Of a stretch of 64,000 nucleotides of DNA, positions 1-64,000 are shown in pieces (position 1 is the stretch's first letter; each line of letters begins with the position of its first letter). This DNA comes from Dryocola clanedunensis subsp. sulfonylureivorans (GTDB lineage Bacteria; Pseudomonadota; Gammaproteobacteria; Enterobacterales; Enterobacteriaceae), in contig NZ_JAERMU010000010.1 in assembly GCF_016756775.1 (NCBI RefSeq), positions 1-64,000 of the forward strand, given 5' to 3'. The translations under genes and the position numbers were made by a program. The notes under the pieces were generated by a model. The model was not told where the DNA came from. It saw only the letters and a program-made list of their open reading frames with translations, and ran no database searches.

Positions 1-115
1 GGCGGCACTAGCGCGGTGGTCCCACCTGACCCCATGCCGAACTCAGAAGTGAAACGCCGTAGCGCCGATGGTAGTGTGGGGTCTCCCCATGCGAGAGTAG
101 GGAACTGCCAGGCTC
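1..115 (+). rRNA. rrf: 5S ribosomal RNA, 5' end cut by window edge
   Basis: The sequence matches enterobacterial 5S rRNA from about its sixth base to its 3' end, including the GGTGGTCCCACCTGACC block and the closing ACTGCCAGGC strand. Only the first few bases of the 5' strand are missing. Since kgtP follows directly, as in the E. coli rrnG neighbourhood, this is probably the distal 5S gene of that operon. The exact 3' end (about 115) is inferred by analogy. Confidence 0.95.
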
Positions 116-126
116 CAAACAAGTAG

Positions 127-155
127 AAAGCCCTGTACTCTGTACAGGGCTTTTT
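127..155 (+). terminator. Rho-independent terminator of the rRNA operon
   Basis: A 12-bp stem (AAAGCCCTGTAC / GTACAGGGCTTT) with a 3-nt loop runs into a T tract, 12 bases after the 5S gene. Confidence 0.9.
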
Positions 156-315
156 GCCGTCTGTGATTTATGAATAAAACTGCCAAAATGCTTAGCCTGC
201 TCACAAAAATCACTGCAAATCCTGCGTAACTGACCATTCCCTCTCCCAATTTTGCTGTTACCTGCTGTACTGAATGCTGGGTTCTTTTGCCCATTCAGGA
301 AGACAGGAGATAATA

Positions 316-1617
316 ATGACTGAAGCAGCAACACACGAAAATAAAGCTGCTCTTACGGGTTCCGATACGCGGCGGCGTATCTGGGCAATTGTGGGAGCTT
401 CATCTGGTAACCTGGTCGAGTGGTTCGACTTTTACGTCTACTCATTCTGTTCGCTTTACTTTGCGCATATCTTTTTCCCCTCGGGAAATACAACGACGCA
501 GCTGCTACAGACCGCGGGCGTTTTTGCCGCTGGTTTTCTGATGCGCCCGATAGGGGGATGGCTGTTTGGCTATATTGCAGATAAGCACGGGCGCAAAACA
601 TCCATGCTCATCTCTGTCTGCATGATGTGCTTTGGGTCGCTGGTCATTGCCTGTTTGCCGGGTTACGCCACCATCGGCACGTGGGCTCCGGCTCTTTTAC
701 TACTGGCTCGCTTATTCCAGGGATTGTCAGTTGGTGGTGAATATGGGACAAGCGCCACCTACATGAGTGAAGTAGCTGTTGAGGGGCGGAAAGGGTTTTA
801 CGCATCTTTCCAGTACGTAACGCTAATTGGCGGCCAGCTTCTGGCCTTGCTGGTCGTTGTTGTCCTCCAGCAAATTTTAAGCGATGGGGAGCTACGCAGC
901 TGGGGATGGAGAATTCCATTCGCGATTGGCGCAGTGCTGGCCGTTGTGGCGCTGTATCTTCGTCGCTCACTGGATGAGACATCCGATAAAGCGACGCGTG
1001 AACACAAAGATGCCGGTACGCTGGGCGGACTCTGGAAAAACCGTCGTGCATTTATCATGGTGTTAGGGTTCACCGCTGCCGGATCTCTGAGTTTTTATAC
1101 CTTCACAACATATATGCAGAAGTATCTTGTGAACACCTCGGGTATGCATGCCAATGTCGCGAGCGTACTGATGACTTTTGCTTTGTTTATCTTCATGTTG
1201 GTGCAGCCACTTTTTGGTGCGCTCTCAGATAAAATTGGTCGTCGGGCATCAATGCTCTGTTTTGGCAGCCTTGCCACAATTATGACCGTTCCGATTCTGA
1301 CAGCATTACAGAACGTGAGTTCGCCATACGCTGCGTTTGGTCTGGTTATGCTGGCTATGCTGATCGTGAGTTTTTATACCTCGATCAGCGGCATTCTGAA
1401 AGCGGAGATGTTTCCCCCGGAGGTTCGAGCTTTAGGCGTTGGGTTATCCTATGCCATTGCAAATGCGCTGTTCGGCGGCTCCGCTGAGTATGTAGCGCTA
1501 TCGCTTAAGTCGGGTGGCATGGAGACGGCATTCTTCTGGTACGTATCAGCAATGGCGGCGATAGCCTTCCTGGTCTCTCTGATGCTTCACCGCAAGGGAA
1601 AAGGGATAAAGCTTTAA
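316..1617 (+). CDS. kgtP: Alpha-ketoglutarate permease KgtP
   Basis: Proton-driven uptake of 2-oxoglutarate across the inner membrane; a major facilitator superfamily protein of 433 aa with 12 predicted membrane segments. The whole protein aligns to E. coli KgtP, including the metabolite-proton symporter signature around DKHGRK and the [13 protein letters not shown] motif. The start at 316 is chosen because an ACAGGAG ribosome site lies 6 bases upstream and the N-terminus then matches the family length. An upstream in-frame ATG at 274 lacks a ribosome site. The gene follows rRNA, and its stop overlaps the stop of convergent yfiM by 4 bases. Confidence 0.95.
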
Positions 1618-1937
1618 TGTTCTGCTAACTGCCAGATTGTATAGCCGGTGGTAGCGCCGGCTATATCCCATGTGAAATCCTTCCAGCTCCAGCCGCTTCC
1701 AGCCGGGCGGCTGTCCCATAACTCTTTTGATGCACCAAGCCCAACGGAAAACAGGAGGCCGAAACTGGCGCTGCGGGAATGACTCCAGCCCTGATGCTGT
1801 CCATATTCATTTCCAGCTGCGGCGAGAATGGCTGAAGCCATGAAGTGTTGAGCTTTATCCTGACCGGACCACTGGTCCTGAGCCATATGGCTACAGCCGG
1901 TTAGCAGAAATACTGCAGGGAGGATTTTACGATGCAT
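1614..1937 (-). CDS. yfiM: YfiM family lipoprotein
   Basis: Small predicted outer-membrane lipoprotein of unknown role, 107 aa. The N-terminus is a short signal peptide ending in the lipobox LLTGC, so Cys15 is the probable lipidation site. The remainder matches YfiM of E. coli (DUF2279 family, from memory). It lies downstream of pssA on the same strand, but a terminator at 1955-1981 separates the two, so it may have its own promoter or depend on readthrough. The ribosome site (GGTGAAT) is weak. Its 3' end overlaps kgtP by 4 bases. Confidence 0.85.
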
Positions 1938-1954
1938 TGATATTCACCATATAC

Positions 1955-1981
1955 AAAAAAGCCCCGCAAAGCAGGGCCTTA
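1955..1981 (-). terminator. Terminator after pssA
   Basis: Read on the minus strand, AAGGCCCTGC and GCGGGGCTT pair around a TTT loop with two G-U pairs, followed by a run of six T. It lies 13 bases past the pssA stop. Confidence 0.8.
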
Positions 1982-1993
1982 ATTATAGAGGAA

Positions 1994-3349
1994 TCACAGG
2001 ATTCGGCTTATCAGACGATCGATACGGATACGACGAAGACGGCGAATGAGCTTACGGACTTTCACTGGATATTCTGCAATGCTTTGCAGATCCCGGAAAT
2101 GCTGAACAACGGTCGTATGGGTGCGGATAAGTTCCAGCTCACGGTCCCGCAGCGCTTCCAGTTCCTGCTTCGGATCGTGGATCAAAATGGCATTTTCCAG
2201 GTCCAGACGCCAGGCCCGCGGATTGAGGTTATTACCGGTCAGTAGCATCCATTCATCATCAACCCACATACCTTTCAGATGATAGCTGTTATCGTCATCT
2301 TTCCACAGGCGAACAATAAGCTGGCCACTATTCACGTAATATTGCAGGCGGCTCAGGAAGCGGCGCAGATTGATTTCGTATAAATAAGGTAAAGCGCCGA
2401 TGATTTTAAACGGCTGGTCTTCAGGGATATAAAAATCATTGGCAGTTTTGTCGCCGACAATGATTTCAACCTGCTTACCGTCGCGCAGCAGCTGGATAAT
2501 ATTGCGAACCAGCACCGCAGGCAGGTTGAAGTAAGGCGTGCAGATCACCAGCTTCTTCTCTGTGCAGGGCATCAGGTGGAAGATGGTTTTATTGAGCAGG
2601 CTGGATTTGCCAAGCCCAACTAACGGCGTAACAGAAAGCTGCTCGTTATCCGCGTTACCCTGAAAGTGGAAGGTCGCATCGCGCAATTCCTGACGAAACA
2701 GACGAATATCATTTTTGATTTCAGGGCTTTTTGGCCGATGTTCTGCATCCAGACGATGTACGGCGCGACCCCGCACTAGATTCTGATTCACCCACTCATA
2801 CATCACATCGGCAAGCGTTGGATTACTGATGATCTGATAACGATCATAGCGATATTTATCATGCTGATGAAGATAAACATCATTCAGACTGGCTCCGCTA
2901 TAAATAACGGTATCATCAATAATGAAGCCTTTGAAATGTAAAACTCCTAATGCTTCGCGGGTATTAATTGGCACACCATAGACGGGGATATCAATGCCGG
3001 GAAATTCTTCGGACATGCGCAAATACCAGTCAGCATTGGTATTTGTCGCCGCAACGCCAATTCTGCCGCGTTGCGCACGGTGCCAGTCGACTAATATGGT
3101 GACTTCTATTTCGGGACGATTTTGTTTTGCTTCATACAACGCTGAAAGAATACTTTTACCCGCATCGTCCTGCTCGAGATAGAGAGCAACAATACAAACG
3201 CGCCGGGTCGCGCTGGCGATTTTTTGCAGCAAGGCTTCGCGGAAATCCGCAGGGGAGAAAAGGGTCTCAACATCATCAACTGACTGAGAAAGCTTGGGTA
3301 ACTGAGCAAGGTGTTGTTGATGTTTATTACGTTTAAATTTAGACAACAT
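1994..3349 (-). CDS. pssA: CDP-diacylglycerol--serine O-phosphatidyltransferase
   Basis: Makes phosphatidylserine from CDP-diacylglycerol and L-serine, the committed step to phosphatidylethanolamine. In enterobacteria this is a peripheral enzyme of the phospholipase D superfamily. 451 aa, the same as E. coli. The first HKD motif is visible at H138-F-K140 (VLHFKGFIIDD), the second around YHLKGMWVDDEW. The start is taken at the second of two adjacent ATG codons to match the family N-terminus (MLSKFKRNKH). The C-terminal arginine-rich stretch (RKLIRRLRRIRIDRL) is typical and likely mediates membrane or ribosome association. Confidence 0.95.
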   Translation of the reverse strand: MLSKFKRNKHQQHLAQLPKLSQSVDDVETLFSPADFREALLQKIASATRRVCIVALYLEQDDAGKSILSALYEAKQNRPEIEVTILVDWHRAQRGRIGVAATNTNADWYLRMSEEFPGIDIPVYGVPINTREALGVLHFKGFIIDDTVIYSGASLNDVYLHQHDKYRYDRYQIISNPTLADVMYEWVNQNLVRGRAVHRLDAEHRPKSPEIKNDIRLFRQELRDATFHFQGNADNEQLSVTPLVGLGKSSLLNKTIFHLMPCTEKKLVICTPYFNLPAVLVRNIIQLLRDGKQVEIIVGDKTANDFYIPEDQPFKIIGALPYLYEINLRRFLSRLQYYVNSGQLIVRLWKDDDNSYHLKGMWVDDEWMLLTGNNLNPRAWRLDLENAILIHDPKQELEALRDRELELIRTHTTVVQHFRDLQSIAEYPVKVRKLIRRLRRIRIDRLISRIL

Positions 3350-3462
3350 CACAGTGCATTTCTTCTCTATTCATTGGATGGCCTTCTGCAAAATCCAGAC
3401 GTCAGAACTTGCTGATAATACCACTACTGACCGGCAAAGTGAGCAAGTTTCCAGTATGTTAC

Positions 3463-6123
3463 TCACGATGTTTTGTTTTTAATCAAGGGCAAAGTCAGGC
3501 TAACGATACCATCTTCAATCTGGATGTCGACAGCAAACCCCAGTTTTCTGGCAAGTGTGACCATGCCCTGGTTGTTTGGCATAGTGATGCCATTCAGGCG
3601 CTGAAGACCATGCTCACCGGTATAAGCAATAAGCTTCTCCAGCAGGCGGCGACCGAGTCCAAGTCCTTTTAGATCAGATCGCACCAGCACGGCGAATTCG
3701 GCGTCGATGTTGTCCGGGTCAGATATCGCCCGCGTTACCCCCAGGATCTCATCGTTGCCATCCTGACGGCGTATCGCAACAAATGCCATTTCTCGATCGT
3801 AGTCGATTTGGGTCATATTGGCTAAATCATCATGGGTAAATTCATTGATCTCACTGAAATATCGGTAATAAAGATCTTCTTTTGTGACCAGTGCAATAAA
3901 GTGCTGTAGCTGCGGCTCATCCTCCGGAAGGATAGGGCGGAACAGGCAGCTTTCACCGTTCTTAAGGATCACTATCTCTTCCAGCTGGTGAGGATAAGGG
4001 CGTACGGCCAGGCGGGCATCCGGATCCCCTTCAAACGGCGCCAGCTGCAAAGTCACATCCAACAAAGTAAATTCGTTACCGGAAGCCAGAAGAGGATGAA
4101 TATCCAGACGGTGGATCTCCGGACAGTCGACTATCAGGTTCGACACCTGCACGAGTATCTGGCTGATACCGGGGATATCCAGAGGCCGTAACGCGCTGCG
4201 GCTACGAATTTTGCCGCTCTTTATGGCCTGAATCACCAGATAGCGAGCCAGATTCATATTCAGCGGCGGGAGGGCGACGGCGGCCTGCCTGTCGGCTCGC
4301 CACTCAACGCCTCCCTCCCCAAGCATGATCAATGGCCCGAAAATCGGATCCTGCTCTACAACGACCCTCAGTTCCTGCGCCCCGGCTCGGTTCGCCATGC
4401 TTTGTACCAACAACCCATGAATCCGTGCCTGAGGCCACGCCATTTTCACCCGGTCAATAATGGCATCTGCGGCTTGCTGCACTTCACTGGCCGTTCTTAA
4501 ATAAAGCATTACCCCCTGCACTTCGGATTTATGAGGGATATCAGGGGAGCGGAGTTTAAGCGCTACGGGATAGCCAATCTGTTCGGCAATATGCACGGCT
4601 TCGGCGCTGTCGCCTGCAATCCAGGTCGGCAGCGTATTCAGACCATAGGCTTTAAGAATTGGACTGACTTCGTGAGTATCAAGGGCTGTGACACCCACCT
4701 CAAGCGCCTGTTGAATCAGTTGATGTGCGTCGCTTGCGTTAGCGGTGAGATTAGCGGGAAGGGCTGGTGTTTCCCGTAGCTGCTTCTGGTTTCGGCGGTA
4801 CTCGACCATATGCATGAATGCTGTCACCGTACCTTCCGGGGTGCGATAGGTCGGGATCCCCGCATCGCTGAACATCCGCCGGGCTTCCTGCGAAGAGAAT
4901 TCACCACACCAGTTGGTGATTAGAGTGACGTATTTACCGCGAGGGTGGCGTTGAAGTAATTCAATAATTGCTGAGGCGCTGGCCGTTCCCGGCGCAGCGG
5001 CACTAGGGGCATGGATAATCATCAATGCATCAAAATCATGGCTCTCGAGCAGAACCTCGATGGCGCGCAGATAGCGTTCTGGTGTCGCATCGTCCCTTAA
5101 ATCCAGCGGGTTACCGCTGTCGACGCTCACCGGCAGCGCAGCTTTCAGCCTGGTCAGCGTTTCGTTGCTCAGCGCTGCCAGTTTGCCATTGCGTAACCAT
5201 AGTTCGTCAAGAGCCAGAGCGGCAGGGGCGGCCCCATTGCTGACGATCATTAATTTCTCACCGCGCAGCGGCCGCATGTGGCTTAGCGTTTCGACAGCTG
5301 AAAATAGCTCATGCGTATCCTGGACGCGTAACAGGCCCGCGCGCTGGATAGCGGCATCCCAGGCAGAATCCAGGCCCGTGTGTGTTTTCAGCAAAGCCTG
5401 GGCCCTTTCGCTACGGCCACTTTTAATCACCAGAATAGGTTTGTTACGGGAGGCGCTTCGGGCTGCGGAAACAAAACGACGCGCATCGCTGAGATGCTCC
5501 AGATAGAGAAGAATTGCGCTGGTTTTGGTATCGCGAGCGAGATAGTCCAGCAGCTCATCCACATCAATATCCAGGCTATCGCCGAGGGCGATAAACCAGG
5601 AGAAGCCCATTTCCCGCTGTTGAGCCCAGTCGAGGATCGTATTCGAAACCGCCGCCGACTGCGAAATGAAAGCGAGTTTGCCCTTCTGGATAGGCACCGG
5701 GGAAAAACTGGCGTTAAGCCCCTGCCACGGAGCGAGCAGGCCAAGGCTATTGGGGCCAAGTAAGCGTATTTGCCAGCGAGAAGCGCAGGTCAGCAGGTCT
5801 GGATGTTGTGCGGCTGAAGAGGAGAGCACGATACATGCTTTGCAGCCTTTCTCGCCGAGCGCCTCCAGCAGTTCCAGATTGCGCTTTGCATTGGTACAAA
5901 GGATGGCAAGGTCGGGCGGGAACGGCAGGCTGGCGACATCGGGCCAGGCGAGGACACCGCAAACTGCTTTATGGGCCGGCGTAACGGGCATCACCGGGCC
6001 GTTAAATCCACCGGCCAGCAGATTACGCATCATCAAAAAGCCAGCGCGCTCAGTTTTTGCTGATGCACCGATGACGGCGATTGATTTGGGACGCAGCAGC
6101 GCCTCCAGCCCACGTTGACTCAT
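3463..6123 (-). CDS. pat: Protein lysine acetyltransferase Pat
   Basis: Acetyl-CoA-dependent Nε-lysine acetyltransferase that modifies and controls acetyl-CoA synthetase and other proteins. 886 aa, the exact length of E. coli Pat (YfiQ, also called PatZ or Pka). The order is an NDP-forming acyl-CoA synthetase-like region (about 1-700: CoA-binding, ligase and ATP-grasp-like parts) followed by a GNAT domain (about 720-880) with the acetyl-CoA loop VRSDLKGLGLGRRL. The gene starts 32 bases after tapT on the same strand, which implies co-transcription. Confidence 0.95.
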   Translation of the reverse strand: MSQRGLEALLRPKSIAVIGASAKTERAGFLMMRNLLAGGFNGPVMPVTPAHKAVCGVLAWPDVASLPFPPDLAILCTNAKRNLELLEALGEKGCKACIVLSSSAAQHPDLLTCASRWQIRLLGPNSLGLLAPWQGLNASFSPVPIQKGKLAFISQSAAVSNTILDWAQQREMGFSWFIALGDSLDIDVDELLDYLARDTKTSAILLYLEHLSDARRFVSAARSASRNKPILVIKSGRSERAQALLKTHTGLDSAWDAAIQRAGLLRVQDTHELFSAVETLSHMRPLRGEKLMIVSNGAAPAALALDELWLRNGKLAALSNETLTRLKAALPVSVDSGNPLDLRDDATPERYLRAIEVLLESHDFDALMIIHAPSAAAPGTASASAIIELLQRHPRGKYVTLITNWCGEFSSQEARRMFSDAGIPTYRTPEGTVTAFMHMVEYRRNQKQLRETPALPANLTANASDAHQLIQQALEVGVTALDTHEVSPILKAYGLNTLPTWIAGDSAEAVHIAEQIGYPVALKLRSPDIPHKSEVQGVMLYLRTASEVQQAADAIIDRVKMAWPQARIHGLLVQSMANRAGAQELRVVVEQDPIFGPLIMLGEGGVEWRADRQAAVALPPLNMNLARYLVIQAIKSGKIRSRSALRPLDIPGISQILVQVSNLIVDCPEIHRLDIHPLLASGNEFTLLDVTLQLAPFEGDPDARLAVRPYPHQLEEIVILKNGESCLFRPILPEDEPQLQHFIALVTKEDLYYRYFSEINEFTHDDLANMTQIDYDREMAFVAIRRQDGNDEILGVTRAISDPDNIDAEFAVLVRSDLKGLGLGRRLLEKLIAYTGEHGLQRLNGITMPNNQGMVTLARKLGFAVDIQIEDGIVSLTLPLIKNKTS

Positions 6124-6155
6124 TGCTCTCTCCCTTGAGAAGTATCTGCGTGAGT

Positions 6156-6857
6156 TTAAACGCTTTCTGGCTCCGCTGCTGTGACGCTGCCCTGATGATG
6201 GGGTTTACCTGCCAGATAGCGTTCACGGAAGAGTATGAAATGCTCGGTTAATCCGCCTGATGCATGAGTATCACCGGCTTGATCCAGAAGCGCTGCCGCG
6301 ACTTCCGCGGTGCAATACTGGCCGTCCGCATGGGCGACCCGTAAGCGATAGGCGGAAGAAATACTGAGATCAACAGAGATAACGGGTAGCGCATCAAGCC
6401 AGGGGCTTTTACGGAACATTTTGCGTGCTTCCGTCCATGTGCCGTCCAGCATGATAAACAGCGGTGGTTTACCGGTCAGCGGCGGTGCGGTTAGCACGGT
6501 TCTTCCTGCATCAGCGTAGGAGGCCGGAAAGACAACCATAGGTTGATAATCAGCACTGGCAACAAGATCGAGCATTGCCTGAGGTGGTTCGGTTCGTGAC
6601 CACTGAAACGCGGCGGTGTCCGGCAGAATATCGGCAATCAAACGCCCCGTGTTGCTCGGTTTCATTGGTTCGGTATCAAACATCACCAGGCAGAAGCGGC
6701 TGCGGGCAGGCTGAGGCCTTATTGATTCACACAGGCAGTTTTTAAGCGGCAGCAAGCAGCGCTGGCAGCGGCGGACGCGGTTACCACGGGCAAGAAAAGG
6801 ACGAGTTGCGCGCGCCAGGCGTTCAGCGCGAAGACGAAGGACTGCGTTTTCGGTCAT
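6156..6857 (-). CDS. tapT: tRNA-uridine aminocarboxypropyltransferase (DTW domain)
   Basis: Transfers the 3-amino-3-carboxypropyl group of S-adenosylmethionine to uridine 47 of tRNA, giving acp3U. 233 aa, near the E. coli length (YfiP). The N-terminal cysteine cluster CQRCLLPLKNCLC and the DTW signature LDGTWTEARKM are both present. It precedes pat with a 32-base gap, as in E. coli. Confidence 0.9.
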   Translation of the reverse strand: MTENAVLRLRAERLARATRPFLARGNRVRRCQRCLLPLKNCLCESIRPQPARSRFCLVMFDTEPMKPSNTGRLIADILPDTAAFQWSRTEPPQAMLDLVASADYQPMVVFPASYADAGRTVLTAPPLTGKPPLFIMLDGTWTEARKMFRKSPWLDALPVISVDLSISSAYRLRVAHADGQYCTAEVAAALLDQAGDTHASGGLTEHFILFRERYLAGKPHHQGSVTAAEPESV

Positions 6858-6934
6858 CAGGGATACGGTAGCAAAAACGCTATTCTAACGTAGATAGTAC
6901 AGAGGGGCACTGGATTAGTGCCCCAGAGGAGAAG

Positions 6935-7354
6935 TCAGAGATTTTCGTTAAGCCAGCTGTCGAACGGTGCCTTGGGCATTGCACCGTTGAGCATGTCCAC
7001 CATTTCCCCTTTTTTGAAAATCATGATGGTTGGAATGCTGCGGATGCGGAAGCGGGCGCTCAGCGCTTGTTCGGCTTCGGTGTTAACCTTAATAAAGCGC
7101 ATTTTCCCGCTGCGCTCTTCGGCCACGTCTTCGAAAATTGGTGCAAAGTTAACGCACGGGCCGCACCACGGCGCCCAGAAGTCGACGACGACAGGCAGAT
7201 CGTCCTGTAACAATTTATCCAGCGTCTCGCTGGTGGCGTTGATCACTTCACCGTCAAACAGCGCGTGACCGCAGCGACCGCATTTAGCACCATCGTCAAT
7301 ACGGTCGTCAGGCAGGCGATTTGTTGCCTGACAGGCAGCACAAACGGTATTCAT
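6935..7354 (-). CDS. trxC: Thioredoxin 2
   Basis: Cytoplasmic thiol-disulfide reductant of 139 aa with the extra N-terminal zinc ribbon that separates TrxC from TrxA: C5xxC8 and C25xxC28. The redox centre is WCGPC (C64, C67). TrxC is an OxyR-regulated oxidative-stress gene in E. coli; I did not identify a convincing OxyR site here. It is divergent from yfiF. Confidence 0.95.
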
Positions 7355-7422
7355 AGCTAACCTCTAAAGATATTTGGTCAAACTCTCGGCGGGAATAACC
7401 GAAATTGTTTCTGAGATGTTAA

Positions 7423-7450
7423 AGAGTATCGGTGATTATTCTGCTGTCAA
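7423..7450 (-). promoter_or_regulatory. Putative sigma-70 promoter of trxC
   Basis: On the minus strand a consensus -35 TTGACA (7445-7450) is followed after 16 bp by TACTCT (7423-7428), about 70 bases before the trxC start codon. The -10 is poor, as expected for an activated promoter. Confidence 0.45.
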
Positions 7451-7565
7451 CAAAGCGATTTATTCGATGGATATAATAGTTGTTAGCTTTTGACCAAAGT
7501 TAATGGCTAAGCGGGGACACATCGGGTAATCTGCGCGCCACGCGCTCAGCCAGGTGGAGAGAAGA

Positions 7566-8630
7566 ATGAACGACGAATTAAAAGGTAAAAGCGGCAAAGT
7601 CAAAGTGATGTATGTCCGCGGTGACGATGACAGCGAAAAACGCAGCCAAAACCCGCGTACTGGTAAAGGTGGTGGGCGTGCGACAGCTCCGTCACGCGCA
7701 GAGGGCGGTCGCCGTCCACGTCGCGATGATAAACCTGGCGCCGGGCGCGAGCGGAGTCGTAGTGACGATCGTGATGACCGTGGTGATTCACCATGGCGCA
7801 CCGTTTCCCGTGCACCTCGTGCGGTGGAAGAGTCCACTACGCCCGATCACGGTGGTATCAGCGGCAAGAGCTTTGTCGATCCGGAAGTTATCCGCCGTCA
7901 GCGTGCGGAAGAAACCCGTGTTTACGGTGAAAATGCCTGCCAGGCCCTGTTCCAGAGCCGTCCGGACTGCATCGTACGCGCCTGGTTTATCCAGGGCGTA
8001 ACGCCTCGCTTTAAGGAAGCCCTGCGCTGGATGGCAGCAAACCGTAAAGCTTATCATGTGGTGGACGACGCGGAGCTGACCAAGGCATCAGGTACGGAGC
8101 ACCACGGTGGTGTTTGCTTCCTGATCAAAAAGCGCAGCGGGATCAGCGTGCAGAGCTGGCTGTCTAAAGCAGGGGAGGACGATTGTGTCCTGGCTCTGGA
8201 AGACGTCGGCAACCCGCATAATCTCGGCGGCATCATGCGTAGCTGTGCGCACTTCGGCGTGAAAGGCCTGTTAGTTCAGGACGCTTCGCTGCTGGAATCC
8301 GGCGCGGCTGTACGTACCGCAGAAGGTGGCGCAGAGCATGTTCAGGCAATCAGCGGTGATACATTTACCGACGGCCTCGAGCAGTTCCGCAAAGCCGGTT
8401 ACGCCATCGTAACCACCTCCAGCCACAAAGGCACTCCGCTGTTCAAAGCTGAGCTGCCGAAGAAAATGGTGCTGGTGTTGGGTCAGGAACGTGAAGGCGT
8501 AACGGAAGCGACTTTCGATAATGCTGATATGAGCATTGCCATCGACGGTACGGGCAACGTTGAAAGTCTGAACGTGTCCGTAGCGACCGGCGTACTGCTG
8601 GCCGAGTGGTGGCGTCAGAACAAAGCGTAA
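7566..8630 (+). CDS. yfiF: SpoU-family RNA 2'-O-methyltransferase YfiF
   Basis: Predicted SAM-dependent ribose methyltransferase of the TrmH/RlmB (SPOUT) class, 354 aa. The first ~90 residues are basic and low-complexity ([20 protein letters not shown] and RDDRDDRGD), probably disordered RNA-binding sequence. A substrate-binding domain and the SPOUT domain follow, with [28 protein letters not shown] and [13 protein letters not shown] as motifs 1-3. The start at 7566 has a GGAGAGAAG ribosome site and matches the E. coli N-terminus; an ATG four codons upstream is not used. The RNA target is not settled, to my knowledge. Confidence 0.88.
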
Positions 8631-8654
8631 GAACGCTTAAGCTTCAGAAATTAG

Positions 8655-8679
8655 AAAGCCAGCGCAAGCTGGCTTTTTT
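8655..8679 (+). terminator. Terminator between yfiF and ung
   Basis: AAAGCCAGC, loop GCAA, GCTGGCTTT, then a T tract. It lies 24 bases after yfiF and next to the 3' end of convergent ung, so it may serve both directions. Confidence 0.85.
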
Positions 8680-8686
8680 GTAGCTG

Positions 8687-9367
8687 CTATTCAGGTAGCT
8701 TCGGCGTCCAGTCTATTGGCGGCAGCCCCCGGCTAATCAAATACTCATTGGTTTTTGCGAAGTGCCCGCAGCCCAGAAAACCCCGGTGAGCGGAAAGCGG
8801 GGAGGGGTGAGGAGCCTGTAGCACGTGGTGGCGATTGCGATCGATAATGCTGCCCTTTTTCTGCGCGTGCGAGCCCCAGAGTAAAAAGACCACGCCCTCA
8901 CAGTGCTGGTTAATCAGCGCAATCACCTTATCGGTGAATGTCTCCCAGCCAAGCTTAGCGTGCGAATGCGCTTTCCCTGCCTCTACGGTTAAAACCGTAT
9001 TGAGCAGCAGCACGCCCTGACGAGCCCAGCTTTCCAGATAGCCATGGGTTGGGCGCACAAAATCCGGAAAGTTGCTCTGCAACTCTTTGTACATATTCCC
9101 CAGAGAAGGGGGAACGGCCACGCCCGGTAGCACGGAGAATGACAGCCCGTGTGCCTGGTTAGGGCCGTGATAGGGATCCTGACCGAGGATCACCACTTTT
9201 ACCTCTCCCAGCTCGGTAAAACGAAAGGCATTAAAGACATCTTTCTGCGGTGGGTAGACGGTGACGCCTGCGGCACGTTCAGCCGCAACGGTGCTGAGCG
9301 TATTGATGAAATAGGGTTGCTGTTTTTCTTCGGCCAGCACGTCGTGCCATGTGAGTGGGGCGGTCAT
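8687..9367 (-). CDS. ung: Uracil-DNA glycosylase
   Basis: Removes uracil from DNA in base-excision repair. 226 aa, family-1 UDG. The catalytic water-activating loop [10 protein letters not shown] (Asp64) and the [10 protein letters not shown] loop carrying the catalytic histidine are intact. The start at 9367 has an AGGAG ribosome site 8 bases upstream; the open frame continues upstream but without homology. Confidence 0.95.
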
Positions 9368-9506
9368 CTCGCTCTCCTGCGAATTGTCATGGCGATAGCT
9401 TAACTTCTTCTTTCTACATAGCAAAATTCATTGCTCACAGAAACGCGGGTCTCTTAAAAAAAGTTGAAAATTTACAAAATTTTTAATTTTAAGTGCCCAG
9501 GCTAAG

Positions 9507-9520
9507 TTGATGTAAAACAA
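9507..9520 (+). promoter_or_regulatory. Upstream FNR box of grcA
   Basis: TTGAT-N4-AACAA, 9 of 10 conserved positions of the FNR palindrome TTGAT-N4-ATCAA. Its centre is 53 bp upstream of the proximal box, near -94 relative to the predicted start of transcription. Confidence 0.6.
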
Positions 9521-9559
9521 ATAAATGCTATCATACCCACAATTGCCGCATGGATTTAA

Positions 9560-9601
9560 TTGATTTAAATCAAGGTTTGCCGGTGGTGAGGCTGGTATAT
9601 A
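9560..9601 (+). promoter_or_regulatory. FNR-dependent promoter of grcA
   Basis: A perfect FNR palindrome TTGATTTAAATCAA lies at 9560-9573. A TATATA -10 element at 9596-9601 puts the transcription start near 9608 and the FNR centre at about -41.5, the class II activation geometry. Confidence 0.8.
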
Positions 9602-9676
9602 GATCATCAACGCAACAATGGTTTTACCAATGAGCCAGAATGTGGCCCAAAAAAATTACCCATAGGGAGACATAAA

Positions 9677-10060
9677 ATGATTACTGGTATCCAGATTACA
9701 AAAGCTGCAAACGACGAACTTCTGAACTCTTTCTGGCTGCTCGACAGCGAAAAAGGCGAAGCGCGTTGTGTTTGTGCAAAAGCTGGTTTTGCAGAAGATG
9801 AAGTAGTAGCAGTAAACAAACTGGGTCAGTTTGAATACCGCGAAGTACCAATGGAAGTGAAACCAGAAGTTCGTGTGGAAGGTGGTCAGCACCTGAACGT
9901 GAATGTTCTGCGTCGCGAAACGCTGATGGACGCCGTTGAGCACCCAGAAAAGTATCCACAGCTGACTATTCGTGTTTCTGGCTATGCGGTGCGTTTCAAC
10001 TCACTGACTCCAGAACAGCAGCGCGACGTTATTGCTCGTACTTTCACCGAAAGTCTGTAA
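9677..10060 (+). CDS. grcA: Autonomous glycyl radical cofactor GrcA
   Basis: Stress-induced 127-aa spare part that replaces the oxygen-damaged glycyl-radical C-terminus of pyruvate formate-lyase. The glycyl-radical motif [17 protein letters not shown] is intact near the C-terminus and the length equals E. coli YfiD. A GGGAGA ribosome site lies upstream. The gene is monocistronic, between an FNR-type promoter and a strong terminator. Confidence 0.96.
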
Positions 10061-10075
10061 TAGCTAATTAGCTGC

Positions 10076-10107
10076 AAAAGCCGACTCAGCAATGAGTCGG
10101 TTTTTTT
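10076..10107 (+). terminator. Terminator of grcA
   Basis: CCGACTCA, loop GCAA, TGAGTCGG followed by seven T. Confidence 0.92.
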
Positions 10108-10160
10108 ATTGCCTCAATACAATTCTGAGACGAAAGCGGCAAAAAGGAGTTTAAAGTTAT

Positions 10161-10187
10161 AAAAAAACCGCCTCCGGAGAGACGGTT
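10161..10187 (-). terminator. Terminator of srmB
   Basis: On the minus strand AACCGTCTC pairs with GAGGCGGTT with one mismatch, followed by a T7 tract; it lies 19 bases past the srmB stop. Confidence 0.8.
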
Positions 10188-10205
10188 TGTTGTCACGCTG
10201 ATGAA

Positions 10206-11528
10206 TTATTCAGCTGAGTCAGTTTTCGCCGCACTTGGCTTGCGACGCTTGCCAACGTTCTTCTTGTCGCGATGGCGTACCTTCACACGCGGTTTTTCTT
10301 TCTCGTCTTTCTTCTTCTCTTCGCGTTTTGCGAGCACTTTCTTCGACGGCTTACCGGTTAGCTTCTCGCTCGGCGCGCGCGTTTTCGGACGTAGCTCATC
10401 AATCACACGTGATTTCAACGGCTCTTTCATGTAGCGGGTAATTTTACCCAGTAGCAGATGATCGTGTGCTTCTACCAGAGAAATCGCTGTGCCCTTCAGA
10501 CCAGCACGACCGGTACGGCCAATACGGTGCAGATATGTATCGGCAGTGCGCGGCAAGTCGAAGTTGAAGACATGGCTCACTTCCGGGATATCGATACCGC
10601 GTGCGGCAACGTCGGTTGCGATCAGCACGTTAACGCGCCCGTCGGTCAGACGTTTGATCGCTTCGGTACGTTTCATCTGCACCATCTCACCTTCGAGATA
10701 GCAGGTATTGATGCCGGCTTCACGCAGCCATGTCACCAGCTCATGCACTCGCTCACGCTTACGGACAAAGACGATAGAGCGGGTGGTTTCTGGTTGCTGA
10801 AGCAGATTTACCAGTAGCGCAGTTTTATGCTCAACATCATCAGCACGGTAATACCACTGGTGAATTTTCTTACGCTCGCGGGTGGAGGATGTTGCTGATA
10901 CTTCTACAGGATCTTCCAGCAGACGCTCGGCGAAATCTTTAATCGCGTCACCTTCCAGCGTGGCAGAGAAGAGCATGGTCTGTTTGCGCCAGCGGGTTTC
11001 CGCAGCGATGGTTTCGATATCCTGTGCGAAGCCTAAATCCAGCATACGGTCGGCTTCATCCAGGATCAGCGTCTCAACGGCACGACAATCAAAGTTCTCT
11101 TCTTTGATGTACTGCAGCAGACGTCCGGTCGTGGCGACGACGATATCCTGGTTTTCGCTGAACACTTCAGCGTGGTTCATATAGGCCACGCCGCCAGTGA
11201 TGGTGGCGATATCCAGATGGGTATGTTTCGACAGTTCACGGGCGTGTTCTGCCACCTGCATTGCCAGCTCGCGGGTTGGCGTAACGATCAAAATGCGCGG
11301 TGGGCCGGATTTCTTGCGTGGGAAGTCGAGCAGATGCTGTAGCACTGGCAGCAGATAGGCGGCTGTTTTGCCGGTACCTGTTGGCGCGGAACCCAGAACG
11401 TCACGCCCCTCAAGCGCAGGAGGAATGGCGGCAGCCTGAATAGCTGTCGGTCGAGTAAAACCCTTTTCTTGCAGTGCATTCAAAAGGCTTTCGTCTAGTT
11501 CGAGTTCGGAAAAAGTGCTTACAGTCAT
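10206..11528 (-). CDS. srmB: ATP-dependent RNA helicase SrmB
   Basis: DEAD-box helicase that assists early assembly of the 50S ribosomal subunit. 440 aa. Visible motifs in order: Q motif (F-TRPTAIQ), motif I APTGTGKT, Ia PTRELAMQ, Ib TGGV and TTGRL, II LDEADRML, III SAT, V ATDVAARGID, VI HRIGRTGRAG. The basic C-terminal tail (KKVLAKREEKKKDEKEKPR onward) fits RNA binding. It is divergent from trmN6 with a gap of 133 bases. Confidence 0.95.
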   Translation of the reverse strand: MTVSTFSELELDESLLNALQEKGFTRPTAIQAAAIPPALEGRDVLGSAPTGTGKTAAYLLPVLQHLLDFPRKKSGPPRILIVTPTRELAMQVAEHARELSKHTHLDIATITGGVAYMNHAEVFSENQDIVVATTGRLLQYIKEENFDCRAVETLILDEADRMLDLGFAQDIETIAAETRWRKQTMLFSATLEGDAIKDFAERLLEDPVEVSATSSTRERKKIHQWYYRADDVEHKTALLVNLLQQPETTRSIVFVRKRERVHELVTWLREAGINTCYLEGEMVQMKRTEAIKRLTDGRVNVLIATDVAARGIDIPEVSHVFNFDLPRTADTYLHRIGRTGRAGLKGTAISLVEAHDHLLLGKITRYMKEPLKSRVIDELRPKTRAPSEKLTGKPSKKVLAKREEKKKDEKEKPRVKVRHRDKKNVGKRRKPSAAKTDSAE

Positions 11529-11661
11529 GGTCTACCTCTATGTGGGGCGCCGATTATAGACGTTATGGCTGCGATCTTCATCTGTTAGTGTGTCAATGTG
11601 ATGCTTTTCCTGGCTCCTGCTTTGCCTTATGCTACTGCGGTTTCTTTACAGGGTTAAAAAG

Positions 11662-12399
11662 ATGTCCAGGCTGAAAGCGAATTTGCGTCGTGATGGATTC
11701 ACATTCAAACAGTTTTTTATCGCGCACGATCGTTGTGCCATGAAAGTCGGCACAGACGGCACCTTACTTGGCGCCTGGGCGCCGGTCGCTAATGTTAAGA
11801 GCGTGCTGGATATCGGTACGGGCAGCGGCCTGCTGGCACTGATGCTTGCACAGCGTACCGCTGATGATGTGCCTGTTGACGCCGTGGAACTTGATCCTGT
11901 TGCCGCCGAGCAGGCAGCCGAAAATGCCAGCGCCTGTCCGTGGGCTTCCCGCATTAATGTGCACTGTGCAGATATACGCGAGTGGGCGCAGCAGGCGACC
12001 CAGCGATACTCTCTGATTGTCAGTAATCCGCCGTTCTTTGAGCAAGGTAGCACCTGTGCCTCTCCCGAACGCGCTCAGGCACGCTATACCACTACGTTAG
12101 ATCATAGCGCGTTGCTGAGCAGCGCCGCGCAGTTAATTACGGAAGACGGCTTTTTCTGTGTGATCATGCCGGAGACGGCTGGAACAGCGTTTAGCGAACT
12201 GGCGAAATCTCAGGGGTGGTTTGTCCGTTACCGTGCGGATGTTGCCGACAATGAAACACGCCTGCCGCATCGTGTCATGCTGGCGCTATCACCGACGGAC
12301 GGAGAGTATTTTACCGAGCGCCTGGTTATCCGTGGGCCAGACCAGAACTGGTCGGAAGATTACTGTGGCCTGACCCAGGATTTCTATTTGTTTATGTAA
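11662..12399 (+). CDS. trmN6: tRNA(1)(Val) (adenine37-N6)-methyltransferase
   Basis: SAM-dependent N6 methylation of A37 in tRNA1(Val) (E. coli YfiC). 245 aa, same as E. coli. The Rossmann SAM site is [18 protein letters not shown] and the base-methylating NPPF motif is SNPPFFEQ. The start at 11662 matches the family; an ATG 11 codons upstream has no homology. The 3' end overlaps that of convergent nadB by 16 bases, so the two transcripts must overlap. Confidence 0.92.
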
Positions 12400-14000
12400 A
12401 GCGGGGAGAGAATACTCGGTCCCGAATGTTCAGCCAGTTCTGGGTAGTCGAGGGTGTAGTGCAACCCGCGGCTCTCCTTGCGCATCATCGCGCAGCGCAC
12501 AATCAACTCAGCAACCTGCACAAGGTTGCGCAGTTCGAGTAGATTATTCGATACGCGAAAATTAGCGTAATACTCATCAATCTCCTGCTGAAGCATCGTA
12601 ATGCGGCGTAGAGCGCGCTCAAGTCGACGCGTCGTCCTGACAATTCCTACATAGTCCCACATAAACAGACGCAGCTCGTGCCAGTTATGTTGAATGACAA
12701 CCTGCTCGTCCGGGTTATCCACACGGCTGTCATCCCAGTCCGGCAGCAATTGGGTTTCTCGGGCGAATGGCATGCGCTTCAGGATGTCTTCAGCAGCAGA
12801 CCAGCCGTAGACCAGACATTCAAGCAGTGAGTTAGAAGCCATGCGGTTTGCGCCGTGCAAGCCTGTGTAGGTCACTTCGCCTATTGCATAGAGCCCGTCG
12901 ACGTCGGTGCGCCCGTTATCATCAATCATCACGCCGCCGCAGGTATAGTGTGCGGCGGGAACGACGGGAACGGGTTCTTTTGTCAGATCGATGCCCAGCC
13001 CCATCAGTTTTTCATAGATGGTCGGGAAGTGGTGACGAACAAACTCTTCTGGCTTGTGGCTGATGTCCAGATACATGCAGTCTGCGCCGAGGCGCTTCAT
13101 TTCATGGTCAATTGCGCGGGCGACGATATCGCGTGGGGCAAGTTCGCCGCGTTCATCAAAGTCAGGCATGAACCGGGTGCCGTCAGGGCGTTTAAGGTAG
13201 GCACCTTCGCCGCGCAGTGCTTCGGTAAGCAGGAAATTTCTGGCCTGAGGATGGAAAAGCGCCGTTGGGTGGAACTGATTGAATTCGAGGTTCGCAACGC
13301 GGCAGCCCGCACGCCATGCCATGGCGATACCATCCCCCGAGGAGATATCAGGGTTGGTGGTGTACTGATAAACTTTAGAAGCACCGCCGGTTGCCAGCAC
13401 CACGGCTTTCGCCCGGCAGGTTTCAACTTTTTCGCGGTTACGGTTCCAGATCCATGCTCCGACCACGCGGCGGGTGCCCGGCAGGCCAATCTTATCGGAA
13501 ACAATCAAATCCACGGCGTTGCTGCGTTCGATCACACGGATATTAGGATGGTTTAAGGCTTTACCGACAAGCGTCGTTTCGACCTCTTTGCCCGTGGCGT
13601 CAGCGGCATGAAGAATGCGACGATGGCTGTGACCCCCTTCGCGGGTCAGGTGATAGCTCTCAGAGCCGTTCGCCTGGATTTCCGTATCAAACAGGACACC
13701 CTGATCGATTAGCCACTGCACGCAGTGGCGGGCGTTGCTTGCCACAAACTCCACGGCGCTGCGGTCACAAATTCCCGCACCGGCAATGAGCGTATCTTCA
13801 ACATGGGAGTCGATACTGTCCGTTTCATCGAACACGGCGGCAATACCGCCCTGGGCATACAGAGTCGATCCCTCATTGATCGGCCCTTTGCTAAGGACAA
13901 TCACTTTGCTGCTTTCCGCCAGGCGTAAAGCCAGAGAGAGACCGGCAGCACCGCTACCAACGATCAGCACATCACAGGCAAGTTCGGGAGTTGTCTTCAT
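12384..14000 (-). CDS. nadB: L-aspartate oxidase
   Basis: FAD enzyme that oxidises aspartate to iminoaspartate, the first step of de novo NAD synthesis with NadA. 538 aa. The N-terminal FAD motif is [29 protein letters not shown] and [15 protein letters not shown] are characteristic. The start at 14000 matches the E. coli N-terminus (MNTLPEHSCDVL there, [12 protein letters not shown] here). A NadR operator ends 3 bases before the start codon, consistent with repression under NAD sufficiency. Confidence 0.95.
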
Positions 14001-14002
14001 GG

Positions 14003-14020
14003 TGTTTAATTTACTAAACA
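14003..14020 (-). promoter_or_regulatory. NadR operator, proximal
   Basis: Perfect 18-bp NadR box TGTTTA-ATTTAC-TAAACA, located in the nadB leader immediately before the start codon. Confidence 0.85.
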
Positions 14021-14076
14021 AAGGTCAGGCCAGCATAGCACCCGTTGCGAACTGCAACACGCTTTTTTTCCGGTTC

Positions 14077-14094
14077 TGTTATATCAACTAAACA
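14077..14094 (-). promoter_or_regulatory. NadR operator, distal
   Basis: TGTTAT-ATCAAC-TAAACA matches the NadR box at 11 of 12 conserved positions, 74 bp from the proximal box. Confidence 0.65.
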
Positions 14095-14263
14095 AGTCGT
14101 GGAATGCAGTGGGGGTAATGAACAGCGAAACAAAATGTAAAATCTGTGCAGAAAGGAGCGTTACTAACAGATTTACTGATGAAAAATCACTATTCGTGAG
14201 ATACTCTGCAAAGTACTGAGGAGATATTTTTCAGAAAAGCTTTTATTACCGTTTTGCACAGCC

Positions 14264-14289
14264 GAACTTATAATTAAGAAGAGATCAGT
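14264..14289 (+). promoter_or_regulatory. Sigma-E promoter of the rpoE operon
   Basis: GAACTT (14264-14269) and TCAGT (14285-14289), spaced 15 bp, match the sigma-E -35 (GGAACTT) and -10 (TCAGA/TCTGA) elements. They lie about 145 bases before rpoE, consistent with sigma-E autoregulation. The rest of the 14021-14430 intergenic region holds the NadR boxes and the leader-peptide remnant. Confidence 0.65.
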
Positions 14290-14434
14290 CGCAAAACAGA
14301 ACAGAAAAACAAAGGCGTAACGGAACTTTGCTCCGATCGGGCACTCAAACCCTGAACTTGCTCATATTACAGAGTTCGGGTGGCTTTTCGATTACGCGTG
14401 GAAATTGGGTTTGGGGAGACATTACCTCGGATGA
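14274..14434 (+). other. rseD: RseD-like leader region of rpoE, apparently without an intact reading frame
   Basis: In E. coli a 51-codon leader peptide, RseD, ends by overlapping the rpoE start codon. Here the last 18 codons of such a frame are recognisable (GWLFDYAWKLGLGRHYLG, stop TGA at 14432-14434 overlapping the rpoE ATG). The upstream part resembling RseD (NGTLLRSGTQTLNLLILQ) lies in a different frame, and no ATG, GTG or TTG begins a continuous frame across both. The comparison rests on my memory of RseD. A short TTG-initiated frame at 14328 covers only the first part. Confidence 0.4.
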
Positions 14435-15006
14435 GCGAGCAGTTAACGGATCAGGTCCTTGTCGAACGGGTCCAAAAGGGAGATCAGAAGTCCTTCAATT
14501 TGCTGGTAATACGTTATCAGCACAAGGTGGCGAGTCTGGTTTCCCGTTATGTACCGTCAGGGGATGTCCCTGATGTCGTACAGGAATCTTTTATAAAAGC
14601 TTATCGTGCGCTGGATTCATTCCGTGGCGATAGCGCGTTTTACACGTGGTTGTACCGTATTGCGGTCAACACGGCAAAAAACTATCTGGTTGCTCAGGGG
14701 CGTCGTCCGCCGTCCAGCGATGTGGACGCCATCGACGCTGAAAACTTCGAAAGTGGCAGCGCACTGAAAGAAATTTCGAACCCTGAGAACTTAATGTTGT
14801 CTGAAGAACTGAGACAAATAGTTTTCCGTACTATTGAGTCGCTCCCCGAAGATTTACGCATGGCAATCACGTTGCGGGAGTTGGAAGGTCTAAGCTATGA
14901 AGAGATAGCGGCCATCATGGATTGCCCGGTAGGTACAGTGCGATCACGTATTTTCCGCGCGCGGGAAGCTATTGATAATAAAGTTCAACCGCTTATCAGG
15001 CGTTGA
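14431..15006 (+). CDS. rpoE: RNA polymerase sigma-E factor
   Basis: Extracytoplasmic-function sigma factor for envelope stress, 191 aa. Region 2 (RYQHKVASLVSRYV to SAFYTWLYRIAVNTAKNYL) and region 4 (LPEDLRMAITLRELEGLSYEEIAAIMDCPVGTVRSRIFRAREAI in outline) are clear. The ATG overlaps the stop of the leader frame. First gene of rpoE-rseA-rseB-rseC. Confidence 0.97.
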   Translation: MSEQLTDQVLVERVQKGDQKSFNLLVIRYQHKVASLVSRYVPSGDVPDVVQESFIKAYRALDSFRGDSAFYTWLYRIAVNTAKNYLVAQGRRPPSSDVDAIDAENFESGSALKEISNPENLMLSEELRQIVFRTIESLPEDLRMAITLRELEGLSYEEIAAIMDCPVGTVRSRIFRAREAIDNKVQPLIRR

Positions 15007-15037
15007 CGATAGCGGGTTACTGGAAGGGTATTTAGGC

Positions 15038-15685
15038 ATGCAGAAAGAACAGCTTTCCGCTTTAATGGATGGGGAAACTCTGGATAGCGAGCTGCTGGGT
15101 ACGTTGTCGAAAGACGCGTCGTTGCAGCAAAGCTGGGAGAGCTACCACCTGATCCGCGATACGATGCGCGGAGATACCAGTGAGCTACTTCATTTCGATA
15201 TCTCTGCCAAAGTGATGGCAGCTATTGAAAATGAACCAGTGCGTCAGGTCACGCCACTTATTCCGGAGCAGCAACCTCAGCCTCACCACTGGCAGAAAAT
15301 GCCGTTTTGGCAAAAGGTGCGTCCATGGGCCAGTCAGCTCACTCAAATGGGCGTTGCCGCCTGCGTATCGCTTGCGGTTATCGTTGGGGTGCAGCACTAT
15401 AACGGTCAGTCAGACAGTTCAGCGCAACCAGAAACACCGGTCTTTAATACTTTGCCGATGATGGGCAGAGCCAGCCCGGTTAGTTTAGGTGTGCCGTCTG
15501 ACAGCACCGCCAGTACCGGCCAGCAGCAGGTTCAGGAACAGCGTCGTCGTATCAACGCTATGCTGCAGGATTATGAATTGCAGCGTCGTCTCCATTCTGA
15601 ACAGCTCCAGTTTGAACAGGCGCAAACCCAGCAGGCTGCGGTACAGGTGCCAGGAAACCAAACTTTAGGAACTCAATCGCAGTAA
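15038..15685 (+). CDS. rseA: Anti-sigma-E factor RseA
   Basis: Single-pass inner-membrane protein that holds sigma-E until DegS and RseP cleave it. 215 aa: cytoplasmic sigma-binding domain about 1-90 (MQKEQLSALMDGETLD), one membrane segment about 102-118 (MGVAACVSLAVIVGVQ), then a periplasmic, Gln-rich tail that binds RseB. It starts 31 bases after rpoE; the stop codon overlaps the rseB start (TAATG). Confidence 0.95.
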   Translation: MQKEQLSALMDGETLDSELLGTLSKDASLQQSWESYHLIRDTMRGDTSELLHFDISAKVMAAIENEPVRQVTPLIPEQQPQPHHWQKMPFWQKVRPWASQLTQMGVAACVSLAVIVGVQHYNGQSDSSAQPETPVFNTLPMMGRASPVSLGVPSDSTASTGQQQVQEQRRRINAMLQDYELQRRLHSEQLQFEQAQTQQAAVQVPGNQTLGTQSQ

Positions 15686-16641
15686 TGAAGCAACTTTGGT
15701 GTGCTCTGTCTCTGATGACGGGCAGCCTGTTGTTCACCTCCAGCGCCTCGGCGGACACCGTTTCGTCCGGGGCGCTGTTGCAGCAGATGAACCAGGCCAG
15801 TCAGTCACTCGATTACGAGCTGGCGTTTATCAGCATTAACAAGCAGGGGATAGAGTCTTTACGCTATCGCCATGCAAGGCTTGATAACCGACCGCTTGCG
15901 CAATTACTTCAGATGGATGGCCCTCGTCGGGAAGTTGTCCAGCGGGGAAGCGAGATCAGCTATTTTGAACCGGGCCTGGAACCTTTCACGCTAACCGGTG
16001 ATTACATCGTTGATTCCCTGCCGTCCATCGTTTATACCGATTTCAAACGCTTAACACCTTATTACGATTTTATATCGGTAGGGCGTACGCGCATTGCTGA
16101 CAGGCTCTGCGAGGTCATCCGCGTGGTAGCCCGTGACGGTACGCGTTACAGCTATATCGTCTGGATGGACACCGAAACCAAGCTGCCAATGCGTGTCGAT
16201 CTGCTTGACCGCGATGGCGAAACGCTGGAACAGTTCCGCGTCATCTCGTTCTCGGTCAACGCCCAGGTCAGCGGCATGATGCAGAATCTTGCGAAAGCAA
16301 GCCTGCCGCCGCTGCTGTCGGTTCCGAACAGCGATAAAGCCAATTTCTCCTGGGCGCCGACCTGGCTGCCGCAAGGGTTTAGCGAAGTGTCAAGTAGCCG
16401 CCGTCCGCTGCCTACTGTGGATGTGCCCATTGAGTCCCGGCTGTACTCCGACGGGCTGTTTAGCTTCTCGGTGAATATCAGCCAGGCAGGCACCGCCAGC
16501 AGCGACCAGCTGTTGCGCACCGGCCGCCGCACGGTTCGTTCAGAAGTGCGGGATAAAACAGAAATCACCGTCGTCGGTGAGCTGCCGCCACAAACGGCCA
16601 AGCGCGTTGCGGACAGCATCAAATTCAGGAATGCCCCATGA
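15685..16641 (+). CDS. rseB: Sigma-E regulatory protein RseB
   Basis: Periplasmic protein that protects RseA from DegS and senses lipopolysaccharide or lipoprotein off-pathway forms. 318 aa, with a signal peptide of about 23 residues ending near SSASA. It has the family's LolA/LppX-like N-domain and smaller C-domain. Start and stop overlap rseA and rseC (TAATG, ATGA), so the genes are translationally coupled. Confidence 0.95.
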   Translation: MKQLWCALSLMTGSLLFTSSASADTVSSGALLQQMNQASQSLDYELAFISINKQGIESLRYRHARLDNRPLAQLLQMDGPRREVVQRGSEISYFEPGLEPFTLTGDYIVDSLPSIVYTDFKRLTPYYDFISVGRTRIADRLCEVIRVVARDGTRYSYIVWMDTETKLPMRVDLLDRDGETLEQFRVISFSVNAQVSGMMQNLAKASLPPLLSVPNSDKANFSWAPTWLPQGFSEVSSSRRPLPTVDVPIESRLYSDGLFSFSVNISQAGTASSDQLLRTGRRTVRSEVRDKTEITVVGELPPQTAKRVADSIKFRNAP

Positions 16642-17117
16642 TTAAAGAGTGGGCAACGGTAGTCTCCTGGCAGAACGGCGAAGCCATTCTGCGCTGCGAC
16701 GTCAAAGCTTCCTGCAGCAGCTGCGCTTCCCGAGCAGGCTGTGGCAGTCGTTTGCTGAACAAGCTGGGGCCGCAGAATCATCACATGCTCTCCGTGGCAA
16801 GCGAGCAGCCGCTGGTGGAAGGGCAAAAAGTTGAGCTGGGCATTGCCGAAGGCAGCCTGATCGGCTCGGCGCTGCTGGTTTATATGTCTCCGCTGGTGGG
16901 GCTGTTTATCGTCGCAGCCCTTTTCCAGGGGCTGTTCGGCTCCGATCTCGCGGCTTTTTGCGGGGCAATGCTGGGTGGCGTTGGTGGCTTTTTAATAGCG
17001 CGGGGCTTTTCAGCAAAACTGAGCCACCGTGCCGACTGGCAGCCCGTTATTCTTAGCGTTGCGCTACCGCCAGACGCACTGCGCGTCGAGACAATCACCT
17101 CCGCAGATGGCCGGTAA
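16638..17117 (+). CDS. rseC: SoxR-reducing / sigma-E locus protein RseC
   Basis: Inner-membrane protein of 159 aa. The N-terminal cysteine cluster C(DVKAS)CSSC(ASRAG)C is followed by two membrane segments (about 77-95 and 100-118). Homologues act with the Rsx complex to reduce SoxR, and RseC has a minor effect on sigma-E. It overlaps rseB by 4 bases and ends the operon. Confidence 0.92.
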   Translation: MIKEWATVVSWQNGEAILRCDVKASCSSCASRAGCGSRLLNKLGPQNHHMLSVASEQPLVEGQKVELGIAEGSLIGSALLVYMSPLVGLFIVAALFQGLFGSDLAAFCGAMLGGVGGFLIARGFSAKLSHRADWQPVILSVALPPDALRVETITSADGR

Positions 17118-17323
17118 TTTTCCTCCGGCCGCTCTCTCGCTTCACTCTTCCGTCCGGCCTCATTTTTTTCCTCAGCGAAGCTTGCAGGATGAGCTGTTTC
17201 CTCGCTTTCTGGTTGTAGTGTAGAATGCGTCGTTTCAGGCAGAATTCCGCCATGACATCCTGCTCCGTACAGCGCGAAGCGCCGAGCTCTCAGGCCATTT
17301 GTAAGGCATAAAAACCTCTAAAT

Positions 17324-19123
<1,800 letters not shown>

Positions 19124-19137
19124 TCTAAGGAGTTGGC

Positions 19138-20112
19138 ATGGCGAATATGTTCGCTTTGATCCTCGTGATAGCCACGCTGGTGACAGGCATTTTATGGTGC
19201 ATGGATAAGTTTATCTTCGCGCCAAAGCGTCGCGAAAAGCAGGCGGCAGCGCAGGCTGCTGCCGGTGACAGCATCGACGCGAAAACCCTCAAAAAAGTGG
19301 GTCCTAAACCTGGCTGGCTGGAAACGGGAGCGTCCGTATTCCCGGTCCTGGCAATCGTCCTGATTGTGCGCTCGTTCGTTTACGAGCCGTTCCAGATCCC
19401 CTCAGGTTCGATGATGCCAACGCTGTTAATTGGCGATTTTATTCTGGTCGAGAAATTTGCCTACGGCATTAAAGATCCTATTTACCAGAAAACGCTAATT
19501 GAAACCGGCCATCCGAAACGCGGTGATATTGTGGTATTTAAATATCCGGAAGATCCGCGTCTTGATTATATTAAGCGCGCCGTTGGCTTACCGGGTGACC
19601 GTGTGAGCTACGATCCTGTCGCGAAACAGGTTACCGTGCAGCCAAACTGTAGCTCCGGCCAGGCCTGTGAAAATGCGCTGCCGATTACCTACAGCAACGT
19701 TGAGCCGAGTGATTTTGTGCAGACCTTCGCGCGCCGTAACGGCGGTGAAGCAAGTTCGGGCTTCTTCCAGCTGCCGCAAAATCAGACCAAAGAAGGCGGT
19801 ATTCGTCTGGCGGAACGTAAAGAGACGCTGGGCGATGTGACACACCGCATTCTGACCGTGCCGGTCGCGCAGGATCAGCTGGGGATGTATTACCAGCAGC
19901 AGGGCCAGCAGCTGGCAACCTGGATTGTCCCGCCGGGTCACTACTTTATGATGGGTGACAACCGCGACAACAGCGCCGACAGCCGCTACTGGGGCTTTGT
20001 TCCGGAGCAAAACCTGGTGGGCAAAGCAACGGCCATCTGGATGAGCTTTGAGAAACAGGAAGGTGAGTGGCCAACCGGCGTTCGTCTCAGTCGCATTGGC
20101 GGAATTCATTGA
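19138..20112 (+). CDS. lepB: Signal peptidase I
   Basis: Inner-membrane leader peptidase that cleaves Sec and Tat signal peptides. 324 aa as in E. coli. Two N-terminal membrane segments (about 4-22 and 63-78) precede the periplasmic catalytic domain with nucleophile Ser91 (PSGSMMPTL) and general base Lys146 (YIKRAVGLPGDRV). The GDNRDNSADSRYWG box is intact. Confidence 0.97.
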   Translation: MANMFALILVIATLVTGILWCMDKFIFAPKRREKQAAAQAAAGDSIDAKTLKKVGPKPGWLETGASVFPVLAIVLIVRSFVYEPFQIPSGSMMPTLLIGDFILVEKFAYGIKDPIYQKTLIETGHPKRGDIVVFKYPEDPRLDYIKRAVGLPGDRVSYDPVAKQVTVQPNCSSGQACENALPITYSNVEPSDFVQTFARRNGGEASSGFFQLPQNQTKEGGIRLAERKETLGDVTHRILTVPVAQDQLGMYYQQQGQQLATWIVPPGHYFMMGDNRDNSADSRYWGFVPEQNLVGKATAIWMSFEKQEGEWPTGVRLSRIGGIH

Positions 20113-20129
20113 TCAATTAAATCTATTCA

Positions 20130-20154
20130 GATAACGACATTCTATGTCGTTATC
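20130..20154 (+). other. Hairpin after lepB
   Basis: A perfect 10-bp stem GATAACGACA / TGTCGTTATC with a 5-nt loop starts 18 bases after the lepB stop. There is no T tract, so it is more likely a processing or 3'-stabilising hairpin than a terminator. Confidence 0.55.
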
Positions 20155-20181
20155 TATAGAATATCCCCCCGTAATAAGGTT

Positions 20182-20251
20182 GGCTCCTCACTGAGGAGCC
20201 ACGGCACACGAAACAGCGTTGGTTTCCCTTTTTCAGGTCTGTTCCGTGTGC
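20182..20251 (+). promoter_or_regulatory. Two-hairpin leader of rnc (RNase III autoregulation site)
   Basis: Hairpin 1 is GGCTCCTC-ACT-GAGGAGCC (20182-20200). Hairpin 2 is a long stem, GCACACG-a-AACAG (20204-20216) with CTGTT-c-CGTGTGC (20239-20251), 12 bp around one mismatch. The E. coli rnc leader contains a comparable stem that RNase III cleaves to lower its own expression. The assignment here is by position and structure. Confidence 0.65.
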
Positions 20252-20254
20252 TGA

Positions 20255-21864
<1,610 letters not shown>

Positions 21865-21867
21865 CCA

Positions 21868-22605
21868 ATGGAAGGCTGGCAGAGGGCTTTTGTCCTGCAT
21901 AGTCGCCCCTGGAGCGAAACCAGCCTTCTCCTTGACCTGTTTTCTGAAGAGTCCGGACGAGTTCGTGTCATCGCCAAAGGCGCACGTTCTCGCCGCTCTA
22001 ACCTGAAAGGGGCCTTACAGCCTTTCACCCCCCTGTTGGTTCGCTGGGGCGGACGTGGCGAAGTCAAAACGCTGCGAAGCGCCGAAGCCGTCTCCCTTGC
22101 TCTTCCTCTTAGCGGTATCTCTCTCTACAGCGGCCTTTACGTTAACGAGCTTGTCTCCCGCGTGCTGGAGCAGGAAACGCGATTCTCAGAGCTTTTCTTC
22201 GATTACTTACACTGCGTGCAGGCCCTGGCCGGCACTAACGGTTCCCCTGAGCCTGTGCTGCGTCGTTTTGAGCTGGCGCTGCTGGGGCATCTTGGTTACG
22301 GCGTAGATTTTCTGCATTGCGCAGGGAGCGGTGAGGAAGTTGCTGACGCCATGACCTACCGCTATCGCGAAGAAAAAGGATTTATCGCGAGCCTGGTTAT
22401 CGATAACAACAGCTTCACCGGACATGAGCTGAAAGCGCTGGCAACCCGTGAATTCCCGGACGTCGCCTCTTTGCGAGCGGCTAAGCGCTTTACTCGCATG
22501 GCGCTAAAGCCCTACCTCGGCGGCAAACCGCTCAAGAGTCGTGAACTGTTCCGTCAGTTTGTGCCGAAAAAATCACCACTCAAATCCCCGGACGACCCGC
22601 AATAA
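21868..22605 (+). CDS. recO: DNA repair protein RecO
   Basis: Loads RecA on SSB-coated single-stranded DNA with RecR. 245 aa: N-terminal OB fold ([18 protein letters not shown]) and the C-terminal helical domain with the [12 protein letters not shown] motif typical of the family. It begins 3 bases after era. Confidence 0.95.
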
Positions 22606-22680
22606 CCTCCTGGACATAGCCACGCTTTCCATCCCCGGTGTACACTGCCAGACATATCGTTCTGATTTCCGAGGATAGTC

Positions 22681-23412
22681 ATGGCTGAATTACTGTTAGG
22701 CGTCAATATCGATCACATCGCAACGCTGCGCAACGCGCGCGGCACGGCTTATCCAGACCCGGTTCAGGCTGCGTTTATCGCCGAACAGGCAGGGGCCGAC
22801 GGCATCACCGTACACCTGCGTGAAGATCGCCGCCACATCACCGATCGCGACGTGCGCGTCCTGCGCCAGACCCTCGATACCCGCATGAATCTTGAAATGG
22901 CCGTCACCGAAGAGATGATCGGCATCGCCTGCGAAACCAAACCGCATTTTTGCTGCCTGGTGCCCGAAAAGCGTCAGGAAGTGACCACCGAAGGCGGCCT
23001 GGACGTGGCGGGGCAGCTCGACAAAATGCGCGATGCCTGCAAGCGCCTGGCCGATGCCGGCATTCTGGTTTCCCTGTTTATCGATGCCGACCATGCGCAG
23101 ATTGATGCCGCAGTAGCGGTGGGCGCGCCTTATATCGAAATTCATACCGGCTGTTATGCCGATGCGGAAGATGAAGCGACCCAGGCAAAAGAGCTGGCGC
23201 GCATTGCCGAAGCCGCGACTTATGCCGCGGGCAAAGGCCTGAAGGTCAATGCCGGGCACGGCCTGACCTACCACAACGTGCAGGCGATTTCGCGTCTGCC
23301 TGAAATGCACGAGCTGAACATCGGCCACGCCATTATTGGCCGCGCGGTGATGAGCAGCCTGAAAGAAGCGGTGTCGGAAATGAAACGTCTGATGCAGGAA
23401 GCGCGTCGCTAA
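22681..23412 (+). CDS. pdxJ: Pyridoxine 5'-phosphate synthase
   Basis: Condenses 1-deoxy-D-xylulose 5-phosphate with 3-amino-2-oxopropyl phosphate to form pyridoxine 5'-phosphate. 243 aa TIM barrel with [16 protein letters not shown] at the N-terminus and HLREDRRHI and [15 protein letters not shown] further on. A GAGGATAG ribosome site precedes the ATG. Its stop overlaps the acpS start. Confidence 0.97.
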
Positions 23413-23792
23413 TGGCTATTCTTGGCCTCGGCACGGACATCGTGGAAATTGCGCGTATTGAGAGCGTGATTTCGCGCTCGGGCGATCGTCTGGCGAAGCG
23501 CGTGCTGAGCGCCAACGAATGGAAGCAGTATGAAGCGCACCAGCAGCCGGTGCGTTTTCTTGCCAAACGCTTTGCGGTAAAAGAAGCGGCAGCAAAAGCG
23601 TTTGGTACGGGGATCCGTAACGGGCTGGCGTTCAACCAGTTTGAAGTCTTTAACGATGCCTTAGGGAAACCACAGCTACGGTTCTGGGAAGAGGCGGAGC
23701 GGCTGGCCGAGCGAATGGGCGTGCGTTCAGTGCACGTAACGCTGGCTGACGAACGTCATTACGCCTGCGCCACGGTGATTATCGAGAACTAG
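23412..23792 (+). CDS. acpS: Holo-[acyl-carrier-protein] synthase
   Basis: Transfers 4'-phosphopantetheine from CoA to acyl carrier protein. 126 aa. The metal-binding signature is GLGTDIVEI (Asp9) and the second motif is [20 protein letters not shown] overlap with pdxJ; the 3' end overlaps convergent yfhL by 4 bases. Confidence 0.96.
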
Positions 23793-24049
23793 ATCTTATC
23801 GGCGTGGTGGAGCTGCACAAACTTGTCCCACAGCTGCTCTTCGCTTTCAACATGTGCCGGGTCGACGATAATCGTATTCACAATCGGGCAGACCTGCTGG
23901 CAGGTAGGCGTTTCGTAATGGCCGATGCACTGGGTACAACGATCGACATCGATCTGATAAATGCTGTCACCCATAGAGATGGCCTGGTTCGGACACTCCG
24001 GTTCGCACATATCACAGTTAATGCATTTTTTTGTAATTAATAGAGCCAT
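23789..24049 (-). CDS. yfhL: Alvin-type 2[4Fe-4S] ferredoxin YfhL
   Basis: 86-aa ferredoxin. The first cluster motif is [12 protein letters not shown], the second [18 protein letters not shown], with the insertion between cluster cysteines typical of YfhL. The electron partner is not certain. It is the last conserved gene before the accessory block. Confidence 0.93.
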
Positions 24050-24238
24050 TTCAACGAGTTACCGGTTTCTTTCAGCAAGCGCATAAGTTTCGAAGGGCGC
24101 ACTTTACCACACTCGTCGCCATCCCCCAATAACGATGAAAATCTAAACGTCCCGCCGCCGCCATTCCGCTCGGGGAAGGAAGTTGACGAGCAAACCACAG
24201 AAAATAGATGACCGAAAGATATATAAATATAGCGCTAA

Positions 24239-24254
24239 GTTTAAATATAAATTA
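24239..24254 (+). repeat. 16-bp direct repeat, left copy
   Basis: GTTTAAATATAAATTA, identical to 24620-24635. The two copies flank the tiny-gene pair at 24319-24541. Confidence 0.6.
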
Positions 24255-24318
24255 ATTGTTATTTATGCGGTGACGCTAAAGTGCGGATAATAAATATTTT
24301 AGTAAAATCAAACTGGTA

Positions 24319-24444
24319 TTACTGAAGGGTATTAGAATCGTTAAATGTTACGTCTTCCGGGAAAATGGTGTTAGCAACGTGGATGAGCGCTACGCCAACC
24401 AGAACTGAAACACTAATAATTACAATAGCTAATGTTAAAAGCAT
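24319..24444 (-). CDS. Small membrane protein, 41 aa
   Basis: Not recognised. One strong membrane segment (about 2-24, LLTLAIVIISVSVLVGVALI) is followed by a short acidic tail (FPEDVTFNDSNTLQ). A strong ribosome site, GAAGGAAG, lies 5 bases before the ATG at 24444. The stop codon of the upstream 28-aa gene lies within that site, so the two are probably translationally coupled. An in-frame start at 24516 overlaps the upstream gene and has no ribosome site. Function cannot be inferred; single-span proteins of this size are often regulators of membrane complexes or toxins. Confidence 0.6.
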   Translation of the reverse strand: MLLTLAIVIISVSVLVGVALIHVANTIFPEDVTFNDSNTLQ

Positions 24445-24454
24445 GGTACTTCCT

Positions 24455-24541
24455 TCAGGATATAACAGAGAACAGGCCAAAGAGGCAGAACAGCGATACG
24501 AAGAAGATGAACGCATCGAGTATCGTAATTAATCCGTGCAT
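24455..24541 (-). CDS. Tiny hydrophobic membrane protein, 28 aa
   Basis: ATG at 24541 preceded by AGAGAGAGT (8 bases spacing) opens a frame of 28 residues beginning MHGLITILDAFIFF and ending LFSVIS, with one Cys. It is a single membrane helix with almost no soluble part. It resembles in size and composition type I toxin peptides and other E. coli micro-membrane proteins, but I cannot match it to a named one. It leads a two-gene unit with the 41-aa gene. A TATAAA box lies 32-37 bases upstream of its start codon, and a LexA-type box lies 155 bases upstream. Confidence 0.55.
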   Translation of the reverse strand: MHGLITILDAFIFFVSLFCLFGLFSVIS

Positions 24542-24619
24542 GGTAATACTCTCTCTAAAATAAGGAAAGAATGATCGTTTTATTTATAGCCTTAATTTTA
24601 ACCAAAAGTGCTTTTCAAT

Positions 24620-24635
24620 GTTTAAATATAAATTA
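24620..24635 (+). repeat. 16-bp direct repeat, right copy
   Basis: GTTTAAATATAAATTA, identical to 24239-24254, 381 bp apart. Confidence 0.6.
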
Positions 24636-24695
24636 GGATGAAATTTAAGTACCCAATATTAATTATTACCCGGCGGGCTTTTCGTTTAACTCGAT

Positions 24696-24711
24696 CTGTG
24701 TTTTTATACAG
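24696..24711. promoter_or_regulatory. LexA (SOS) box
   Basis: CTGT-GTTTTTAT-ACAG is a perfect CTGT-N8-ACAG SOS box and continues with TA, as in the extended consensus. It lies between the leftward tiny-gene pair and the rightward tailocin repressor. The minus strand has TATAAA inside the box; the plus strand has TACAGT overlapping it. Confidence 0.7.
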
Positions 24712-24738
24712 TATCCTGAAAAGGGTAGGAGTTCAGCT

Positions 24739-24786
24739 GTGCGTCTGATGGGTATTTCTGAACTTAAAGTACGTGCTATACTGTGA
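24739..24786 (+). CDS. Possible 15-codon upstream ORF before the repressor
   Basis: A GTG start 6 bases after AAAAGGGTAGGAG, a strong ribosome site, opens MRLMGISELKVRAIL and then TGA. The frame ends inside the repressor promoter region. It directly follows the LexA box, so it would be the first ORF of an SOS transcript read rightwards. It may be a leader peptide or the stump of a lost gene. Confidence 0.35.
   Translation: MRLMGISELKVRAIL
24755..24782 (+). promoter_or_regulatory. Promoter of the tailocin repressor gene
   Basis: -10 TATACT at 24777-24782 with a weak -35 TTTCTG (24755-24760), spacer 16 bp. It contains operator O1. A near-match GAACCATCAGTCC sits just downstream at 24785-24797. 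Confidence 0.5.
24760..24772. promoter_or_regulatory. Repressor operator O1
   Basis: GAACTTAAAGTAC fits the palindrome GWAC-N5-GTWC and lies just upstream of the TATACT -10 element (24777-24782) of the repressor promoter. Confidence 0.6.
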
Positions 24787-24810
24787 ACCATCAGTCCCCG
24801 GATTAAGGTT

Positions 24811-25572
24811 ATGACCGTACTTATGGTACAAAGAGAACAACTTCGCCAGGCTTTCTCTCGCCGCCTTGCCCAGGCTTGCGCTCAGGCTAATCTCGACGAG
24901 TTTGGCAGGGGGATGGCGATTGCCAGGGCTCTGGGGGTCTCCTCGAAAGCGGTCAGCAAATGGCTTAACGCGGAGTCGGTACCCCGGCAGGATAAGATGT
25001 ATGAACTGGCTGCCTTTCTGGGGGCGGATGTACTCTGGTTGCAGCATGGCAACGAAGGGGCATTCTCCGACGAGGGCAGGGAAGTCATGCAGTCTTTCTC
25101 TGCGAATGACGTTACGCCGTTCTATGTCCCGCAGCCTGAATCAGGTTTCCGGGTGGACGTGCTGGACATTGAAGCCAGCGCTGGCCCCGGCTGCATCACC
25201 TCCAGCGACGTGACCGAAACAATCAATCATATCGTGTACGACAGCCAGGAAGCGCTCGAACTTTTCGGCCATCGACCAGCCTCCAGCATCAAGGTGATCA
25301 CCGTGACGGGGGACAGCATGTCCGGCACCATCGAGCTGGGTGATTACATCTTCGTTGATATCGCGAAGGACTATTTCGACGGCGACGGCATCTACGTCTT
25401 CCTCTATAAAGGACAGCTGCTGGTCAAGCGTTTGCAAATGACCCACGACAGCCTGCTGGTGCGCTCCGACAATCCTAAATACGCCGACTGGAACATCCAC
25501 GAAGAGAACGAGCAGCATCTCAAGATCATCGGCAGAGTGATGTACAGCCATTCGATCCGCCGCCACGCCTGA
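24811..25572 (+). CDS. Phage-type transcriptional repressor with LexA-like protease domain
   Basis: 253 aa. An N-terminal helix-turn-helix (about 30-60: ARALGVSSKAVSKWLNAES) binds DNA. The C-terminal domain is an S24 (LexA/CI) autoprotease with a cleavage-site Ala124-Gly125 (EASAGPG), nucleophile Ser169 (TGDSM) and Lys206 (LLVKRLQ). By family knowledge, RecA filaments trigger self-cleavage, so the tail genes downstream should be induced by DNA damage. The start at 24811 has AAGG only 2 bases upstream; an alternative ATG at 24823 has no site. Operator-like palindromes lie in its promoter, inside its first codons, and at the tail-operon promoter. Confidence 0.9.
   Translation: MTVLMVQREQLRQAFSRRLAQACAQANLDEFGRGMAIARALGVSSKAVSKWLNAESVPRQDKMYELAAFLGADVLWLQHGNEGAFSDEGREVMQSFSANDVTPFYVPQPESGFRVDVLDIEASAGPGCITSSDVTETINHIVYDSQEALELFGHRPASSIKVITVTGDSMSGTIELGDYIFVDIAKDYFDGDGIYVFLYKGQLLVKRLQMTHDSLLVRSDNPKYADWNIHEENEQHLKIIGRVMYSHSIRRHA
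24817..24829. promoter_or_regulatory. Repressor operator O3 within the start of the repressor gene
   Basis: GTACTTATGGTAC fits GWAC-N5-GTWC and covers codons 3-7 of the repressor gene. Confidence 0.5.
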
Positions 25573-25649
25573 TATCCCCCCGGCGCTAAAAATAAAATCC
25601 CTTATAAATCAATAATAAAAACCCAAAGGTGATTTTTTATCTGTAATTC

Positions 25650-25662
25650 GTACTTTTAGTTC
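25650..25662. promoter_or_regulatory. Tail-operon operator, upstream
   Basis: GTACTTTTAGTTC fits GWAC-N5-GTWC and ends directly before the -35 hexamer. It is part of a 16-bp direct repeat, TTCGTAC-N2-T-N2-GTTC, with the copy 24 bp downstream. Confidence 0.6.
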
Positions 25663-25692
25663 TTGACGCATTCGTACCATTGGTTCAATATT
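25663..25692 (+). promoter_or_regulatory. Putative promoter of the tailocin operon
   Basis: -35 TTGACG (25663-25668) and AATATT (25687-25692), spacer 18 bp, flanked and overlapped by two repressor boxes. Transcription would start near 25700 and give a leader of about 130 bases. In the leader GATATC-TGAG-GATATC (25788-25803) is a small hairpin. Nothing else is seen in the 25573-25828 gap. Confidence 0.5.
25674..25686. promoter_or_regulatory. Tail-operon operator, downstream
   Basis: GTACCATTGGTTC fits GWAC-N5-GTWC and occupies the spacer between -35 and -10. Confidence 0.6.
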
Positions 25693-25828
25693 GATTCATC
25701 AGCAGGACGCAGGACTCACAGGAAGTGAATGCTCATTAACAGCCAGCCCTGAAAAAGGGTACATACACCAAAGCAACAGGCTTTGGGATATCTGAGGATA
25801 TCGCCAAAGTTGATTGACAGGAGGTTGT

Positions 25829-26164
25829 ATGGATTCACAGGCCCGCCGCCGCAAGCGTCGTGAGGCGAAACAGGCGGCCTGGAAAGCGGCTAACTCTTTG
25901 CTTGTCGGCATCAGTGCCAGACCCGTCGCTTCACCACCGCTCGTTCTGAACCGCAAACCACCGGACAGGGTAGCTAACTCCCTGGAAGTGGTTAATGTCT
26001 ATGGCTTACAAATTCTTCAGAACGCCGAGCGCTATCACCAGCTCCGACAGCAGCAAGACAGCATGACCCGCAGGCTCTATCACGCCGCGCCGAAAACGCT
26101 TTCCGGCGAGGCCGATGCCAGCGCTAAAGAGACGCGCCGCGGTAAATCCAGGTCGCTGATTTAA
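25829..26164 (+). CDS. Basic protein of unknown function, first gene of the tailocin operon
   Basis: 111 aa, not recognised. The N-terminus is strongly basic (MDSQARRRKRREAKQAAWK). The middle contains VVNVYGLQILQNAERYHQLRQQQDS, a likely helix, and the C-terminus is polar and basic. There are no cysteines for a zinc finger and no signal peptide. The excellent ribosome site AGGAGG fixes the start at 25829. As the first gene under the repressed promoter and before the lysis genes, a role as activator or antiterminator of the tail genes is possible, but that is inference from position only. Confidence 0.75.
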   Translation: MDSQARRRKRREAKQAAWKAANSLLVGISARPVASPPLVLNRKPPDRVANSLEVVNVYGLQILQNAERYHQLRQQQDSMTRRLYHAAPKTLSGEADASAKETRRGKSRSLI

Positions 26165-26213
26165 ATCTCTTTCTTTGCCCACTTCCCGAAATAAACCGCA
26201 GTGAGAATATCCC

Positions 26214-26516
26214 ATGAATGACCAGCCAGGAAATGTGGTGACGCAGGCCTTTGCGTGGCTTGCGGCTTTGGCTGCCGGCCTGGGTATCACAACACAGGAT
26301 GTGGTCTACATGATATTCGGGCTGACAGGTGTCGCCATTTCAATTGCCTCTTATATCAATGGGCGTCTGGATGCGCGCCGCAGACAAAAAGAGGATGAGA
26401 AAAGAACACAGTTGTTAGAGGACTATCTGGCCGCTTTACCAGACAAAAACGCAGCCAAAAGTCCCGCCGTAGTGAATACCGTTAGCGAGGTTGTTAAACG
26501 CGCAGGAGGGTTATAA
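26214..26516 (+). CDS. Holin
   Basis: 100 aa with two hydrophobic segments (about 11-25 and 29-47: VVYMIFGLTGVAISIASYI) and a highly charged C-terminus (RLDARRRQKEDEKRTQ), the layout of class II holins. It forms membrane lesions that release the tail particles by lysis. It is followed after 2 bases by the endolysin gene, then Rz/Rz1, a complete lysis cassette. Confidence 0.85.
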   Translation: MNDQPGNVVTQAFAWLAALAAGLGITTQDVVYMIFGLTGVAISIASYINGRLDARRRQKEDEKRTQLLEDYLAALPDKNAAKSPAVVNTVSEVVKRAGGL

Positions 26517-26518
26517 AC

Positions 26519-27004
26519 ATGTCTCCAGGTCTCAGAAAAGCATTGCTCAGCCTGACGGGTGCCAGCGCGCTGACGATAGCCAGCGTCATGGTGCCGGAGC
26601 TTGAAGGCGTACGCTACACGCCTTATCAGGACGTTGTCGGTGTGCTGACTGTTTGTTACGGACACACCGGCGAAGACATCATTGCCGATAAACGCTACAG
26701 CCAGGCAGAGTGCGAAAAAATGCTTAATGACGACCTTCAGCCGTTTTCCCGTGCGGTTGAGCGGGCCGTCACCGTTCCCGCCGATGAATACCAGAAAGCA
26801 GCTTTAATCAGCTTCAGCTACAACGTGGGGATCTCCGCTTTCGAGCACTCCTCCGTTTTACGCTATCTGAATGCGGGCGAAACGGAGAAAGCCTGCGCCG
26901 GCCTCAAACAATGGATTTGGGCCGGCGGCAGAAAATGGCAGGGGCTGATTAATCGACGAGAGGTCGAATACGAAGTTTGTCACTGGCAAAGGCGGCGATC
27001 GTGA
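26519..27004 (+). CDS. Endolysin (lambdoid/T4-type lysozyme)
   Basis: 161 aa glycoside hydrolase family 24 muramidase. The catalytic triad E29-(8)-D38-(5)-T44 reads ELEGVRYTPYQDVVGVLTVCYGHTG in outline. The N-terminal hydrophobic stretch (about 9-24) resembles a signal-arrest-release anchor. Its stop overlaps the Rz start (GTGA). Confidence 0.92.
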   Translation: MSPGLRKALLSLTGASALTIASVMVPELEGVRYTPYQDVVGVLTVCYGHTGEDIIADKRYSQAECEKMLNDDLQPFSRAVERAVTVPADEYQKAALISFSYNVGISAFEHSSVLRYLNAGETEKACAGLKQWIWAGGRKWQGLINRREVEYEVCHWQRRRS

Positions 27005-27480
27005 AGACGCTAGCGGTCGTGGCAATCTGTCTGCTGCTGGGAACGACGTTGGGCTTGTACCGCTATCAGGCTCTCTATCAGATGCAGAAAGAGCAAACGA
27101 CGGCGGCTGAAACCCGGCTCCTCACGCAACAAAAAATCATTACCGAGATGCGCGAACGCCAGCAGCAAACAGCTGCGCTCGACGCTCGTTATACCTCGGA
27201 GCTGAATCATGCTCAAAAAACTATCGACGATCTTCAGCGCAACGTGGCTGCTGGCAGTAAGCGGCTGCGCCTCCGGGCCACCTGTCAGCCTCTGTCTGCC
27301 ACCTCCGCCGCCACCGGCGTGGATGATGCAGCCAGCCCCGGACTTACAGACGCCGCTGAACGGGATTATTTCCGTCTCCGAAGCCGCGCCGCGCTCGCCT
27401 TAAAACAGCTGGCAGGACTTCAGGACTATGTCCGCCAGCAGTGCCTTAACCCTAACAACAAGGGAGATAACCATGAATGA
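27001..27480 (+). CDS. Rz-type inner-membrane spanin
   Basis: 159 aa. The GTG at 27001 overlaps the endolysin stop (GTGA) and gives a protein with an N-terminal anchor ([18 protein letters not shown]) and a long coiled-coil periplasmic part rich in Gln and Glu, as in lambda Rz. A TTG eight codons upstream is an alternative start. It pairs with the nested Rz1 lipoprotein to fuse inner and outer membranes at lysis. Confidence 0.85.
27209..27403 (+). CDS. Rz1-type outer-membrane spanin lipoprotein, nested in Rz
   Basis: 64 aa in the +1 frame entirely inside Rz, the arrangement of lambda Rz/Rz1. The signal peptide ends at lipobox LAVSGC (Cys20), and the mature part is proline-rich (LPPPPPPAW). 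The start at 27209 has a TCGGAG site upstream. Confidence 0.88.
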   Translation: MLKKLSTIFSATWLLAVSGCASGPPVSLCLPPPPPPAWMMQPAPDLQTPLNGIISVSEAAPRSP

Positions 27481-28012
27481 CTCCACCCGGGCGGGCTATC
27501 TGACGCCGCTTGGTGACTCGCCCCATTACGACGAAGCGCTGGAAAACGATCTGCTGCCGTGGATCAGCGGTGTTTCCGGGCTACCCGCCGAAATGGTTTT
27601 TCCTCGCTGGACTGACCCGCCGCCGGCAACGCCCGCTGCGGGGCTGACCTGGTGTGAATTTGATACCAGCGTGCAGCTGGGAGAAACGCCCGCCATCAGC
27701 ACGGGTGATCAAGACAAAGATGTCATGCAGCAAAACGAAGTACTGGCAGTGAACTGCAGTTTTTATGGTCCCGGTGGCCAGGCCGTTGCGGCGCTCTTTC
27801 GCGATGGCCTGTACGTCACGCAAAACAATGCGGAACTGAACAAAATCGGGCCTACCTTTGTGAGTTGCGGAGCGCTAATCCCGGCCCCGGAACTTATCGA
27901 TAACCAGTGGCAACGCCGCTACAACCTTACCGTGACGCTGCACCGCCAGGTCGTTCGCGAATACGGTATCCAATCCATCCTATCTGGTTCTGTAACTATC
28001 TTCGGAGAATAA
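27473..28012 (+). CDS. Tail terminator-like protein (gp12-like/LIC_12616 type)
   Basis: 179 aa. By size, position before the sheath gene and sequence character ([28 protein letters not shown]) it resembles the phage neck/tail-terminator family named LIC_12616 (from memory). It would cap the tail tube when sheath polymerisation ends. The start at 27473 has GGGAG upstream and overlaps the Rz stop by 8 bases. In a headless particle the cap would be the distal end. Confidence 0.6.
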
Positions 28013-28015
28013 ACT

Positions 28016-29158
28016 ATGTCACAGGGTTTACCTGTCTCTAACATCGTCAGCGTGACGGTGAGCATGGCTGCGCGCGCCGCCCAGTCTCGTAACTACGGCG
28101 CACTGCTTGTGGTTGGTTCAAGCGACGTCATTTCGGCTACCGAGCGGCTGCGCGCCTACTCCAGCATCAGCGGCGTGGCGGCTGACTTTGGTCTGGATAC
28201 CCCAGAATACCTGGCGGCAAGCCTCTACTATCAGCAGTCGCCGCAGCCTGCGGACTTATACATTGGCCGCTGGGTGAAAACCACCGAGGAAGAGGGTGCT
28301 ACGGAGGAGAGCATTGCGGAATGTATTTCCGCGCTGAGCAGCCAATCGACCGACTGGTACGGTCTGGTCGTAGCCGATGACGCGTTAACCGATGAGGACG
28401 TCCTCTCGGTTGCGGCCGTGATTGAAAGCGATGGCGTATCACGCATCTTCGGGCATACGTCCAGTGCCGCTACCGTGCTGGACCCGAACGACAGCTCGGA
28501 CATCTTCAGCAAGCTGAAAGCGGCGAAATACGCCCGTACTTTTGGCCAGTACTCCGCCGCCACGCCGTTTGCCGCCGCTTCGCTGTTTGGGCGCGCCTTC
28601 AGCGTCAATTTTAACGGCAACAACACGACCATCACCCTGAAGTTCAAGCAGGAGCCGGGCATTACCGCCGAAACCCTGACCCAGAACCAGGCCAACGCGC
28701 TGGCGGCGAAAAACGCCAACGTCTTCATTAACTACAACAACGACACCGCCATCATTCAGGAAGGCGTGATGAGCAACGGCGATTTCATTGATGAACGCCA
28801 CGGCCTCGACTGGCTGCAAAACTACGTGCAGACCAACCTCTATAACCTGCTGTACACCAGCACCTCGAAGATCCCGCAAACCGATGCCGGCGTGACCCGT
28901 CTGGTCAGCAACGTGGAGCAGTCCATGGCGCAGTCGGTGAGCAACGGACTGGTGGCGCCGGGCGTCTGGAACGGCGGTGAGATTGGGCAGCTGGCCTCCG
29001 GCGATACGCTGACCAAAGGCTATTACGTCTATGCCCCGGCTATCGCCACCCAGGCACAGTCAGACCGGGAAGCACGCAAAGCGCCTGTCATTCAGGTGGC
29101 CTGCAAACTGGCGGGTGCCGTGCACTTCGCCGATGTTGAAATCAATGTGGTTCGTTAA
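28016..29158 (+). CDS. Contractile tail sheath protein (DUF3383-like)
   Basis: 380 aa. It starts [31 protein letters not shown] and ends with a domain [22 protein letters not shown], as in DUF3383 proteins (family from memory), the sheath of a subset of contractile-tailed phages. It precedes the tube gene by 10 bases, the usual sheath-tube order. Its presence is the main evidence that the particle is contractile (R-type). Confidence 0.75.
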
Positions 29159-29168
29159 GGAGATCTAA

Positions 29169-29609
29169 ATGGGTACTTATTCTTTTATGGACGTCACTGC
29201 GTCCCTGACCGGTATGACCGGCGTTATCGATCTCGGTGCGGGCAGCGCCAACGCCGATGAAGGCATCAGCGTGTCGATGGGCGTGGCAAAAAACACCATG
29301 ACCATCGGTATTGATGGCGAAGTGATGCAGAGCATGACGCCGGGCAAAAGCGGCACTATCACGGTCACGCTAATGAAAACCTCCCCGGCGAATAAAAAGC
29401 TGATGCAGGCCTACAACACGCAGGTGCTCTCGTCCGCCACCTGGGGCCGCAATACCATCGTTATCCGCAACACCGCTTCCGGCGACACCATTACCGCCAG
29501 CTCCGTTGCCTTCCAGAAGCTGCCGGACAACAAAAATGGCAAAGAGGGCGGCAGCGTGGCCTGGGCGTTCGACTGCGGCAAAATCGACCAGGTTTTAGGG
29601 GAGTTCTAA
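29169..29609 (+). CDS. Tail tube protein (DUF3277-like)
   Basis: 146 aa, beta-rich, Ser/Thr/Gly-rich (MGTYSFMDVTASLTGMTGVIDLG). It matches what I remember of DUF3277 tube proteins. Position between sheath and tail chaperone supports the call. Confidence 0.75.
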   Translation: MGTYSFMDVTASLTGMTGVIDLGAGSANADEGISVSMGVAKNTMTIGIDGEVMQSMTPGKSGTITVTLMKTSPANKKLMQAYNTQVLSSATWGRNTIVIRNTASGDTITASSVAFQKLPDNKNGKEGGSVAWAFDCGKIDQVLGEF

Positions 29610-29612
29610 ACC

Positions 29613-30026
29613 ATGGAGATAACCCTTAAAGCGGTGAACTACCGCATCGACAAGCTTGGCGTGTTTGAACAGCTGAACGTGGCGCGCAAGCTGCTGCCGG
29701 TGCTGGCGGGCGTCGTTAGCGATTTTCGCGGCTTACAGGGGAAGGAGGGCGGTAACGCCCTCGAATCCGTGCTGCCCAAAATTGCCCGCACGCTGGCCGA
29801 CCTCAGTGAAGATGACTGTAACGCGATCCTCTACCCATGTCTGGCCGTGGTCTCCCGCGAACACATGAAGGGCTGGGTACCGGTATTCAGCCAGGGCGCT
29901 ATGGCTTTTGACGATATCGAGCTGATGACGCTGCTGCAGCTGGTGGCTCGGGTGGTAGCCGATTCGCTGGGAAATTTTTTGCAAGAACTCCCCGGCAGCC
30001 AGACGCCGACTCAGGATGCGGCCTGA
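29613..30026 (+). CDS. Tail assembly chaperone, unshifted product
   Basis: 137 aa, mostly helical (FEQLNVARKLLPVLAGVVSDFRGL), located between tube and tape measure as for lambda G, P2 E and similar chaperones that coat the tape measure. The slippery run A-AAT-TTT-TTG lies at 29972-29981, 43 bases before its stop, in the correct phase for a -1 shift. Confidence 0.75.
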   Translation: MEITLKAVNYRIDKLGVFEQLNVARKLLPVLAGVVSDFRGLQGKEGGNALESVLPKIARTLADLSEDDCNAILYPCLAVVSREHMKGWVPVFSQGAMAFDDIELMTLLQLVARVVADSLGNFLQELPGSQTPTQDAA

Positions 30027-30211
30027 AGTTAGACACCCTGCCGGGCGGAGAAGATTACATCCTCCGCCCGGCGGAGGTTTTTAGCCTCAGCTGGCAGGAC
30101 CTGAAAAGTGGCGCGGTGGATCTTTATGACATCGCGCTGATGAACGATTACCTCGAGATGCAGGCTGATAACAAAGCCCGCATCCTGCGCTGGAGAGAGG
30201 CAAATGAGTGA
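29613..30211 (+). CDS. Tail assembly chaperone, -1 frameshift product
   Basis: A -1 shift at A-AAT-TTT or T-TTT-TTG (29972-29981) leaves the 137-aa frame and enters an open frame that runs to TGA at 30209-30211. The extension encodes GGEDYILRPAEVFSLSWQDL and LYDIALMNDYLEMQADNKA and adds about 77 residues for a product near 199 aa. It has no start codon or ribosome site of its own, and it overlaps the tape-measure start by 8 bases. This is the E/E' (P2) and G/GT (lambda) arrangement of long-tailed phages. Confidence 0.7.
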
Positions 30212-31697
30212 AAGTACGCAGCTTGCGTTGCATCCCTTCTCTTTCATCTGGCCAAACGAAGATGAAATGGCGGCTTCCGAAAGCCGTCTGGAGAAATTAT
30301 TACAAAGTCTGAGCAGAAGTTTTGGCGCAACGTCTGACGTACTGGGAAGTGCGGTCTCTCACATCCCGGCAGCCGCAGGCGTTGTTGAGTCGTTAGTGGG
30401 TAAGGTCATCGGTTTCACTACCGGTGTCGCCAGCAAACTGGAAAGTGATTATCAAACGTCACGGCAAAAAGGTGTAAGCCTTGAAGTCTACCGTGCAAAT
30501 GAGTATGCGGCTGAGCAGTCTGCCGGTCAGCCTGAACAAAATCAGGCATTTGTTCAGAAATATCATGGGATTACGAAGTCTCTGAGTTTTGACAATACCG
30601 CGGCTGCGGAAAATGCCGGTCGCTATATGACGTCATTACGTAAAGCAGAAACGGTCGTTGAAATTCTGCGCGAGAAAGCGGGAGCAGGCCTGGCCGCTGA
30701 GCTCACCGGGCCGATAGATAAACTCACCGGCACCCTGGTTGTCAGCTTTGGGAAAATTGAACCTACCTTTAACCGGATAATCGCCGTGGCCGGAGATGTC
30801 GCCAGTGTAGTGGGCAATGCTTTCAGCGGGCTCATTAGCGGCGTTGCGGAAATTATCGGCTGGTGGCAGCAGCTGGACAGCTCGACCCAAACCGTTATCA
30901 CGACTATTGCTGGCCTGACAGCCGTCTGGTTCGCCCTGAATAGCGCATTTCTGGCCTCGCCCATCGGCATGGTTCTCGCACTAGCGGGGGCCATTGGCCT
31001 GCTTTATGACGATTACATGAAGTGGCAACAAGACGGCGAAAGCCTGATTGACTGGGGAGCCTGGGAACCTGTTCTTAAAGCGGCAACGGATATGATTTCA
31101 GGCCTGACAGAAACCATTAAAAATCTTACCGTCGGGCTGGCCGACATGTTTGGCATCGATCTCAGCAAATGGTCCCTTAGCGGTATTTTTGAGGAACTCA
31201 TCGGCGGCTTTAATCAGCTGGGCGAGACTTTGCAGAAAGTCGGCAAACTGATTAACGCTCTGAAAGAGGGCGACTGGTCACAGGTGGCTGCGATCGGCAA
31301 AGATCTGATCGTCGGCGGTTTCTCAAATTCGCTTCCGGGTTGGCTTGCGGAAAAAGCTGGCGACCTTAACAACTGGCTGATGGATGACGAGAAGCCAGTG
31401 GCTCAGGGAGCAACATCGACGGTAATGCTTTCGTCAAAGGCCATCAACAACCTGGCGGCACCGGACGCAGGCGCGATGCTGATGCCGGGGACCGCGGGTG
31501 ACACCGGACGGTTTGCGACCAGCCGCGATATTACCCAGAACAGCTCCAGCAGCGTTGTCTCTCCCACTATTACCAATAAAACCGACATCGTTATCAACGG
31601 CGCGACGGATCCGGTTGCGGTGGGCAGTGAGGTAGAGCGCCGCCAGACCAACGTCTATTCAAATCTCGCCCAGATGTACACACCGGGGGTCTCCTGA
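30204..31697 (+). CDS. Tail tape measure protein
   Basis: 497 aa. Long helical segments with central hydrophobic stretches (about 225-270: TVITTIAGLTAVWFALNSAF and LALAGAIGLLYDD) are typical of tape measures. The C-terminal part is Ser/Thr-rich with VERRQTNVYSNLAQM. It starts after GGAGAGAGG. At roughly 0.15 nm per residue the tail would be about 75 nm, short for a contractile tail. It overlaps the next gene by one base. Confidence 0.8.
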   Translation: MSESTQLALHPFSFIWPNEDEMAASESRLEKLLQSLSRSFGATSDVLGSAVSHIPAAAGVVESLVGKVIGFTTGVASKLESDYQTSRQKGVSLEVYRANEYAAEQSAGQPEQNQAFVQKYHGITKSLSFDNTAAAENAGRYMTSLRKAETVVEILREKAGAGLAAELTGPIDKLTGTLVVSFGKIEPTFNRIIAVAGDVASVVGNAFSGLISGVAEIIGWWQQLDSSTQTVITTIAGLTAVWFALNSAFLASPIGMVLALAGAIGLLYDDYMKWQQDGESLIDWGAWEPVLKAATDMISGLTETIKNLTVGLADMFGIDLSKWSLSGIFEELIGGFNQLGETLQKVGKLINALKEGDWSQVAAIGKDLIVGGFSNSLPGWLAEKAGDLNNWLMDDEKPVAQGATSTVMLSSKAINNLAAPDAGAMLMPGTAGDTGRFATSRDITQNSSSSVVSPTITNKTDIVINGATDPVAVGSEVERRQTNVYSNLAQMYTPGVS

Positions 31698-32254
31698 TGG
31701 CAAGCATTTCAGCTCTTTTTCAGCAGTCCGCGCACCAGATTGGTTTCCTGATCCCGAAAGTGGTGATCAACGAGGCCCACTCCGACACTCTCGAGATCGC
31801 CAGCCACCCCATTGAATACGGGGGCAGCATCAGCGACCACGCCTGGAAAAGTGCCAGTAGCCTGGTCATTGACTGCTGCTTTGCGGATGACGATCTGAGG
31901 GATTTTGCGGGCGCCGGCGTGCTGTTCGGCTCCGCGAACGCGCTGGGGCAGGACAAAATCTACCAGCAGCTCCTCGATCTTCAGCGCAGCTGTGAGCCGT
32001 TTGACGTGATAACCACCAGACGAACCTACAGCAACATGCTGTTAAAGCAGATCGATGTGACCACCAAAAATGGCCTGGAGAACATCCTGAGCTGCAGGCT
32101 CACCCTTAGCCAGATCCAGCTTGCCCGTACGGAAGCGATTCCCACGGCGAAGAAGGCGGACATGAAAGAGGGGGTGAGCACCAGCGGCGTCAGCAACGGC
32201 GGCACCAGAAATCCCGTGCCGGTGGTATCGGCTACGGTCATCCCCATCACCTGA
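31697..32254 (+). CDS. Baseplate protein (Dit-like)
   Basis: 185 aa. It carries the pattern of phage tail proteins that attach the tube to the baseplate: SDTLEIASHPIEYGGSISDHAWK, then a C-terminal low-complexity tail with VSTSGVSNGGTRNPVP. The Dit-like call is from general resemblance and position right after the tape measure. Confidence 0.6.
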   Translation: MASISALFQQSAHQIGFLIPKVVINEAHSDTLEIASHPIEYGGSISDHAWKSASSLVIDCCFADDDLRDFAGAGVLFGSANALGQDKIYQQLLDLQRSCEPFDVITTRRTYSNMLLKQIDVTTKNGLENILSCRLTLSQIQLARTEAIPTAKKADMKEGVSTSGVSNGGTRNPVPVVSATVIPIT

Positions 32255-32265
32255 CTGGAGGAACC

Positions 32266-32574
32266 ATGTCGATTGCAGAAATTCCGCTGAGTGCGGACAA
32301 CCAACTCTTTACCCTTCAGCTGGCGGGCCAGCAGCTTCGCCTGCGGCTGATCTATCGCGATGTGGCGGGCTGGGTGCTGGATATTCTCGACCCGGACGAG
32401 CGGCCGATCGTCAGCGGTATTCCGCTGGTCCCCGGCGTCGATCTGCTGGCCGCCTACGGCTCGCTCGGCTTTTCCGGCGGGCTGTGGGTCGTCTCTGACG
32501 ACGAAACGCAGGAATATCCCAGCAAAACCAACCTGGGCTACGGCAGCCATCTGTACTTTGTGACGACGGATTAG
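32266..32574 (+). CDS. Baseplate plug-like protein
   Basis: 102 aa, beta-rich, with IPLSADNQLFTLQLAGQQLRL at the N-terminus, a pattern I associate with small baseplate plug proteins of compact contractile phages. Position between the Dit-like and hub genes agrees. Confidence 0.55.
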   Translation: MSIAEIPLSADNQLFTLQLAGQQLRLRLIYRDVAGWVLDILDPDERPIVSGIPLVPGVDLLAAYGSLGFSGGLWVVSDDETQEYPSKTNLGYGSHLYFVTTD

Positions 32575-32584
32575 GGGAGATGCA

Positions 32585-33580
32585 ATGAGTCTGAACTGGT
32601 CACGCCATTTTGAGCTACAGCTGCTGGATAAAGACGGTGGGGGCATCGTGCTGTCTGGTTTTAAGGTGAAATTCACCGTCAACTGGCGTAGCGGCAGCGC
32701 ACCAAAAACCGCGGACGTTACCATTTACAACCTCTCATCTGAAACCCTCAACCGCATTACGCAAAACAACGAGTTCGCCAAAATCCGGCTGATCGCCGGG
32801 TACAACGGCCTGATGCCCGTGGTTAGCGAGGATGAAGTTGGCAAGGTTCGTGAGGTCACGCAGGAGGAGTGGGGGCAGCGCGACGGGCAGAACTTCGGCC
32901 TGATCTTCAGCGGCGACATCCGCATCACCATTGCCGGATGGGAAGCAAACACGCCGGACAGCTCGCTGCTGATTCAGGCGGTTGACGGCCATGAGGCGCT
33001 CACCTCCGCCGTGGTCAGCGAAACGCTGGCGAAAGGCTACAAGGTGGAGGATCTCTACAACCGCGTACTGACCAGCCTGGCGAAATACCAGATAGTTGGC
33101 GGTAAAAAACCGCCTTTTCCAACCACCGTTTTCCCACGCGGTTACACCCTCCACGGTAAAGCCAGCCTCTATCTGGACCAGATAGGCAAGCTGTGCAACG
33201 CCAGCTGGAAGCTGGTGGACGATAGGCTGGATTACTACAGCAACAGCGAGGAGAAAAGTGAGCCGATCAGGCTCAACGGCAACAACGGGCTTATCGGCAG
33301 ACCGCAAACCACCACCGGTTCGGGCGTCAATATCTGCTGTCTGATCAATCCCAATATCGTGCTCAACGGACGGGTGCAGCTCGAGCAAAGCCAGGTCTAC
33401 AGGGCGAGCGCCACTGCCGACGGGGATAAACTCCCTTCCTGGACGCCCGTGGCGACGGACGGTATTTACCAGGTCTATGGCATCACCTACTCCGGGGATA
33501 CCCGGGCGCAGGATTGGTATATGAAATTGTCGTGCTGGATACCCGGCACTAAGCCTGCCGAAAAGAAAACAGCATCGTAA
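32585..33580 (+). CDS. Baseplate hub protein
   Basis: 331 aa. Lacks enzyme motifs; it begins SLNWSRHFELQLLDKDGGG and contains FKVKFTVNWRSG and ADVTIYNLS, typical of gp27/gpD-like hub proteins that carry the central spike. It is followed by the spike gene after 42 bases. Confidence 0.7.
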   Translation: MSLNWSRHFELQLLDKDGGGIVLSGFKVKFTVNWRSGSAPKTADVTIYNLSSETLNRITQNNEFAKIRLIAGYNGLMPVVSEDEVGKVREVTQEEWGQRDGQNFGLIFSGDIRITIAGWEANTPDSSLLIQAVDGHEALTSAVVSETLAKGYKVEDLYNRVLTSLAKYQIVGGKKPPFPTTVFPRGYTLHGKASLYLDQIGKLCNASWKLVDDRLDYYSNSEEKSEPIRLNGNNGLIGRPQTTTGSGVNICCLINPNIVLNGRVQLEQSQVYRASATADGDKLPSWTPVATDGIYQVYGITYSGDTRAQDWYMKLSCWIPGTKPAEKKTAS

Positions 33581-33622
33581 AACGCTCCCGCTCCGGCGGG
33601 ATTTTTATATCCAGGAGGCAAG

Positions 33623-34306
33623 ATGGCTTTAACCGCAACCACCCTTAGCGGCGAGCTGGCGGATACCTTCGCGGCCAATAACGCCGCCCTGAGTAACGAC
33701 CTGCGCGTCGCGCTACCGGGGATTATTCAGTCCTTCGACCCGGAAACGGTGACCTGTGAAGTCGCCCCGGCGATCAAAGGCGCACAAACCGCCAGCGACG
33801 GCTCCGTCAGCCCGGTGGACTACCCGCTGCTGGTGGATGTCCCGGTGATCTTTCCCCGCGGCGGAGGCTGCACGCTAACCTTCCCGCTGGCCAAAGGCGA
33901 CGAATGTCTGGTGGTCTTTGCCGACCGGGCGATGGATTTCTGGTGGCAGAACGGTGGCATTCAGGAACCGGTGGATGGCCGGCAGCATTCTCTTTCGGAT
34001 GCTTTCGTCCTGCCGGGCCCGCAGTCACAGACAAAAAAAATTGGCGGCATCAGCACCAGCGCCGTGCAGCTACGCAGCGACGACGGCGCGGCATTTGTGG
34101 AACTTAACCCAACCAGCCACGCCATCACGCTCAGCACGACGGGGCCGCTCACCGCCAGCGCCTCGGCCATCGACTTAACCGGCGAGGTGACGATCAGCGG
34201 TAACGTCACCGTCAGCGGCGACGTCAAAGCGGCGGGCATCAGCCTGACCAGCCACCGCCACGGCGGCGTCCAGTCGGGAGGATCAACCACGGGAACACCA
34301 ACATGA
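33623..34306 (+). CDS. Membrane-puncturing spike (Gp138/gpV-like)
   Basis: 227 aa. An N-terminal OB-like domain (LRVALPGIIQSFDPETVTCEV) leads to a repetitive beta-helix (AIDLTGEVTISGNVTVSGDV) and a tip SHRHGG followed by Gly/Ser/Thr, with the His-x-His iron-binding motif seen at the apex of phage spikes. It would be the tip that pierces the target outer membrane. It overlaps the next gene by 4 bases (ATGA). Confidence 0.8.
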   Translation: MALTATTLSGELADTFAANNAALSNDLRVALPGIIQSFDPETVTCEVAPAIKGAQTASDGSVSPVDYPLLVDVPVIFPRGGGCTLTFPLAKGDECLVVFADRAMDFWWQNGGIQEPVDGRQHSLSDAFVLPGPQSQTKKIGGISTSAVQLRSDDGAAFVELNPTSHAITLSTTGPLTASASAIDLTGEVTISGNVTVSGDVKAAGISLTSHRHGGVQSGGSTTGTPT

Positions 34307-34653
34307 GATATCGCAGAGAAAGTAGCAGCGGGGACTACTCGTTTGGTCAGGGGGATAACAACTTTCTGACGGACTCCCCGGAATGCGTCGCCCAGGCGGT
34401 CAACACCCGCCTGCAGCTATGGCGCGGCGAATGGTTTCTCGACACAACACAGGGCACGCCGTACTGGCAGTCCGTGCTGGGTAAAAGGCCGGACAAGGCC
34501 TGGCCGCTGATCCTGCGCGATCGGGTCAGCCAGACGCCGGGCGTCAAATCCGTCCTCAGCGTCGAGACCAGCCAGCAGGCCGGGCGGCGCGTGACCTTCA
34601 ACGCCACCATCGACACCCTCTACGGCACAACTACAGTAACAAGCGAGGCGTAA
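34303..34653 (+). CDS. Baseplate wedge protein (GpW/gp25-like)
   Basis: 116 aa. SFGQGDNNFLTDSPECVAQAVNTRLQLWRGEWFLD is, in outline, the N-terminus of gp25-like wedge proteins. Overlaps with both neighbours indicate coupled translation. Confidence 0.75.
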   Translation: MRYRRESSSGDYSFGQGDNNFLTDSPECVAQAVNTRLQLWRGEWFLDTTQGTPYWQSVLGKRPDKAWPLILRDRVSQTPGVKSVLSVETSQQAGRRVTFNATIDTLYGTTTVTSEA

Positions 34654-35852
34654 TGGCTATTCATCCTGCAACGCTGGGGTTATCGGCAACGATAACGGCC
34701 CAGGGGATCTCCGCGCCTGACTATCAGACCATCCTCAATGCGCTGATGGACCAGTTCAGGCAAATCTACGGCAGCGATGCCTATCTGGAGCCGGACAGCA
34801 AAGACGGCCAGATGATCTCGCTGCTGGCGCTGGCCGTTCACGATGCCAATAACACGGCTATCGCGGTTTATAACGGCTTCTCTCCCGCAACCGGTATGGG
34901 CAACGGGCTGTCCAGCAACGTCAAGATCAACGGCATTGCGCGTAAAAGCGCAACCAGCTCTACCGTCGATCTGCTGCTGGGCGGCACGCCGGGCACCACC
35001 ATCGTCAACGGCAGCGTAAAAGATGCCAATGGCGTTAACTGGCTCCTGCCCGCGTCGGCAGTTATCGGTATTGATAGCACGACGATAGTCACTGCTACCT
35101 GCGCTATTAGCGGGGCAGTAGCGGCACTGGCCGGCACCATCACCACCATCAACACCCCAACACGGGGCTGGACGACGGTCACCAACCCGACGGCAGCAAC
35201 GCCGGGCGTGGCCGCCGAAACGGACGCCGAGCTTCGCGTTCGCCAGGCGCAGAGCGTGGCGCTGCCAGCCTTAACTTCATTCGACGCGCTTGACGGCGCG
35301 CTGGCCAACGTCGCGGGCGTGACGCGCCATAAGCTCTACGAGAACGACAAAGGCAGCGAAGATGAAAACGGCCTGCCGCCGCACTCGCTGTCGGCCATTG
35401 TCGACGGCGGCGACGTGACCGCCATCGCCCAGACGTTGCGCGGTAAAAAAGGGCAGGGCGTCGGCACCTGGGGAACAACGTCGGTCACCGTGCCGGACAA
35501 ATACGGCAATCCGCACGTTATCAGCTTCTCCCGCTCCATCGACGTGCCGGTGTTTGTCACCCTCGAACTTAAACCTTTCAGCGGCTACACCTCGCAGATT
35601 GGCGAGCAGATCAAGCAGGCGGTGGCGGACTATATCAACTCGCTGACCATTGGTGACGACGTCCTGCTGAGCCGCCTCTTTTCACCGGCCAACCTCGGCG
35701 TGGTGAGCGGCGGTAACGCGCGCTACTACGACATCACCAGCCTGGCGATAGGCAAAAGCGCCGAGAGCACGGTGGTGGCGAACATCGATATCGCCTACGA
35801 CGAGTCGGCGTCCTGTACCGCGGAGAACATCACGATCGCGGTGACGCCATGA
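34653..35852 (+). CDS. Baseplate J/gp47-like protein
   Basis: 399 aa with LNALMDQFRQIYGSDAYLEPDS, DGQMISLLALAVHDANNTA and RVRQAQSVA, the pattern of baseplate J proteins that form the wedge. Overlaps the next gene by 4 bases. Confidence 0.88.
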   Translation: MAIHPATLGLSATITAQGISAPDYQTILNALMDQFRQIYGSDAYLEPDSKDGQMISLLALAVHDANNTAIAVYNGFSPATGMGNGLSSNVKINGIARKSATSSTVDLLLGGTPGTTIVNGSVKDANGVNWLLPASAVIGIDSTTIVTATCAISGAVAALAGTITTINTPTRGWTTVTNPTAATPGVAAETDAELRVRQAQSVALPALTSFDALDGALANVAGVTRHKLYENDKGSEDENGLPPHSLSAIVDGGDVTAIAQTLRGKKGQGVGTWGTTSVTVPDKYGNPHVISFSRSIDVPVFVTLELKPFSGYTSQIGEQIKQAVADYINSLTIGDDVLLSRLFSPANLGVVSGGNARYYDITSLAIGKSAESTVVANIDIAYDESASCTAENITIAVTP

Positions 35853-36529
35853 GCAGATACACGGATCTCATCACCAGCTATCACGCCGGCAAACCGCTGT
35901 TCTTCGACCATATCGACCTGACGACCAGCCCGTTCACCGCCGTCTCTGACACGACCGGCTCACTGATCTCCGCCTTCGATATCGACAGCGCCGATGGGGT
36001 GCAGCTCGATATTCTTGGGCAGTGGATTGGCCGCAGCCGCTACGTCACAGAGCCGATTTCCGGCATCTACTTCGGCTGGGATCAGGAAGGGCTGGGCTAC
36101 GACCAGGGCGTCTGGCAGGGGCCGTACGACCCTGATACGGGCTATACGGCGCTCAGCGATGAAACCTATCGCATCATCCTGAAGGCGAAAATCGCCATCA
36201 ACACCTGGGACGGACAGAACGACTCGCTGCCGGCGATCCTCGATGCGGCAACCGCCGGCTCCGGCCTGCGGATGCAAATCGTCGATAACCAGGACATGAC
36301 GATCTCGGTCTGGGTCTTCCCGGAAACCGATATTGCTGACATGTCGCTCGAGCTAATCGCGGCGATAAAACAGGGATATTTAACGATAAAAGCCGCAGGC
36401 GTGTGGGCTGGCGACATCCAGACGCCCTCGGTTGAAACACCCTCAGAGGGAAGCCGCTTCTTCGGCTTCGATATCACTAACGACTACATCGCCGGTCTGG
36501 ACGACGGCGCCTGGGAGAGCAAACTCTAA
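35849..36529 (+). CDS. Tail protein linking baseplate to fibre (DUF2612-like)
   Basis: 226 aa. VQLDILGQWIGRSRYV and GYTALSDETYRIILKAKIAIN are typical of DUF2612, the counterpart of gpI in P2-like tails. It is directly followed by the fibre gene (TAATG overlap), where its partner should be. Confidence 0.75.
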   Translation: MSRYTDLITSYHAGKPLFFDHIDLTTSPFTAVSDTTGSLISAFDIDSADGVQLDILGQWIGRSRYVTEPISGIYFGWDQEGLGYDQGVWQGPYDPDTGYTALSDETYRIILKAKIAINTWDGQNDSLPAILDAATAGSGLRMQIVDNQDMTISVWVFPETDIADMSLELIAAIKQGYLTIKAAGVWAGDIQTPSVETPSEGSRFFGFDITNDYIAGLDDGAWESKL

Positions 36530-37491
36530 TGGCTACAAATCAATTTAAACCTTTTGCAACCGGCCCCGCGGCAAACGTCACCCCGCAGGAAGACTGGGAA
36601 GCGCTGCCCGCGCTGCTGAGCGGCTTCACCTCCGGTAAAGCCAGCAGCGCGCAGGTCAACAAAGCGCTGCGCCAGACCTCGTTTATCGCCTCCGCGCTGG
36701 CAGAGTTCGTCAGCGAGAAAAGCGGCGAGGACGTACTGGACGACGGCGACGTAGCAGGCTTTATCGCCAAAATGACCAGCGGCTTCGCCGCCGAATACCT
36801 GAGCCGCGAAAACCCGTTCGGCGATATCAAAGCAGATGGCAGCGCCGCAGTCTCCACGGCTCTCGCAAACCTTGGTTTGGGGGAAGGGTCGCCAATTATT
36901 GGTTCGCCGTTTGCCTGGCCGAGCACGAAAATGCCAAATGAAGTTTTCTCCTCTATGGCAGGAATGACCTTTTTAAAAATGAACGGAGCGACTTTTAGTG
37001 CGACAACTTATCCAAAGTTGGCACTCCTTTATCCTGATTTGAAACTACCGGATTTACGCGGTGAGTTTATCCGCGGTTGGGATGATGGTAGGGGGGTTGA
37101 TACCGGTCGAGTATTGCTTAGTGTTCAAGGGTGTGCATTTGAAGACCATGCGTTAACTTTACCTACCAATCAGGGGTACGCGGGAATAGAAAAAGGAAGC
37201 ACTGAAAACGATATTTATGCAGCATTTGCTGACAGCATGCGATATATCGGAACGGAAAATAGCAGTGGCCAATGGACTGATTACTCCCAACCAAGAATAT
37301 ATATTCGTGCTGATGGTAAGCCTCTTGGTAATAATAATGGCTTAGCGAGTATGCCGGATGCTCAATATGCCTCCCTACGCACTTACAGAGCAAGTACTGG
37401 TTGGAGTAATCCTGGGGGGAATATGCCCAAAACAGCAGCGGAAACGAGAGGCAGAAACATTGCATTAAATTATTTAGTTAGAGCAAGTTAA
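36529..37491 (+). CDS. Tail fibre, expressed version with switchable C-terminus
   Basis: 320 aa. Residues 1-114 are encoded outside the invertible segment and probably attach to the baseplate. From Leu115, at the crossover core, the variable part begins: a collar-like domain (YPDLKLPDLRGEFIRGWDDGRG) and a C-terminal receptor-binding tip ending ETRGRNIALNYLVRAS. The DNA changes sharply at the crossover: by hand count 70% GC in 36601-36660 and 38% in 36961-37020. No tail-fibre assembly chaperone gene follows. Confidence 0.88.
   Translation: MATNQFKPFATGPAANVTPQEDWEALPALLSGFTSGKASSAQVNKALRQTSFIASALAEFVSEKSGEDVLDDGDVAGFIAKMTSGFAAEYLSRENPFGDIKADGSAAVSTALANLGLGEGSPIIGSPFAWPSTKMPNEVFSSMAGMTFLKMNGATFSATTYPKLALLYPDLKLPDLRGEFIRGWDDGRGVDTGRVLLSVQGCAFEDHALTLPTNQGYAGIEKGSTENDIYAAFADSMRYIGTENSSGQWTDYSQPRIYIRADGKPLGNNNGLASMPDAQYASLRTYRASTGWSNPGGNMPKTAAETRGRNIALNYLVRAS
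36860..36885 (+). repeat. Left DNA-inversion crossover site (gix/cix-like)
   Basis: 26-bp site with imperfect dyad symmetry around a TT core (36872-36873), arms CGCAAACC / GGTTTGGG. A 21-bp stretch, AAACCTTGG... (36867-36887), is repeated in inverse orientation at 38046-38066. Confidence 0.85.
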
Positions 37492-37522
37492 TTATCACTG
37501 CAAACACAATACGTCCTAGGCT

Positions 37523-37556
37523 AAGGCGGTGATATGCATTCAATATTCACCGCCTT
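37523..37556. terminator. Shared hairpin between the two fibre ends
   Basis: AAGGCGGTGA and TCACCGCCTT form a perfect 10-bp stem around a 14-base loop, nearly symmetric, between the two converging fibre ends. No T tract follows. It could end or protect the fibre transcript in either orientation. Confidence 0.5.
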
Positions 37557-37573
37557 CATACTCAGAAAAATTA

Positions 37574-38062
37574 TTACTGTGCCCTGACAATGTAATTATA
37601 TGCGACGTTACGTGGTCTGGTTTCTATTGCAGTATTTACATTTCGTGACGCGTCAAATGTCGTCACATCCGCTGCTGATGAACCACTGGCTCCCTGCATT
37701 TGAACATAATTAGCACCACTTTGTTTCGCAACGGAAAATGCTCCATTTGCCTCAACTACAACCCCTCCGCCTGTTAGCGCCGATGATCTTGACGTGAGCG
37801 AACCAATAATATTTTGTATTGCAAAGTTCTGTGCACTCAACAATCCACGACCTTTATCCGCCCCACGCCCGTCGTCCCAACCACGTATAAATTCCCCACG
37901 CAGGTCAGGCAAGCTGCCGGATGGATATGCGAGTGCCAGCTTTGGATATTTAGTCTTGTCGAAAGCCGCGCCGTTACATTTAAGCCAACCCTCTGGCGGT
38001 GTGGCAGAAGGCCATGGAACAGGCACGCCAACCGGCAAAGCAGAGCCTTCCCCCAAACCAAG
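37574..38062 (-). CDS. Silent alternative tail-fibre C-terminus
   Basis: 162 codons in the opposite orientation, beginning at the crossover core (NLGLGEGSALPVGVPVPWPS) and ending ETRPRNVAYNYIVRAQ. It has the same collar-like block as the active copy (YPSGSLPDLRGEFIRGWDDG) but a different tip. It has no start signals of its own: the open frame extends a little past the site to 38158 only by chance. Joined to the fixed part it would give a 276-aa fibre. Confidence 0.85.
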   Translation of the reverse strand, partial: LGLGEGSALPVGVPVPWPSATPPEGWLKCNGAAFDKTKYPKLALAYPSGSLPDLRGEFIRGWDDGRGADKGRGLLSAQNFAIQNIIGSLTSRSSALTGGGVVVEANGAFSVAKQSGANYVQMQGASGSSAADVTTFDASRNVNTAIETRPRNVAYNYIVRAQ

Positions 38063-38073
38063 GTTTAAGAAAA
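38048..38073 (-). repeat. Right DNA-inversion crossover site (gix/cix-like)
   Basis: TTCCCCCAAACC-AA-GGTTTAAGAAAA, inverse copy of the left site with AA core at 38060-38061. Confidence 0.85.
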
Positions 38074-38127
38074 TGACTCCCGGGCTACCGTTTGGCATGC
38101 TGGCTGCTTTTATTCGGGGAGAAAAGC

Positions 38128-38682
38128 GTGCTGATTGGCTATATACGGGTGTCAACAAATGACCAGAACACGGCTTTGCAGCGTCAGGCGCTGCTTAGCG
38201 CAGGATGTGAACAAATTTTTGAGGACAAGATGAGTGGCAAAACCGCCGAGCGCCCCGGCCTTAAGAAGCTGCTGAAAGCGCTTGCCGAAGGGGATACGCT
38301 GGTGGTGTGGAAGCTGGATCGGCTCGGGCGCAGCATGCGAAACCTGGTGCTGCTGATTGAAGAGCTACGCCTGCGGGGGATTAATTTTCGCAGCCTGACC
38401 GACAGCATCGACACCAGCACGCCGATGGGGCGCTTTTTCTTTCACGTCATGAGCGCGCTGGCCGAAATGGAGCGGGAGCTGATTGTGGAGCGCACCCGGG
38501 CGGGGCTTGCGGCGGCGCGGCGGGAGGGGCGCATTGGCGGACGAAGGCCGAAACTGACCTCTGAGCAGTGGGCGCAGGCCGGGCGGCTTCTGGCGGCGGG
38601 CGAAGCCAGACAGAAGGTCGCCCTGATCTTTGACGTCGGCCTTTCTACGCTTTACAAAAAATTCCCCGCCGCGGCGGCTTGA
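38128..38682 (+). CDS. Serine-recombinase DNA invertase (Gin/Cin/Hin family)
   Basis: 184 aa. The N-terminal resolvase domain has nucleophile Ser9 in LIGYIRVSTNDQ, then LDRLGRSMRNL and the long helix around MSALAEMERELIVERTRAGL. The C-terminal helix-turn-helix is KVALIFDVGLSTLYKKF. GTG start at 38128, six bases after GGGGAG. Family members invert DNA between short inverted sites with the Fis protein bound to an enhancer, usually inside the 5' part of the invertase gene. It ends 4 bases before the stop of convergent yfhH, which marks the right end of the block. Confidence 0.93.
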   Translation: MLIGYIRVSTNDQNTALQRQALLSAGCEQIFEDKMSGKTAERPGLKKLLKALAEGDTLVVWKLDRLGRSMRNLVLLIEELRLRGINFRSLTDSIDTSTPMGRFFFHVMSALAEMERELIVERTRAGLAAARREGRIGGRRPKLTSEQWAQAGRLLAAGEARQKVALIFDVGLSTLYKKFPAAAA

Positions 38683-38686
38683 TGCC

Positions 38687-39535
38687 TCAGACCAGCTTCT
38701 TCACTAATGCCTCGCTCTGACGGATGCGGCCCGGCGCGTGCGCTAAGTCTTGCTGCACCAGCGCCATAAACAGCAGGTCCGTCAGCATCATCTGCGCGCT
38801 GGTAGAAGAGATGGCTGCGCTGCGCGTCGCCTGCTCTTCGGCAATGGTGTACAGGCACAGCGAGGCGCGCTGTTGCAGGATGTTTGGCGTAAAGCCGGTA
38901 ATGGCGAGGATCTTAGCCCCCGTACGCAGGGTTTCATCTGCCGCCAGATTGATCTCTTTGCGCTCCCCTGAATAGGAGATGGCCAGCAGAAGATCGTCCG
39001 GGTTCAGGGCCTGTACCGTGGCCAGCAGGGCGTGCATGTCCTGTTCCGCCACGGCATTGATGCCGATTTTCATCAGCTTCCAGGCAAAGTTCTTCGCCAC
39101 GAGGCCCGATGCGCCAATGCCAACGAGCAGCACCCGCCGCGCGTTTCGCAGCATGGAGACGCTGGCCAGCAGTTTATCTTCGCTGTTGATATCAAGCGTG
39201 GCATGCATTGCGGCAAGATTATCTTTAATCAGCTTTTCGCCTACCAGCCGTAAAGGGTCGTCCCCCTGGATTTGGTTATGCACCAGTACCGAATGGGGGG
39301 CCTGGCCGCTGGCAAGGGCTTCGCTGATGGCGAGCTTCAGCGCCGGGAAGCCTTTAAATCCCAGCTTCTGGGAAAACTTCACCACGCTTGACTGGCTGAC
39401 CCCGGCTTCCTGGGCAAGCTGCTGCGAGCTGAGGTGGCGGGCATGTTCCGCGTTGGCTAACAGAAAGTCTGCCAGTTTACGGTCACTCTGCGCGAGCGTG
39501 GCATAGCGCTGGCGAATACGCAGTAAACAGTTCAT
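38687..39535 (-). CDS. yfhH: RpiR/MurR-family transcriptional regulator YfhH
   Basis: 282 aa. N-terminal RpiR helix-turn-helix (QLAQEAGVSQSSVVKFSQKLG) and C-terminal SIS sugar-phosphate-binding domain (VLLVGIGASGLVAKNFAWKL). The ligand is unknown. The start at 39535 matches E. coli YfhH; the frame is open further upstream only because of the hairpin repeat. Confidence 0.9.
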   Translation of the reverse strand: MNCLLRIRQRYATLAQSDRKLADFLLANAEHARHLSSQQLAQEAGVSQSSVVKFSQKLGFKGFPALKLAISEALASGQAPHSVLVHNQIQGDDPLRLVGEKLIKDNLAAMHATLDINSEDKLLASVSMLRNARRVLLVGIGASGLVAKNFAWKLMKIGINAVAEQDMHALLATVQALNPDDLLLAISYSGERKEINLAADETLRTGAKILAITGFTPNILQQRASLCLYTIAEEQATRSAAISSTSAQMMLTDLLFMALVQQDLAHAPGRIRQSEALVKKLV

Positions 39536-39576
39536 TTTCTCTCCGTTGAGTCTGAGCCTGATAAGATTGAGGTTGT

Positions 39577-39628
39577 TGACAAAGAAGGAAAAAACGGGGT
39601 TTTTCCTTCTTTGTGGTGAGCAGCCGAA
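39577..39628. repeat. Dispersed hairpin repeat, copy 1
   Basis: TGACAAAGAAGGAAAAA, a 6-base loop, then TTTTTCCTTCTTTGT and GGT...AGCCGAA. The 15-bp perfect stem and the flank recur at 47279-47331. It lies 41 bases upstream of yfhH. Confidence 0.75.
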
Positions 39629-39703
39629 AATCAATTAATTGATTTTCCTTGTTATTTATTTGCAAGAGCGTTTCGAATCTCAATCGGTGCAGGCTGGTCA
39701 TCA

Positions 39704-39755
39704 GTATGATTGTTAAATAATAACGTAATTTTCCCTGTGGGTATGATTGTTAAAT
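39704..39755. repeat. Pair of 15-bp direct repeats upstream of yfhH/pgpC
   Basis: GTATGATTGTTAAAT at 39704-39718 and 39741-39755, start to start 37 bp. They sit between divergent yfhH and pgpC and could be regulator sites. The rest of the 39536-39913 gap holds the hairpin repeat, an AT-rich stretch and a run of eight G (39799-39806). Confidence 0.55.
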
Positions 39756-39913
39756 TCCATTTATGGCAGGCCAGTTGGAATTAAATATTCAAACGCCCGG
39801 GGGGGGATGCCACCGGAAAAGTGGCGGTCTATCTGTTAGGCTTGGTGATAACGGTTATCGCCGCAACCACATCAACAGGACAAATGGGATTGAACGATCC
39901 AGAGGAGAAGCGT

Positions 39914-40552
39914 TTGGCAAACCAGAGTGAGCGCCGGGTAGTCTTTTTTGATTTAGATGGCACGCTGCATCAGCAGGACATGTTCGGCAGCTTTTTGCGT
40001 TACCTGCTGCGTCGCCAGCCCCTCAATCTGCTGCTGGTGGTTCCGCTCCTGCCGGTGGTGGGTGGCGCGCTGCTGATAAAAGGCCGTGCCGCACGCTGGC
40101 CAATGAGCCTGCTGCTGTGGAGCGCTACCTTTGGTCATAGCGAAGCCCGCCTCAAGCAGCTTGAGATGAACTTTGTCACCTGGTTTCGCACCCGCGTGAC
40201 GGCATTCCCGGTCGTCCAGCAGCGGCTGACGGAGTATCTCACCAGTTCAGATGCGGATGTCTGGCTGATTACCGGCTCACCTCAGCCGCTGGTTCAGCAG
40301 GTCTATCACGACACGCCGTGGCTGCCGCGGGTGAAACTCATTGCCAGCCAGATCAAACGATCCCACGGCGGCTGGGTGCTGACGATGCGCTGTCTGGGGC
40401 ACGAGAAAGTGGCCCAGCTCGAACAGCAGATTGGCACGCCGCTCCAGCTCTACAGTGGATACAGCGACAGTAACCAGGACAACCCGCTACTCTATTTCTG
40501 TCAGCACCGCTGGCGCGTCACGCCGCAGGGGCAGCTTCAGCAACTTGAGTAA
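39914..40552 (+). CDS. pgpC: Phosphatidylglycerophosphatase C
   Basis: Dephosphorylates phosphatidylglycerophosphate to phosphatidylglycerol; HAD superfamily, inner membrane (E. coli YfhB). 212 aa if started at TTG 39914, which follows an excellent AGAGGAGAAG site and matches the E. coli N-terminus (ANQSERRVVFFDLDGT). An ATG at 39884 would add 10 residues without homology. HAD motif I is FFDLDGTLHQQ; motif II region ITGSPQP; YSDSNQDNPLL carries the acidic motif. Confidence 0.88.
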   Translation: MANQSERRVVFFDLDGTLHQQDMFGSFLRYLLRRQPLNLLLVVPLLPVVGGALLIKGRAARWPMSLLLWSATFGHSEARLKQLEMNFVTWFRTRVTAFPVVQQRLTEYLTSSDADVWLITGSPQPLVQQVYHDTPWLPRVKLIASQIKRSHGGWVLTMRCLGHEKVAQLEQQIGTPLQLYSGYSDSNQDNPLLYFCQHRWRVTPQGQLQQLE

Positions 40553-42560
<2,008 letters not shown>

Positions 42561-42725
42561 ATGGTTATTATTTTTATATGCGCCACATGGTCGCTAACAA
42601 CTGGTCATGCCAACAGTAGTTCTGTCATAAGTTGATGCGCATTTTGCTTAACTAAGCGCCACTTAGCAACTTATTCGGATATATCGCGCATTTTTTATAC
42701 CGTAAAAACTAATGCTTTTATTTCT

Positions 42726-42741
42726 ACGCAAACGGTTTCGT
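42726..42741 (+). promoter_or_regulatory. PurR operator of purL
   Basis: ACGCAAACGGTTTCGT, close to the PurR consensus, overlapping the -35 region of the purL promoter. Confidence 0.85.
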
Positions 42742-42764
42742 CGCGGCCCGGGATTCTCTATAAT
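42736..42764 (+). promoter_or_regulatory. Promoter of purL
   Basis: Consensus -10 TATAAT (42759-42764) with a weak -35 TTTCGT, 17-bp spacer. The PurR box blocks it. Confidence 0.75.
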
Positions 42765-42827
42765 GACGCCCGTTTTCCCCTTGCGCCCACGTGAGCGTCG
42801 CTCACGCTTGAAGACGAGAGATCTTTG

Positions 42828-45800
42828 ATGATGGTAATTCTGCGTGGTTCCCCCGCTCTATCGGCATTTCGTACCAACAAACTGCTGGCCCGCTTTAAAG
42901 ACGCCCACCTTCCGGTGAGCGACATTTATGCCGAGTATGTTCATTTTGCCGATCTCGACGCACCGCTAACTGATGAAGAGCACGCGCGCCTGCAACGGTT
43001 GCTGAAATACGGTCCAACCCTTGCTGACCATGCCCCGACAGGCCACCTGATTCTGGTTACCCCGCGTCCTGGCACCCTCTCACCCTGGTCCTCTAAAGCT
43101 ACCGACATCGCGCACAACTGCGACCTTGCAAAAGTTAAGCGTCTGGAACGCGGCGTGGCTTATTACGTCAGCGGCGAAACCCTGACGCAGGCGCAGTGGC
43201 AGGACGTTAACGCCCTGCTGCACGACCGCATGATGGAAAGCGTCTTTGCTTCCCTTGAGGACGGTGAAAAGCTGTTCTCCCGCCACGAGCCGGCTCCGGT
43301 ACAGAGCGTGGATCTGCTGGGCCTGGGCCGCAACGCGCTGGCGGAAGCCAATATCCGTCTGGGGCTGGCGCTGGCGGAAGATGAAATCGACTATCTTCAG
43401 GATGCGTTCACAAAGCTTGGGCGCAACCCCAATGACATCGAACTTTATATGTTCGCGCAGGCGAACTCCGAGCACTGCCGCCATAAGATTTTCAACGCCG
43501 ACTGGGTGATTGACGGCGAGCGAGCCCCAAAGTCGCTGTTCAAAATGATCAAAAATACCTTCGAGAAAACGCCGGACCACGTGCTGTCAGCTTATAAAGA
43601 CAATGCGGCGGTGATGGAAGGCTCCCAGGTAGGGCGCTTCTTTGCCGACCACGAGGCGGGCCGCTACGATTTCCATCAGGAAGAGGCGCATATCCTGATG
43701 AAGGTTGAAACGCACAACCACCCGACGGCGATCTCTCCGTGGCCGGGGGCGGCTACCGGTTCCGGCGGCGAAATTCGTGACGAAGGCGCAACGGGTCGCG
43801 GTGCAAAACCAAAAGCGGGTCTTGTCGGTTTCTCCGTATCTAACCTGCGTATTCCGGGCTTTGAACAGCCCTGGGAAGAAGACTTTGGCAAGCCGGAGCG
43901 TATCGTTACCGCGCTGGATATCATGACCGAAGGACCGCTTGGCGGCGCGGCGTTCAACAACGAATTTGGCCGTCCGGCGCTGACCGGCTACTTCCGTACC
44001 TACGAAGAGCAGGTCAACAGCCATAACGGCGTGGAGCTTCGCGGCTACCACAAGCCAATCATGCTGGCGGGCGGCATCGGCAACATCCGTGCTGACCACG
44101 TGCAAAAAGGGGAAATCCCTCCGGGCGCGAAGCTTATCGTACTGGGTGGCCCGTCGATGAACATTGGCCTGGGCGGCGGTGCGGCTTCTTCTATGGCCTC
44201 CGGCCAGTCCGATGCGGATCTGGACTTTGCCTCCGTGCAGCGCGACAACCCTGAAATGGAGCGCCGCTGCCAGGAAGTGATCGACCGCTGCTGGCAGATG
44301 GGCGAAGACAACCCGATTCTGTTTATCCACGACGTGGGCGCGGGCGGTCTGTCCAACGCCATGCCGGAGCTGGTCAGCGACGGTGGGCGCGGCGGGCGAT
44401 TTGAACTGCGCGATATCCTGAACGACGAGCCGGGTATGAGCCCGCTGGAAGTGTGGTGTAACGAATCTCAGGAACGATATGTTCTGGCCGTCGCGCCGGA
44501 GCAGGTTGCGCTGTTTGACGAGCTGTGCCGCCGCGAGCGCGCGCCGTATGCCGTTATCGGCGAAGCCACCGCAGAAAAACACCTGACCCTGAACGACAGC
44601 CACTTTGACAACCAGCCGATTGATATGCCGCTGGACGTGCTGCTGGGCAAAGCGCCGAAGATGGAGCGTAACGTCGAGACCCTGAAAGCGAAGGGCGACG
44701 CGCTCGACAGCAGCAGTATAACGATTGCCGACGCGGTAAATCGCGTTCTGCATCTGCCGGCGGTGGCAGAAAAAACCTTCCTGATAACCATCGGCGACCG
44801 CAGCGTGACCGGTATGGTTGCCCGTGACCAGATGGTCGGCCCGTGGCAGATCCCGGTTGCCAACTGTGCGGTCACAACCGCCAGCCTGGACAGCTACTAC
44901 GGTGAAGCGATGTCCATCGGTGAACGTGCGCCAGTCGCGCTGCTCGACTTTGCGGCTTCTGCCCGTCTGGCGGTAGGCGAAGCGCTGACCAACATCGCCT
45001 CGACGCAGATTGGCTCGCTGAAACGCATTAAGCTCTCCGCTAACTGGATGGCTGCCGCAGGACACCCGGGCGAAGATGCTGGCCTCTACGAAGCGGTGAA
45101 AGCCGTGGGTGAAGAACTTTGCCCGGAGCTGGGCATCACCATTCCGGTGGGCAAAGACTCCATGTCGATGAAAACCCGCTGGCAGGAAGGCAACGAACAG
45201 CGCGAGATGACTTCTCCGCTGTCGCTGGTGATCACTGCCTTTGGCCGCGTGGAAGACGTCCGTCGTACCGTCACGCCGCAGCTGAGCACCGAAGACAATG
45301 CCCTGCTGCTTATCGACCTGGGCGCAGGCCACAACGCGCTGGGTGCAACGGCGCTTTCTCAGGTTTATCGTCAGCTCGGCGACAAGCCGGCGGACGTGCG
45401 CAACGTCGCTCAGCTGAAAGGCTTCTATGAAGCCATGCAGGTGCTGGTGGCCGGGCAGAAACTGCTGGCCTACCACGACCGTTCCGACGGCGGCCTGCTG
45501 GTAACGCTGGCTGAAATGGCCTTCACCGGCCACTGCGGCATCGAAGCCGATATTGCCGCATTGGGCGACGATCGTCTGGCCGCGCTGTTCAACGAAGAGC
45601 TGGGCGCGGTTATCCAGGTGAAAGCTGCGGATCGCGCTGCGGTTGAGCAAATCCTTGCGGATCATGGTCTGGCTGACTGCTCTCACTTTATCGGTAAAGC
45701 AGCCGCCGGCGACCGTTTCACCATCCAGTCTGACGGACATGCGGTCTACAGCGAAAGCCGCTCCACGCTTCGTATGTGGTGGGCGGAAACCACCTGGCAG

Positions 45801-46715
45801 ATGCAGCGCCTGCGTGATAACCCGGCGTGTGCCGACCAGGAACACGAAGCGAAGGCGAACGACAGCGACCCTGGCCTGAACGTGAAGCTGAGCTTCGATA
45901 TCAAAGAAGATATCGCCGCGCCGTTTATCGCGACGGGCGCGCGACCAAAAGTGGCCGTGCTGCGTGAGCAGGGCGTTAACTCCCACGTAGAGATGGCTGC
46001 GGCTTTCCACCGTGCGGGCTTTGACGCCATAGACGTGCACATGAGCGACCTGCTGGCAGGGCGCCGTGGCCTGGAGGAGTTCCAGACGCTGGTGGCGTGC
46101 GGCGGGTTCTCTTACGGCGACGTACTCGGCGCTGGTGAAGGCTGGGCGAAGTCCATTCTGTTCAACGAGCGCGTGCGCGACGAGTTTGAAACCTTCTTCC
46201 ATCGTCCGCAAACGCTGGCGCTGGGCGTCTGCAACGGCTGTCAGATGATGTCTAACCTGCGCGAGCTGATCCCCGGCAGCGATCTGTGGCCGCGCTTTGT
46301 GCGCAACCAGTCAGACCGTTTCGAGGCGCGTTTCAGCCTGGTCGAAGTGGCCTCCAGCCCGTCCCTGCTGCTGCAGGGCATGGTTGGCTCCCACATGCCA
46401 ATCGCGGTTTCCCACGGCGAAGGCCATGTGGAAGTGCGTGACGCCGCCCATCTGGCCCAGCTTGAAAGCAAAGGGCTGGTGGCGCTGCGCTTTATCGACA
46501 ACTTCGGCAAAGTGACGCAGAACTATCCTGCGAACCCGAACGGCTCGCCAAACGGGATAACGGCGGTTACCAACGAAAGCGGGCGCGTCACCATCATGAT
46601 GCCGCACCCGGAGCGTGTGTTCCGTACCGTGAGCAACTCCTGGCACCCGGCAGAGTGGGGCGAGGACAGCCCATGGATGCGTATCTTCCGCAACGCGCGT
46701 AAGCAGTTGGGTTAA
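42828..46715 (+). CDS. purL: Phosphoribosylformylglycinamidine synthase
   Basis: ATP- and glutamine-dependent fourth step of purine synthesis, FGAR to FGAM. 1295 aa, the large single-chain form. Order: N-terminal PurS-like part, two AIRS-related synthase halves ([33 protein letters not shown]), and a C-terminal class I glutaminase with nucleophile in [12 protein letters not shown] and [10 protein letters not shown]. The first of two adjacent ATG codons (42828) matches the family N-terminus [14 protein letters not shown]. The frame antisense to it is only a shadow. Confidence 0.97.
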
Positions 46716-46724
46716 CCGCACAGT

Positions 46725-46834
46725 CCTTCTCCCTCGCCTGGGGGAGAAGGTCGGGTGAGGGCGTAACCAGCTTACGCCCTGCGCCATGACTTAATATTCC
46801 CCCTCATTCTGACCCTCTCCCTCAAGGGAAAGGG
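46725..46834. repeat. Cluster of three intergenic palindromes (REP/BIME-like)
   Basis: Three hairpins follow purL: CCTTCTCCC / GGGAGAAGG (46725-46750), GGGCGTAA / TTACGCCC (46759-46779) and CCCTCTCCC / GGGAAAGGG with one mismatch (46813-46834). The CCTTCTCCC...GGTCGGGTGAGGGCG style is common in enterobacterial intergenic repeats. None has a T tract, so their role is probably 3'-end protection or they are mobile repeats. Confidence 0.6.
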
Positions 46835-46848
46835 GATCGTTTCCTCCC

Positions 46849-46866
46849 TGTCTGCAAATCCCGACA
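46849..46866. promoter_or_regulatory. GlrR binding site 1 (glmY)
   Basis: Perfect TGTC-N10-GACA. Confidence 0.7.
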
Positions 46867-46881
46867 TAACCTGATTTTTAC

Positions 46882-46899
46882 CGTCTCCAAATGGAGACA
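46882..46899. promoter_or_regulatory. GlrR binding site 2 (glmY)
   Basis: CGTC-N10-GACA, one mismatch to TGTC-N10-GACA. Confidence 0.6.
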
Positions 46900-46944
46900 T
46901 TTAACTGGTTGTTTTTAAATGATTTAATATGAGTACCCTTTAGG

Positions 46945-46962
46945 TGTAGCTGATTAGCGACA
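46945..46962. promoter_or_regulatory. GlrR binding site 3 (glmY)
   Basis: TGTA-N10-GACA, one mismatch to TGTC-N10-GACA. Confidence 0.55.
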
Positions 46963-47050
46963 CAGTGAGCGAGTTTTGCTCAGATCGGTTTTTGGCGCTG
47001 AATAATTAAATTCATTTAAAATCATGCGTATATGTATGTTTGTGGAAAAC

Positions 47051-47066
47051 TGGCACGCATAGTGCA
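47051..47066 (+). promoter_or_regulatory. Sigma-54 promoter of glmY
   Basis: TGGCAC-GCATA-GTGCA has GG (47052-47053) and GC (47064-47065) 10 bases apart, the -24/-12 elements. The predicted start is A47078, the first base of AGTGGCTCATTCA. Confidence 0.85.
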
Positions 47067-47077
47067 TTAATATAAGC

Positions 47078-47275
47078 AGTGGCTCATTCACTCTCTTATG
47101 TCAGACCTCTGTTTACAGAGCGCGCTACATAAACCATCGAATGACGCACTCAAGGTGCCTGCCGTCCACCTTTTGCCAATAGTCTTCGAGACCTGGCATA
47201 CTCCGGGCGAAACGTTGAGTAAGGCACCGCCTGTTTCCGAAAGCAAAGGCAGAGAAAAATCTCTGCCTTTGTCGT
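47078..47275 (+). ncRNA. glmY: GlmY small RNA
   Basis: Lies between purL and glrK as in E. coli. The first bases AGTGGCTCATTCA and the stretch GTCTTCGAGACCTGGCATAC match GlmY as I remember it. By family knowledge GlmY binds RapZ, spares GlmZ and so raises glmS expression. It ends with the hairpin AAAGGCAGAGA-AAAA-TCTCTGCCTTT (47245-47270). The exact 3' end is uncertain by a few bases. Confidence 0.85.
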
Positions 47276-47278
47276 TTC

Positions 47279-47331
47279 TGACAAAGAAGGAAAAAACGTG
47301 GTTTTTCCTTCTTTGTGGTTAAGCTGCCGAA
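47279..47331. repeat. Dispersed hairpin repeat, copy 2
   Basis: TGACAAAGAAGGAAAAA, loop, TTTTTCCTTCTTTGTGGT then AGCTGCCGAA; nearly identical to 39577-39628. It lies directly after glmY and 73 bases before glrK. Confidence 0.75.
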
Positions 47332-47404
47332 TAACAATTCCTGCATTCAAGCCTTTCAACTCCCGCCAATCCCAGCTAGCATCAGGTCTCACAGGTAGAA
47401 TGAG

Positions 47405-48841
47405 ATGAAGCTATTGAACCAGTGGCACTTTTTCCCCCGTTCGCTACGTCAGCTCGTGATGATGGCCTTTTTGCTGGTGCTGGTGCCGCTGCTGGTGCTG
47501 GCGTGGCAGGCCTGGCAGAGTCTGAATGCGTTAAGCGCCCAGGCCGCCCAGACCAACCGCACCACGCTTATTGATGCGCGCCGCAGCGAAGCGATGACCA
47601 ATGCCGCTCTCGAAATGGAGCGTAGCTACCGTCAGTATTGCGTACTGGACGACGCGACCCTCGCAAAGGTTTATCAGGGGCAGCGCAAGCGCTACGCGCA
47701 AATGCTTGAGGCTCACGCTGACGTGCTGCCCGACGAAGATCTCTATCAGACCCTGCGTCAGTCGCTGAACAATCTTGCTCTTCTGCAATGCAGAAATAGC
47801 GGCCCGGATACCACGGCTGCGGCACATCTCGAAACTTTCGCCAACGCCAATGCTGAAATGGTGCAGGCGACACGCGCGGTGGTCTTCTCCCGCGGCCAGC
47901 AGCTGCAACAGGAAATCGCCGAGCGTGGACAGTTCTTCGGCTGGCAGGCGCTGGTGCTCTTCCTGCTGAGCCTCGGGCTGGTCATCGTCTTTACCCGCAT
48001 GATTATCGGCCCGGTGAAGGGCATAGAACAAATGATCAACCTGCTGGGCGAAGGGCGCTCGCTTGGCGATTCAGTGCTGTTCAAAGGCCCGCGCGAGCTG
48101 CGCTCTGTTGGGCAGCGTATCGTCTGGTTGAGCGAGCGGCTCTCCTGGCTCGAATCACAGCGTCACGAATTCCTGCGGCACATTTCCCATGAGCTGAAAA
48201 CGCCGCTTGCCAGCATGCGGGAAGGGACAGAATTATTGGCCGACCAGGTCGCCGGGCCGCTGACGGCGGACCAGAAAGAGGTGGTGGAGATCCTCGACAG
48301 CAGCAGCCGCCATCTGCAAAAGCTGATTGAACAGCTGCTCGATTACAACCGCAAGCTGGCCGATGGCCAGGTAGAACTTGAGAAAGTTGAGCTGGCGCCG
48401 CTGGTAGAAGTGGTGATCTCCGCTCATAGTTTACCAGCAAGGGCTAAAATGATGCGTACCGAGTGCGATCTTAGCCCGGTGGCTTGCCTTGCTGAGCCTG
48501 TGCTATTGATGAGCGTACTGGATAATCTCTATTCCAATGCGGTGCACTATGGCAGTGAATCCGGTACCATTTATCTGCGTAGCACCCAAAATGGACAGGT
48601 GTTGCGTATCGAGGTAGCCAACACGGGACAACCTATTCCGGCTACCGAAAGGGAGATGATCTTTGAGCCTTTTTATCAGGGCAGCTTACAACGTAAAGGT
48701 GCGGTCAAAGGCAGTGGCCTGGGGCTGAGCATCGCCCAGGACTGTATTCGTCGTATGCACGGCGAGCTGCATCTGGTTGATGATGACACGACGGACGTCT
48801 GTTTCCGTATCGAATTGCCTGTTTTCCCCGAGAATAAATAA
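47405..48841 (+). CDS. glrK: Sensor histidine kinase GlrK (QseE)
   Basis: 478 aa. Two membrane segments (about 17-37 and 180-200) flank a periplasmic domain. HAMP, then the dimerisation domain with phospho-acceptor His262 (ISHELKTPLAS) and a catalytic ATPase domain (NLYSNAVHYG, GSGLGLSIAQD). It phosphorylates GlrR, which activates glmY just upstream. Confidence 0.94.
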   Translation: MKLLNQWHFFPRSLRQLVMMAFLLVLVPLLVLAWQAWQSLNALSAQAAQTNRTTLIDARRSEAMTNAALEMERSYRQYCVLDDATLAKVYQGQRKRYAQMLEAHADVLPDEDLYQTLRQSLNNLALLQCRNSGPDTTAAAHLETFANANAEMVQATRAVVFSRGQQLQQEIAERGQFFGWQALVLFLLSLGLVIVFTRMIIGPVKGIEQMINLLGEGRSLGDSVLFKGPRELRSVGQRIVWLSERLSWLESQRHEFLRHISHELKTPLASMREGTELLADQVAGPLTADQKEVVEILDSSSRHLQKLIEQLLDYNRKLADGQVELEKVELAPLVEVVISAHSLPARAKMMRTECDLSPVACLAEPVLLMSVLDNLYSNAVHYGSESGTIYLRSTQNGQVLRIEVANTGQPIPATEREMIFEPFYQGSLQRKGAVKGSGLGLSIAQDCIRRMHGELHLVDDDTTDVCFRIELPVFPENK

Positions 48842-48843
48842 CA

Positions 48844-49605
48844 ATGAAAGTCACTAATTTCCGTCGCCGCGTTGGCGTAATGCTGCTGCCGTTACTGCTC
48901 GCAGGCTGTGTGCAAAACGCGGTGACCAGTTTAGTCAAACAGCCACATCAGCCTCAGGAACCTGAGCAGCAGCTGGCGGATTACCTCTCTACCGACTGTA
49001 TGGAGATCTGGCACATCCAGGCCCATGAATCGCTGAATAACCCGCTGTTCTGGCTGCGCGGTATGGATTGTGCAGAACGCCTGCCGCCTGCGGAAGCCCG
49101 CGCGGAAGCCCGGCGCTGGCAGGCTCAGAACTGGCAGGACACCTTCAAGCGCGGCATTTTGTTAGCCAATGCCAAAATCACGCCCACCGAGCGCCGTCGC
49201 TATATGACTAAGCTTGACGCGATGACCGGCGAGGTGCCCCCTCAGGTGCGGCCACTCTTCCAGGTCTGGCGCGATGGCCAGGCCTCTTTGCTCGATCTTT
49301 CTGATGAGCGCAGCCGCTACAGCAAGCTCCAGCAATCGACGGATGGTGAGCTGGACACGCTGCGCGAGCAGCAGCAGCGCCTGCGCAGCCAGCTGGATCT
49401 GACCACCCGCAAACTCGAAAACCTTACGGACATTGAGCGTCAGCTCTCCAGCCGCAAACCTTCCGGCAGCTACATGCCCGAAAACCCTAAAGGCGCGGAT
49501 AAAGCAGCGCCGGCTTCAGCGGCACAAGGGGATGCTGACGACGAGATCGCTAAGCCTGCGCCAGCTAAGGACGCAGAAAAACCCGAGCAGGAGGCTAAAC
49601 CATGA
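48844..49605 (+). CDS. qseG: Outer-membrane lipoprotein QseG
   Basis: 253 aa. Signal peptide with lipobox LLAGC (Cys22). The middle has coiled-coil character (TLREQQQRLRSQLDLTTRKL) and the tail is Ala/Pro/Lys-rich. In E. coli QseG touches the GlrK periplasmic domain and modulates the kinase. It starts 2 bases after glrK and overlaps glrR by 4 bases. Confidence 0.9.
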   Translation: MKVTNFRRRVGVMLLPLLLAGCVQNAVTSLVKQPHQPQEPEQQLADYLSTDCMEIWHIQAHESLNNPLFWLRGMDCAERLPPAEARAEARRWQAQNWQDTFKRGILLANAKITPTERRRYMTKLDAMTGEVPPQVRPLFQVWRDGQASLLDLSDERSRYSKLQQSTDGELDTLREQQQRLRSQLDLTTRKLENLTDIERQLSSRKPSGSYMPENPKGADKAAPASAAQGDADDEIAKPAPAKDAEKPEQEAKP

Positions 49606-50939
49606 CGCAGCGCAAACCGGCCCGACTACTGCTGGTTGACGACGATCCGGGCTTGTTAAAGCTGCTCGGTATGCGTCTGACCAGCGAAGGCTACACCGTT
49701 TCCACGGCGGAGAGCGGCGCGGAAGGACTGCGGCTGCTGGGTCGTGAAAAGATCGATCTGGTTATCAGCGACCTGCGCATGGACGAGATGGACGGCATGG
49801 CGCTGTTCGCCGAAATTCAGAAGCTACAGCCGGGGATGCCGGTAATTATCCTCACCGCTCATGGTTCGATTCCGGACGCCGTAGCGGCAACCCAGCAGGG
49901 CGTGTTCAGCTTCCTTACCAAACCTGTCGATAAAGACGCGTTATATCAGGCCATTGATAATGCGCTGGAGCATACGGTTGCCGCAGGTGATGACATGTGG
50001 CGCGAAACCATTGTCACCCGCAGCCCGAACATGCTTCGCCTGTTAGAGCAGGCGCGTATGGTGGCGCAGTCGGATGTCAGCCTGCTGATTAACGGCCAGA
50101 GCGGCACCGGCAAAGAGATTCTGGCGCAGGCCATTCATAACGCCAGCCCGCGCGGCAAAAATGCTTTCATTGCCATCAACTGCGGCGCGCTCCCGGAACA
50201 GCTGCTCGAGTCGGAGCTGTTTGGACATGCGCGTGGCGCGTTTACCGGTGCGGTAAGCAGCCGTGAAGGCCTGTTCCAGGCGGCAGAAGGCGGCACGCTG
50301 TTCCTCGACGAAATTGGCGATATGCCGATTCCATTGCAGGTGAAGTTACTGCGCGTATTGCAGGAGCGCAAAGTGCGCCCGCTGGGCAGCAACAGGGATC
50401 TGGATATCAACGTGCGCATTATCTCTGCAACCCACAGGGATTTGCCGAAGGCGATGGAGCGCGGGGAGTTCCGCGAAGATCTGTTCTATCGCTTAAACGT
50501 AGTCAACCTGAAAATCCCGGCGTTACATGAGCGAGCCGAAGACATCCCGCTGCTGGCGAACCATCTGCTGCGCCAGTCCGCCGATCGCCACAAGCCGTTT
50601 GTGCGCAGCTTCTCGACGGATGCCATGAAGCGGTTGATGGCCGCCAGCTGGCCGGGCAACGTGCGCCAGCTGGTTAACGTTATTGAACAGTGCGTGGCCC
50701 TGACGTCGGCCCCGGTGATCGGCGAAGCGCTGGTGGAGCAGGCGCTGGAAGGGGAAAATACCGCGCTGCCAACCTTTGTCGAGGCGCGCAACCAGTTCGA
50801 GCTGAACTATCTGCGCAAGCTGCTGCAAATCACCAAAGGCAACGTGACCCACGCGGCGAGAATGGCAGGGCGCAACCGCACGGAATTCTACAAATTACTC
50901 TCCCGGCATGAACTCGATGCCAATGACTTTAAAGAGTAG
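49602..50939 (+). CDS. glrR: Sigma-54-dependent response regulator GlrR (QseF)
   Basis: 445 aa NtrC-family regulator: receiver domain with Asp57 (LVISDLRMDEMDGM), AAA+ domain with Walker A GQSGTGKE, the sigma-54 contact loop GAFTGA, Walker B GGTLFLDEIGD, and a C-terminal Fis-type helix-turn-helix (VTHAARMAGRNRTEFYKLLSRH). It should bind the three TGTC-N10-GACA sites upstream of glmY. Confidence 0.95.
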   Translation: MTQRKPARLLLVDDDPGLLKLLGMRLTSEGYTVSTAESGAEGLRLLGREKIDLVISDLRMDEMDGMALFAEIQKLQPGMPVIILTAHGSIPDAVAATQQGVFSFLTKPVDKDALYQAIDNALEHTVAAGDDMWRETIVTRSPNMLRLLEQARMVAQSDVSLLINGQSGTGKEILAQAIHNASPRGKNAFIAINCGALPEQLLESELFGHARGAFTGAVSSREGLFQAAEGGTLFLDEIGDMPIPLQVKLLRVLQERKVRPLGSNRDLDINVRIISATHRDLPKAMERGEFREDLFYRLNVVNLKIPALHERAEDIPLLANHLLRQSADRHKPFVRSFSTDAMKRLMAASWPGNVRQLVNVIEQCVALTSAPVIGEALVEQALEGENTALPTFVEARNQFELNYLRKLLQITKGNVTHAARMAGRNRTEFYKLLSRHELDANDFKE

Positions 50940-50949
50940 TCTGTGTTAA

Positions 50950-51351
<402 letters not shown>

Positions 51352-51373
51352 TCTCCGTCTCGTTACACCTGCA

Positions 51374-51403
51374 AAAGAGATCCGCAGCCGGATCTCTTTG
51401 CTT
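51374..51403 (+). terminator. Terminator of the glrK-glnB cluster
   Basis: AAAGAGATCC, loop GCAGCC, GGATCTCTTT then GCTTTT. It also lies just past the end of convergent hutF. Confidence 0.8.
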
Positions 51404-51415
51404 TTGAAGCCTTGC

Positions 51416-52783
51416 TCAGACCACCAATTCCTTCATCACCTGCGTAAACGCGCAGCCGATCTCTTCATCTTTACTGTGCCGTCCTTCCTGAATCACCCAC
51501 TGCCCGCCGGTCATGACCGCCCGAATCGGGTTGCCGGCACAGGCGAAGATCCAGCGGTTTAGCAGCATCTGGTCTTGTGCGCTGGCGATAAACGGATCCC
51601 GGTCGTCCAGCACCAGAAGGTCCGCACGATAACCCACCTCTAGCCTACCGATGTTCTGCCCCAGAGCCTTTGCGCCGCCGCTCAGCGCTCCGTGATAAAG
51701 CACGTTGCCAATATTCGCCTCCGCCGGCGTATACAGCCGATTGCGGCGCTGCGCCTGCAATCGCTGTCCGTACTCGAACCAGCGTAAATCTTCCGTGACG
51801 CTGACGCTGATGTGGCTGTCGGAGCCAATTCCCCAGCGGCCCTGATGGGCCAGATACTCTACGCCCGGGAAGATGCCATCACCCAGGTTGGCTTCTGTCG
51901 TCAGGCAGAGCCCTGCGACGGCACCGGAGGCGGCTATTTTCTGCGTCTCCTGCGGGGTCAAATGCGTGGCGTGGATCAGACACCAGCGCTCGTCCACGGG
52001 GACATGGTTGTAAAGCCAGTCAACCGGACGCTCGCCGGACCAGGCCTGGCAATCCTCAACCTCTTTAAGCTGTTCGGCAATGTGAATATGGATCGGCTGC
52101 TGGCCAGGGTGGCAGTTCAGAACGGTGTCGATTTGCTGCGGCGTCACGGCCCGCAGTGAATGGAAGCACAGCCCGGTGCGCTGCATCGGCTCACGGGACA
52201 GACGGGCGGTGAGCGTCTCATACAGCGCCAGATAGCCGTCGGTATCGTTGATAAAACGGCGCTGCCCGGCGCTCGGCGTTTGCCCGCCAAATCCGGCATG
52301 GCTGTAGAGAACGGGCAGCAGGGTCAGGCCAATGCCCGCCGTGCTCGCCGCGCTGGATATCCGCAGCGCCAGCTCAGCGCGTTCGCCATACGGCGCGCCG
52401 GTATTGCTGTGGTGCAGATAGTGGAATTCAGCGACGGAGGTATAGCCCGCTTTCAGCATTTCGATATACAGATAGCTGGCGATGGTTTCTAACTGTTCAG
52501 GCGAGATTTTATCCACCAGTCGGTACATCAGATCCCGCCAGGTCCAGAAGCTGTCAGAGGGATTTCCCGCCACCTCAGTGAGGCCGGCCATCGCCCGCTG
52601 AAAGGCATGAGAATGCAGGTTGGGCATGCCCGGCACTACCACGCCGTTGATGAGGGTGGCCTGCGGCGCGGGTTTGGTTTCCTTCGCCAGGGCCGTGATG
52701 ATTCCCTCATCGGACACGGTTATGCTGACATTGTTTGCCCAGCCATCAGGCAAGAGCGCTTTCTTTGCGAACCAGACCGTCAT
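51416..52783 (-). CDS. hutF: Formimidoylglutamate deiminase
   Basis: 455 aa amidohydrolase-family enzyme that converts N-formimidoyl-L-glutamate to N-formyl-L-glutamate plus ammonia in the five-step histidine pathway. Metal ligands are visible in NLHSHAFQRAMAG (His57, His59), IHIHIAEQ and SDSHISVS. Its presence points to the Pseudomonas-type route, which needs an N-formylglutamate deformylase rather than formimidoylglutamase. Divergent from hutC across a HutC-type operator. Confidence 0.9.
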   Translation of the reverse strand: MTVWFAKKALLPDGWANNVSITVSDEGIITALAKETKPAPQATLINGVVVPGMPNLHSHAFQRAMAGLTEVAGNPSDSFWTWRDLMYRLVDKISPEQLETIASYLYIEMLKAGYTSVAEFHYLHHSNTGAPYGERAELALRISSAASTAGIGLTLLPVLYSHAGFGGQTPSAGQRRFINDTDGYLALYETLTARLSREPMQRTGLCFHSLRAVTPQQIDTVLNCHPGQQPIHIHIAEQLKEVEDCQAWSGERPVDWLYNHVPVDERWCLIHATHLTPQETQKIAASGAVAGLCLTTEANLGDGIFPGVEYLAHQGRWGIGSDSHISVSVTEDLRWFEYGQRLQAQRRNRLYTPAEANIGNVLYHGALSGGAKALGQNIGRLEVGYRADLLVLDDRDPFIASAQDQMLLNRWIFACAGNPIRAVMTGGQWVIQEGRHSKDEEIGCAFTQVMKELVV

Positions 52784-52810
52784 GTTATCACCTTGTATTC
52801 AGCTTGTTGT

Positions 52811-52840
52811 AAATGTATATACATGTACATAGATATACAT
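52811..52840. promoter_or_regulatory. HutC-type operator cluster between hutF and hutC
   Basis: TGTATATACA (52814-52823, perfect palindrome in ATGTATATACAT), then TGTACA and TATACA at helical spacing. It resembles the TGTATATACA core recognised by HutC-type GntR regulators and is shared with the sites before hutU. Confidence 0.65.
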
Positions 52841-52891
52841 CTAACAGGCCATAGAGTAAACTTTCTACGTCATCAGATTGAGGAAGCATTC

Positions 52892-53653
52892 ATGGCGCAA
52901 AACGACCTGACTAACCCGGTTTCAAAGGATGCACTGCAAGAGCCGCCGGCCCCTTTTTATGAAAGGGTGAAGGCGATGATCAAAACCAAGATCCACAGCG
53001 GTGCCTGGCCGGTTAACTATCGTGTCCCTTCCGAAAGTGAGCTGGTGAGCCAGTTTGGCTACAGCCGGATGACGGTCAACCGTGCGCTGCGTGAGCTGAC
53101 GGCGGATGGGCTTCTGGTGCGTATGCAGGGCGTGGGGACTTTTGTGGCGGAGATCCGCGGTCAGTCAGCGCTGCTGGAAATCAACAATATTGCCGATGAG
53201 ATCGCCAACCGGGGGCATCGTCACCACGCCAGAGTCTTTAGTCTGACTGAAATAGAAGCCGATGCGCAGCAGGCGCTTAGCTTTGGCATGCAGCAGGGCT
53301 GCGCGCTCTACCATTCGCTGATTTGCCATTATGAAAATGGCGTGCCGGTGATGCTCGAAGATCGCCTGGTGAACACCCTGGTGGTGCCGGACTATTTGCA
53401 GCAGGACTTTACCCGCATCACGCCCAATGCCTATCTGTCATCTATTGCGCCCATTGTTGAAGGCGAGCACGTTATCGAGGCGGTGAACGTCAGCCGTACG
53501 GAGTGTGCTTACCTGGAAATAGAAGAGCATACCCCCTGCCTGATGGTGAACCGACGGACCTGGACTGGCCGTCAGGATAAGAAAATTGTTACCAGCGTGC
53601 GCCTGGTCTATCCGGGGTCGCGCTACCGTCTTGAAGGAAGCATGCGCAAATGA
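52892..53653 (+). CDS. hutC: Histidine utilisation repressor HutC
   Basis: 253 aa. N-terminal GntR winged helix (about 22-90: YRVPSESELVSQFGYSRMTVNRALRELTADGLLVRMQGVGTFV in outline) and C-terminal UTRA effector domain that in HutC proteins binds urocanate. The start at 52892 has GAGGAAGC upstream. It should repress the hut promoters and its own, with release by urocanate. Its stop overlaps hutD. Confidence 0.9.
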   Translation: MAQNDLTNPVSKDALQEPPAPFYERVKAMIKTKIHSGAWPVNYRVPSESELVSQFGYSRMTVNRALRELTADGLLVRMQGVGTFVAEIRGQSALLEINNIADEIANRGHRHHARVFSLTEIEADAQQALSFGMQQGCALYHSLICHYENGVPVMLEDRLVNTLVVPDYLQQDFTRITPNAYLSSIAPIVEGEHVIEAVNVSRTECAYLEIEEHTPCLMVNRRTWTGRQDKKIVTSVRLVYPGSRYRLEGSMRK

Positions 53654-54210
53654 TCCGCCTGCTCCCTGCAAAAAAACACATCGAGATGCCCTGGAAGAAT
53701 GGCCTGGGGGTCACGCGTGAAGTCAGCCGTTTTCCCGAAGCCGGAGAGTACGACTGGCGGATTTCGCTGGCGACCATTCGTGATTCTGGCCCGTTTTCGA
53801 GTTTTCCCGGCTACCTGCGCAGTATCAGCGTGCTGGAAGGGGAAGGGATGTACCTGACGATAGAGGCGGAGCGCAGCCCGCTGATACCTCCGTTTCAGGC
53901 GCTGAATTTTAACGGCGAAAGCAGCGTTTCCTGCGAGATAGTCGGCGGCCCGCTGCTGGACTTTAACGTGATTTACCGTGAGGCGGCCATGCAGGCCACG
54001 GTGACCTGGTGCCGCTCTGCGGAGTGGGACTATCAGGGCGGATTACGCGTGCTGTTCAACGCAGGCTCTGCCGTGCGGGTTCAGATCGCGGGGCAGGATT
54101 ATCGGCTGGATCGCTATGACAGCCTGCTGGTGGACGAGCCGGGAACGCTGGACGTCAACAGCGGATCCCCGGAAGCACGTCTTGCCTGCATTACTCTCTT
54201 GAATAAATAA
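53650..54210 (+). CDS. hutD: HutD family protein
   Basis: 186 aa cupin-like protein regularly found in hut clusters; in Pseudomonas it is proposed to limit hut activity when urocanate is high. Begins MIRLLPAKKHIEMPWKNGLG, the HutD hallmark. ATGA overlap with hutC. Confidence 0.88.
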   Translation: MIRLLPAKKHIEMPWKNGLGVTREVSRFPEAGEYDWRISLATIRDSGPFSSFPGYLRSISVLEGEGMYLTIEAERSPLIPPFQALNFNGESSVSCEIVGGPLLDFNVIYREAAMQATVTWCRSAEWDYQGGLRVLFNAGSAVRVQIAGQDYRLDRYDSLLVDEPGTLDVNSGSPEARLACITLLNK

Positions 54211-54242
54211 CGCCGCGGACAGACCTTCGTCCTCCGTGGCGT
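54210..54242. terminator. Hairpin between converging hutD and the lyase gene
   Basis: ACGCCGCGGA pairs with TCCGTGGCGT (one G-U pair). It has no clear T tract on either strand, so it is a weak terminator candidate. Confidence 0.45.
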
Positions 54243-54249
54243 CATCTCT

Positions 54250-55779
54250 TTACTGTTGACTACACAATTCCTGCAGCATCTCGCTTAATTCCCCCTCAAC
54301 AATCAGAGAGCGCAGCGCATGCATGTCAGGGTACAGCGCGGTGTCTTTTTCCCGGAAGGGAACCGCCCGGCGAACCATGGCAAGCGTAGCCTCGCTTCCC
54401 ACCGCGGCCCGTAGCGGACGGTGGAATTCCAGCGCCTGACAGGCGCACAGCAGCTCAATCGCCACAATATCTACGGCGTTCTCTACGGCTTTCAGAGCCT
54501 GACGGGCCGCCGACACTCCCATGCTGACATGATCTTCCTGGCCCGCGCAGGTAGGCACCGTGTGGATACTCGCCGGGCCTGCCAGGCTGCGATTTTCACC
54601 CGCCAGCGCCGCGGCGACATAAGGCGGGATCATCATCCCGGAACAGCCGCTGCCCGGCGTAACCAGGAAGGCCGGCAGCCCGCTAAGATGCACATTGGTG
54701 ATGCGGTCGGAGCGGGCCTGGGATGCGCTACTCAGCTGCGCGATGGCGACGGCCAGCGAATCCAGCGCCAGCGCGACGGGCGCGCCGTGGCCGTTGCCGC
54801 CCGGCAGCACGGTAAGCCGCTCTTCTTCTATCAGAAACAGCGGATTATCCGTCACCGAATTTAGCTCAATGGTCATCACCTGGCGGCAGTGGGCCAGCTG
54901 GTCACGCACCGCGCCGTGGATCTGGGGAATGCAGCGTAAGCTCAGGGCATCCTGAATTCGGTGTTCACGATAGCGTTCCAGTATCTCGCTTCCGCTCAGC
55001 AGCAGCCGCAGATTTTTCGCCGTTTCCTGCTGGCCGGGATGCGGACGCAGGGCGTGCAGACGAGCATCGTAGCCACGGGTGTTGCCCTTCAGCGCCTCCA
55101 GACACATGCCGCCTGCCATATCGGCCACCGGCAGCAGCCGCTGGAAATCTGCTACCGCCAGGCAGCCCAGAGCGGTAATTTCATAGGTGCCGCCCACCAG
55201 CGCGTGGCCTTCTCGGGGGCCTGGGAGATACGGCGGGATTTCCGCCAGCGCCAGTGCCCGATCCGAGGGCAGCAGCTCCCCCCGATACCAGCATTTTCCT
55301 TCACCAAAGACCGACAGGCCGATATGGGCTGTCGCAATCAGATAGCCGACCGATCCCCCTGATGGCGACCAGGGCGTGACCTGTTTATTCAGCATATCGG
55401 CCATGCGCAGCGCCAGCGCCGGAGTGACGCCGCTGTAGCCCTGAAGCAGCGATTTCAGCGTCACCGCCATCGTGGCCCGCACTTCACGCATCGTCAGAGC
55501 AGCACCGACGCCGCAGGCGTGGCTGCGCAGCATGTTGAGCTGAGTATCCGTTATCTGCCCGGCGGAGAGCCGGGTGGTAACCAGATCGCCCACCCCCGTC
55601 GTCAGCCCATATATAACCTGCTCTTCCTGAATGGCCCGCCGGATGTACTGGCTGACGACAGCCATGTTCTCCAGCGCGTGCGGCTCCAGAAAAACCTCTG
55701 CCCCGTCCGCAATACGCACAATCTCTTCAATTGTGCACGGCCCGCCACCTAAGGTGATACAGCCCAGGTCAGTTGTCAT
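54250..55779 (-). CDS. HutH-like aromatic amino acid lyase without the MIO triad
   Basis: 509 aa, the usual length of histidine ammonia-lyase. Family landmarks are present: catalytic Tyr57 in YGLTTGVGDL, Arg281 in SLRCIPQIHGA, TDNPLFL and QEDHVSMG. At the cofactor position, canonical HutH reads GSVG-ASG-DLAPLAH; here it is GSVG-YLIATAH (residues 142-152), so the Ala-Ser-Gly that cyclises to the MIO electrophile is deleted. It cannot use the normal HAL mechanism. By family precedent (ergothionase, from memory), MIO-less members eliminate trimethylamine from betaine substrates. It lies 9 bases after a betaine-type ABC transporter on the same strand. Substrate is therefore inferred to be a trimethylated histidine. 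Confidence 0.8.
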   Translation of the reverse strand: MTTDLGCITLGGGPCTIEEIVRIADGAEVFLEPHALENMAVVSQYIRRAIQEEQVIYGLTTGVGDLVTTRLSAGQITDTQLNMLRSHACGVGAALTMREVRATMAVTLKSLLQGYSGVTPALALRMADMLNKQVTPWSPSGGSVGYLIATAHIGLSVFGEGKCWYRGELLPSDRALALAEIPPYLPGPREGHALVGGTYEITALGCLAVADFQRLLPVADMAGGMCLEALKGNTRGYDARLHALRPHPGQQETAKNLRLLLSGSEILERYREHRIQDALSLRCIPQIHGAVRDQLAHCRQVMTIELNSVTDNPLFLIEEERLTVLPGGNGHGAPVALALDSLAVAIAQLSSASQARSDRITNVHLSGLPAFLVTPGSGCSGMMIPPYVAAALAGENRSLAGPASIHTVPTCAGQEDHVSMGVSAARQALKAVENAVDIVAIELLCACQALEFHRPLRAAVGSEATLAMVRRAVPFREKDTALYPDMHALRSLIVEGELSEMLQELCSQQ

Positions 55780-55788
55780 TGTCGGTCC

Positions 55789-56661
55789 TTATTTCGCAAA
55801 GCCGTGTTTCAGCAGCCACTGGTGGGCCACCTCATCAACGCCGACAAACTCTGCCATTTGCTCGTTCATGTCGATCAGGTCGTCGGTGGTTAACTGGGCG
55901 GAAACTTTATTCACAATCGCCGCTGCGCTGCCGTCCAGCGAACCGTCTGCGACGAGGGGAACGATATTCTGTGCCGCAAACAGATGCTTAGTATCTTCCA
56001 GCACGACAAGGCGATCTTTTTTGATTGCCGGGGTGGTGGAAAGCAGGTCGGCCACCTGCACCTGGTTGTTTTTCATGGCGCTCAGGGTCAGCGGCCCGCC
56101 CACATCCAGCACTTTAAAACGCTTAAAGTTCAGGCCATAAACTTCACGTAGCCCGGATATGCCCTCATGGCGAGTTTTCCACTCTGCCGGGCCGCCGAGC
56201 ACCAGCTGACCGGCAATGGGCTTCAGATCTTCGATGGTTTTCAGCTTGTACTTCGCGGCGGTCTTTTGCGTCACCGCCAGCACGTCGATATCTTCTGCCG
56301 GCGAGATATCCAGCATTTTGATTTTCGCCGGCAGCTTCGTCGCCAGCGCGGCGGCAACTTCTTTACTGCCGTGCGCCTCGTTTTTGGCGTCCAGGTAGCT
56401 CAGCATCGCGCCGCTGTATTCCGGAATAAAGGTGACAGAACCGTCCAGCAGCGCCGGGATATAAACTTCGCGGCTGCCGATATTGAGTTTTTTCTCCACC
56501 GGGATGTTTTGCGCTTCGAGCGCCCCTGCGTAAATCGTGCCGAGCAGCTGGCTTTCGGGGAAGTCGGCGGAGCCAACGATGATTTTTGATGCAGCCCAGA
56601 CGGAGGAGGTTACCGAAAGAAGCAGCGCGGAGCAGAGCGTCAGAGCATATTTTTTCATCAT
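55789..56661 (-). CDS. Periplasmic quaternary-amine binding protein (OpuC/OsmF-like)
   Basis: 290 aa with a signal peptide ending near SVWA. The OpuAC-type fold is visible in KIIVGSADFPESQLLGTIYAGAL and FIPEYSGAMLSYLD. The family binds glycine betaine, choline and related trimethylammonium compounds, and members are also known to bind ergothioneine. Last transporter gene of the operon, next to the MIO-less lyase. The start may be either of two adjacent ATG codons. Confidence 0.85.
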   Translation of the reverse strand: MMKKYALTLCSALLLSVTSSVWAASKIIVGSADFPESQLLGTIYAGALEAQNIPVEKKLNIGSREVYIPALLDGSVTFIPEYSGAMLSYLDAKNEAHGSKEVAAALATKLPAKIKMLDISPAEDIDVLAVTQKTAAKYKLKTIEDLKPIAGQLVLGGPAEWKTRHEGISGLREVYGLNFKRFKVLDVGGPLTLSAMKNNQVQVADLLSTTPAIKKDRLVVLEDTKHLFAAQNIVPLVADGSLDGSAAAIVNKVSAQLTTDDLIDMNEQMAEFVGVDEVAHQWLLKHGFAK

Positions 56662-56692
56662 CTTGAGATCCTTTTAAGAGCGGTCAGGGGTA

Positions 56693-57373
56693 TCAGTGTT
56701 TTACGCGCCGGGTGATACCGGGCGAGACGACCATTTTCTGCGAGAAGGAGAAGAAGCCGTCGATCAGCAGCGCCAGCAGCGCCACCAGGGTGGCTCCCGC
56801 CGCCATCTGGCTGAAATCGTTGGCGGCGCGTCCATCAATAATCAGGCGGCCCAGCCCGCCCAGAGAGACATAGGCGGCAATGGTGGCCGTGGAAACAATC
56901 TGTAGCGTGGCGCTGCGCACGCCGGACAGAATCAGCGGAAGCGCACACGGCAGCTCTACCTGAGCGAGGATCTGCAGCCGCGTCAGGCCCATGCCTTTGG
57001 CTGCGTCATGAACGGAAGGATCGACCGAACGGATACCGGCATGAACCCCCAGCGCAATAGGCGGCAGCGCCAGCGCCACCAGCACCAGAATGCAGGGCAC
57101 GATAAACGCCATGTCAGATTCAAAAGAGCCGGCCAGTAGAATCACCAGCAGGATGATTAAACCGAACGAGGGCAGGGAGCGTAGCGCATTGGTCGTACCA
57201 ATTAAGAATGCCTCCCCCTTGCCCGTATGGCCGGTGTAGCAGCCGACGGGAAAGGCGATGGCGAACGCAATAACCAGGGCGACGGCGCTGTAGCCGATAT
57301 GCTGCAACAGCAAAGGAAAAATACCGTCATCCCCAAACCAGTGGGTGGGATCCAGGAACCAGCTAATCATCAT
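56693..57373 (-). CDS. ABC transporter permease, betaine/choline type
   Basis: 226 aa with about six membrane segments and the EAA-like loop AAKGMGLTRLQILAQVELPCALPLILSGVR. One of two permeases of the OpuC-like importer. It overlaps the preceding permease stop by one codon. Confidence 0.88.
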   Translation of the reverse strand: MMISWFLDPTHWFGDDGIFPLLLQHIGYSAVALVIAFAIAFPVGCYTGHTGKGEAFLIGTTNALRSLPSFGLIILLVILLAGSFESDMAFIVPCILVLVALALPPIALGVHAGIRSVDPSVHDAAKGMGLTRLQILAQVELPCALPLILSGVRSATLQIVSTATIAAYVSLGGLGRLIIDGRAANDFSQMAAGATLVALLALLIDGFFSFSQKMVVSPGITRRVKH

Positions 57374-58017
57374 TATCCTCTCAGGGGTTGCCAGTGGCTT
57401 AATTGACGGGTGGCGTGAACCACCAGGCGATCCAGCAGCAGCGCGAGGAGGATGCTCAGCACGATCCCGGCGATGATGGGCGTCAGGAATTGCAGCTGGA
57501 AGCCCTGGGTAAACAGGGAGCCGAGCTGCGGCGCGCCGATAAGCGCAGCCACGGAAACAATACTGACGTTCGACACCACGGCGACGCGCAGGCCAGAGCC
57601 AATCACCGGCACGGCCAGCGGCAGCTCGACCTGAAGAAACTGTTGCAGGGGCTTGTAGCCCTGGGCGGCGGCGGACTGGCGGGTGTCGGTAGAGACGGAA
57701 TCCAGCCCGTCACAGACCGTGCGGACCAGCAGCGCGAAGCTGTAAACCGTCAGCGCGACGACCACGTTGATCGGATCCAGAATCTGGGTATTCAGCAGCG
57801 GCGGCAGCAGCACAAACAGCGCCAGCGAGGGAATGGTGTAGAGCAAACCAAACAGGTTAATGATCACGGCCTTGAGCCTTGGGAGGCTGTTCACTCCCCA
57901 TCCGACGGGGATCGCCAGGATAAGCCCGATGACTACCGGCACGATGGAGAGGTAACAGTGCCAGAGCAGCAGGCTGAAGATTTTGTCACTTTGCGCCCAG
58001 AGCCAGTCAAATCTCAT
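57373..58017 (-). CDS. ABC transporter permease, betaine/choline type
   Basis: 214 aa, about five to six membrane segments, with the loop SAAAQGYKPLQQFLQVELPLAVPVIGSGLRVAVV in outline. Overlaps the ATPase gene stop by 4 bases, indicating tight coupling. Confidence 0.88.
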   Translation of the reverse strand: MRFDWLWAQSDKIFSLLLWHCYLSIVPVVIGLILAIPVGWGVNSLPRLKAVIINLFGLLYTIPSLALFVLLPPLLNTQILDPINVVVALTVYSFALLVRTVCDGLDSVSTDTRQSAAAQGYKPLQQFLQVELPLAVPVIGSGLRVAVVSNVSIVSVAALIGAPQLGSLFTQGFQLQFLTPIIAGIVLSILLALLLDRLVVHATRQLSHWQPLRG

Positions 58018-59111
58018 CGTGCCTCCTGACGCGTTGATTTACACATCTCAACGACCTGTTCCAGAAGAACCGAACCGACAGGTGCCAGCTCTTTATCGAC
58101 GATAATGGCCCGATGGTTCGGCGAGCTAAGGGCGGCATCCAGCAAATGGCGCAGCGGGCCGCCCTGCTGGTGGAAGGTCGCCCCCAGATTAATGTTATCG
58201 AGGGTGATGGAGGACACCTGCTGATGGGTATCGAACCAGCCAAAGGCTTTACCGCCCCGGGTCACCAGCAGCCAGCGGTCGGTCGCTTTGCGTCTGGCTT
58301 CTTCCAGCGTGCAGTCCAGCTCCGCGCAGGGTTCGTTTTGCAGGGCGGAAGCGGCGTCCGTCGTATGAAAACTAAGTTTGCGGTAGCCTCTGTCACGGCC
58401 AATAAAGTCCGCCACAAAATCGTTCTGGGGGGTATTTAACAGCTCGCCGGGCGTGGCGAGCTGCGCCAGCTTGCCGCCGGGCCTGAGGACGGCGACGAGA
58501 TCGCCAAGCTTCATGGCTTCATCGATATCGTGAGTGACCATGATAATGGTTTTACTCACCTCTTTTTGAATACGCAGAAACTCTTCCTGTAGCTGTTCGC
58601 GCACCACGGGATCGACCGCGCTAAAGGGTTCGTCCATCAGCATAAATTCCGGATCTGCCGCCAGCGCGCGGGCGACGCCGACGCGCTGCTGCTGGCCGCC
58701 AGAAAGCTGCCAGGGAAAGCGCGTGGCGATGATTGGGTCCAGCCCGACCACTTCCAGCAGTTCACCGGCTCTGACACGCGCCTTGCTCTTGCTGGCACCG
58801 TTCAGGATCGCGGTAGTGGCGATATTATCGATGATGTTTTTGTGAGGGAATAAACCTGCATTTTGAATGACGTAGCCGATGCGGCGACGCAAATGCACGG
58901 TATCCATCTGGTCGGTGGCTTCGCCATTAAGCAGTATTTGGCCTCCCGAAGGTTCGACCAGGCGGTTGATCATCCGCAACGAGGTGGTTTTCCCGCAGCC
59001 GGATGGGCCGACAAATACCGTAATTTTGCCTCCTGGCGCTACCAGGCTGAGGCCGTCTACGACTAGCGAGCCGTTTCCGTAGTGCTTGGTCACATTCTGG
59101 AAGGTAATCAT
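58014..59111 (-). CDS. ABC transporter ATP-binding protein, betaine/choline type
   Basis: 365 aa. Walker A GPSGCGKTTS, Q-loop YVIQNAGLFPHKNI, signature LSGGQQQRVGVARAL, Walker B LMDEPFSAVD, H-loop VTHDIDEAM, then a C-terminal CBS-like regulatory region as in ProV/OpuCA. The start at 59111 has AGAGGTGTGAAG upstream and matches the family N-terminus (MITFQNVTKHYG). First gene of the leftward operon ATPase-permease-permease-binding protein-lyase, divergent from hutU. Confidence 0.92.
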   Translation of the reverse strand: MITFQNVTKHYGNGSLVVDGLSLVAPGGKITVFVGPSGCGKTTSLRMINRLVEPSGGQILLNGEATDQMDTVHLRRRIGYVIQNAGLFPHKNIIDNIATTAILNGASKSKARVRAGELLEVVGLDPIIATRFPWQLSGGQQQRVGVARALAADPEFMLMDEPFSAVDPVVREQLQEEFLRIQKEVSKTIIMVTHDIDEAMKLGDLVAVLRPGGKLAQLATPGELLNTPQNDFVADFIGRDRGYRKLSFHTTDAASALQNEPCAELDCTLEEARRKATDRWLLVTRGGKAFGWFDTHQQVSSITLDNINLGATFHQQGGPLRHLLDAALSSPNHRAIIVDKELAPVGSVLLEQVVEMCKSTRQEAR

Positions 59112-59202
59112 CTTCACACCTCTGGACGTTGCGTGTTGTGTTCCCGCCCCGCGGAGTGAACAGGGCGATAAAGCGTTCTGTTTAGCTATCTGCATGTACA
59201 GT

Positions 59203-59216
59203 CTTGTATGTACAAG
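59203..59216. promoter_or_regulatory. HutC-type operator of the transporter-lyase operon
   Basis: CTTGTATGTACAAG, a nearly perfect palindrome, about 90 bases before the ATPase start codon. ATGTACAG at 59194-59201 may be a half site. Confidence 0.7.
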
Positions 59217-59531
59217 TGCAAAGTTTATGCCATCCCTGATGGTCACTCTTCGCCTTCCTCTTTATAAATCGTTTATATACAGATTATTAGCTTTTTATTC
59301 TGGGTGGACATGCCGCCCATTTTTCTCTTGATGTGGGCAAAGCTTAAGCAATAAAAGCATAAATGTTATGTCTTTGTAATGATCTTGTGCGCAAAAATGA
59401 GGCATAGACGCCACTTTTTGCACTTTAATGGTTCAATCCTTAGGCGTTTTTATGAGGTTTTCCAGTCCCTTGCTTTTGGTTGTTTTGTTAATCTGTTGAA
59501 TTTGATTGGTTATTTTAATTAATTGTTAATC

Positions 59532-59547
59532 TGGCATCCTCTGTGCT
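59532..59547 (+). promoter_or_regulatory. Possible sigma-54 promoter of hutU
   Basis: TGGCAT-CCTCT-GTGCT has GG (59533-59534) and GC (59545-59546) exactly 10 bases apart, as in -24/-12 promoters; start expected near 59558, inside the HutC box. The -24 block has one mismatch and no enhancer site was identified. The remaining 59112-59531 interval is AT-rich and holds no ORF I can support. Confidence 0.45.
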
Positions 59548-59550
59548 TAT

Positions 59551-59564
59551 CATGTATATACAAG
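59551..59564. promoter_or_regulatory. HutC-type operator of hutU
   Basis: CATGTATATACAAG contains TGTATATACA (59553-59562), as between hutF and hutC. It would cover the start point of transcription. Confidence 0.7.
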
Positions 59565-59634
59565 ATAAAGCTGCACCAAAAAAAGTTAACACCTCAGTAA
59601 CATGCAACCGATAACCGATAAGAAGGGAAAGCGC

Positions 59635-61311
59635 ATGAGTAAGCAAACAACCCGTTTTCGCGATGTTGAAATCAGGGCACCCCGCGGTACCGAGCTGAAC
59701 GCCAAAAGCTGGCTCACTGAAGCCCCATTACGGATGCTGATGAATAATCTGGATCCCGATGTCGCTGAAAACCCGAAAGAACTGGTGGTCTACGGCGGCA
59801 TTGGCCGGGCGGCCCGCAACTGGGAGTGCTACGACAAAATCGTCGAGACGCTGAAACAGCTTAACGACGATGAAACGTTGCTGATCCAGTCGGGCAAACC
59901 GGTGGGCGTGTTCAGAACCCACAGCTTTGCACCACGCGTACTCATCGCTAACTCGAACCTGGTTCCCCACTGGGCGAACTGGGAGCATTTCAACGAGCTG
60001 GATGCTAAAGGTCTGGCAATGTATGGCCAGATGACCGCCGGATCGTGGATCTATATTGGCAGCCAGGGCATCGTGCAGGGCACCTACGAGACCTTCGTGG
60101 AAGCAGGACGCCAGCACTATAACGGGACGCTGCGCGGGCGCTGGGTGCTGACCGCCGGTCTGGGCGGGATGGGCGGTGCGCAGCCGCTGGCCGCGACCCT
60201 TGCAGGAGCGTGCTCGCTGAACATTGAGTGCCAGCAGTCGCGTATCGATTTCCGTCTGCGTACCCGCTACGTGGATGAGCAGGCGAAAGATCTGGACGAC
60301 GCGTTAGCGCGTATCGCCCGCTATACGGCGCAAGGCAAGGCCGTCTCTATTGCGCTGCACGGCAACGCGGCCGAAATTTTACCTGAGCTTGTGAAGCGTG
60401 GCGTTCGCCCGGATATGGTGACCGACCAGACCAGCGCGCACGATCCGCTTAACGGCTACCTGCCGCTGGGCATGAGCTGGGAAGCGTACCGCGAACGCGC
60501 TCAAAGCCAGCCTGCAGAAACGATCAAAGCGGCTAAAGCCTCCATGGCCGAACATGTTAAAGCCATGCTCGCCTTCCAGCAGCAGGGGGTCCCGACCTTT
60601 GATTACGGCAACAATATCCGCCAGATGGCCAAAGAGATGGGGGTGGAAAACGCCTTTGATTTCCCAGGCTTCGTTCCCGCCTATATTCGCCCGCTGTTCT
60701 GCCGCGGTATTGGCCCGTTCCGCTGGGTGGCGCTCTCCGGTGACGCAGAAGATATCTACCGTACCGACGCCAAAGTCAAAGAGCTGATCCCCGACGATGA
60801 GCATCTTCACCACTGGCTGGATATGGCCCGCGAGCGCATCAGCTTCCAGGGCTTACCGGCCCGTATCTGCTGGGTGGGGCTGGGGCAGCGCGCGCGTCTG
60901 GGGCTGGCCTTTAACGAAATGGTGCGCAGCGGTGAAGTCTCTGCCCCTATTGTTATCGGTCGCGACCATCTTGATTCTGGCTCCGTTGCCAGCCCTAACC
61001 GTGAAACCGAGGCGATGCAGGACGGCTCGGACGCGGTTTCCGACTGGCCGCTGCTGAACGCGTTGCTGAATACCGCCAGCGGCGCGACCTGGGTATCCCT
61101 GCACCACGGCGGCGGCGTGGGCATGGGCTTCTCCCAGCACTCCGGGGTGGTCATCGTCTGCGACGGCACCGACGAAGCCGCCGAGCGTATCGCCCGGGTT
61201 CTGGGCAACGATCCGGCAACGGGCGTGATGCGCCATGCGGATGCAGGCTACGACATTGCGATTGAATGCGCCAGGGAACAAGGGCTCAACCTGCCAATGA
61301 TGACGGATTAA
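59635..61311 (+). CDS. hutU: Urocanate hydratase
   Basis: Converts urocanate to 4-imidazolone-5-propionate using tightly bound NAD. 558 aa. Very close to the Pseudomonas enzyme from memory, with [39 protein letters not shown] (NAD site) and [15 protein letters not shown] (active-site Cys). The start at 59635 has AGAAGGGA upstream; the ATG at 59602 would add 11 unrelated residues. Because it looks canonical, urocanate rather than thiourocanate is the likely substrate. Confidence 0.94.
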
Positions 61312-61364
61312 CTCTTCCGGTGAGGCGGGCTTCGGCCCCCTCACATCTACCCGGAGCGCCTGTT

Positions 61365-62765
61365 ATGAACAATAAAAACAACACAACATTTATCGAAACC
61401 CGTTCCATTGAGCCGATCCCCGATAGCGAGCGGCACGGCAGCATCTTCAGCCAGTTCACGCTCTGGCTGGGGGCAAATCTGCAAATCACCGCTATTGTCA
61501 CCGGCGCGCTGGCTATCGTCTTTGGTGGCGATGTCTTCTGGTCACTGGCGGGTCTGGCGCTGGGCCAGGTCGCAGGCGGCATCGTGATGGCATTACACGC
61601 AGCCCAGGGGCCGAAGCTTGGGATACCGCAGATGATCAGCAGCCGGGTGCAGTTCGGCGTTTACGGTGCCTGCGTGCCGATTCTGCTGGTCTGCCTGATG
61701 TATATCGGCTTTATCGCCACCGGCGCGGTGCTCTCCGGCCAGGCGATTTCTGCCGTTTTTCATACCTCAGAAACCAGCGGCATTGTGCTCTTTGCCTTCA
61801 CCACGCTGGTTATCGCCTTTGTGGGCTATCGCCTTATTCACCTGCTGGGCAAGCTCGCCAGCGTCGTGGGCGTTATCGCGTTTATCTACCTGTTCTGGAA
61901 AATCAGTGCGGCGCATCCCATTGGTGAACTGCTGGGCAACGCGGCTTTTAGCTGGCGCACGTTTTTAACCGCCGCCGGGCTTGCCGCCTCCTGGCAGATC
62001 ACCTTCGGCCCGTACGTTGCGGATTACTCGCGCTATCTGCCGCGCAATACGTCCAGCAGAAAGGTCTTTTTTGCAGTAGGCAGCGGATCGGTGATTGGCG
62101 CGCAGGTGGCGATGACGGTTGGCGTGCTGGCAGCGGCGATCTCCCAGGGAAAACTGCTGGGCCATGAAGTGGACTTTATCGTGACGTTAGGGGGAACCGG
62201 CGCGGTTGCCACGCTGCTTTATCTGAGCGTCGCTTTTGGCAAGCTGACCATTAATACCCTTAACGCGTACGGCAGCCTGATGTGTCTGAGCACGGTTTAC
62301 AGCTGCGGGAAGCAGCAGATTCGCATTAGCCCACGGGTGCGGCTGCTGGTGCTGGCTGCAATTATTGCTCTCGCCACGGGGATTGCGATTATTGGCCAGC
62401 ACTCGTTCCTGGCCGCGTTCAAATCATTCCTGCTGTTCCTGCTAACCTTCTTTACGCCGTGGAGCGCGGTCAACCTGGTGGATTACTACTTCTTTAACCA
62501 CCAGGAGATTGATGTTGCTGCCCTGAACGATCCGGCTGGCAAATACCGTGCCTGGAACGCAACGGGACTGGGCGTTTATATCCTCGGCGTGGCGGTGCAG
62601 ACGCCGTTTATCGATAGCGGTTTTTATAGCGGCCCGTTCGTCAGCCTGCTCGGCGGCATCGATATCTCGTGGCTTATCGGCCTGGCGCTGCCGGCCGCGC
62701 TCTATTACATCCTGCGTAAAGTGCAGTCCACCCACACCGCGGCAGGTACCGCTCTGAGCCGCTAA
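61365..62765 (+). CDS. NCS1-family permease in hut cluster
   Basis: 466 aa, 12 membrane segments, cytosine/purine/allantoin permease family ([44 protein letters not shown]). Some hut clusters carry an NCS1 transporter for urocanate (HutT type), which fits the position between hutU and hutI. Start at 61365 with CCGGAG upstream. Confidence 0.82.
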
Positions 62766-62775
62766 CGAGGTGCAT

Positions 62776-63984
62776 ATGTATACCCTTTGGCATCATTGCC
62801 AGATAGCCACCATGGAAGGTGGCAAGTACCACCTGCTGACAGATGGCGCAATGCTGACCCACAATGCCACATTGTTCTGGGTTGGCGATCGCCGGGATCT
62901 CCCGGACGTCAGCGTCGCCCGTGCTGTGGATTTAGAGGGGCGAGTCGTCACACCAGGGCTGGTGGATTGCCACAGCCATGCGGTGTTTGGCGGCGATCGC
63001 GCACGTGAATTTGAAATGCGTCTCAACGGGGCGAGCTACGCGGAAATCGCCGCGGCTGGCGGCGGCATTGCCAGCACGGTGAACGCCACGCGTCAGGCCA
63101 GTGAAAGCGAACTCTTTGCGAGCGCAAAACGACGCGTCAGCGCCTTGTGCAAAGATGGTGTCACCACGCTTGAGATTAAATCTGGCTACGGCCTGGATTT
63201 GGCCAACGAGCGCAAAATGCTGCGGGTGATCCGCAGGCTGGGCGAAGATCTTCCGCTTTCAATCCTTAGCACCTGCCTGGCGGCCCACGCGGTGCCGGTG
63301 GAGTATCAGGGGCGGGCGGATGAGTGGATAAGCTATATCTGTGAAACGCTGCTGCCTGAACTTCATGCTGAAGGGCTGGTGGGTGCGGTGGATGCGTTTT
63401 GCGAGCACCTGGCCTTTTCGCCCGCCCAGGTGGAGCAAGTTTTCCAGACAGCAAAGCGGCTGGGATTACCGGTAAAACTTCATGCAGAGCAGCTGTCGCT
63501 CCAGCACGGCGCGGCGCTGGCCGCACGCTTCCAGGCTTTGTCTGCCGATCATCTGGAGTATCTGTGTGAGGAAGATATTGTCGAGATGGCCCGTCAGGGG
63601 ACGGTAGCCGTCCTGCTGCCCGGCGCTTACTACTTCCTGCGCGAGAAACAGCTGCCGCCGGTGGAGCTGCTGCGTCAGCACAGCGTCCCGATTGCTCTGG
63701 CCAGTGACTTAAACCCTGGGACGTCGCCGGTGCTCTCCCTGCGTCTGATGATGAACATGGCCTGCACGCTGTTCCGCATGACGCCGGAAGAGGCGCTGGC
63801 GGCGGTGACCCTCAACGGGGCGAAAGCGCTGGGGCTGGACGACAAGTGCGGCTCGCTGGCGGCAGGTAAGGAAGCCAGTTTTGTCGCGTGGGATGTTCAT
63901 CACCCGGCGGAGTTGAGCTACTGGCTGGGTGGGACGCTCTCAAAACAGGTTATCTATAAAGGAGAGGAGGTTTATCGTGATTAA
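62776..63984 (+). CDS. hutI: Imidazolonepropionase
   Basis: Hydrolyses 4-imidazolone-5-propionate to N-formimidoyl-L-glutamate. 402 aa amidohydrolase with metal ligands in [13 protein letters not shown] (His66, His68), further histidines in LHAEQLS and the [10 protein letters not shown] motif. ATG at 62776 with AACGAGG 5 bases upstream; a GTG two codons before is possible. It starts 10 bases after the permease. Confidence 0.93.
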
Positions 63985-64000
63985 GGCCTTTGATTTTCAG
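63977..64000 (+). CDS. hutG: Probable N-formylglutamate deformylase, first codons only
   Basis: A GTG overlapping the end of hutI by 8 bases, preceded by GGAGAGGAGG, opens a frame reading VIKAFDFQ to the window end. An N-formylglutamate amidohydrolase is the enzyme needed after HutF and the usual neighbour. The eight residues alone cannot prove it. Confidence 0.45.

Follow-up and report, generated by a model that had tools for sequence, protein, structure and literature searches.

A MIO-less lyase and an ABC importer within a hut locus

This locus raises the question of what a HutH-like lyase does after losing the residues that form its MIO cofactor, and what is delivered to it by the ABC importer encoded alongside. 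In the window (the whole 64,000-nucleotide stretch analyzed), five open reading frames run in the same direction on the reverse strand. They encode a MIO-less HAL-family lyase of 509 amino acids (clade A; 54250-55779), a periplasmic binding protein assigned by sequence comparison to the ProX/OsmF/EgtU family (55789-56661), two ABC importer permeases named from an annotated relative (56693-57373 and 57373-58017), and a ProV-like ATPase (58014-59111, with an alternative longer GTG start at 59246). Reading outwards on the forward strand are hutU (urocanate hydratase; 59635-61311), which is the sole urocanate hydratase match in the source genome, an NCS1-family permease that is a candidate urocanate transporter (61362-62765), and hutI (imidazolonepropionase; 62770-63984). 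The NCS1-family permease was absent at the corresponding place in several relatives. The earlier claim that canonical hutU and hutI lie next to the lyase and importer held, as both passed their profile cut-offs (1023 versus 375 bits and 485 versus 298 bits, respectively).

On the other side of the lyase are hutF (formimidoylglutamate deiminase; 51416-52783, reverse strand), the repressor gene hutC (52892-53653, forward strand, starting at the ATG of MAQNDLTNP), and hutD (53650-54210, forward strand), the latter two named from an annotated relative; hutG lies just past the window end. With these flanking genes, the locus has all five steps of the Hut route save ordinary HutH, which sits on a different contig, contig 8, of the source genome. 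In all 16 named enterobacterial loci, hutU adjoins the ABC genes. We consider, at a probability of about 0.58, that the five genes encode a HutC-regulated importer and a lyase that works without MIO and forms urocanate, the substrate being a histidine derivative that probably carries a substituent on its alpha-nitrogen.

The shortened motif is maintained by selection

Alignment with HutH identified a lyase loop shorter by three residues, from which the MIO-forming Ala-Ser-Gly is gone; residues 142 to 152 read GSVGYLIATAH, confirming the loss claimed in the sequence-only reading. That reading had named a sequencing error near position 55344 as a possible cause. This was rejected, as the shortened motif recurs in all 16 named enterobacterial relatives and the 11 motif codons displayed synonymous variation only, without amino acid change, across 16 intact sequences (the window and 15 relatives). 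The same set was used for dN/dS and omitted L020, the one of the 16 named loci with nine stops within the matched stretch. A median dN/dS of 0.08 (93 of 120 pairs not saturated) indicates purifying selection; a pseudogene was therefore rejected, and the view that the lyase is unlikely to be a dead copy was borne out. The motif was identical in 23 of 24 distinct clade A proteins, the exception being GSVGYLVATSH from Rhizobium (L103), and a further Rhizobium copy (L146) carried GSVGYLIATSH. The loss of a self-made cofactor has been preserved across whole clades.

Of the residues earlier listed as kept, Tyr57, TDNPLFL, and QEDHVSMG were found as described; the arginine is at position 282 rather than 281. 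Tyr53, His83, Gln277, Arg283, and Glu414, which we take to be the HutH catalytic positions, were kept together with Met382 in all 31 clade A and B rows.

Relationship to HutH and ergothionase

A HAL-family set of 134 rows was reduced to 117 distinct sequences, and the first tree was built from 65 rows. Further trees used 61 rows (four long rows left out) or, once L107, L111, and L036 had been set aside, the remaining 62 together with three PDB rows. In the latter tree, with the motif columns removed, clade A was recovered at 100/100, and a branch with 94/88 support placed clade A, clade B, and the ergothionase type on the same side, a value below the star threshold and accompanied by long terminal branches. 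The lyase fell outside the HutH clade. Topology tests gave p-AU values of 0.749 for clade A with the ergothionase type and 0.346 for clade A with clade B. The phylogenetic comparison proposed in the sequence-only reading thus set the lyase apart from HutH, on the side of ergothionase and clade B, and the lyase is probably kin of ergothionase.

Position 280 is Leu in 14/14 clade A, 17/17 clade B, and 3/3 ergothionase-type rows, and Tyr in 27/27 HutH rows. Further changes relative to HutH include Phe329Gly and Asn195Ser/Gly, and the residues at the amine site are smaller than those of HutH. The predicted fold is that of ergothionase structure 6s7j (TM 0.87), with 25% identity in that structure alignment. 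The MIO-loop deletion spans three residues in the lyase versus one in ergothionase, and Met382, kept in the lyase, is Gly, Ala, or Leu in the three ergothionase-type rows.

Distribution of the lyase and importer

Ordinary HutH was encoded elsewhere in all nine genomes examined that carry the MIO-less lyase, a count to which G396, a tenth genome whose clade A copy is broken, does not contribute; in five of the nine, hutU was on another contig, adjoining ordinary HutH. The lyase was present at 80 to 90% identity on 163 of 72,556 plasmid records. Lyase matches were found in 896 plasmid records (60 listed, 10 stretches opened) and binding-protein matches in 249 (60 listed, 5 opened). The locus had been presented as an enterobacterial system; enterobacterial loci were indeed found, but it is not restricted to them, as Rhizobium also has the lyase type, and Aureimonas and Arthrobacter have the importer type. 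One importer type accompanies MIO-less lyases of three kinds, namely clade A, clade B (Aureimonas), and a third kind (Arthrobacter).

Genes for a CoA-transferase, a hydroxyacyl-CoA dehydrogenase, and an enoyl-CoA hydratase were located behind the lyase in 7 of the 16 named loci and also in L100, L103, and L146. As hutU was not found within the stretches read of these last three, the lyase product may be processed differently in them. A search for ergothionase clusters using thiourocanate hydratase identified none above the cut-off in 369 genomes.

Predicted HutC operators

The HutC operator consensus is TGTA-N2-TACA in the available text of PMC12977541. Three matching sites (no strand assigned) were identified in the window: TGTATGTACA upstream of the ABC-lyase genes (59205-59214), TGTATATACA upstream of hutU (59553-59562), and TGTATATACA again between hutF and hutC (52814-52823). 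Only 0.19 sites were expected, and none of 100 shuffles reached three. A looser pattern, tried first, had given three matches against 1.11 expected, which 7 of 100 shuffles equalled, barely above chance. The consensus was present 78 to 148 bp ahead of the importer-lyase row in 16/16 relatives, ahead of hutU in 15/16 loci, and between hutF and hutC in 16/16. In L098 and L099, which have no hut gene nearby, the importer-lyase operator was the only site in 19.9 kb each. No operator site was identified in L100, L103, L146, L147, or L150. Gene order and the predicted operators together support a tie between the importer-lyase row and the urocanate-to-glutamate route, and we infer that the row is under HutC control.

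Binding proteins of clades A and B

By sequence, the 55789-56661 protein belongs to the betaine/ergothioneine-binding family (QAC subcluster F-III), in agreement with the class earlier assigned to the importer; the trimethylammonium cage of that class was largely missing. According to the portion of PMC9732360 consulted, an aromatic cage of F293, Y341, Y419, and Y443 in EgtUC holds the trimethylammonium group. The equivalent residues are Tyr82, Asp126, Leu207, and Gln231, so that one of four aromatics is kept and three are lost. Glu160 and Arg164 are kept, Asp124 and Asp126 lie close to the amine, and Arg64 is close to the imidazole. The EgtU Gly244 position is Phe34, and EgtU Lys242 corresponds to either Ser31 or Ala32 in different alignments. 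Where the neighboring lyase is ergothionase-like (L104 and L145) or is the MIO-less lyase of L111, the binding protein retains Asn-x-Tyr as well as the Tyr of position 443. A structure model of the binding protein had a mean pLDDT of 69, too weak for pocket work; as judged from aligned residues, the pocket would suit an N-H amine better than trimethylammonium.

In ten clade B loci searched for NocT-like binding proteins, eight were found, all with Asp at the position that binds the free alpha-ammonium in LAO. For two, the best solved matches were nopaline-binding (219 bits) and octopine-binding (199 bits) proteins, compared with 112 and 118 bits for the histidine-binding protein 1hpb. The full published nopaline/octopine signature occurred in none of the eight, although L109 has the OccJ Ser. 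An opine-type substrate for clade B was therefore retained only among the histidine derivatives with an N-H group considered below. Since Asp residues are found at the amine in two unrelated binding-protein families, the lyases may act on a compound that has so far not been recognized as a nutrient.

Proposed reaction and candidate substrates

In the proposed route, the importer would take up a histidine derivative, probably substituted at the alpha-nitrogen, and the lyase would expel the substituted amine to leave urocanate, which the flanking HutU, HutI, HutF, and HutG could convert to glutamate and formate. In roles assigned from HutH and ergothionase by analogy, His87 and Glu415 would hold the imidazole and Arg282 the carboxylate, while Tyr57 would take the beta-proton. 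Space for a leaving group larger than ammonia would come from the shortened loop together with Tyr280Leu, Phe329Gly, and Asn195Ser/Gly, which may let the amine depart without MIO. We infer this reaction, its product, and the nature of the substrate from the features above.

The single most likely substrate, although at somewhat less than even odds, is hercynine, with trimethylamine leaving; the genes would then encode a hercynine importer and trimethylamine-lyase, a special case of the reading preferred here. The probable kinship with ergothionase, the common Tyr280Leu, the smaller amine-site residues, and the family of the importer are consistent with hercynine, and the canonical HutU points to an unsubstituted urocanate. 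Against it are the loss of most of the trimethylammonium cage and, in all eight clade B binding proteins, the Asp of the LAO alpha-ammonium position; the three CoA-pathway genes behind the lyase in 7 of 16 relatives are a further reservation. Among the matches listed from open-licence PubMed Central, none reported that hercynine is broken down to urocanate. Hercynine, like ergothioneine, is a histidine betaine present in soil and diet; should it prove to be the substrate, Klebsiella plasmids would be a testable source of trimethylamine.

Another N-substituted histidine, still bearing an N-H group, is a less probable candidate; such a compound could be mono- or dimethylhistidine or, in the manner of the opines, an N-carboxyalkyl histidine. 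Argininosuccinate and EDDS lyases expel a substituted amine without MIO, and Asp124/Asp126, Arg64, the amine site of the lyase, and the better match of two clade B binding proteins to nopaline- or octopine-binding protein than to 1hpb would all fit. However, the nopaline/octopine signature is incomplete in all eight clade B binding proteins, the proposed chemistry is putative, and we know of no such histidine that is a common nutrient.

It is rather unlikely that the lyase is a slow MIO-free histidase, or else a HutH copy with a redundant or regulatory role, with the importer bringing histidine. The predicted operators and a binding pocket that could take a free amino acid would accommodate this, as would the role in histidine uptake described, in the part of PMC8871633 available, for HutXWV beside Pseudomonas fluorescens HutH1 (clade B by gene order); ordinary HutH in 9/9 genomes and the strictly conserved MIO-less loop argue against it. 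Conversion of ergothioneine to thiourocanate and trimethylamine, the alternative in the sequence-only reading, would suit the shared fold and lost MIO but is very improbable, because hutU is far under both thiourocanate hydratase cut-offs (697 and 719 bits against 930 and 880) and Met382 is kept, besides which identity to 6s7j is low, the deletion pattern differs, and the EgtU Gly244 and Lys242 positions are altered.

Comparison with known systems

The preferred importer-lyase reading may extend beyond this locus. Tentatively, HutH paralogues in Proteobacteria could hide two MIO-free non-histidase clades, A and B (the latter apparently with Pseudomonas HutH1), forming an unrecognized branch of the Hut regulon that turns N-substituted histidine into urocanate, each with its own importer and clade A carried on Klebsiella plasmids, some conjugative. 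If so, part of the genes annotated hutH do not encode histidases, and there is a new way into the Hut regulon.

HutH (TIGR01225) shares with the lyase the fold, the Tyr/His/Gln/Arg/Glu active-site set, and the hut locus; the lyase differs in lacking Ala-Ser-Gly, in Tyr280Leu and Phe329Gly, in its separate clade, and in its score of 491 bits, below the 539.15-bit cut-off. Several HutH paralogues under HutC have already been noted in five proteobacterial groups (PMC5343134), where the text available makes no mention of MIO-less, possibly non-histidase paralogues. The EgtU ergothioneine importer, as far as described in the accessible sections of PMC9732360, has a binding protein of the same family, with its Glu375 and Arg379 matched here, whereas Y341, Y419, Y443, Lys242, Thr275, and Gly244 are not kept. 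Treponema denticola ergothionase (6s7j) has in common the MIO-less HAL fold, Tyr280Leu, and a probable shared MIO-less branch, and is set apart by its one-residue deletion, by Met382, which is not lost here, and by 25% identity.

A comparable arrangement is HutH1-HutXWV of P. fluorescens SBW25, in which, from the excerpts of PMC8871633 available, an importer and an extra HutH lie in the hut operon. L139 and L141 match the order described (hutU, NCS1 permease, HutX-like gene, permease, ATPase, clade B lyase, HutH-type gene), and on this gene order HutH1 appears to belong to clade B; the lyase studied here is of another clade and its importer is not of the HutX type. HutH1 was published as a histidase dispensable on histidine, and the preferred reading, if true, would explain why it is not needed for that growth.

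A conserved MIO-less lyase and importer in hut loci

The five genes at 54250-59111 described in the sequence-only reading are real and all run in one direction. They encode an ATPase (58014-59111), two permeases (57373-58017 and 56693-57373), a binding protein (55789-56661) and, as the last product, a 509-amino-acid HAL-family lyase (54250-55779, minus strand) scoring 491 bits against a hutH model cut-off of 539. GSVGYLIATAH replaces GSVG-ASG-DLAPLAH in this lyase, a motif three residues shorter that lacks the Ala-Ser-Gly forming the catalytic MIO group. To the left lie hutF, hutC and hutD; to the right are hutU, an NCS1 permease and hutI, with the start of hutG at the window end. This gene content provides all steps of the five-step Hut route except the ordinary histidase. 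An ordinary HutH with Ala-Ser-Gly was identified on another contig, adjoining a second hutF and hutD; on that contig (contig 8, L003:5863-9811) it is accompanied by hutF and hutD only. As the genome's one hutU match is in the window locus, this locus seems to be needed for histidine breakdown. Elsewhere in the window, an ORF run at 30204-37491 resembles phage tail and baseplate genes by eye and is possibly a prophage.

A scan of genome contigs for lyase relatives identified 35 loci. Sixteen were enterobacterial orthologues (70-85% identity), all with GSVGYLIATAH; of 19 more distant relatives, 18 had Ala-Ser-Gly, and in the remaining one (L035) the site is not covered. Gene order was conserved in the 16 relatives (in pieces in L020): ATPase, two permeases, binding protein and lyase, with hutU, hutI and hutG as one flank and hutD, hutC and hutF as the other. 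The importer-lyase row is a conserved unit, and among lyases of this type, here called clade A, the motif was identical in 23 of 24 distinct proteins. The earlier view that the lyase is unlikely to be a dead copy was borne out: in a comparison of 16 sequences, the window's and those of 15 relatives, variation in the 11 motif codons was synonymous only. Of 120 pairs, 93 had unsaturated dS, and for these the median dN/dS was 0.08 (0.04-0.15).

The lyase was found at 80-90% identity on 163 of 72,556 plasmid records, and the 11 such rows among the matches listed were all from Klebsiella. Searching with the binding protein gave 164 records at 80-90% identity, with Klebsiella making up 163 of all 249 matches. 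Plasmid pINF019_1, typed as conjugative, carries the complete module, which is also present in 2 of 5426 Escherichia coli genomes, on plasmids in both. A partial lyase only was present on 2 of 60 listed plasmids, with importer genes unannotated in the one opened. A Raoultella plasmid (L108:5425-6333) has a lyase remnant with no importer genes annotated, while its hut genes are kept. The original finding is sound and larger than stated: the MIO-less lyase is clade-wide, comes with its importer, apparently falls under the Hut regulon and occurs on Klebsiella plasmids.

In all nine genomes examined that carry an intact clade A lyase (the window's and eight others), at least one Ala-Ser-Gly HutH was present elsewhere. 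Each had a single hutU, which in four lay no more than about 5 kb from the clade A lyase and in five was on another contig, beside ordinary HutH. The clade A lyase is not the ordinary histidase.

Predicted HutC operators

Excerpts of PMC12977541 describe HutC as binding TGTA-N2-TACA. A looser pattern, tried first, gave three window sites versus 1.11 expected, a count reached by 7 of 100 shuffles; TGTA-N2-TACA itself occurs exactly three times versus 0.19 expected, before hutU (59553), before the ABC-lyase genes (59205) and between hutF and hutC (52814). All 16 relatives have a site ahead of the ABC-lyase genes, 78-148 bp from the matched ATPase start, and one between hutF and hutC; the hutU site was found in 15 and is absent in L016. 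Their loci together hold 31 sites within 8,955 bp of hutU-ATPase gap versus 19 in the other 335,146 bp, 16 of the latter being hutF/hutC sites. In L098 and L099, where the stretch read contains no hut gene, the single site in 19.9 kb precedes the ATPase gene. From these predicted operators, the importer-lyase genes appear to be part of the Hut regulon; counting against this, no site was found in L100, L103, L146, L147 or L150. A comparative study (PMC5343134) had already noted HutC regulons with multiple HutH paralogues.

Phylogeny and active site

A second MIO-less clade, clade B (GSVGYLTHMAH or close), comprised 32 of 117 distinct HAL rows, from Enterobacteriaceae, other Gammaproteobacteria and Alphaproteobacteria (loci L091-L097, L101, L109, L112-L122, L132 and L139-L145). 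At least one hut gene lay within 20 kb in 14 of 15 clade B loci read, with none in L142. The Treponema denticola ergothionase motif (SSIGE-GDITTLSH) is one residue shorter than that of HutH, a shortening shared by relatives in Sinorhizobium meliloti and Rhizobium leguminosarum. In a tree with motif columns removed and aminomutases as outgroup, clade A, clade B and the ergothionase type were each well supported and grouped together, apart from HutH, at 94/88. Topology tests allowed clade A to join either clade B (p-AU 0.346) or the ergothionase type (p-AU 0.749). A single MIO loss common to all three is suggested, and no more than that because the tree contains long branches.

Active-site positions follow Pseudomonas putida HutH numbering. 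Each of the 31 tree rows from clades A and B retains Tyr53, Gly60, His83, Gln277, Arg283, Met382 and Glu414. Tyr280, present in 27/27 HutH and 4/4 other MIO enzymes, was Leu in 14/14 clade A, 17/17 clade B and 3/3 ergothionase-type rows. Phe329 was Gly in 14/14 clade A and Pro in 16/17 clade B rows, Asn195 was Ser or Gly in clade A and Asn in 17/17 clade B rows, and the three ergothionase-type rows have Gly, Ala or Leu in place of Met382. The residue set fits an unmodified imidazole, a carboxylate and the same catalytic base and, judged by residue size, would leave more room at the amine. The predicted lyase model has the HAL fold (mean pLDDT 89), with TM scores of 0.89-0.91 to P. putida and archaeal HutH and 0.87 to 6s7j.

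Candidate substrates

We propose that the clade A lyase would form urocanate independently of MIO (probability about 0.58). The sequence-only reading had named hercynine (or ergothioneine) as the imported compound, losing trimethylamine; hercynine is the best single guess, at somewhat below even odds, and the binding protein contradicts it in part. No report of hercynine breakdown to urocanate was found among the open-licence PubMed Central papers listed.

In searches, the binding protein matched EgtUC as well as OpuC/ProX proteins. As described in excerpts of PMC9732360, EgtUC binds ergothioneine with a quaternary-amine cage of F293, Y341, Y419 and Y443 with N339 at its base, contacts carboxylate through K242, T296 and R379, and imidazole through E375 and T275. 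In the alignments to these residues, the cage positions correspond to Tyr82, Asp126, Leu207 and Gln231 and N339 to Asp124; K242 aligns with Ser31 or Ala32 (alignments differ), T296 with Ala85, R379 with Arg164, E375 with Glu160 and T275 with Arg64. By this published residue set, one imidazole and one carboxylate contact stay and three of four cage residues are lost. Asn-x-Tyr and the Tyr at 443 are kept in binding proteins beside the ergothionase-like lyases of L104 and L145 and the MIO-less lyase of L111. Clade B lyases of Enterobacteriaceae and Rhizobium accompany another binding-protein family; the two members searched best matched nopaline- and octopine-binding proteins. Eight such proteins were found in ten loci searched, all with Asp at the LAO alpha-ammonium position, and the full published opine signature was found in none of the eight.

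In both families the aligned pocket residues suggest an amine that carries hydrogen-bond donors, which would tell against hercynine. The lyase site, for its part, suggests a leaving group bulkier than ammonia. A secondary or tertiary amine would be compatible with the binding proteins and with the lyase site; among natural compounds of the kind, hercynine is still the best known.

Related importers occur in other settings. In Aureimonas sp. AU20 a window-type importer adjoins a hut operon that includes a clade B lyase, and on an Arthrobacter sp. StoSoilB13 plasmid (L150:9437-16327) one has as neighbours hutU and a third MIO-less lyase, which reads GGIGT-ADLPAL, shares about 30% identity and by eye keeps Tyr280. 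Binding proteins at 42-52% identity had no lyase in the stretch read in Agrobacterium, where a flavin-dependent oxidoreductase is adjacent, and Nonomuraea; importer and MIO-less lyase are thus paired often, not always. In L145 (3578-6045), an ergothionase-like lyase and cage-keeping binding protein adjoin a hut operon with a clade B lyase of its own. A Haloarcula plasmid (L111:4138-13284) carries a betaine-type ABC importer, a MIO-less HAL (GSADN-ACELAN), two hutU and a sulfurtransferase, possibly an archaeal ergothioneine-type catabolism.

CoA-pathway genes behind the lyase

Genes for a class III CoA-transferase, a 3-hydroxyacyl-CoA dehydrogenase and an enoyl-CoA hydratase lie behind the lyase in 7 of the 16 named enterobacterial loci (L008-L013 and L017) and in L100, L103 and L146, directly so at L013:11496-14379, L100:11197-14068 and L146:14520-17403. 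A CoA-transferase match followed the lyase in the 4.5-kb stretches of L066, L067 and L069, with a 70-residue piece in L098. The set was not found behind the lyase in L006, L007, L014-L016, L018-L020, L037 or L099, apart from a short enoyl-CoA hydratase piece in L015, and the window has no such ORF there. Such enzymes could serve to activate an acrylate, for example urocanate, and to hydrate it, giving the lyase product a second fate; alternatively, they could handle the leaving group. The R. leguminosarum ergothionase-like lyase has an analogous set of CoA-transferase, short-chain dehydrogenase and MaoC; its plasmid locus (L104:2868-14711) also holds hutC, a betaine binding protein and a putative sulfate exporter.

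Comparison with the hut genes of Pseudomonas fluorescens

The clade B loci L139 and L141 run from hutU through an NCS1 permease, a HutX-like protein, a permease and an ATPase to the clade B lyase and a HutH-type gene, which in L141 carries Ala-Ser-Gly. This is the order described for P. fluorescens SBW25, hutU-hutTu-hutXWV-hutH1-hutH, in excerpts of PMC8871633. By gene order, Pseudomonas HutH1 thus apparently belongs to clade B.
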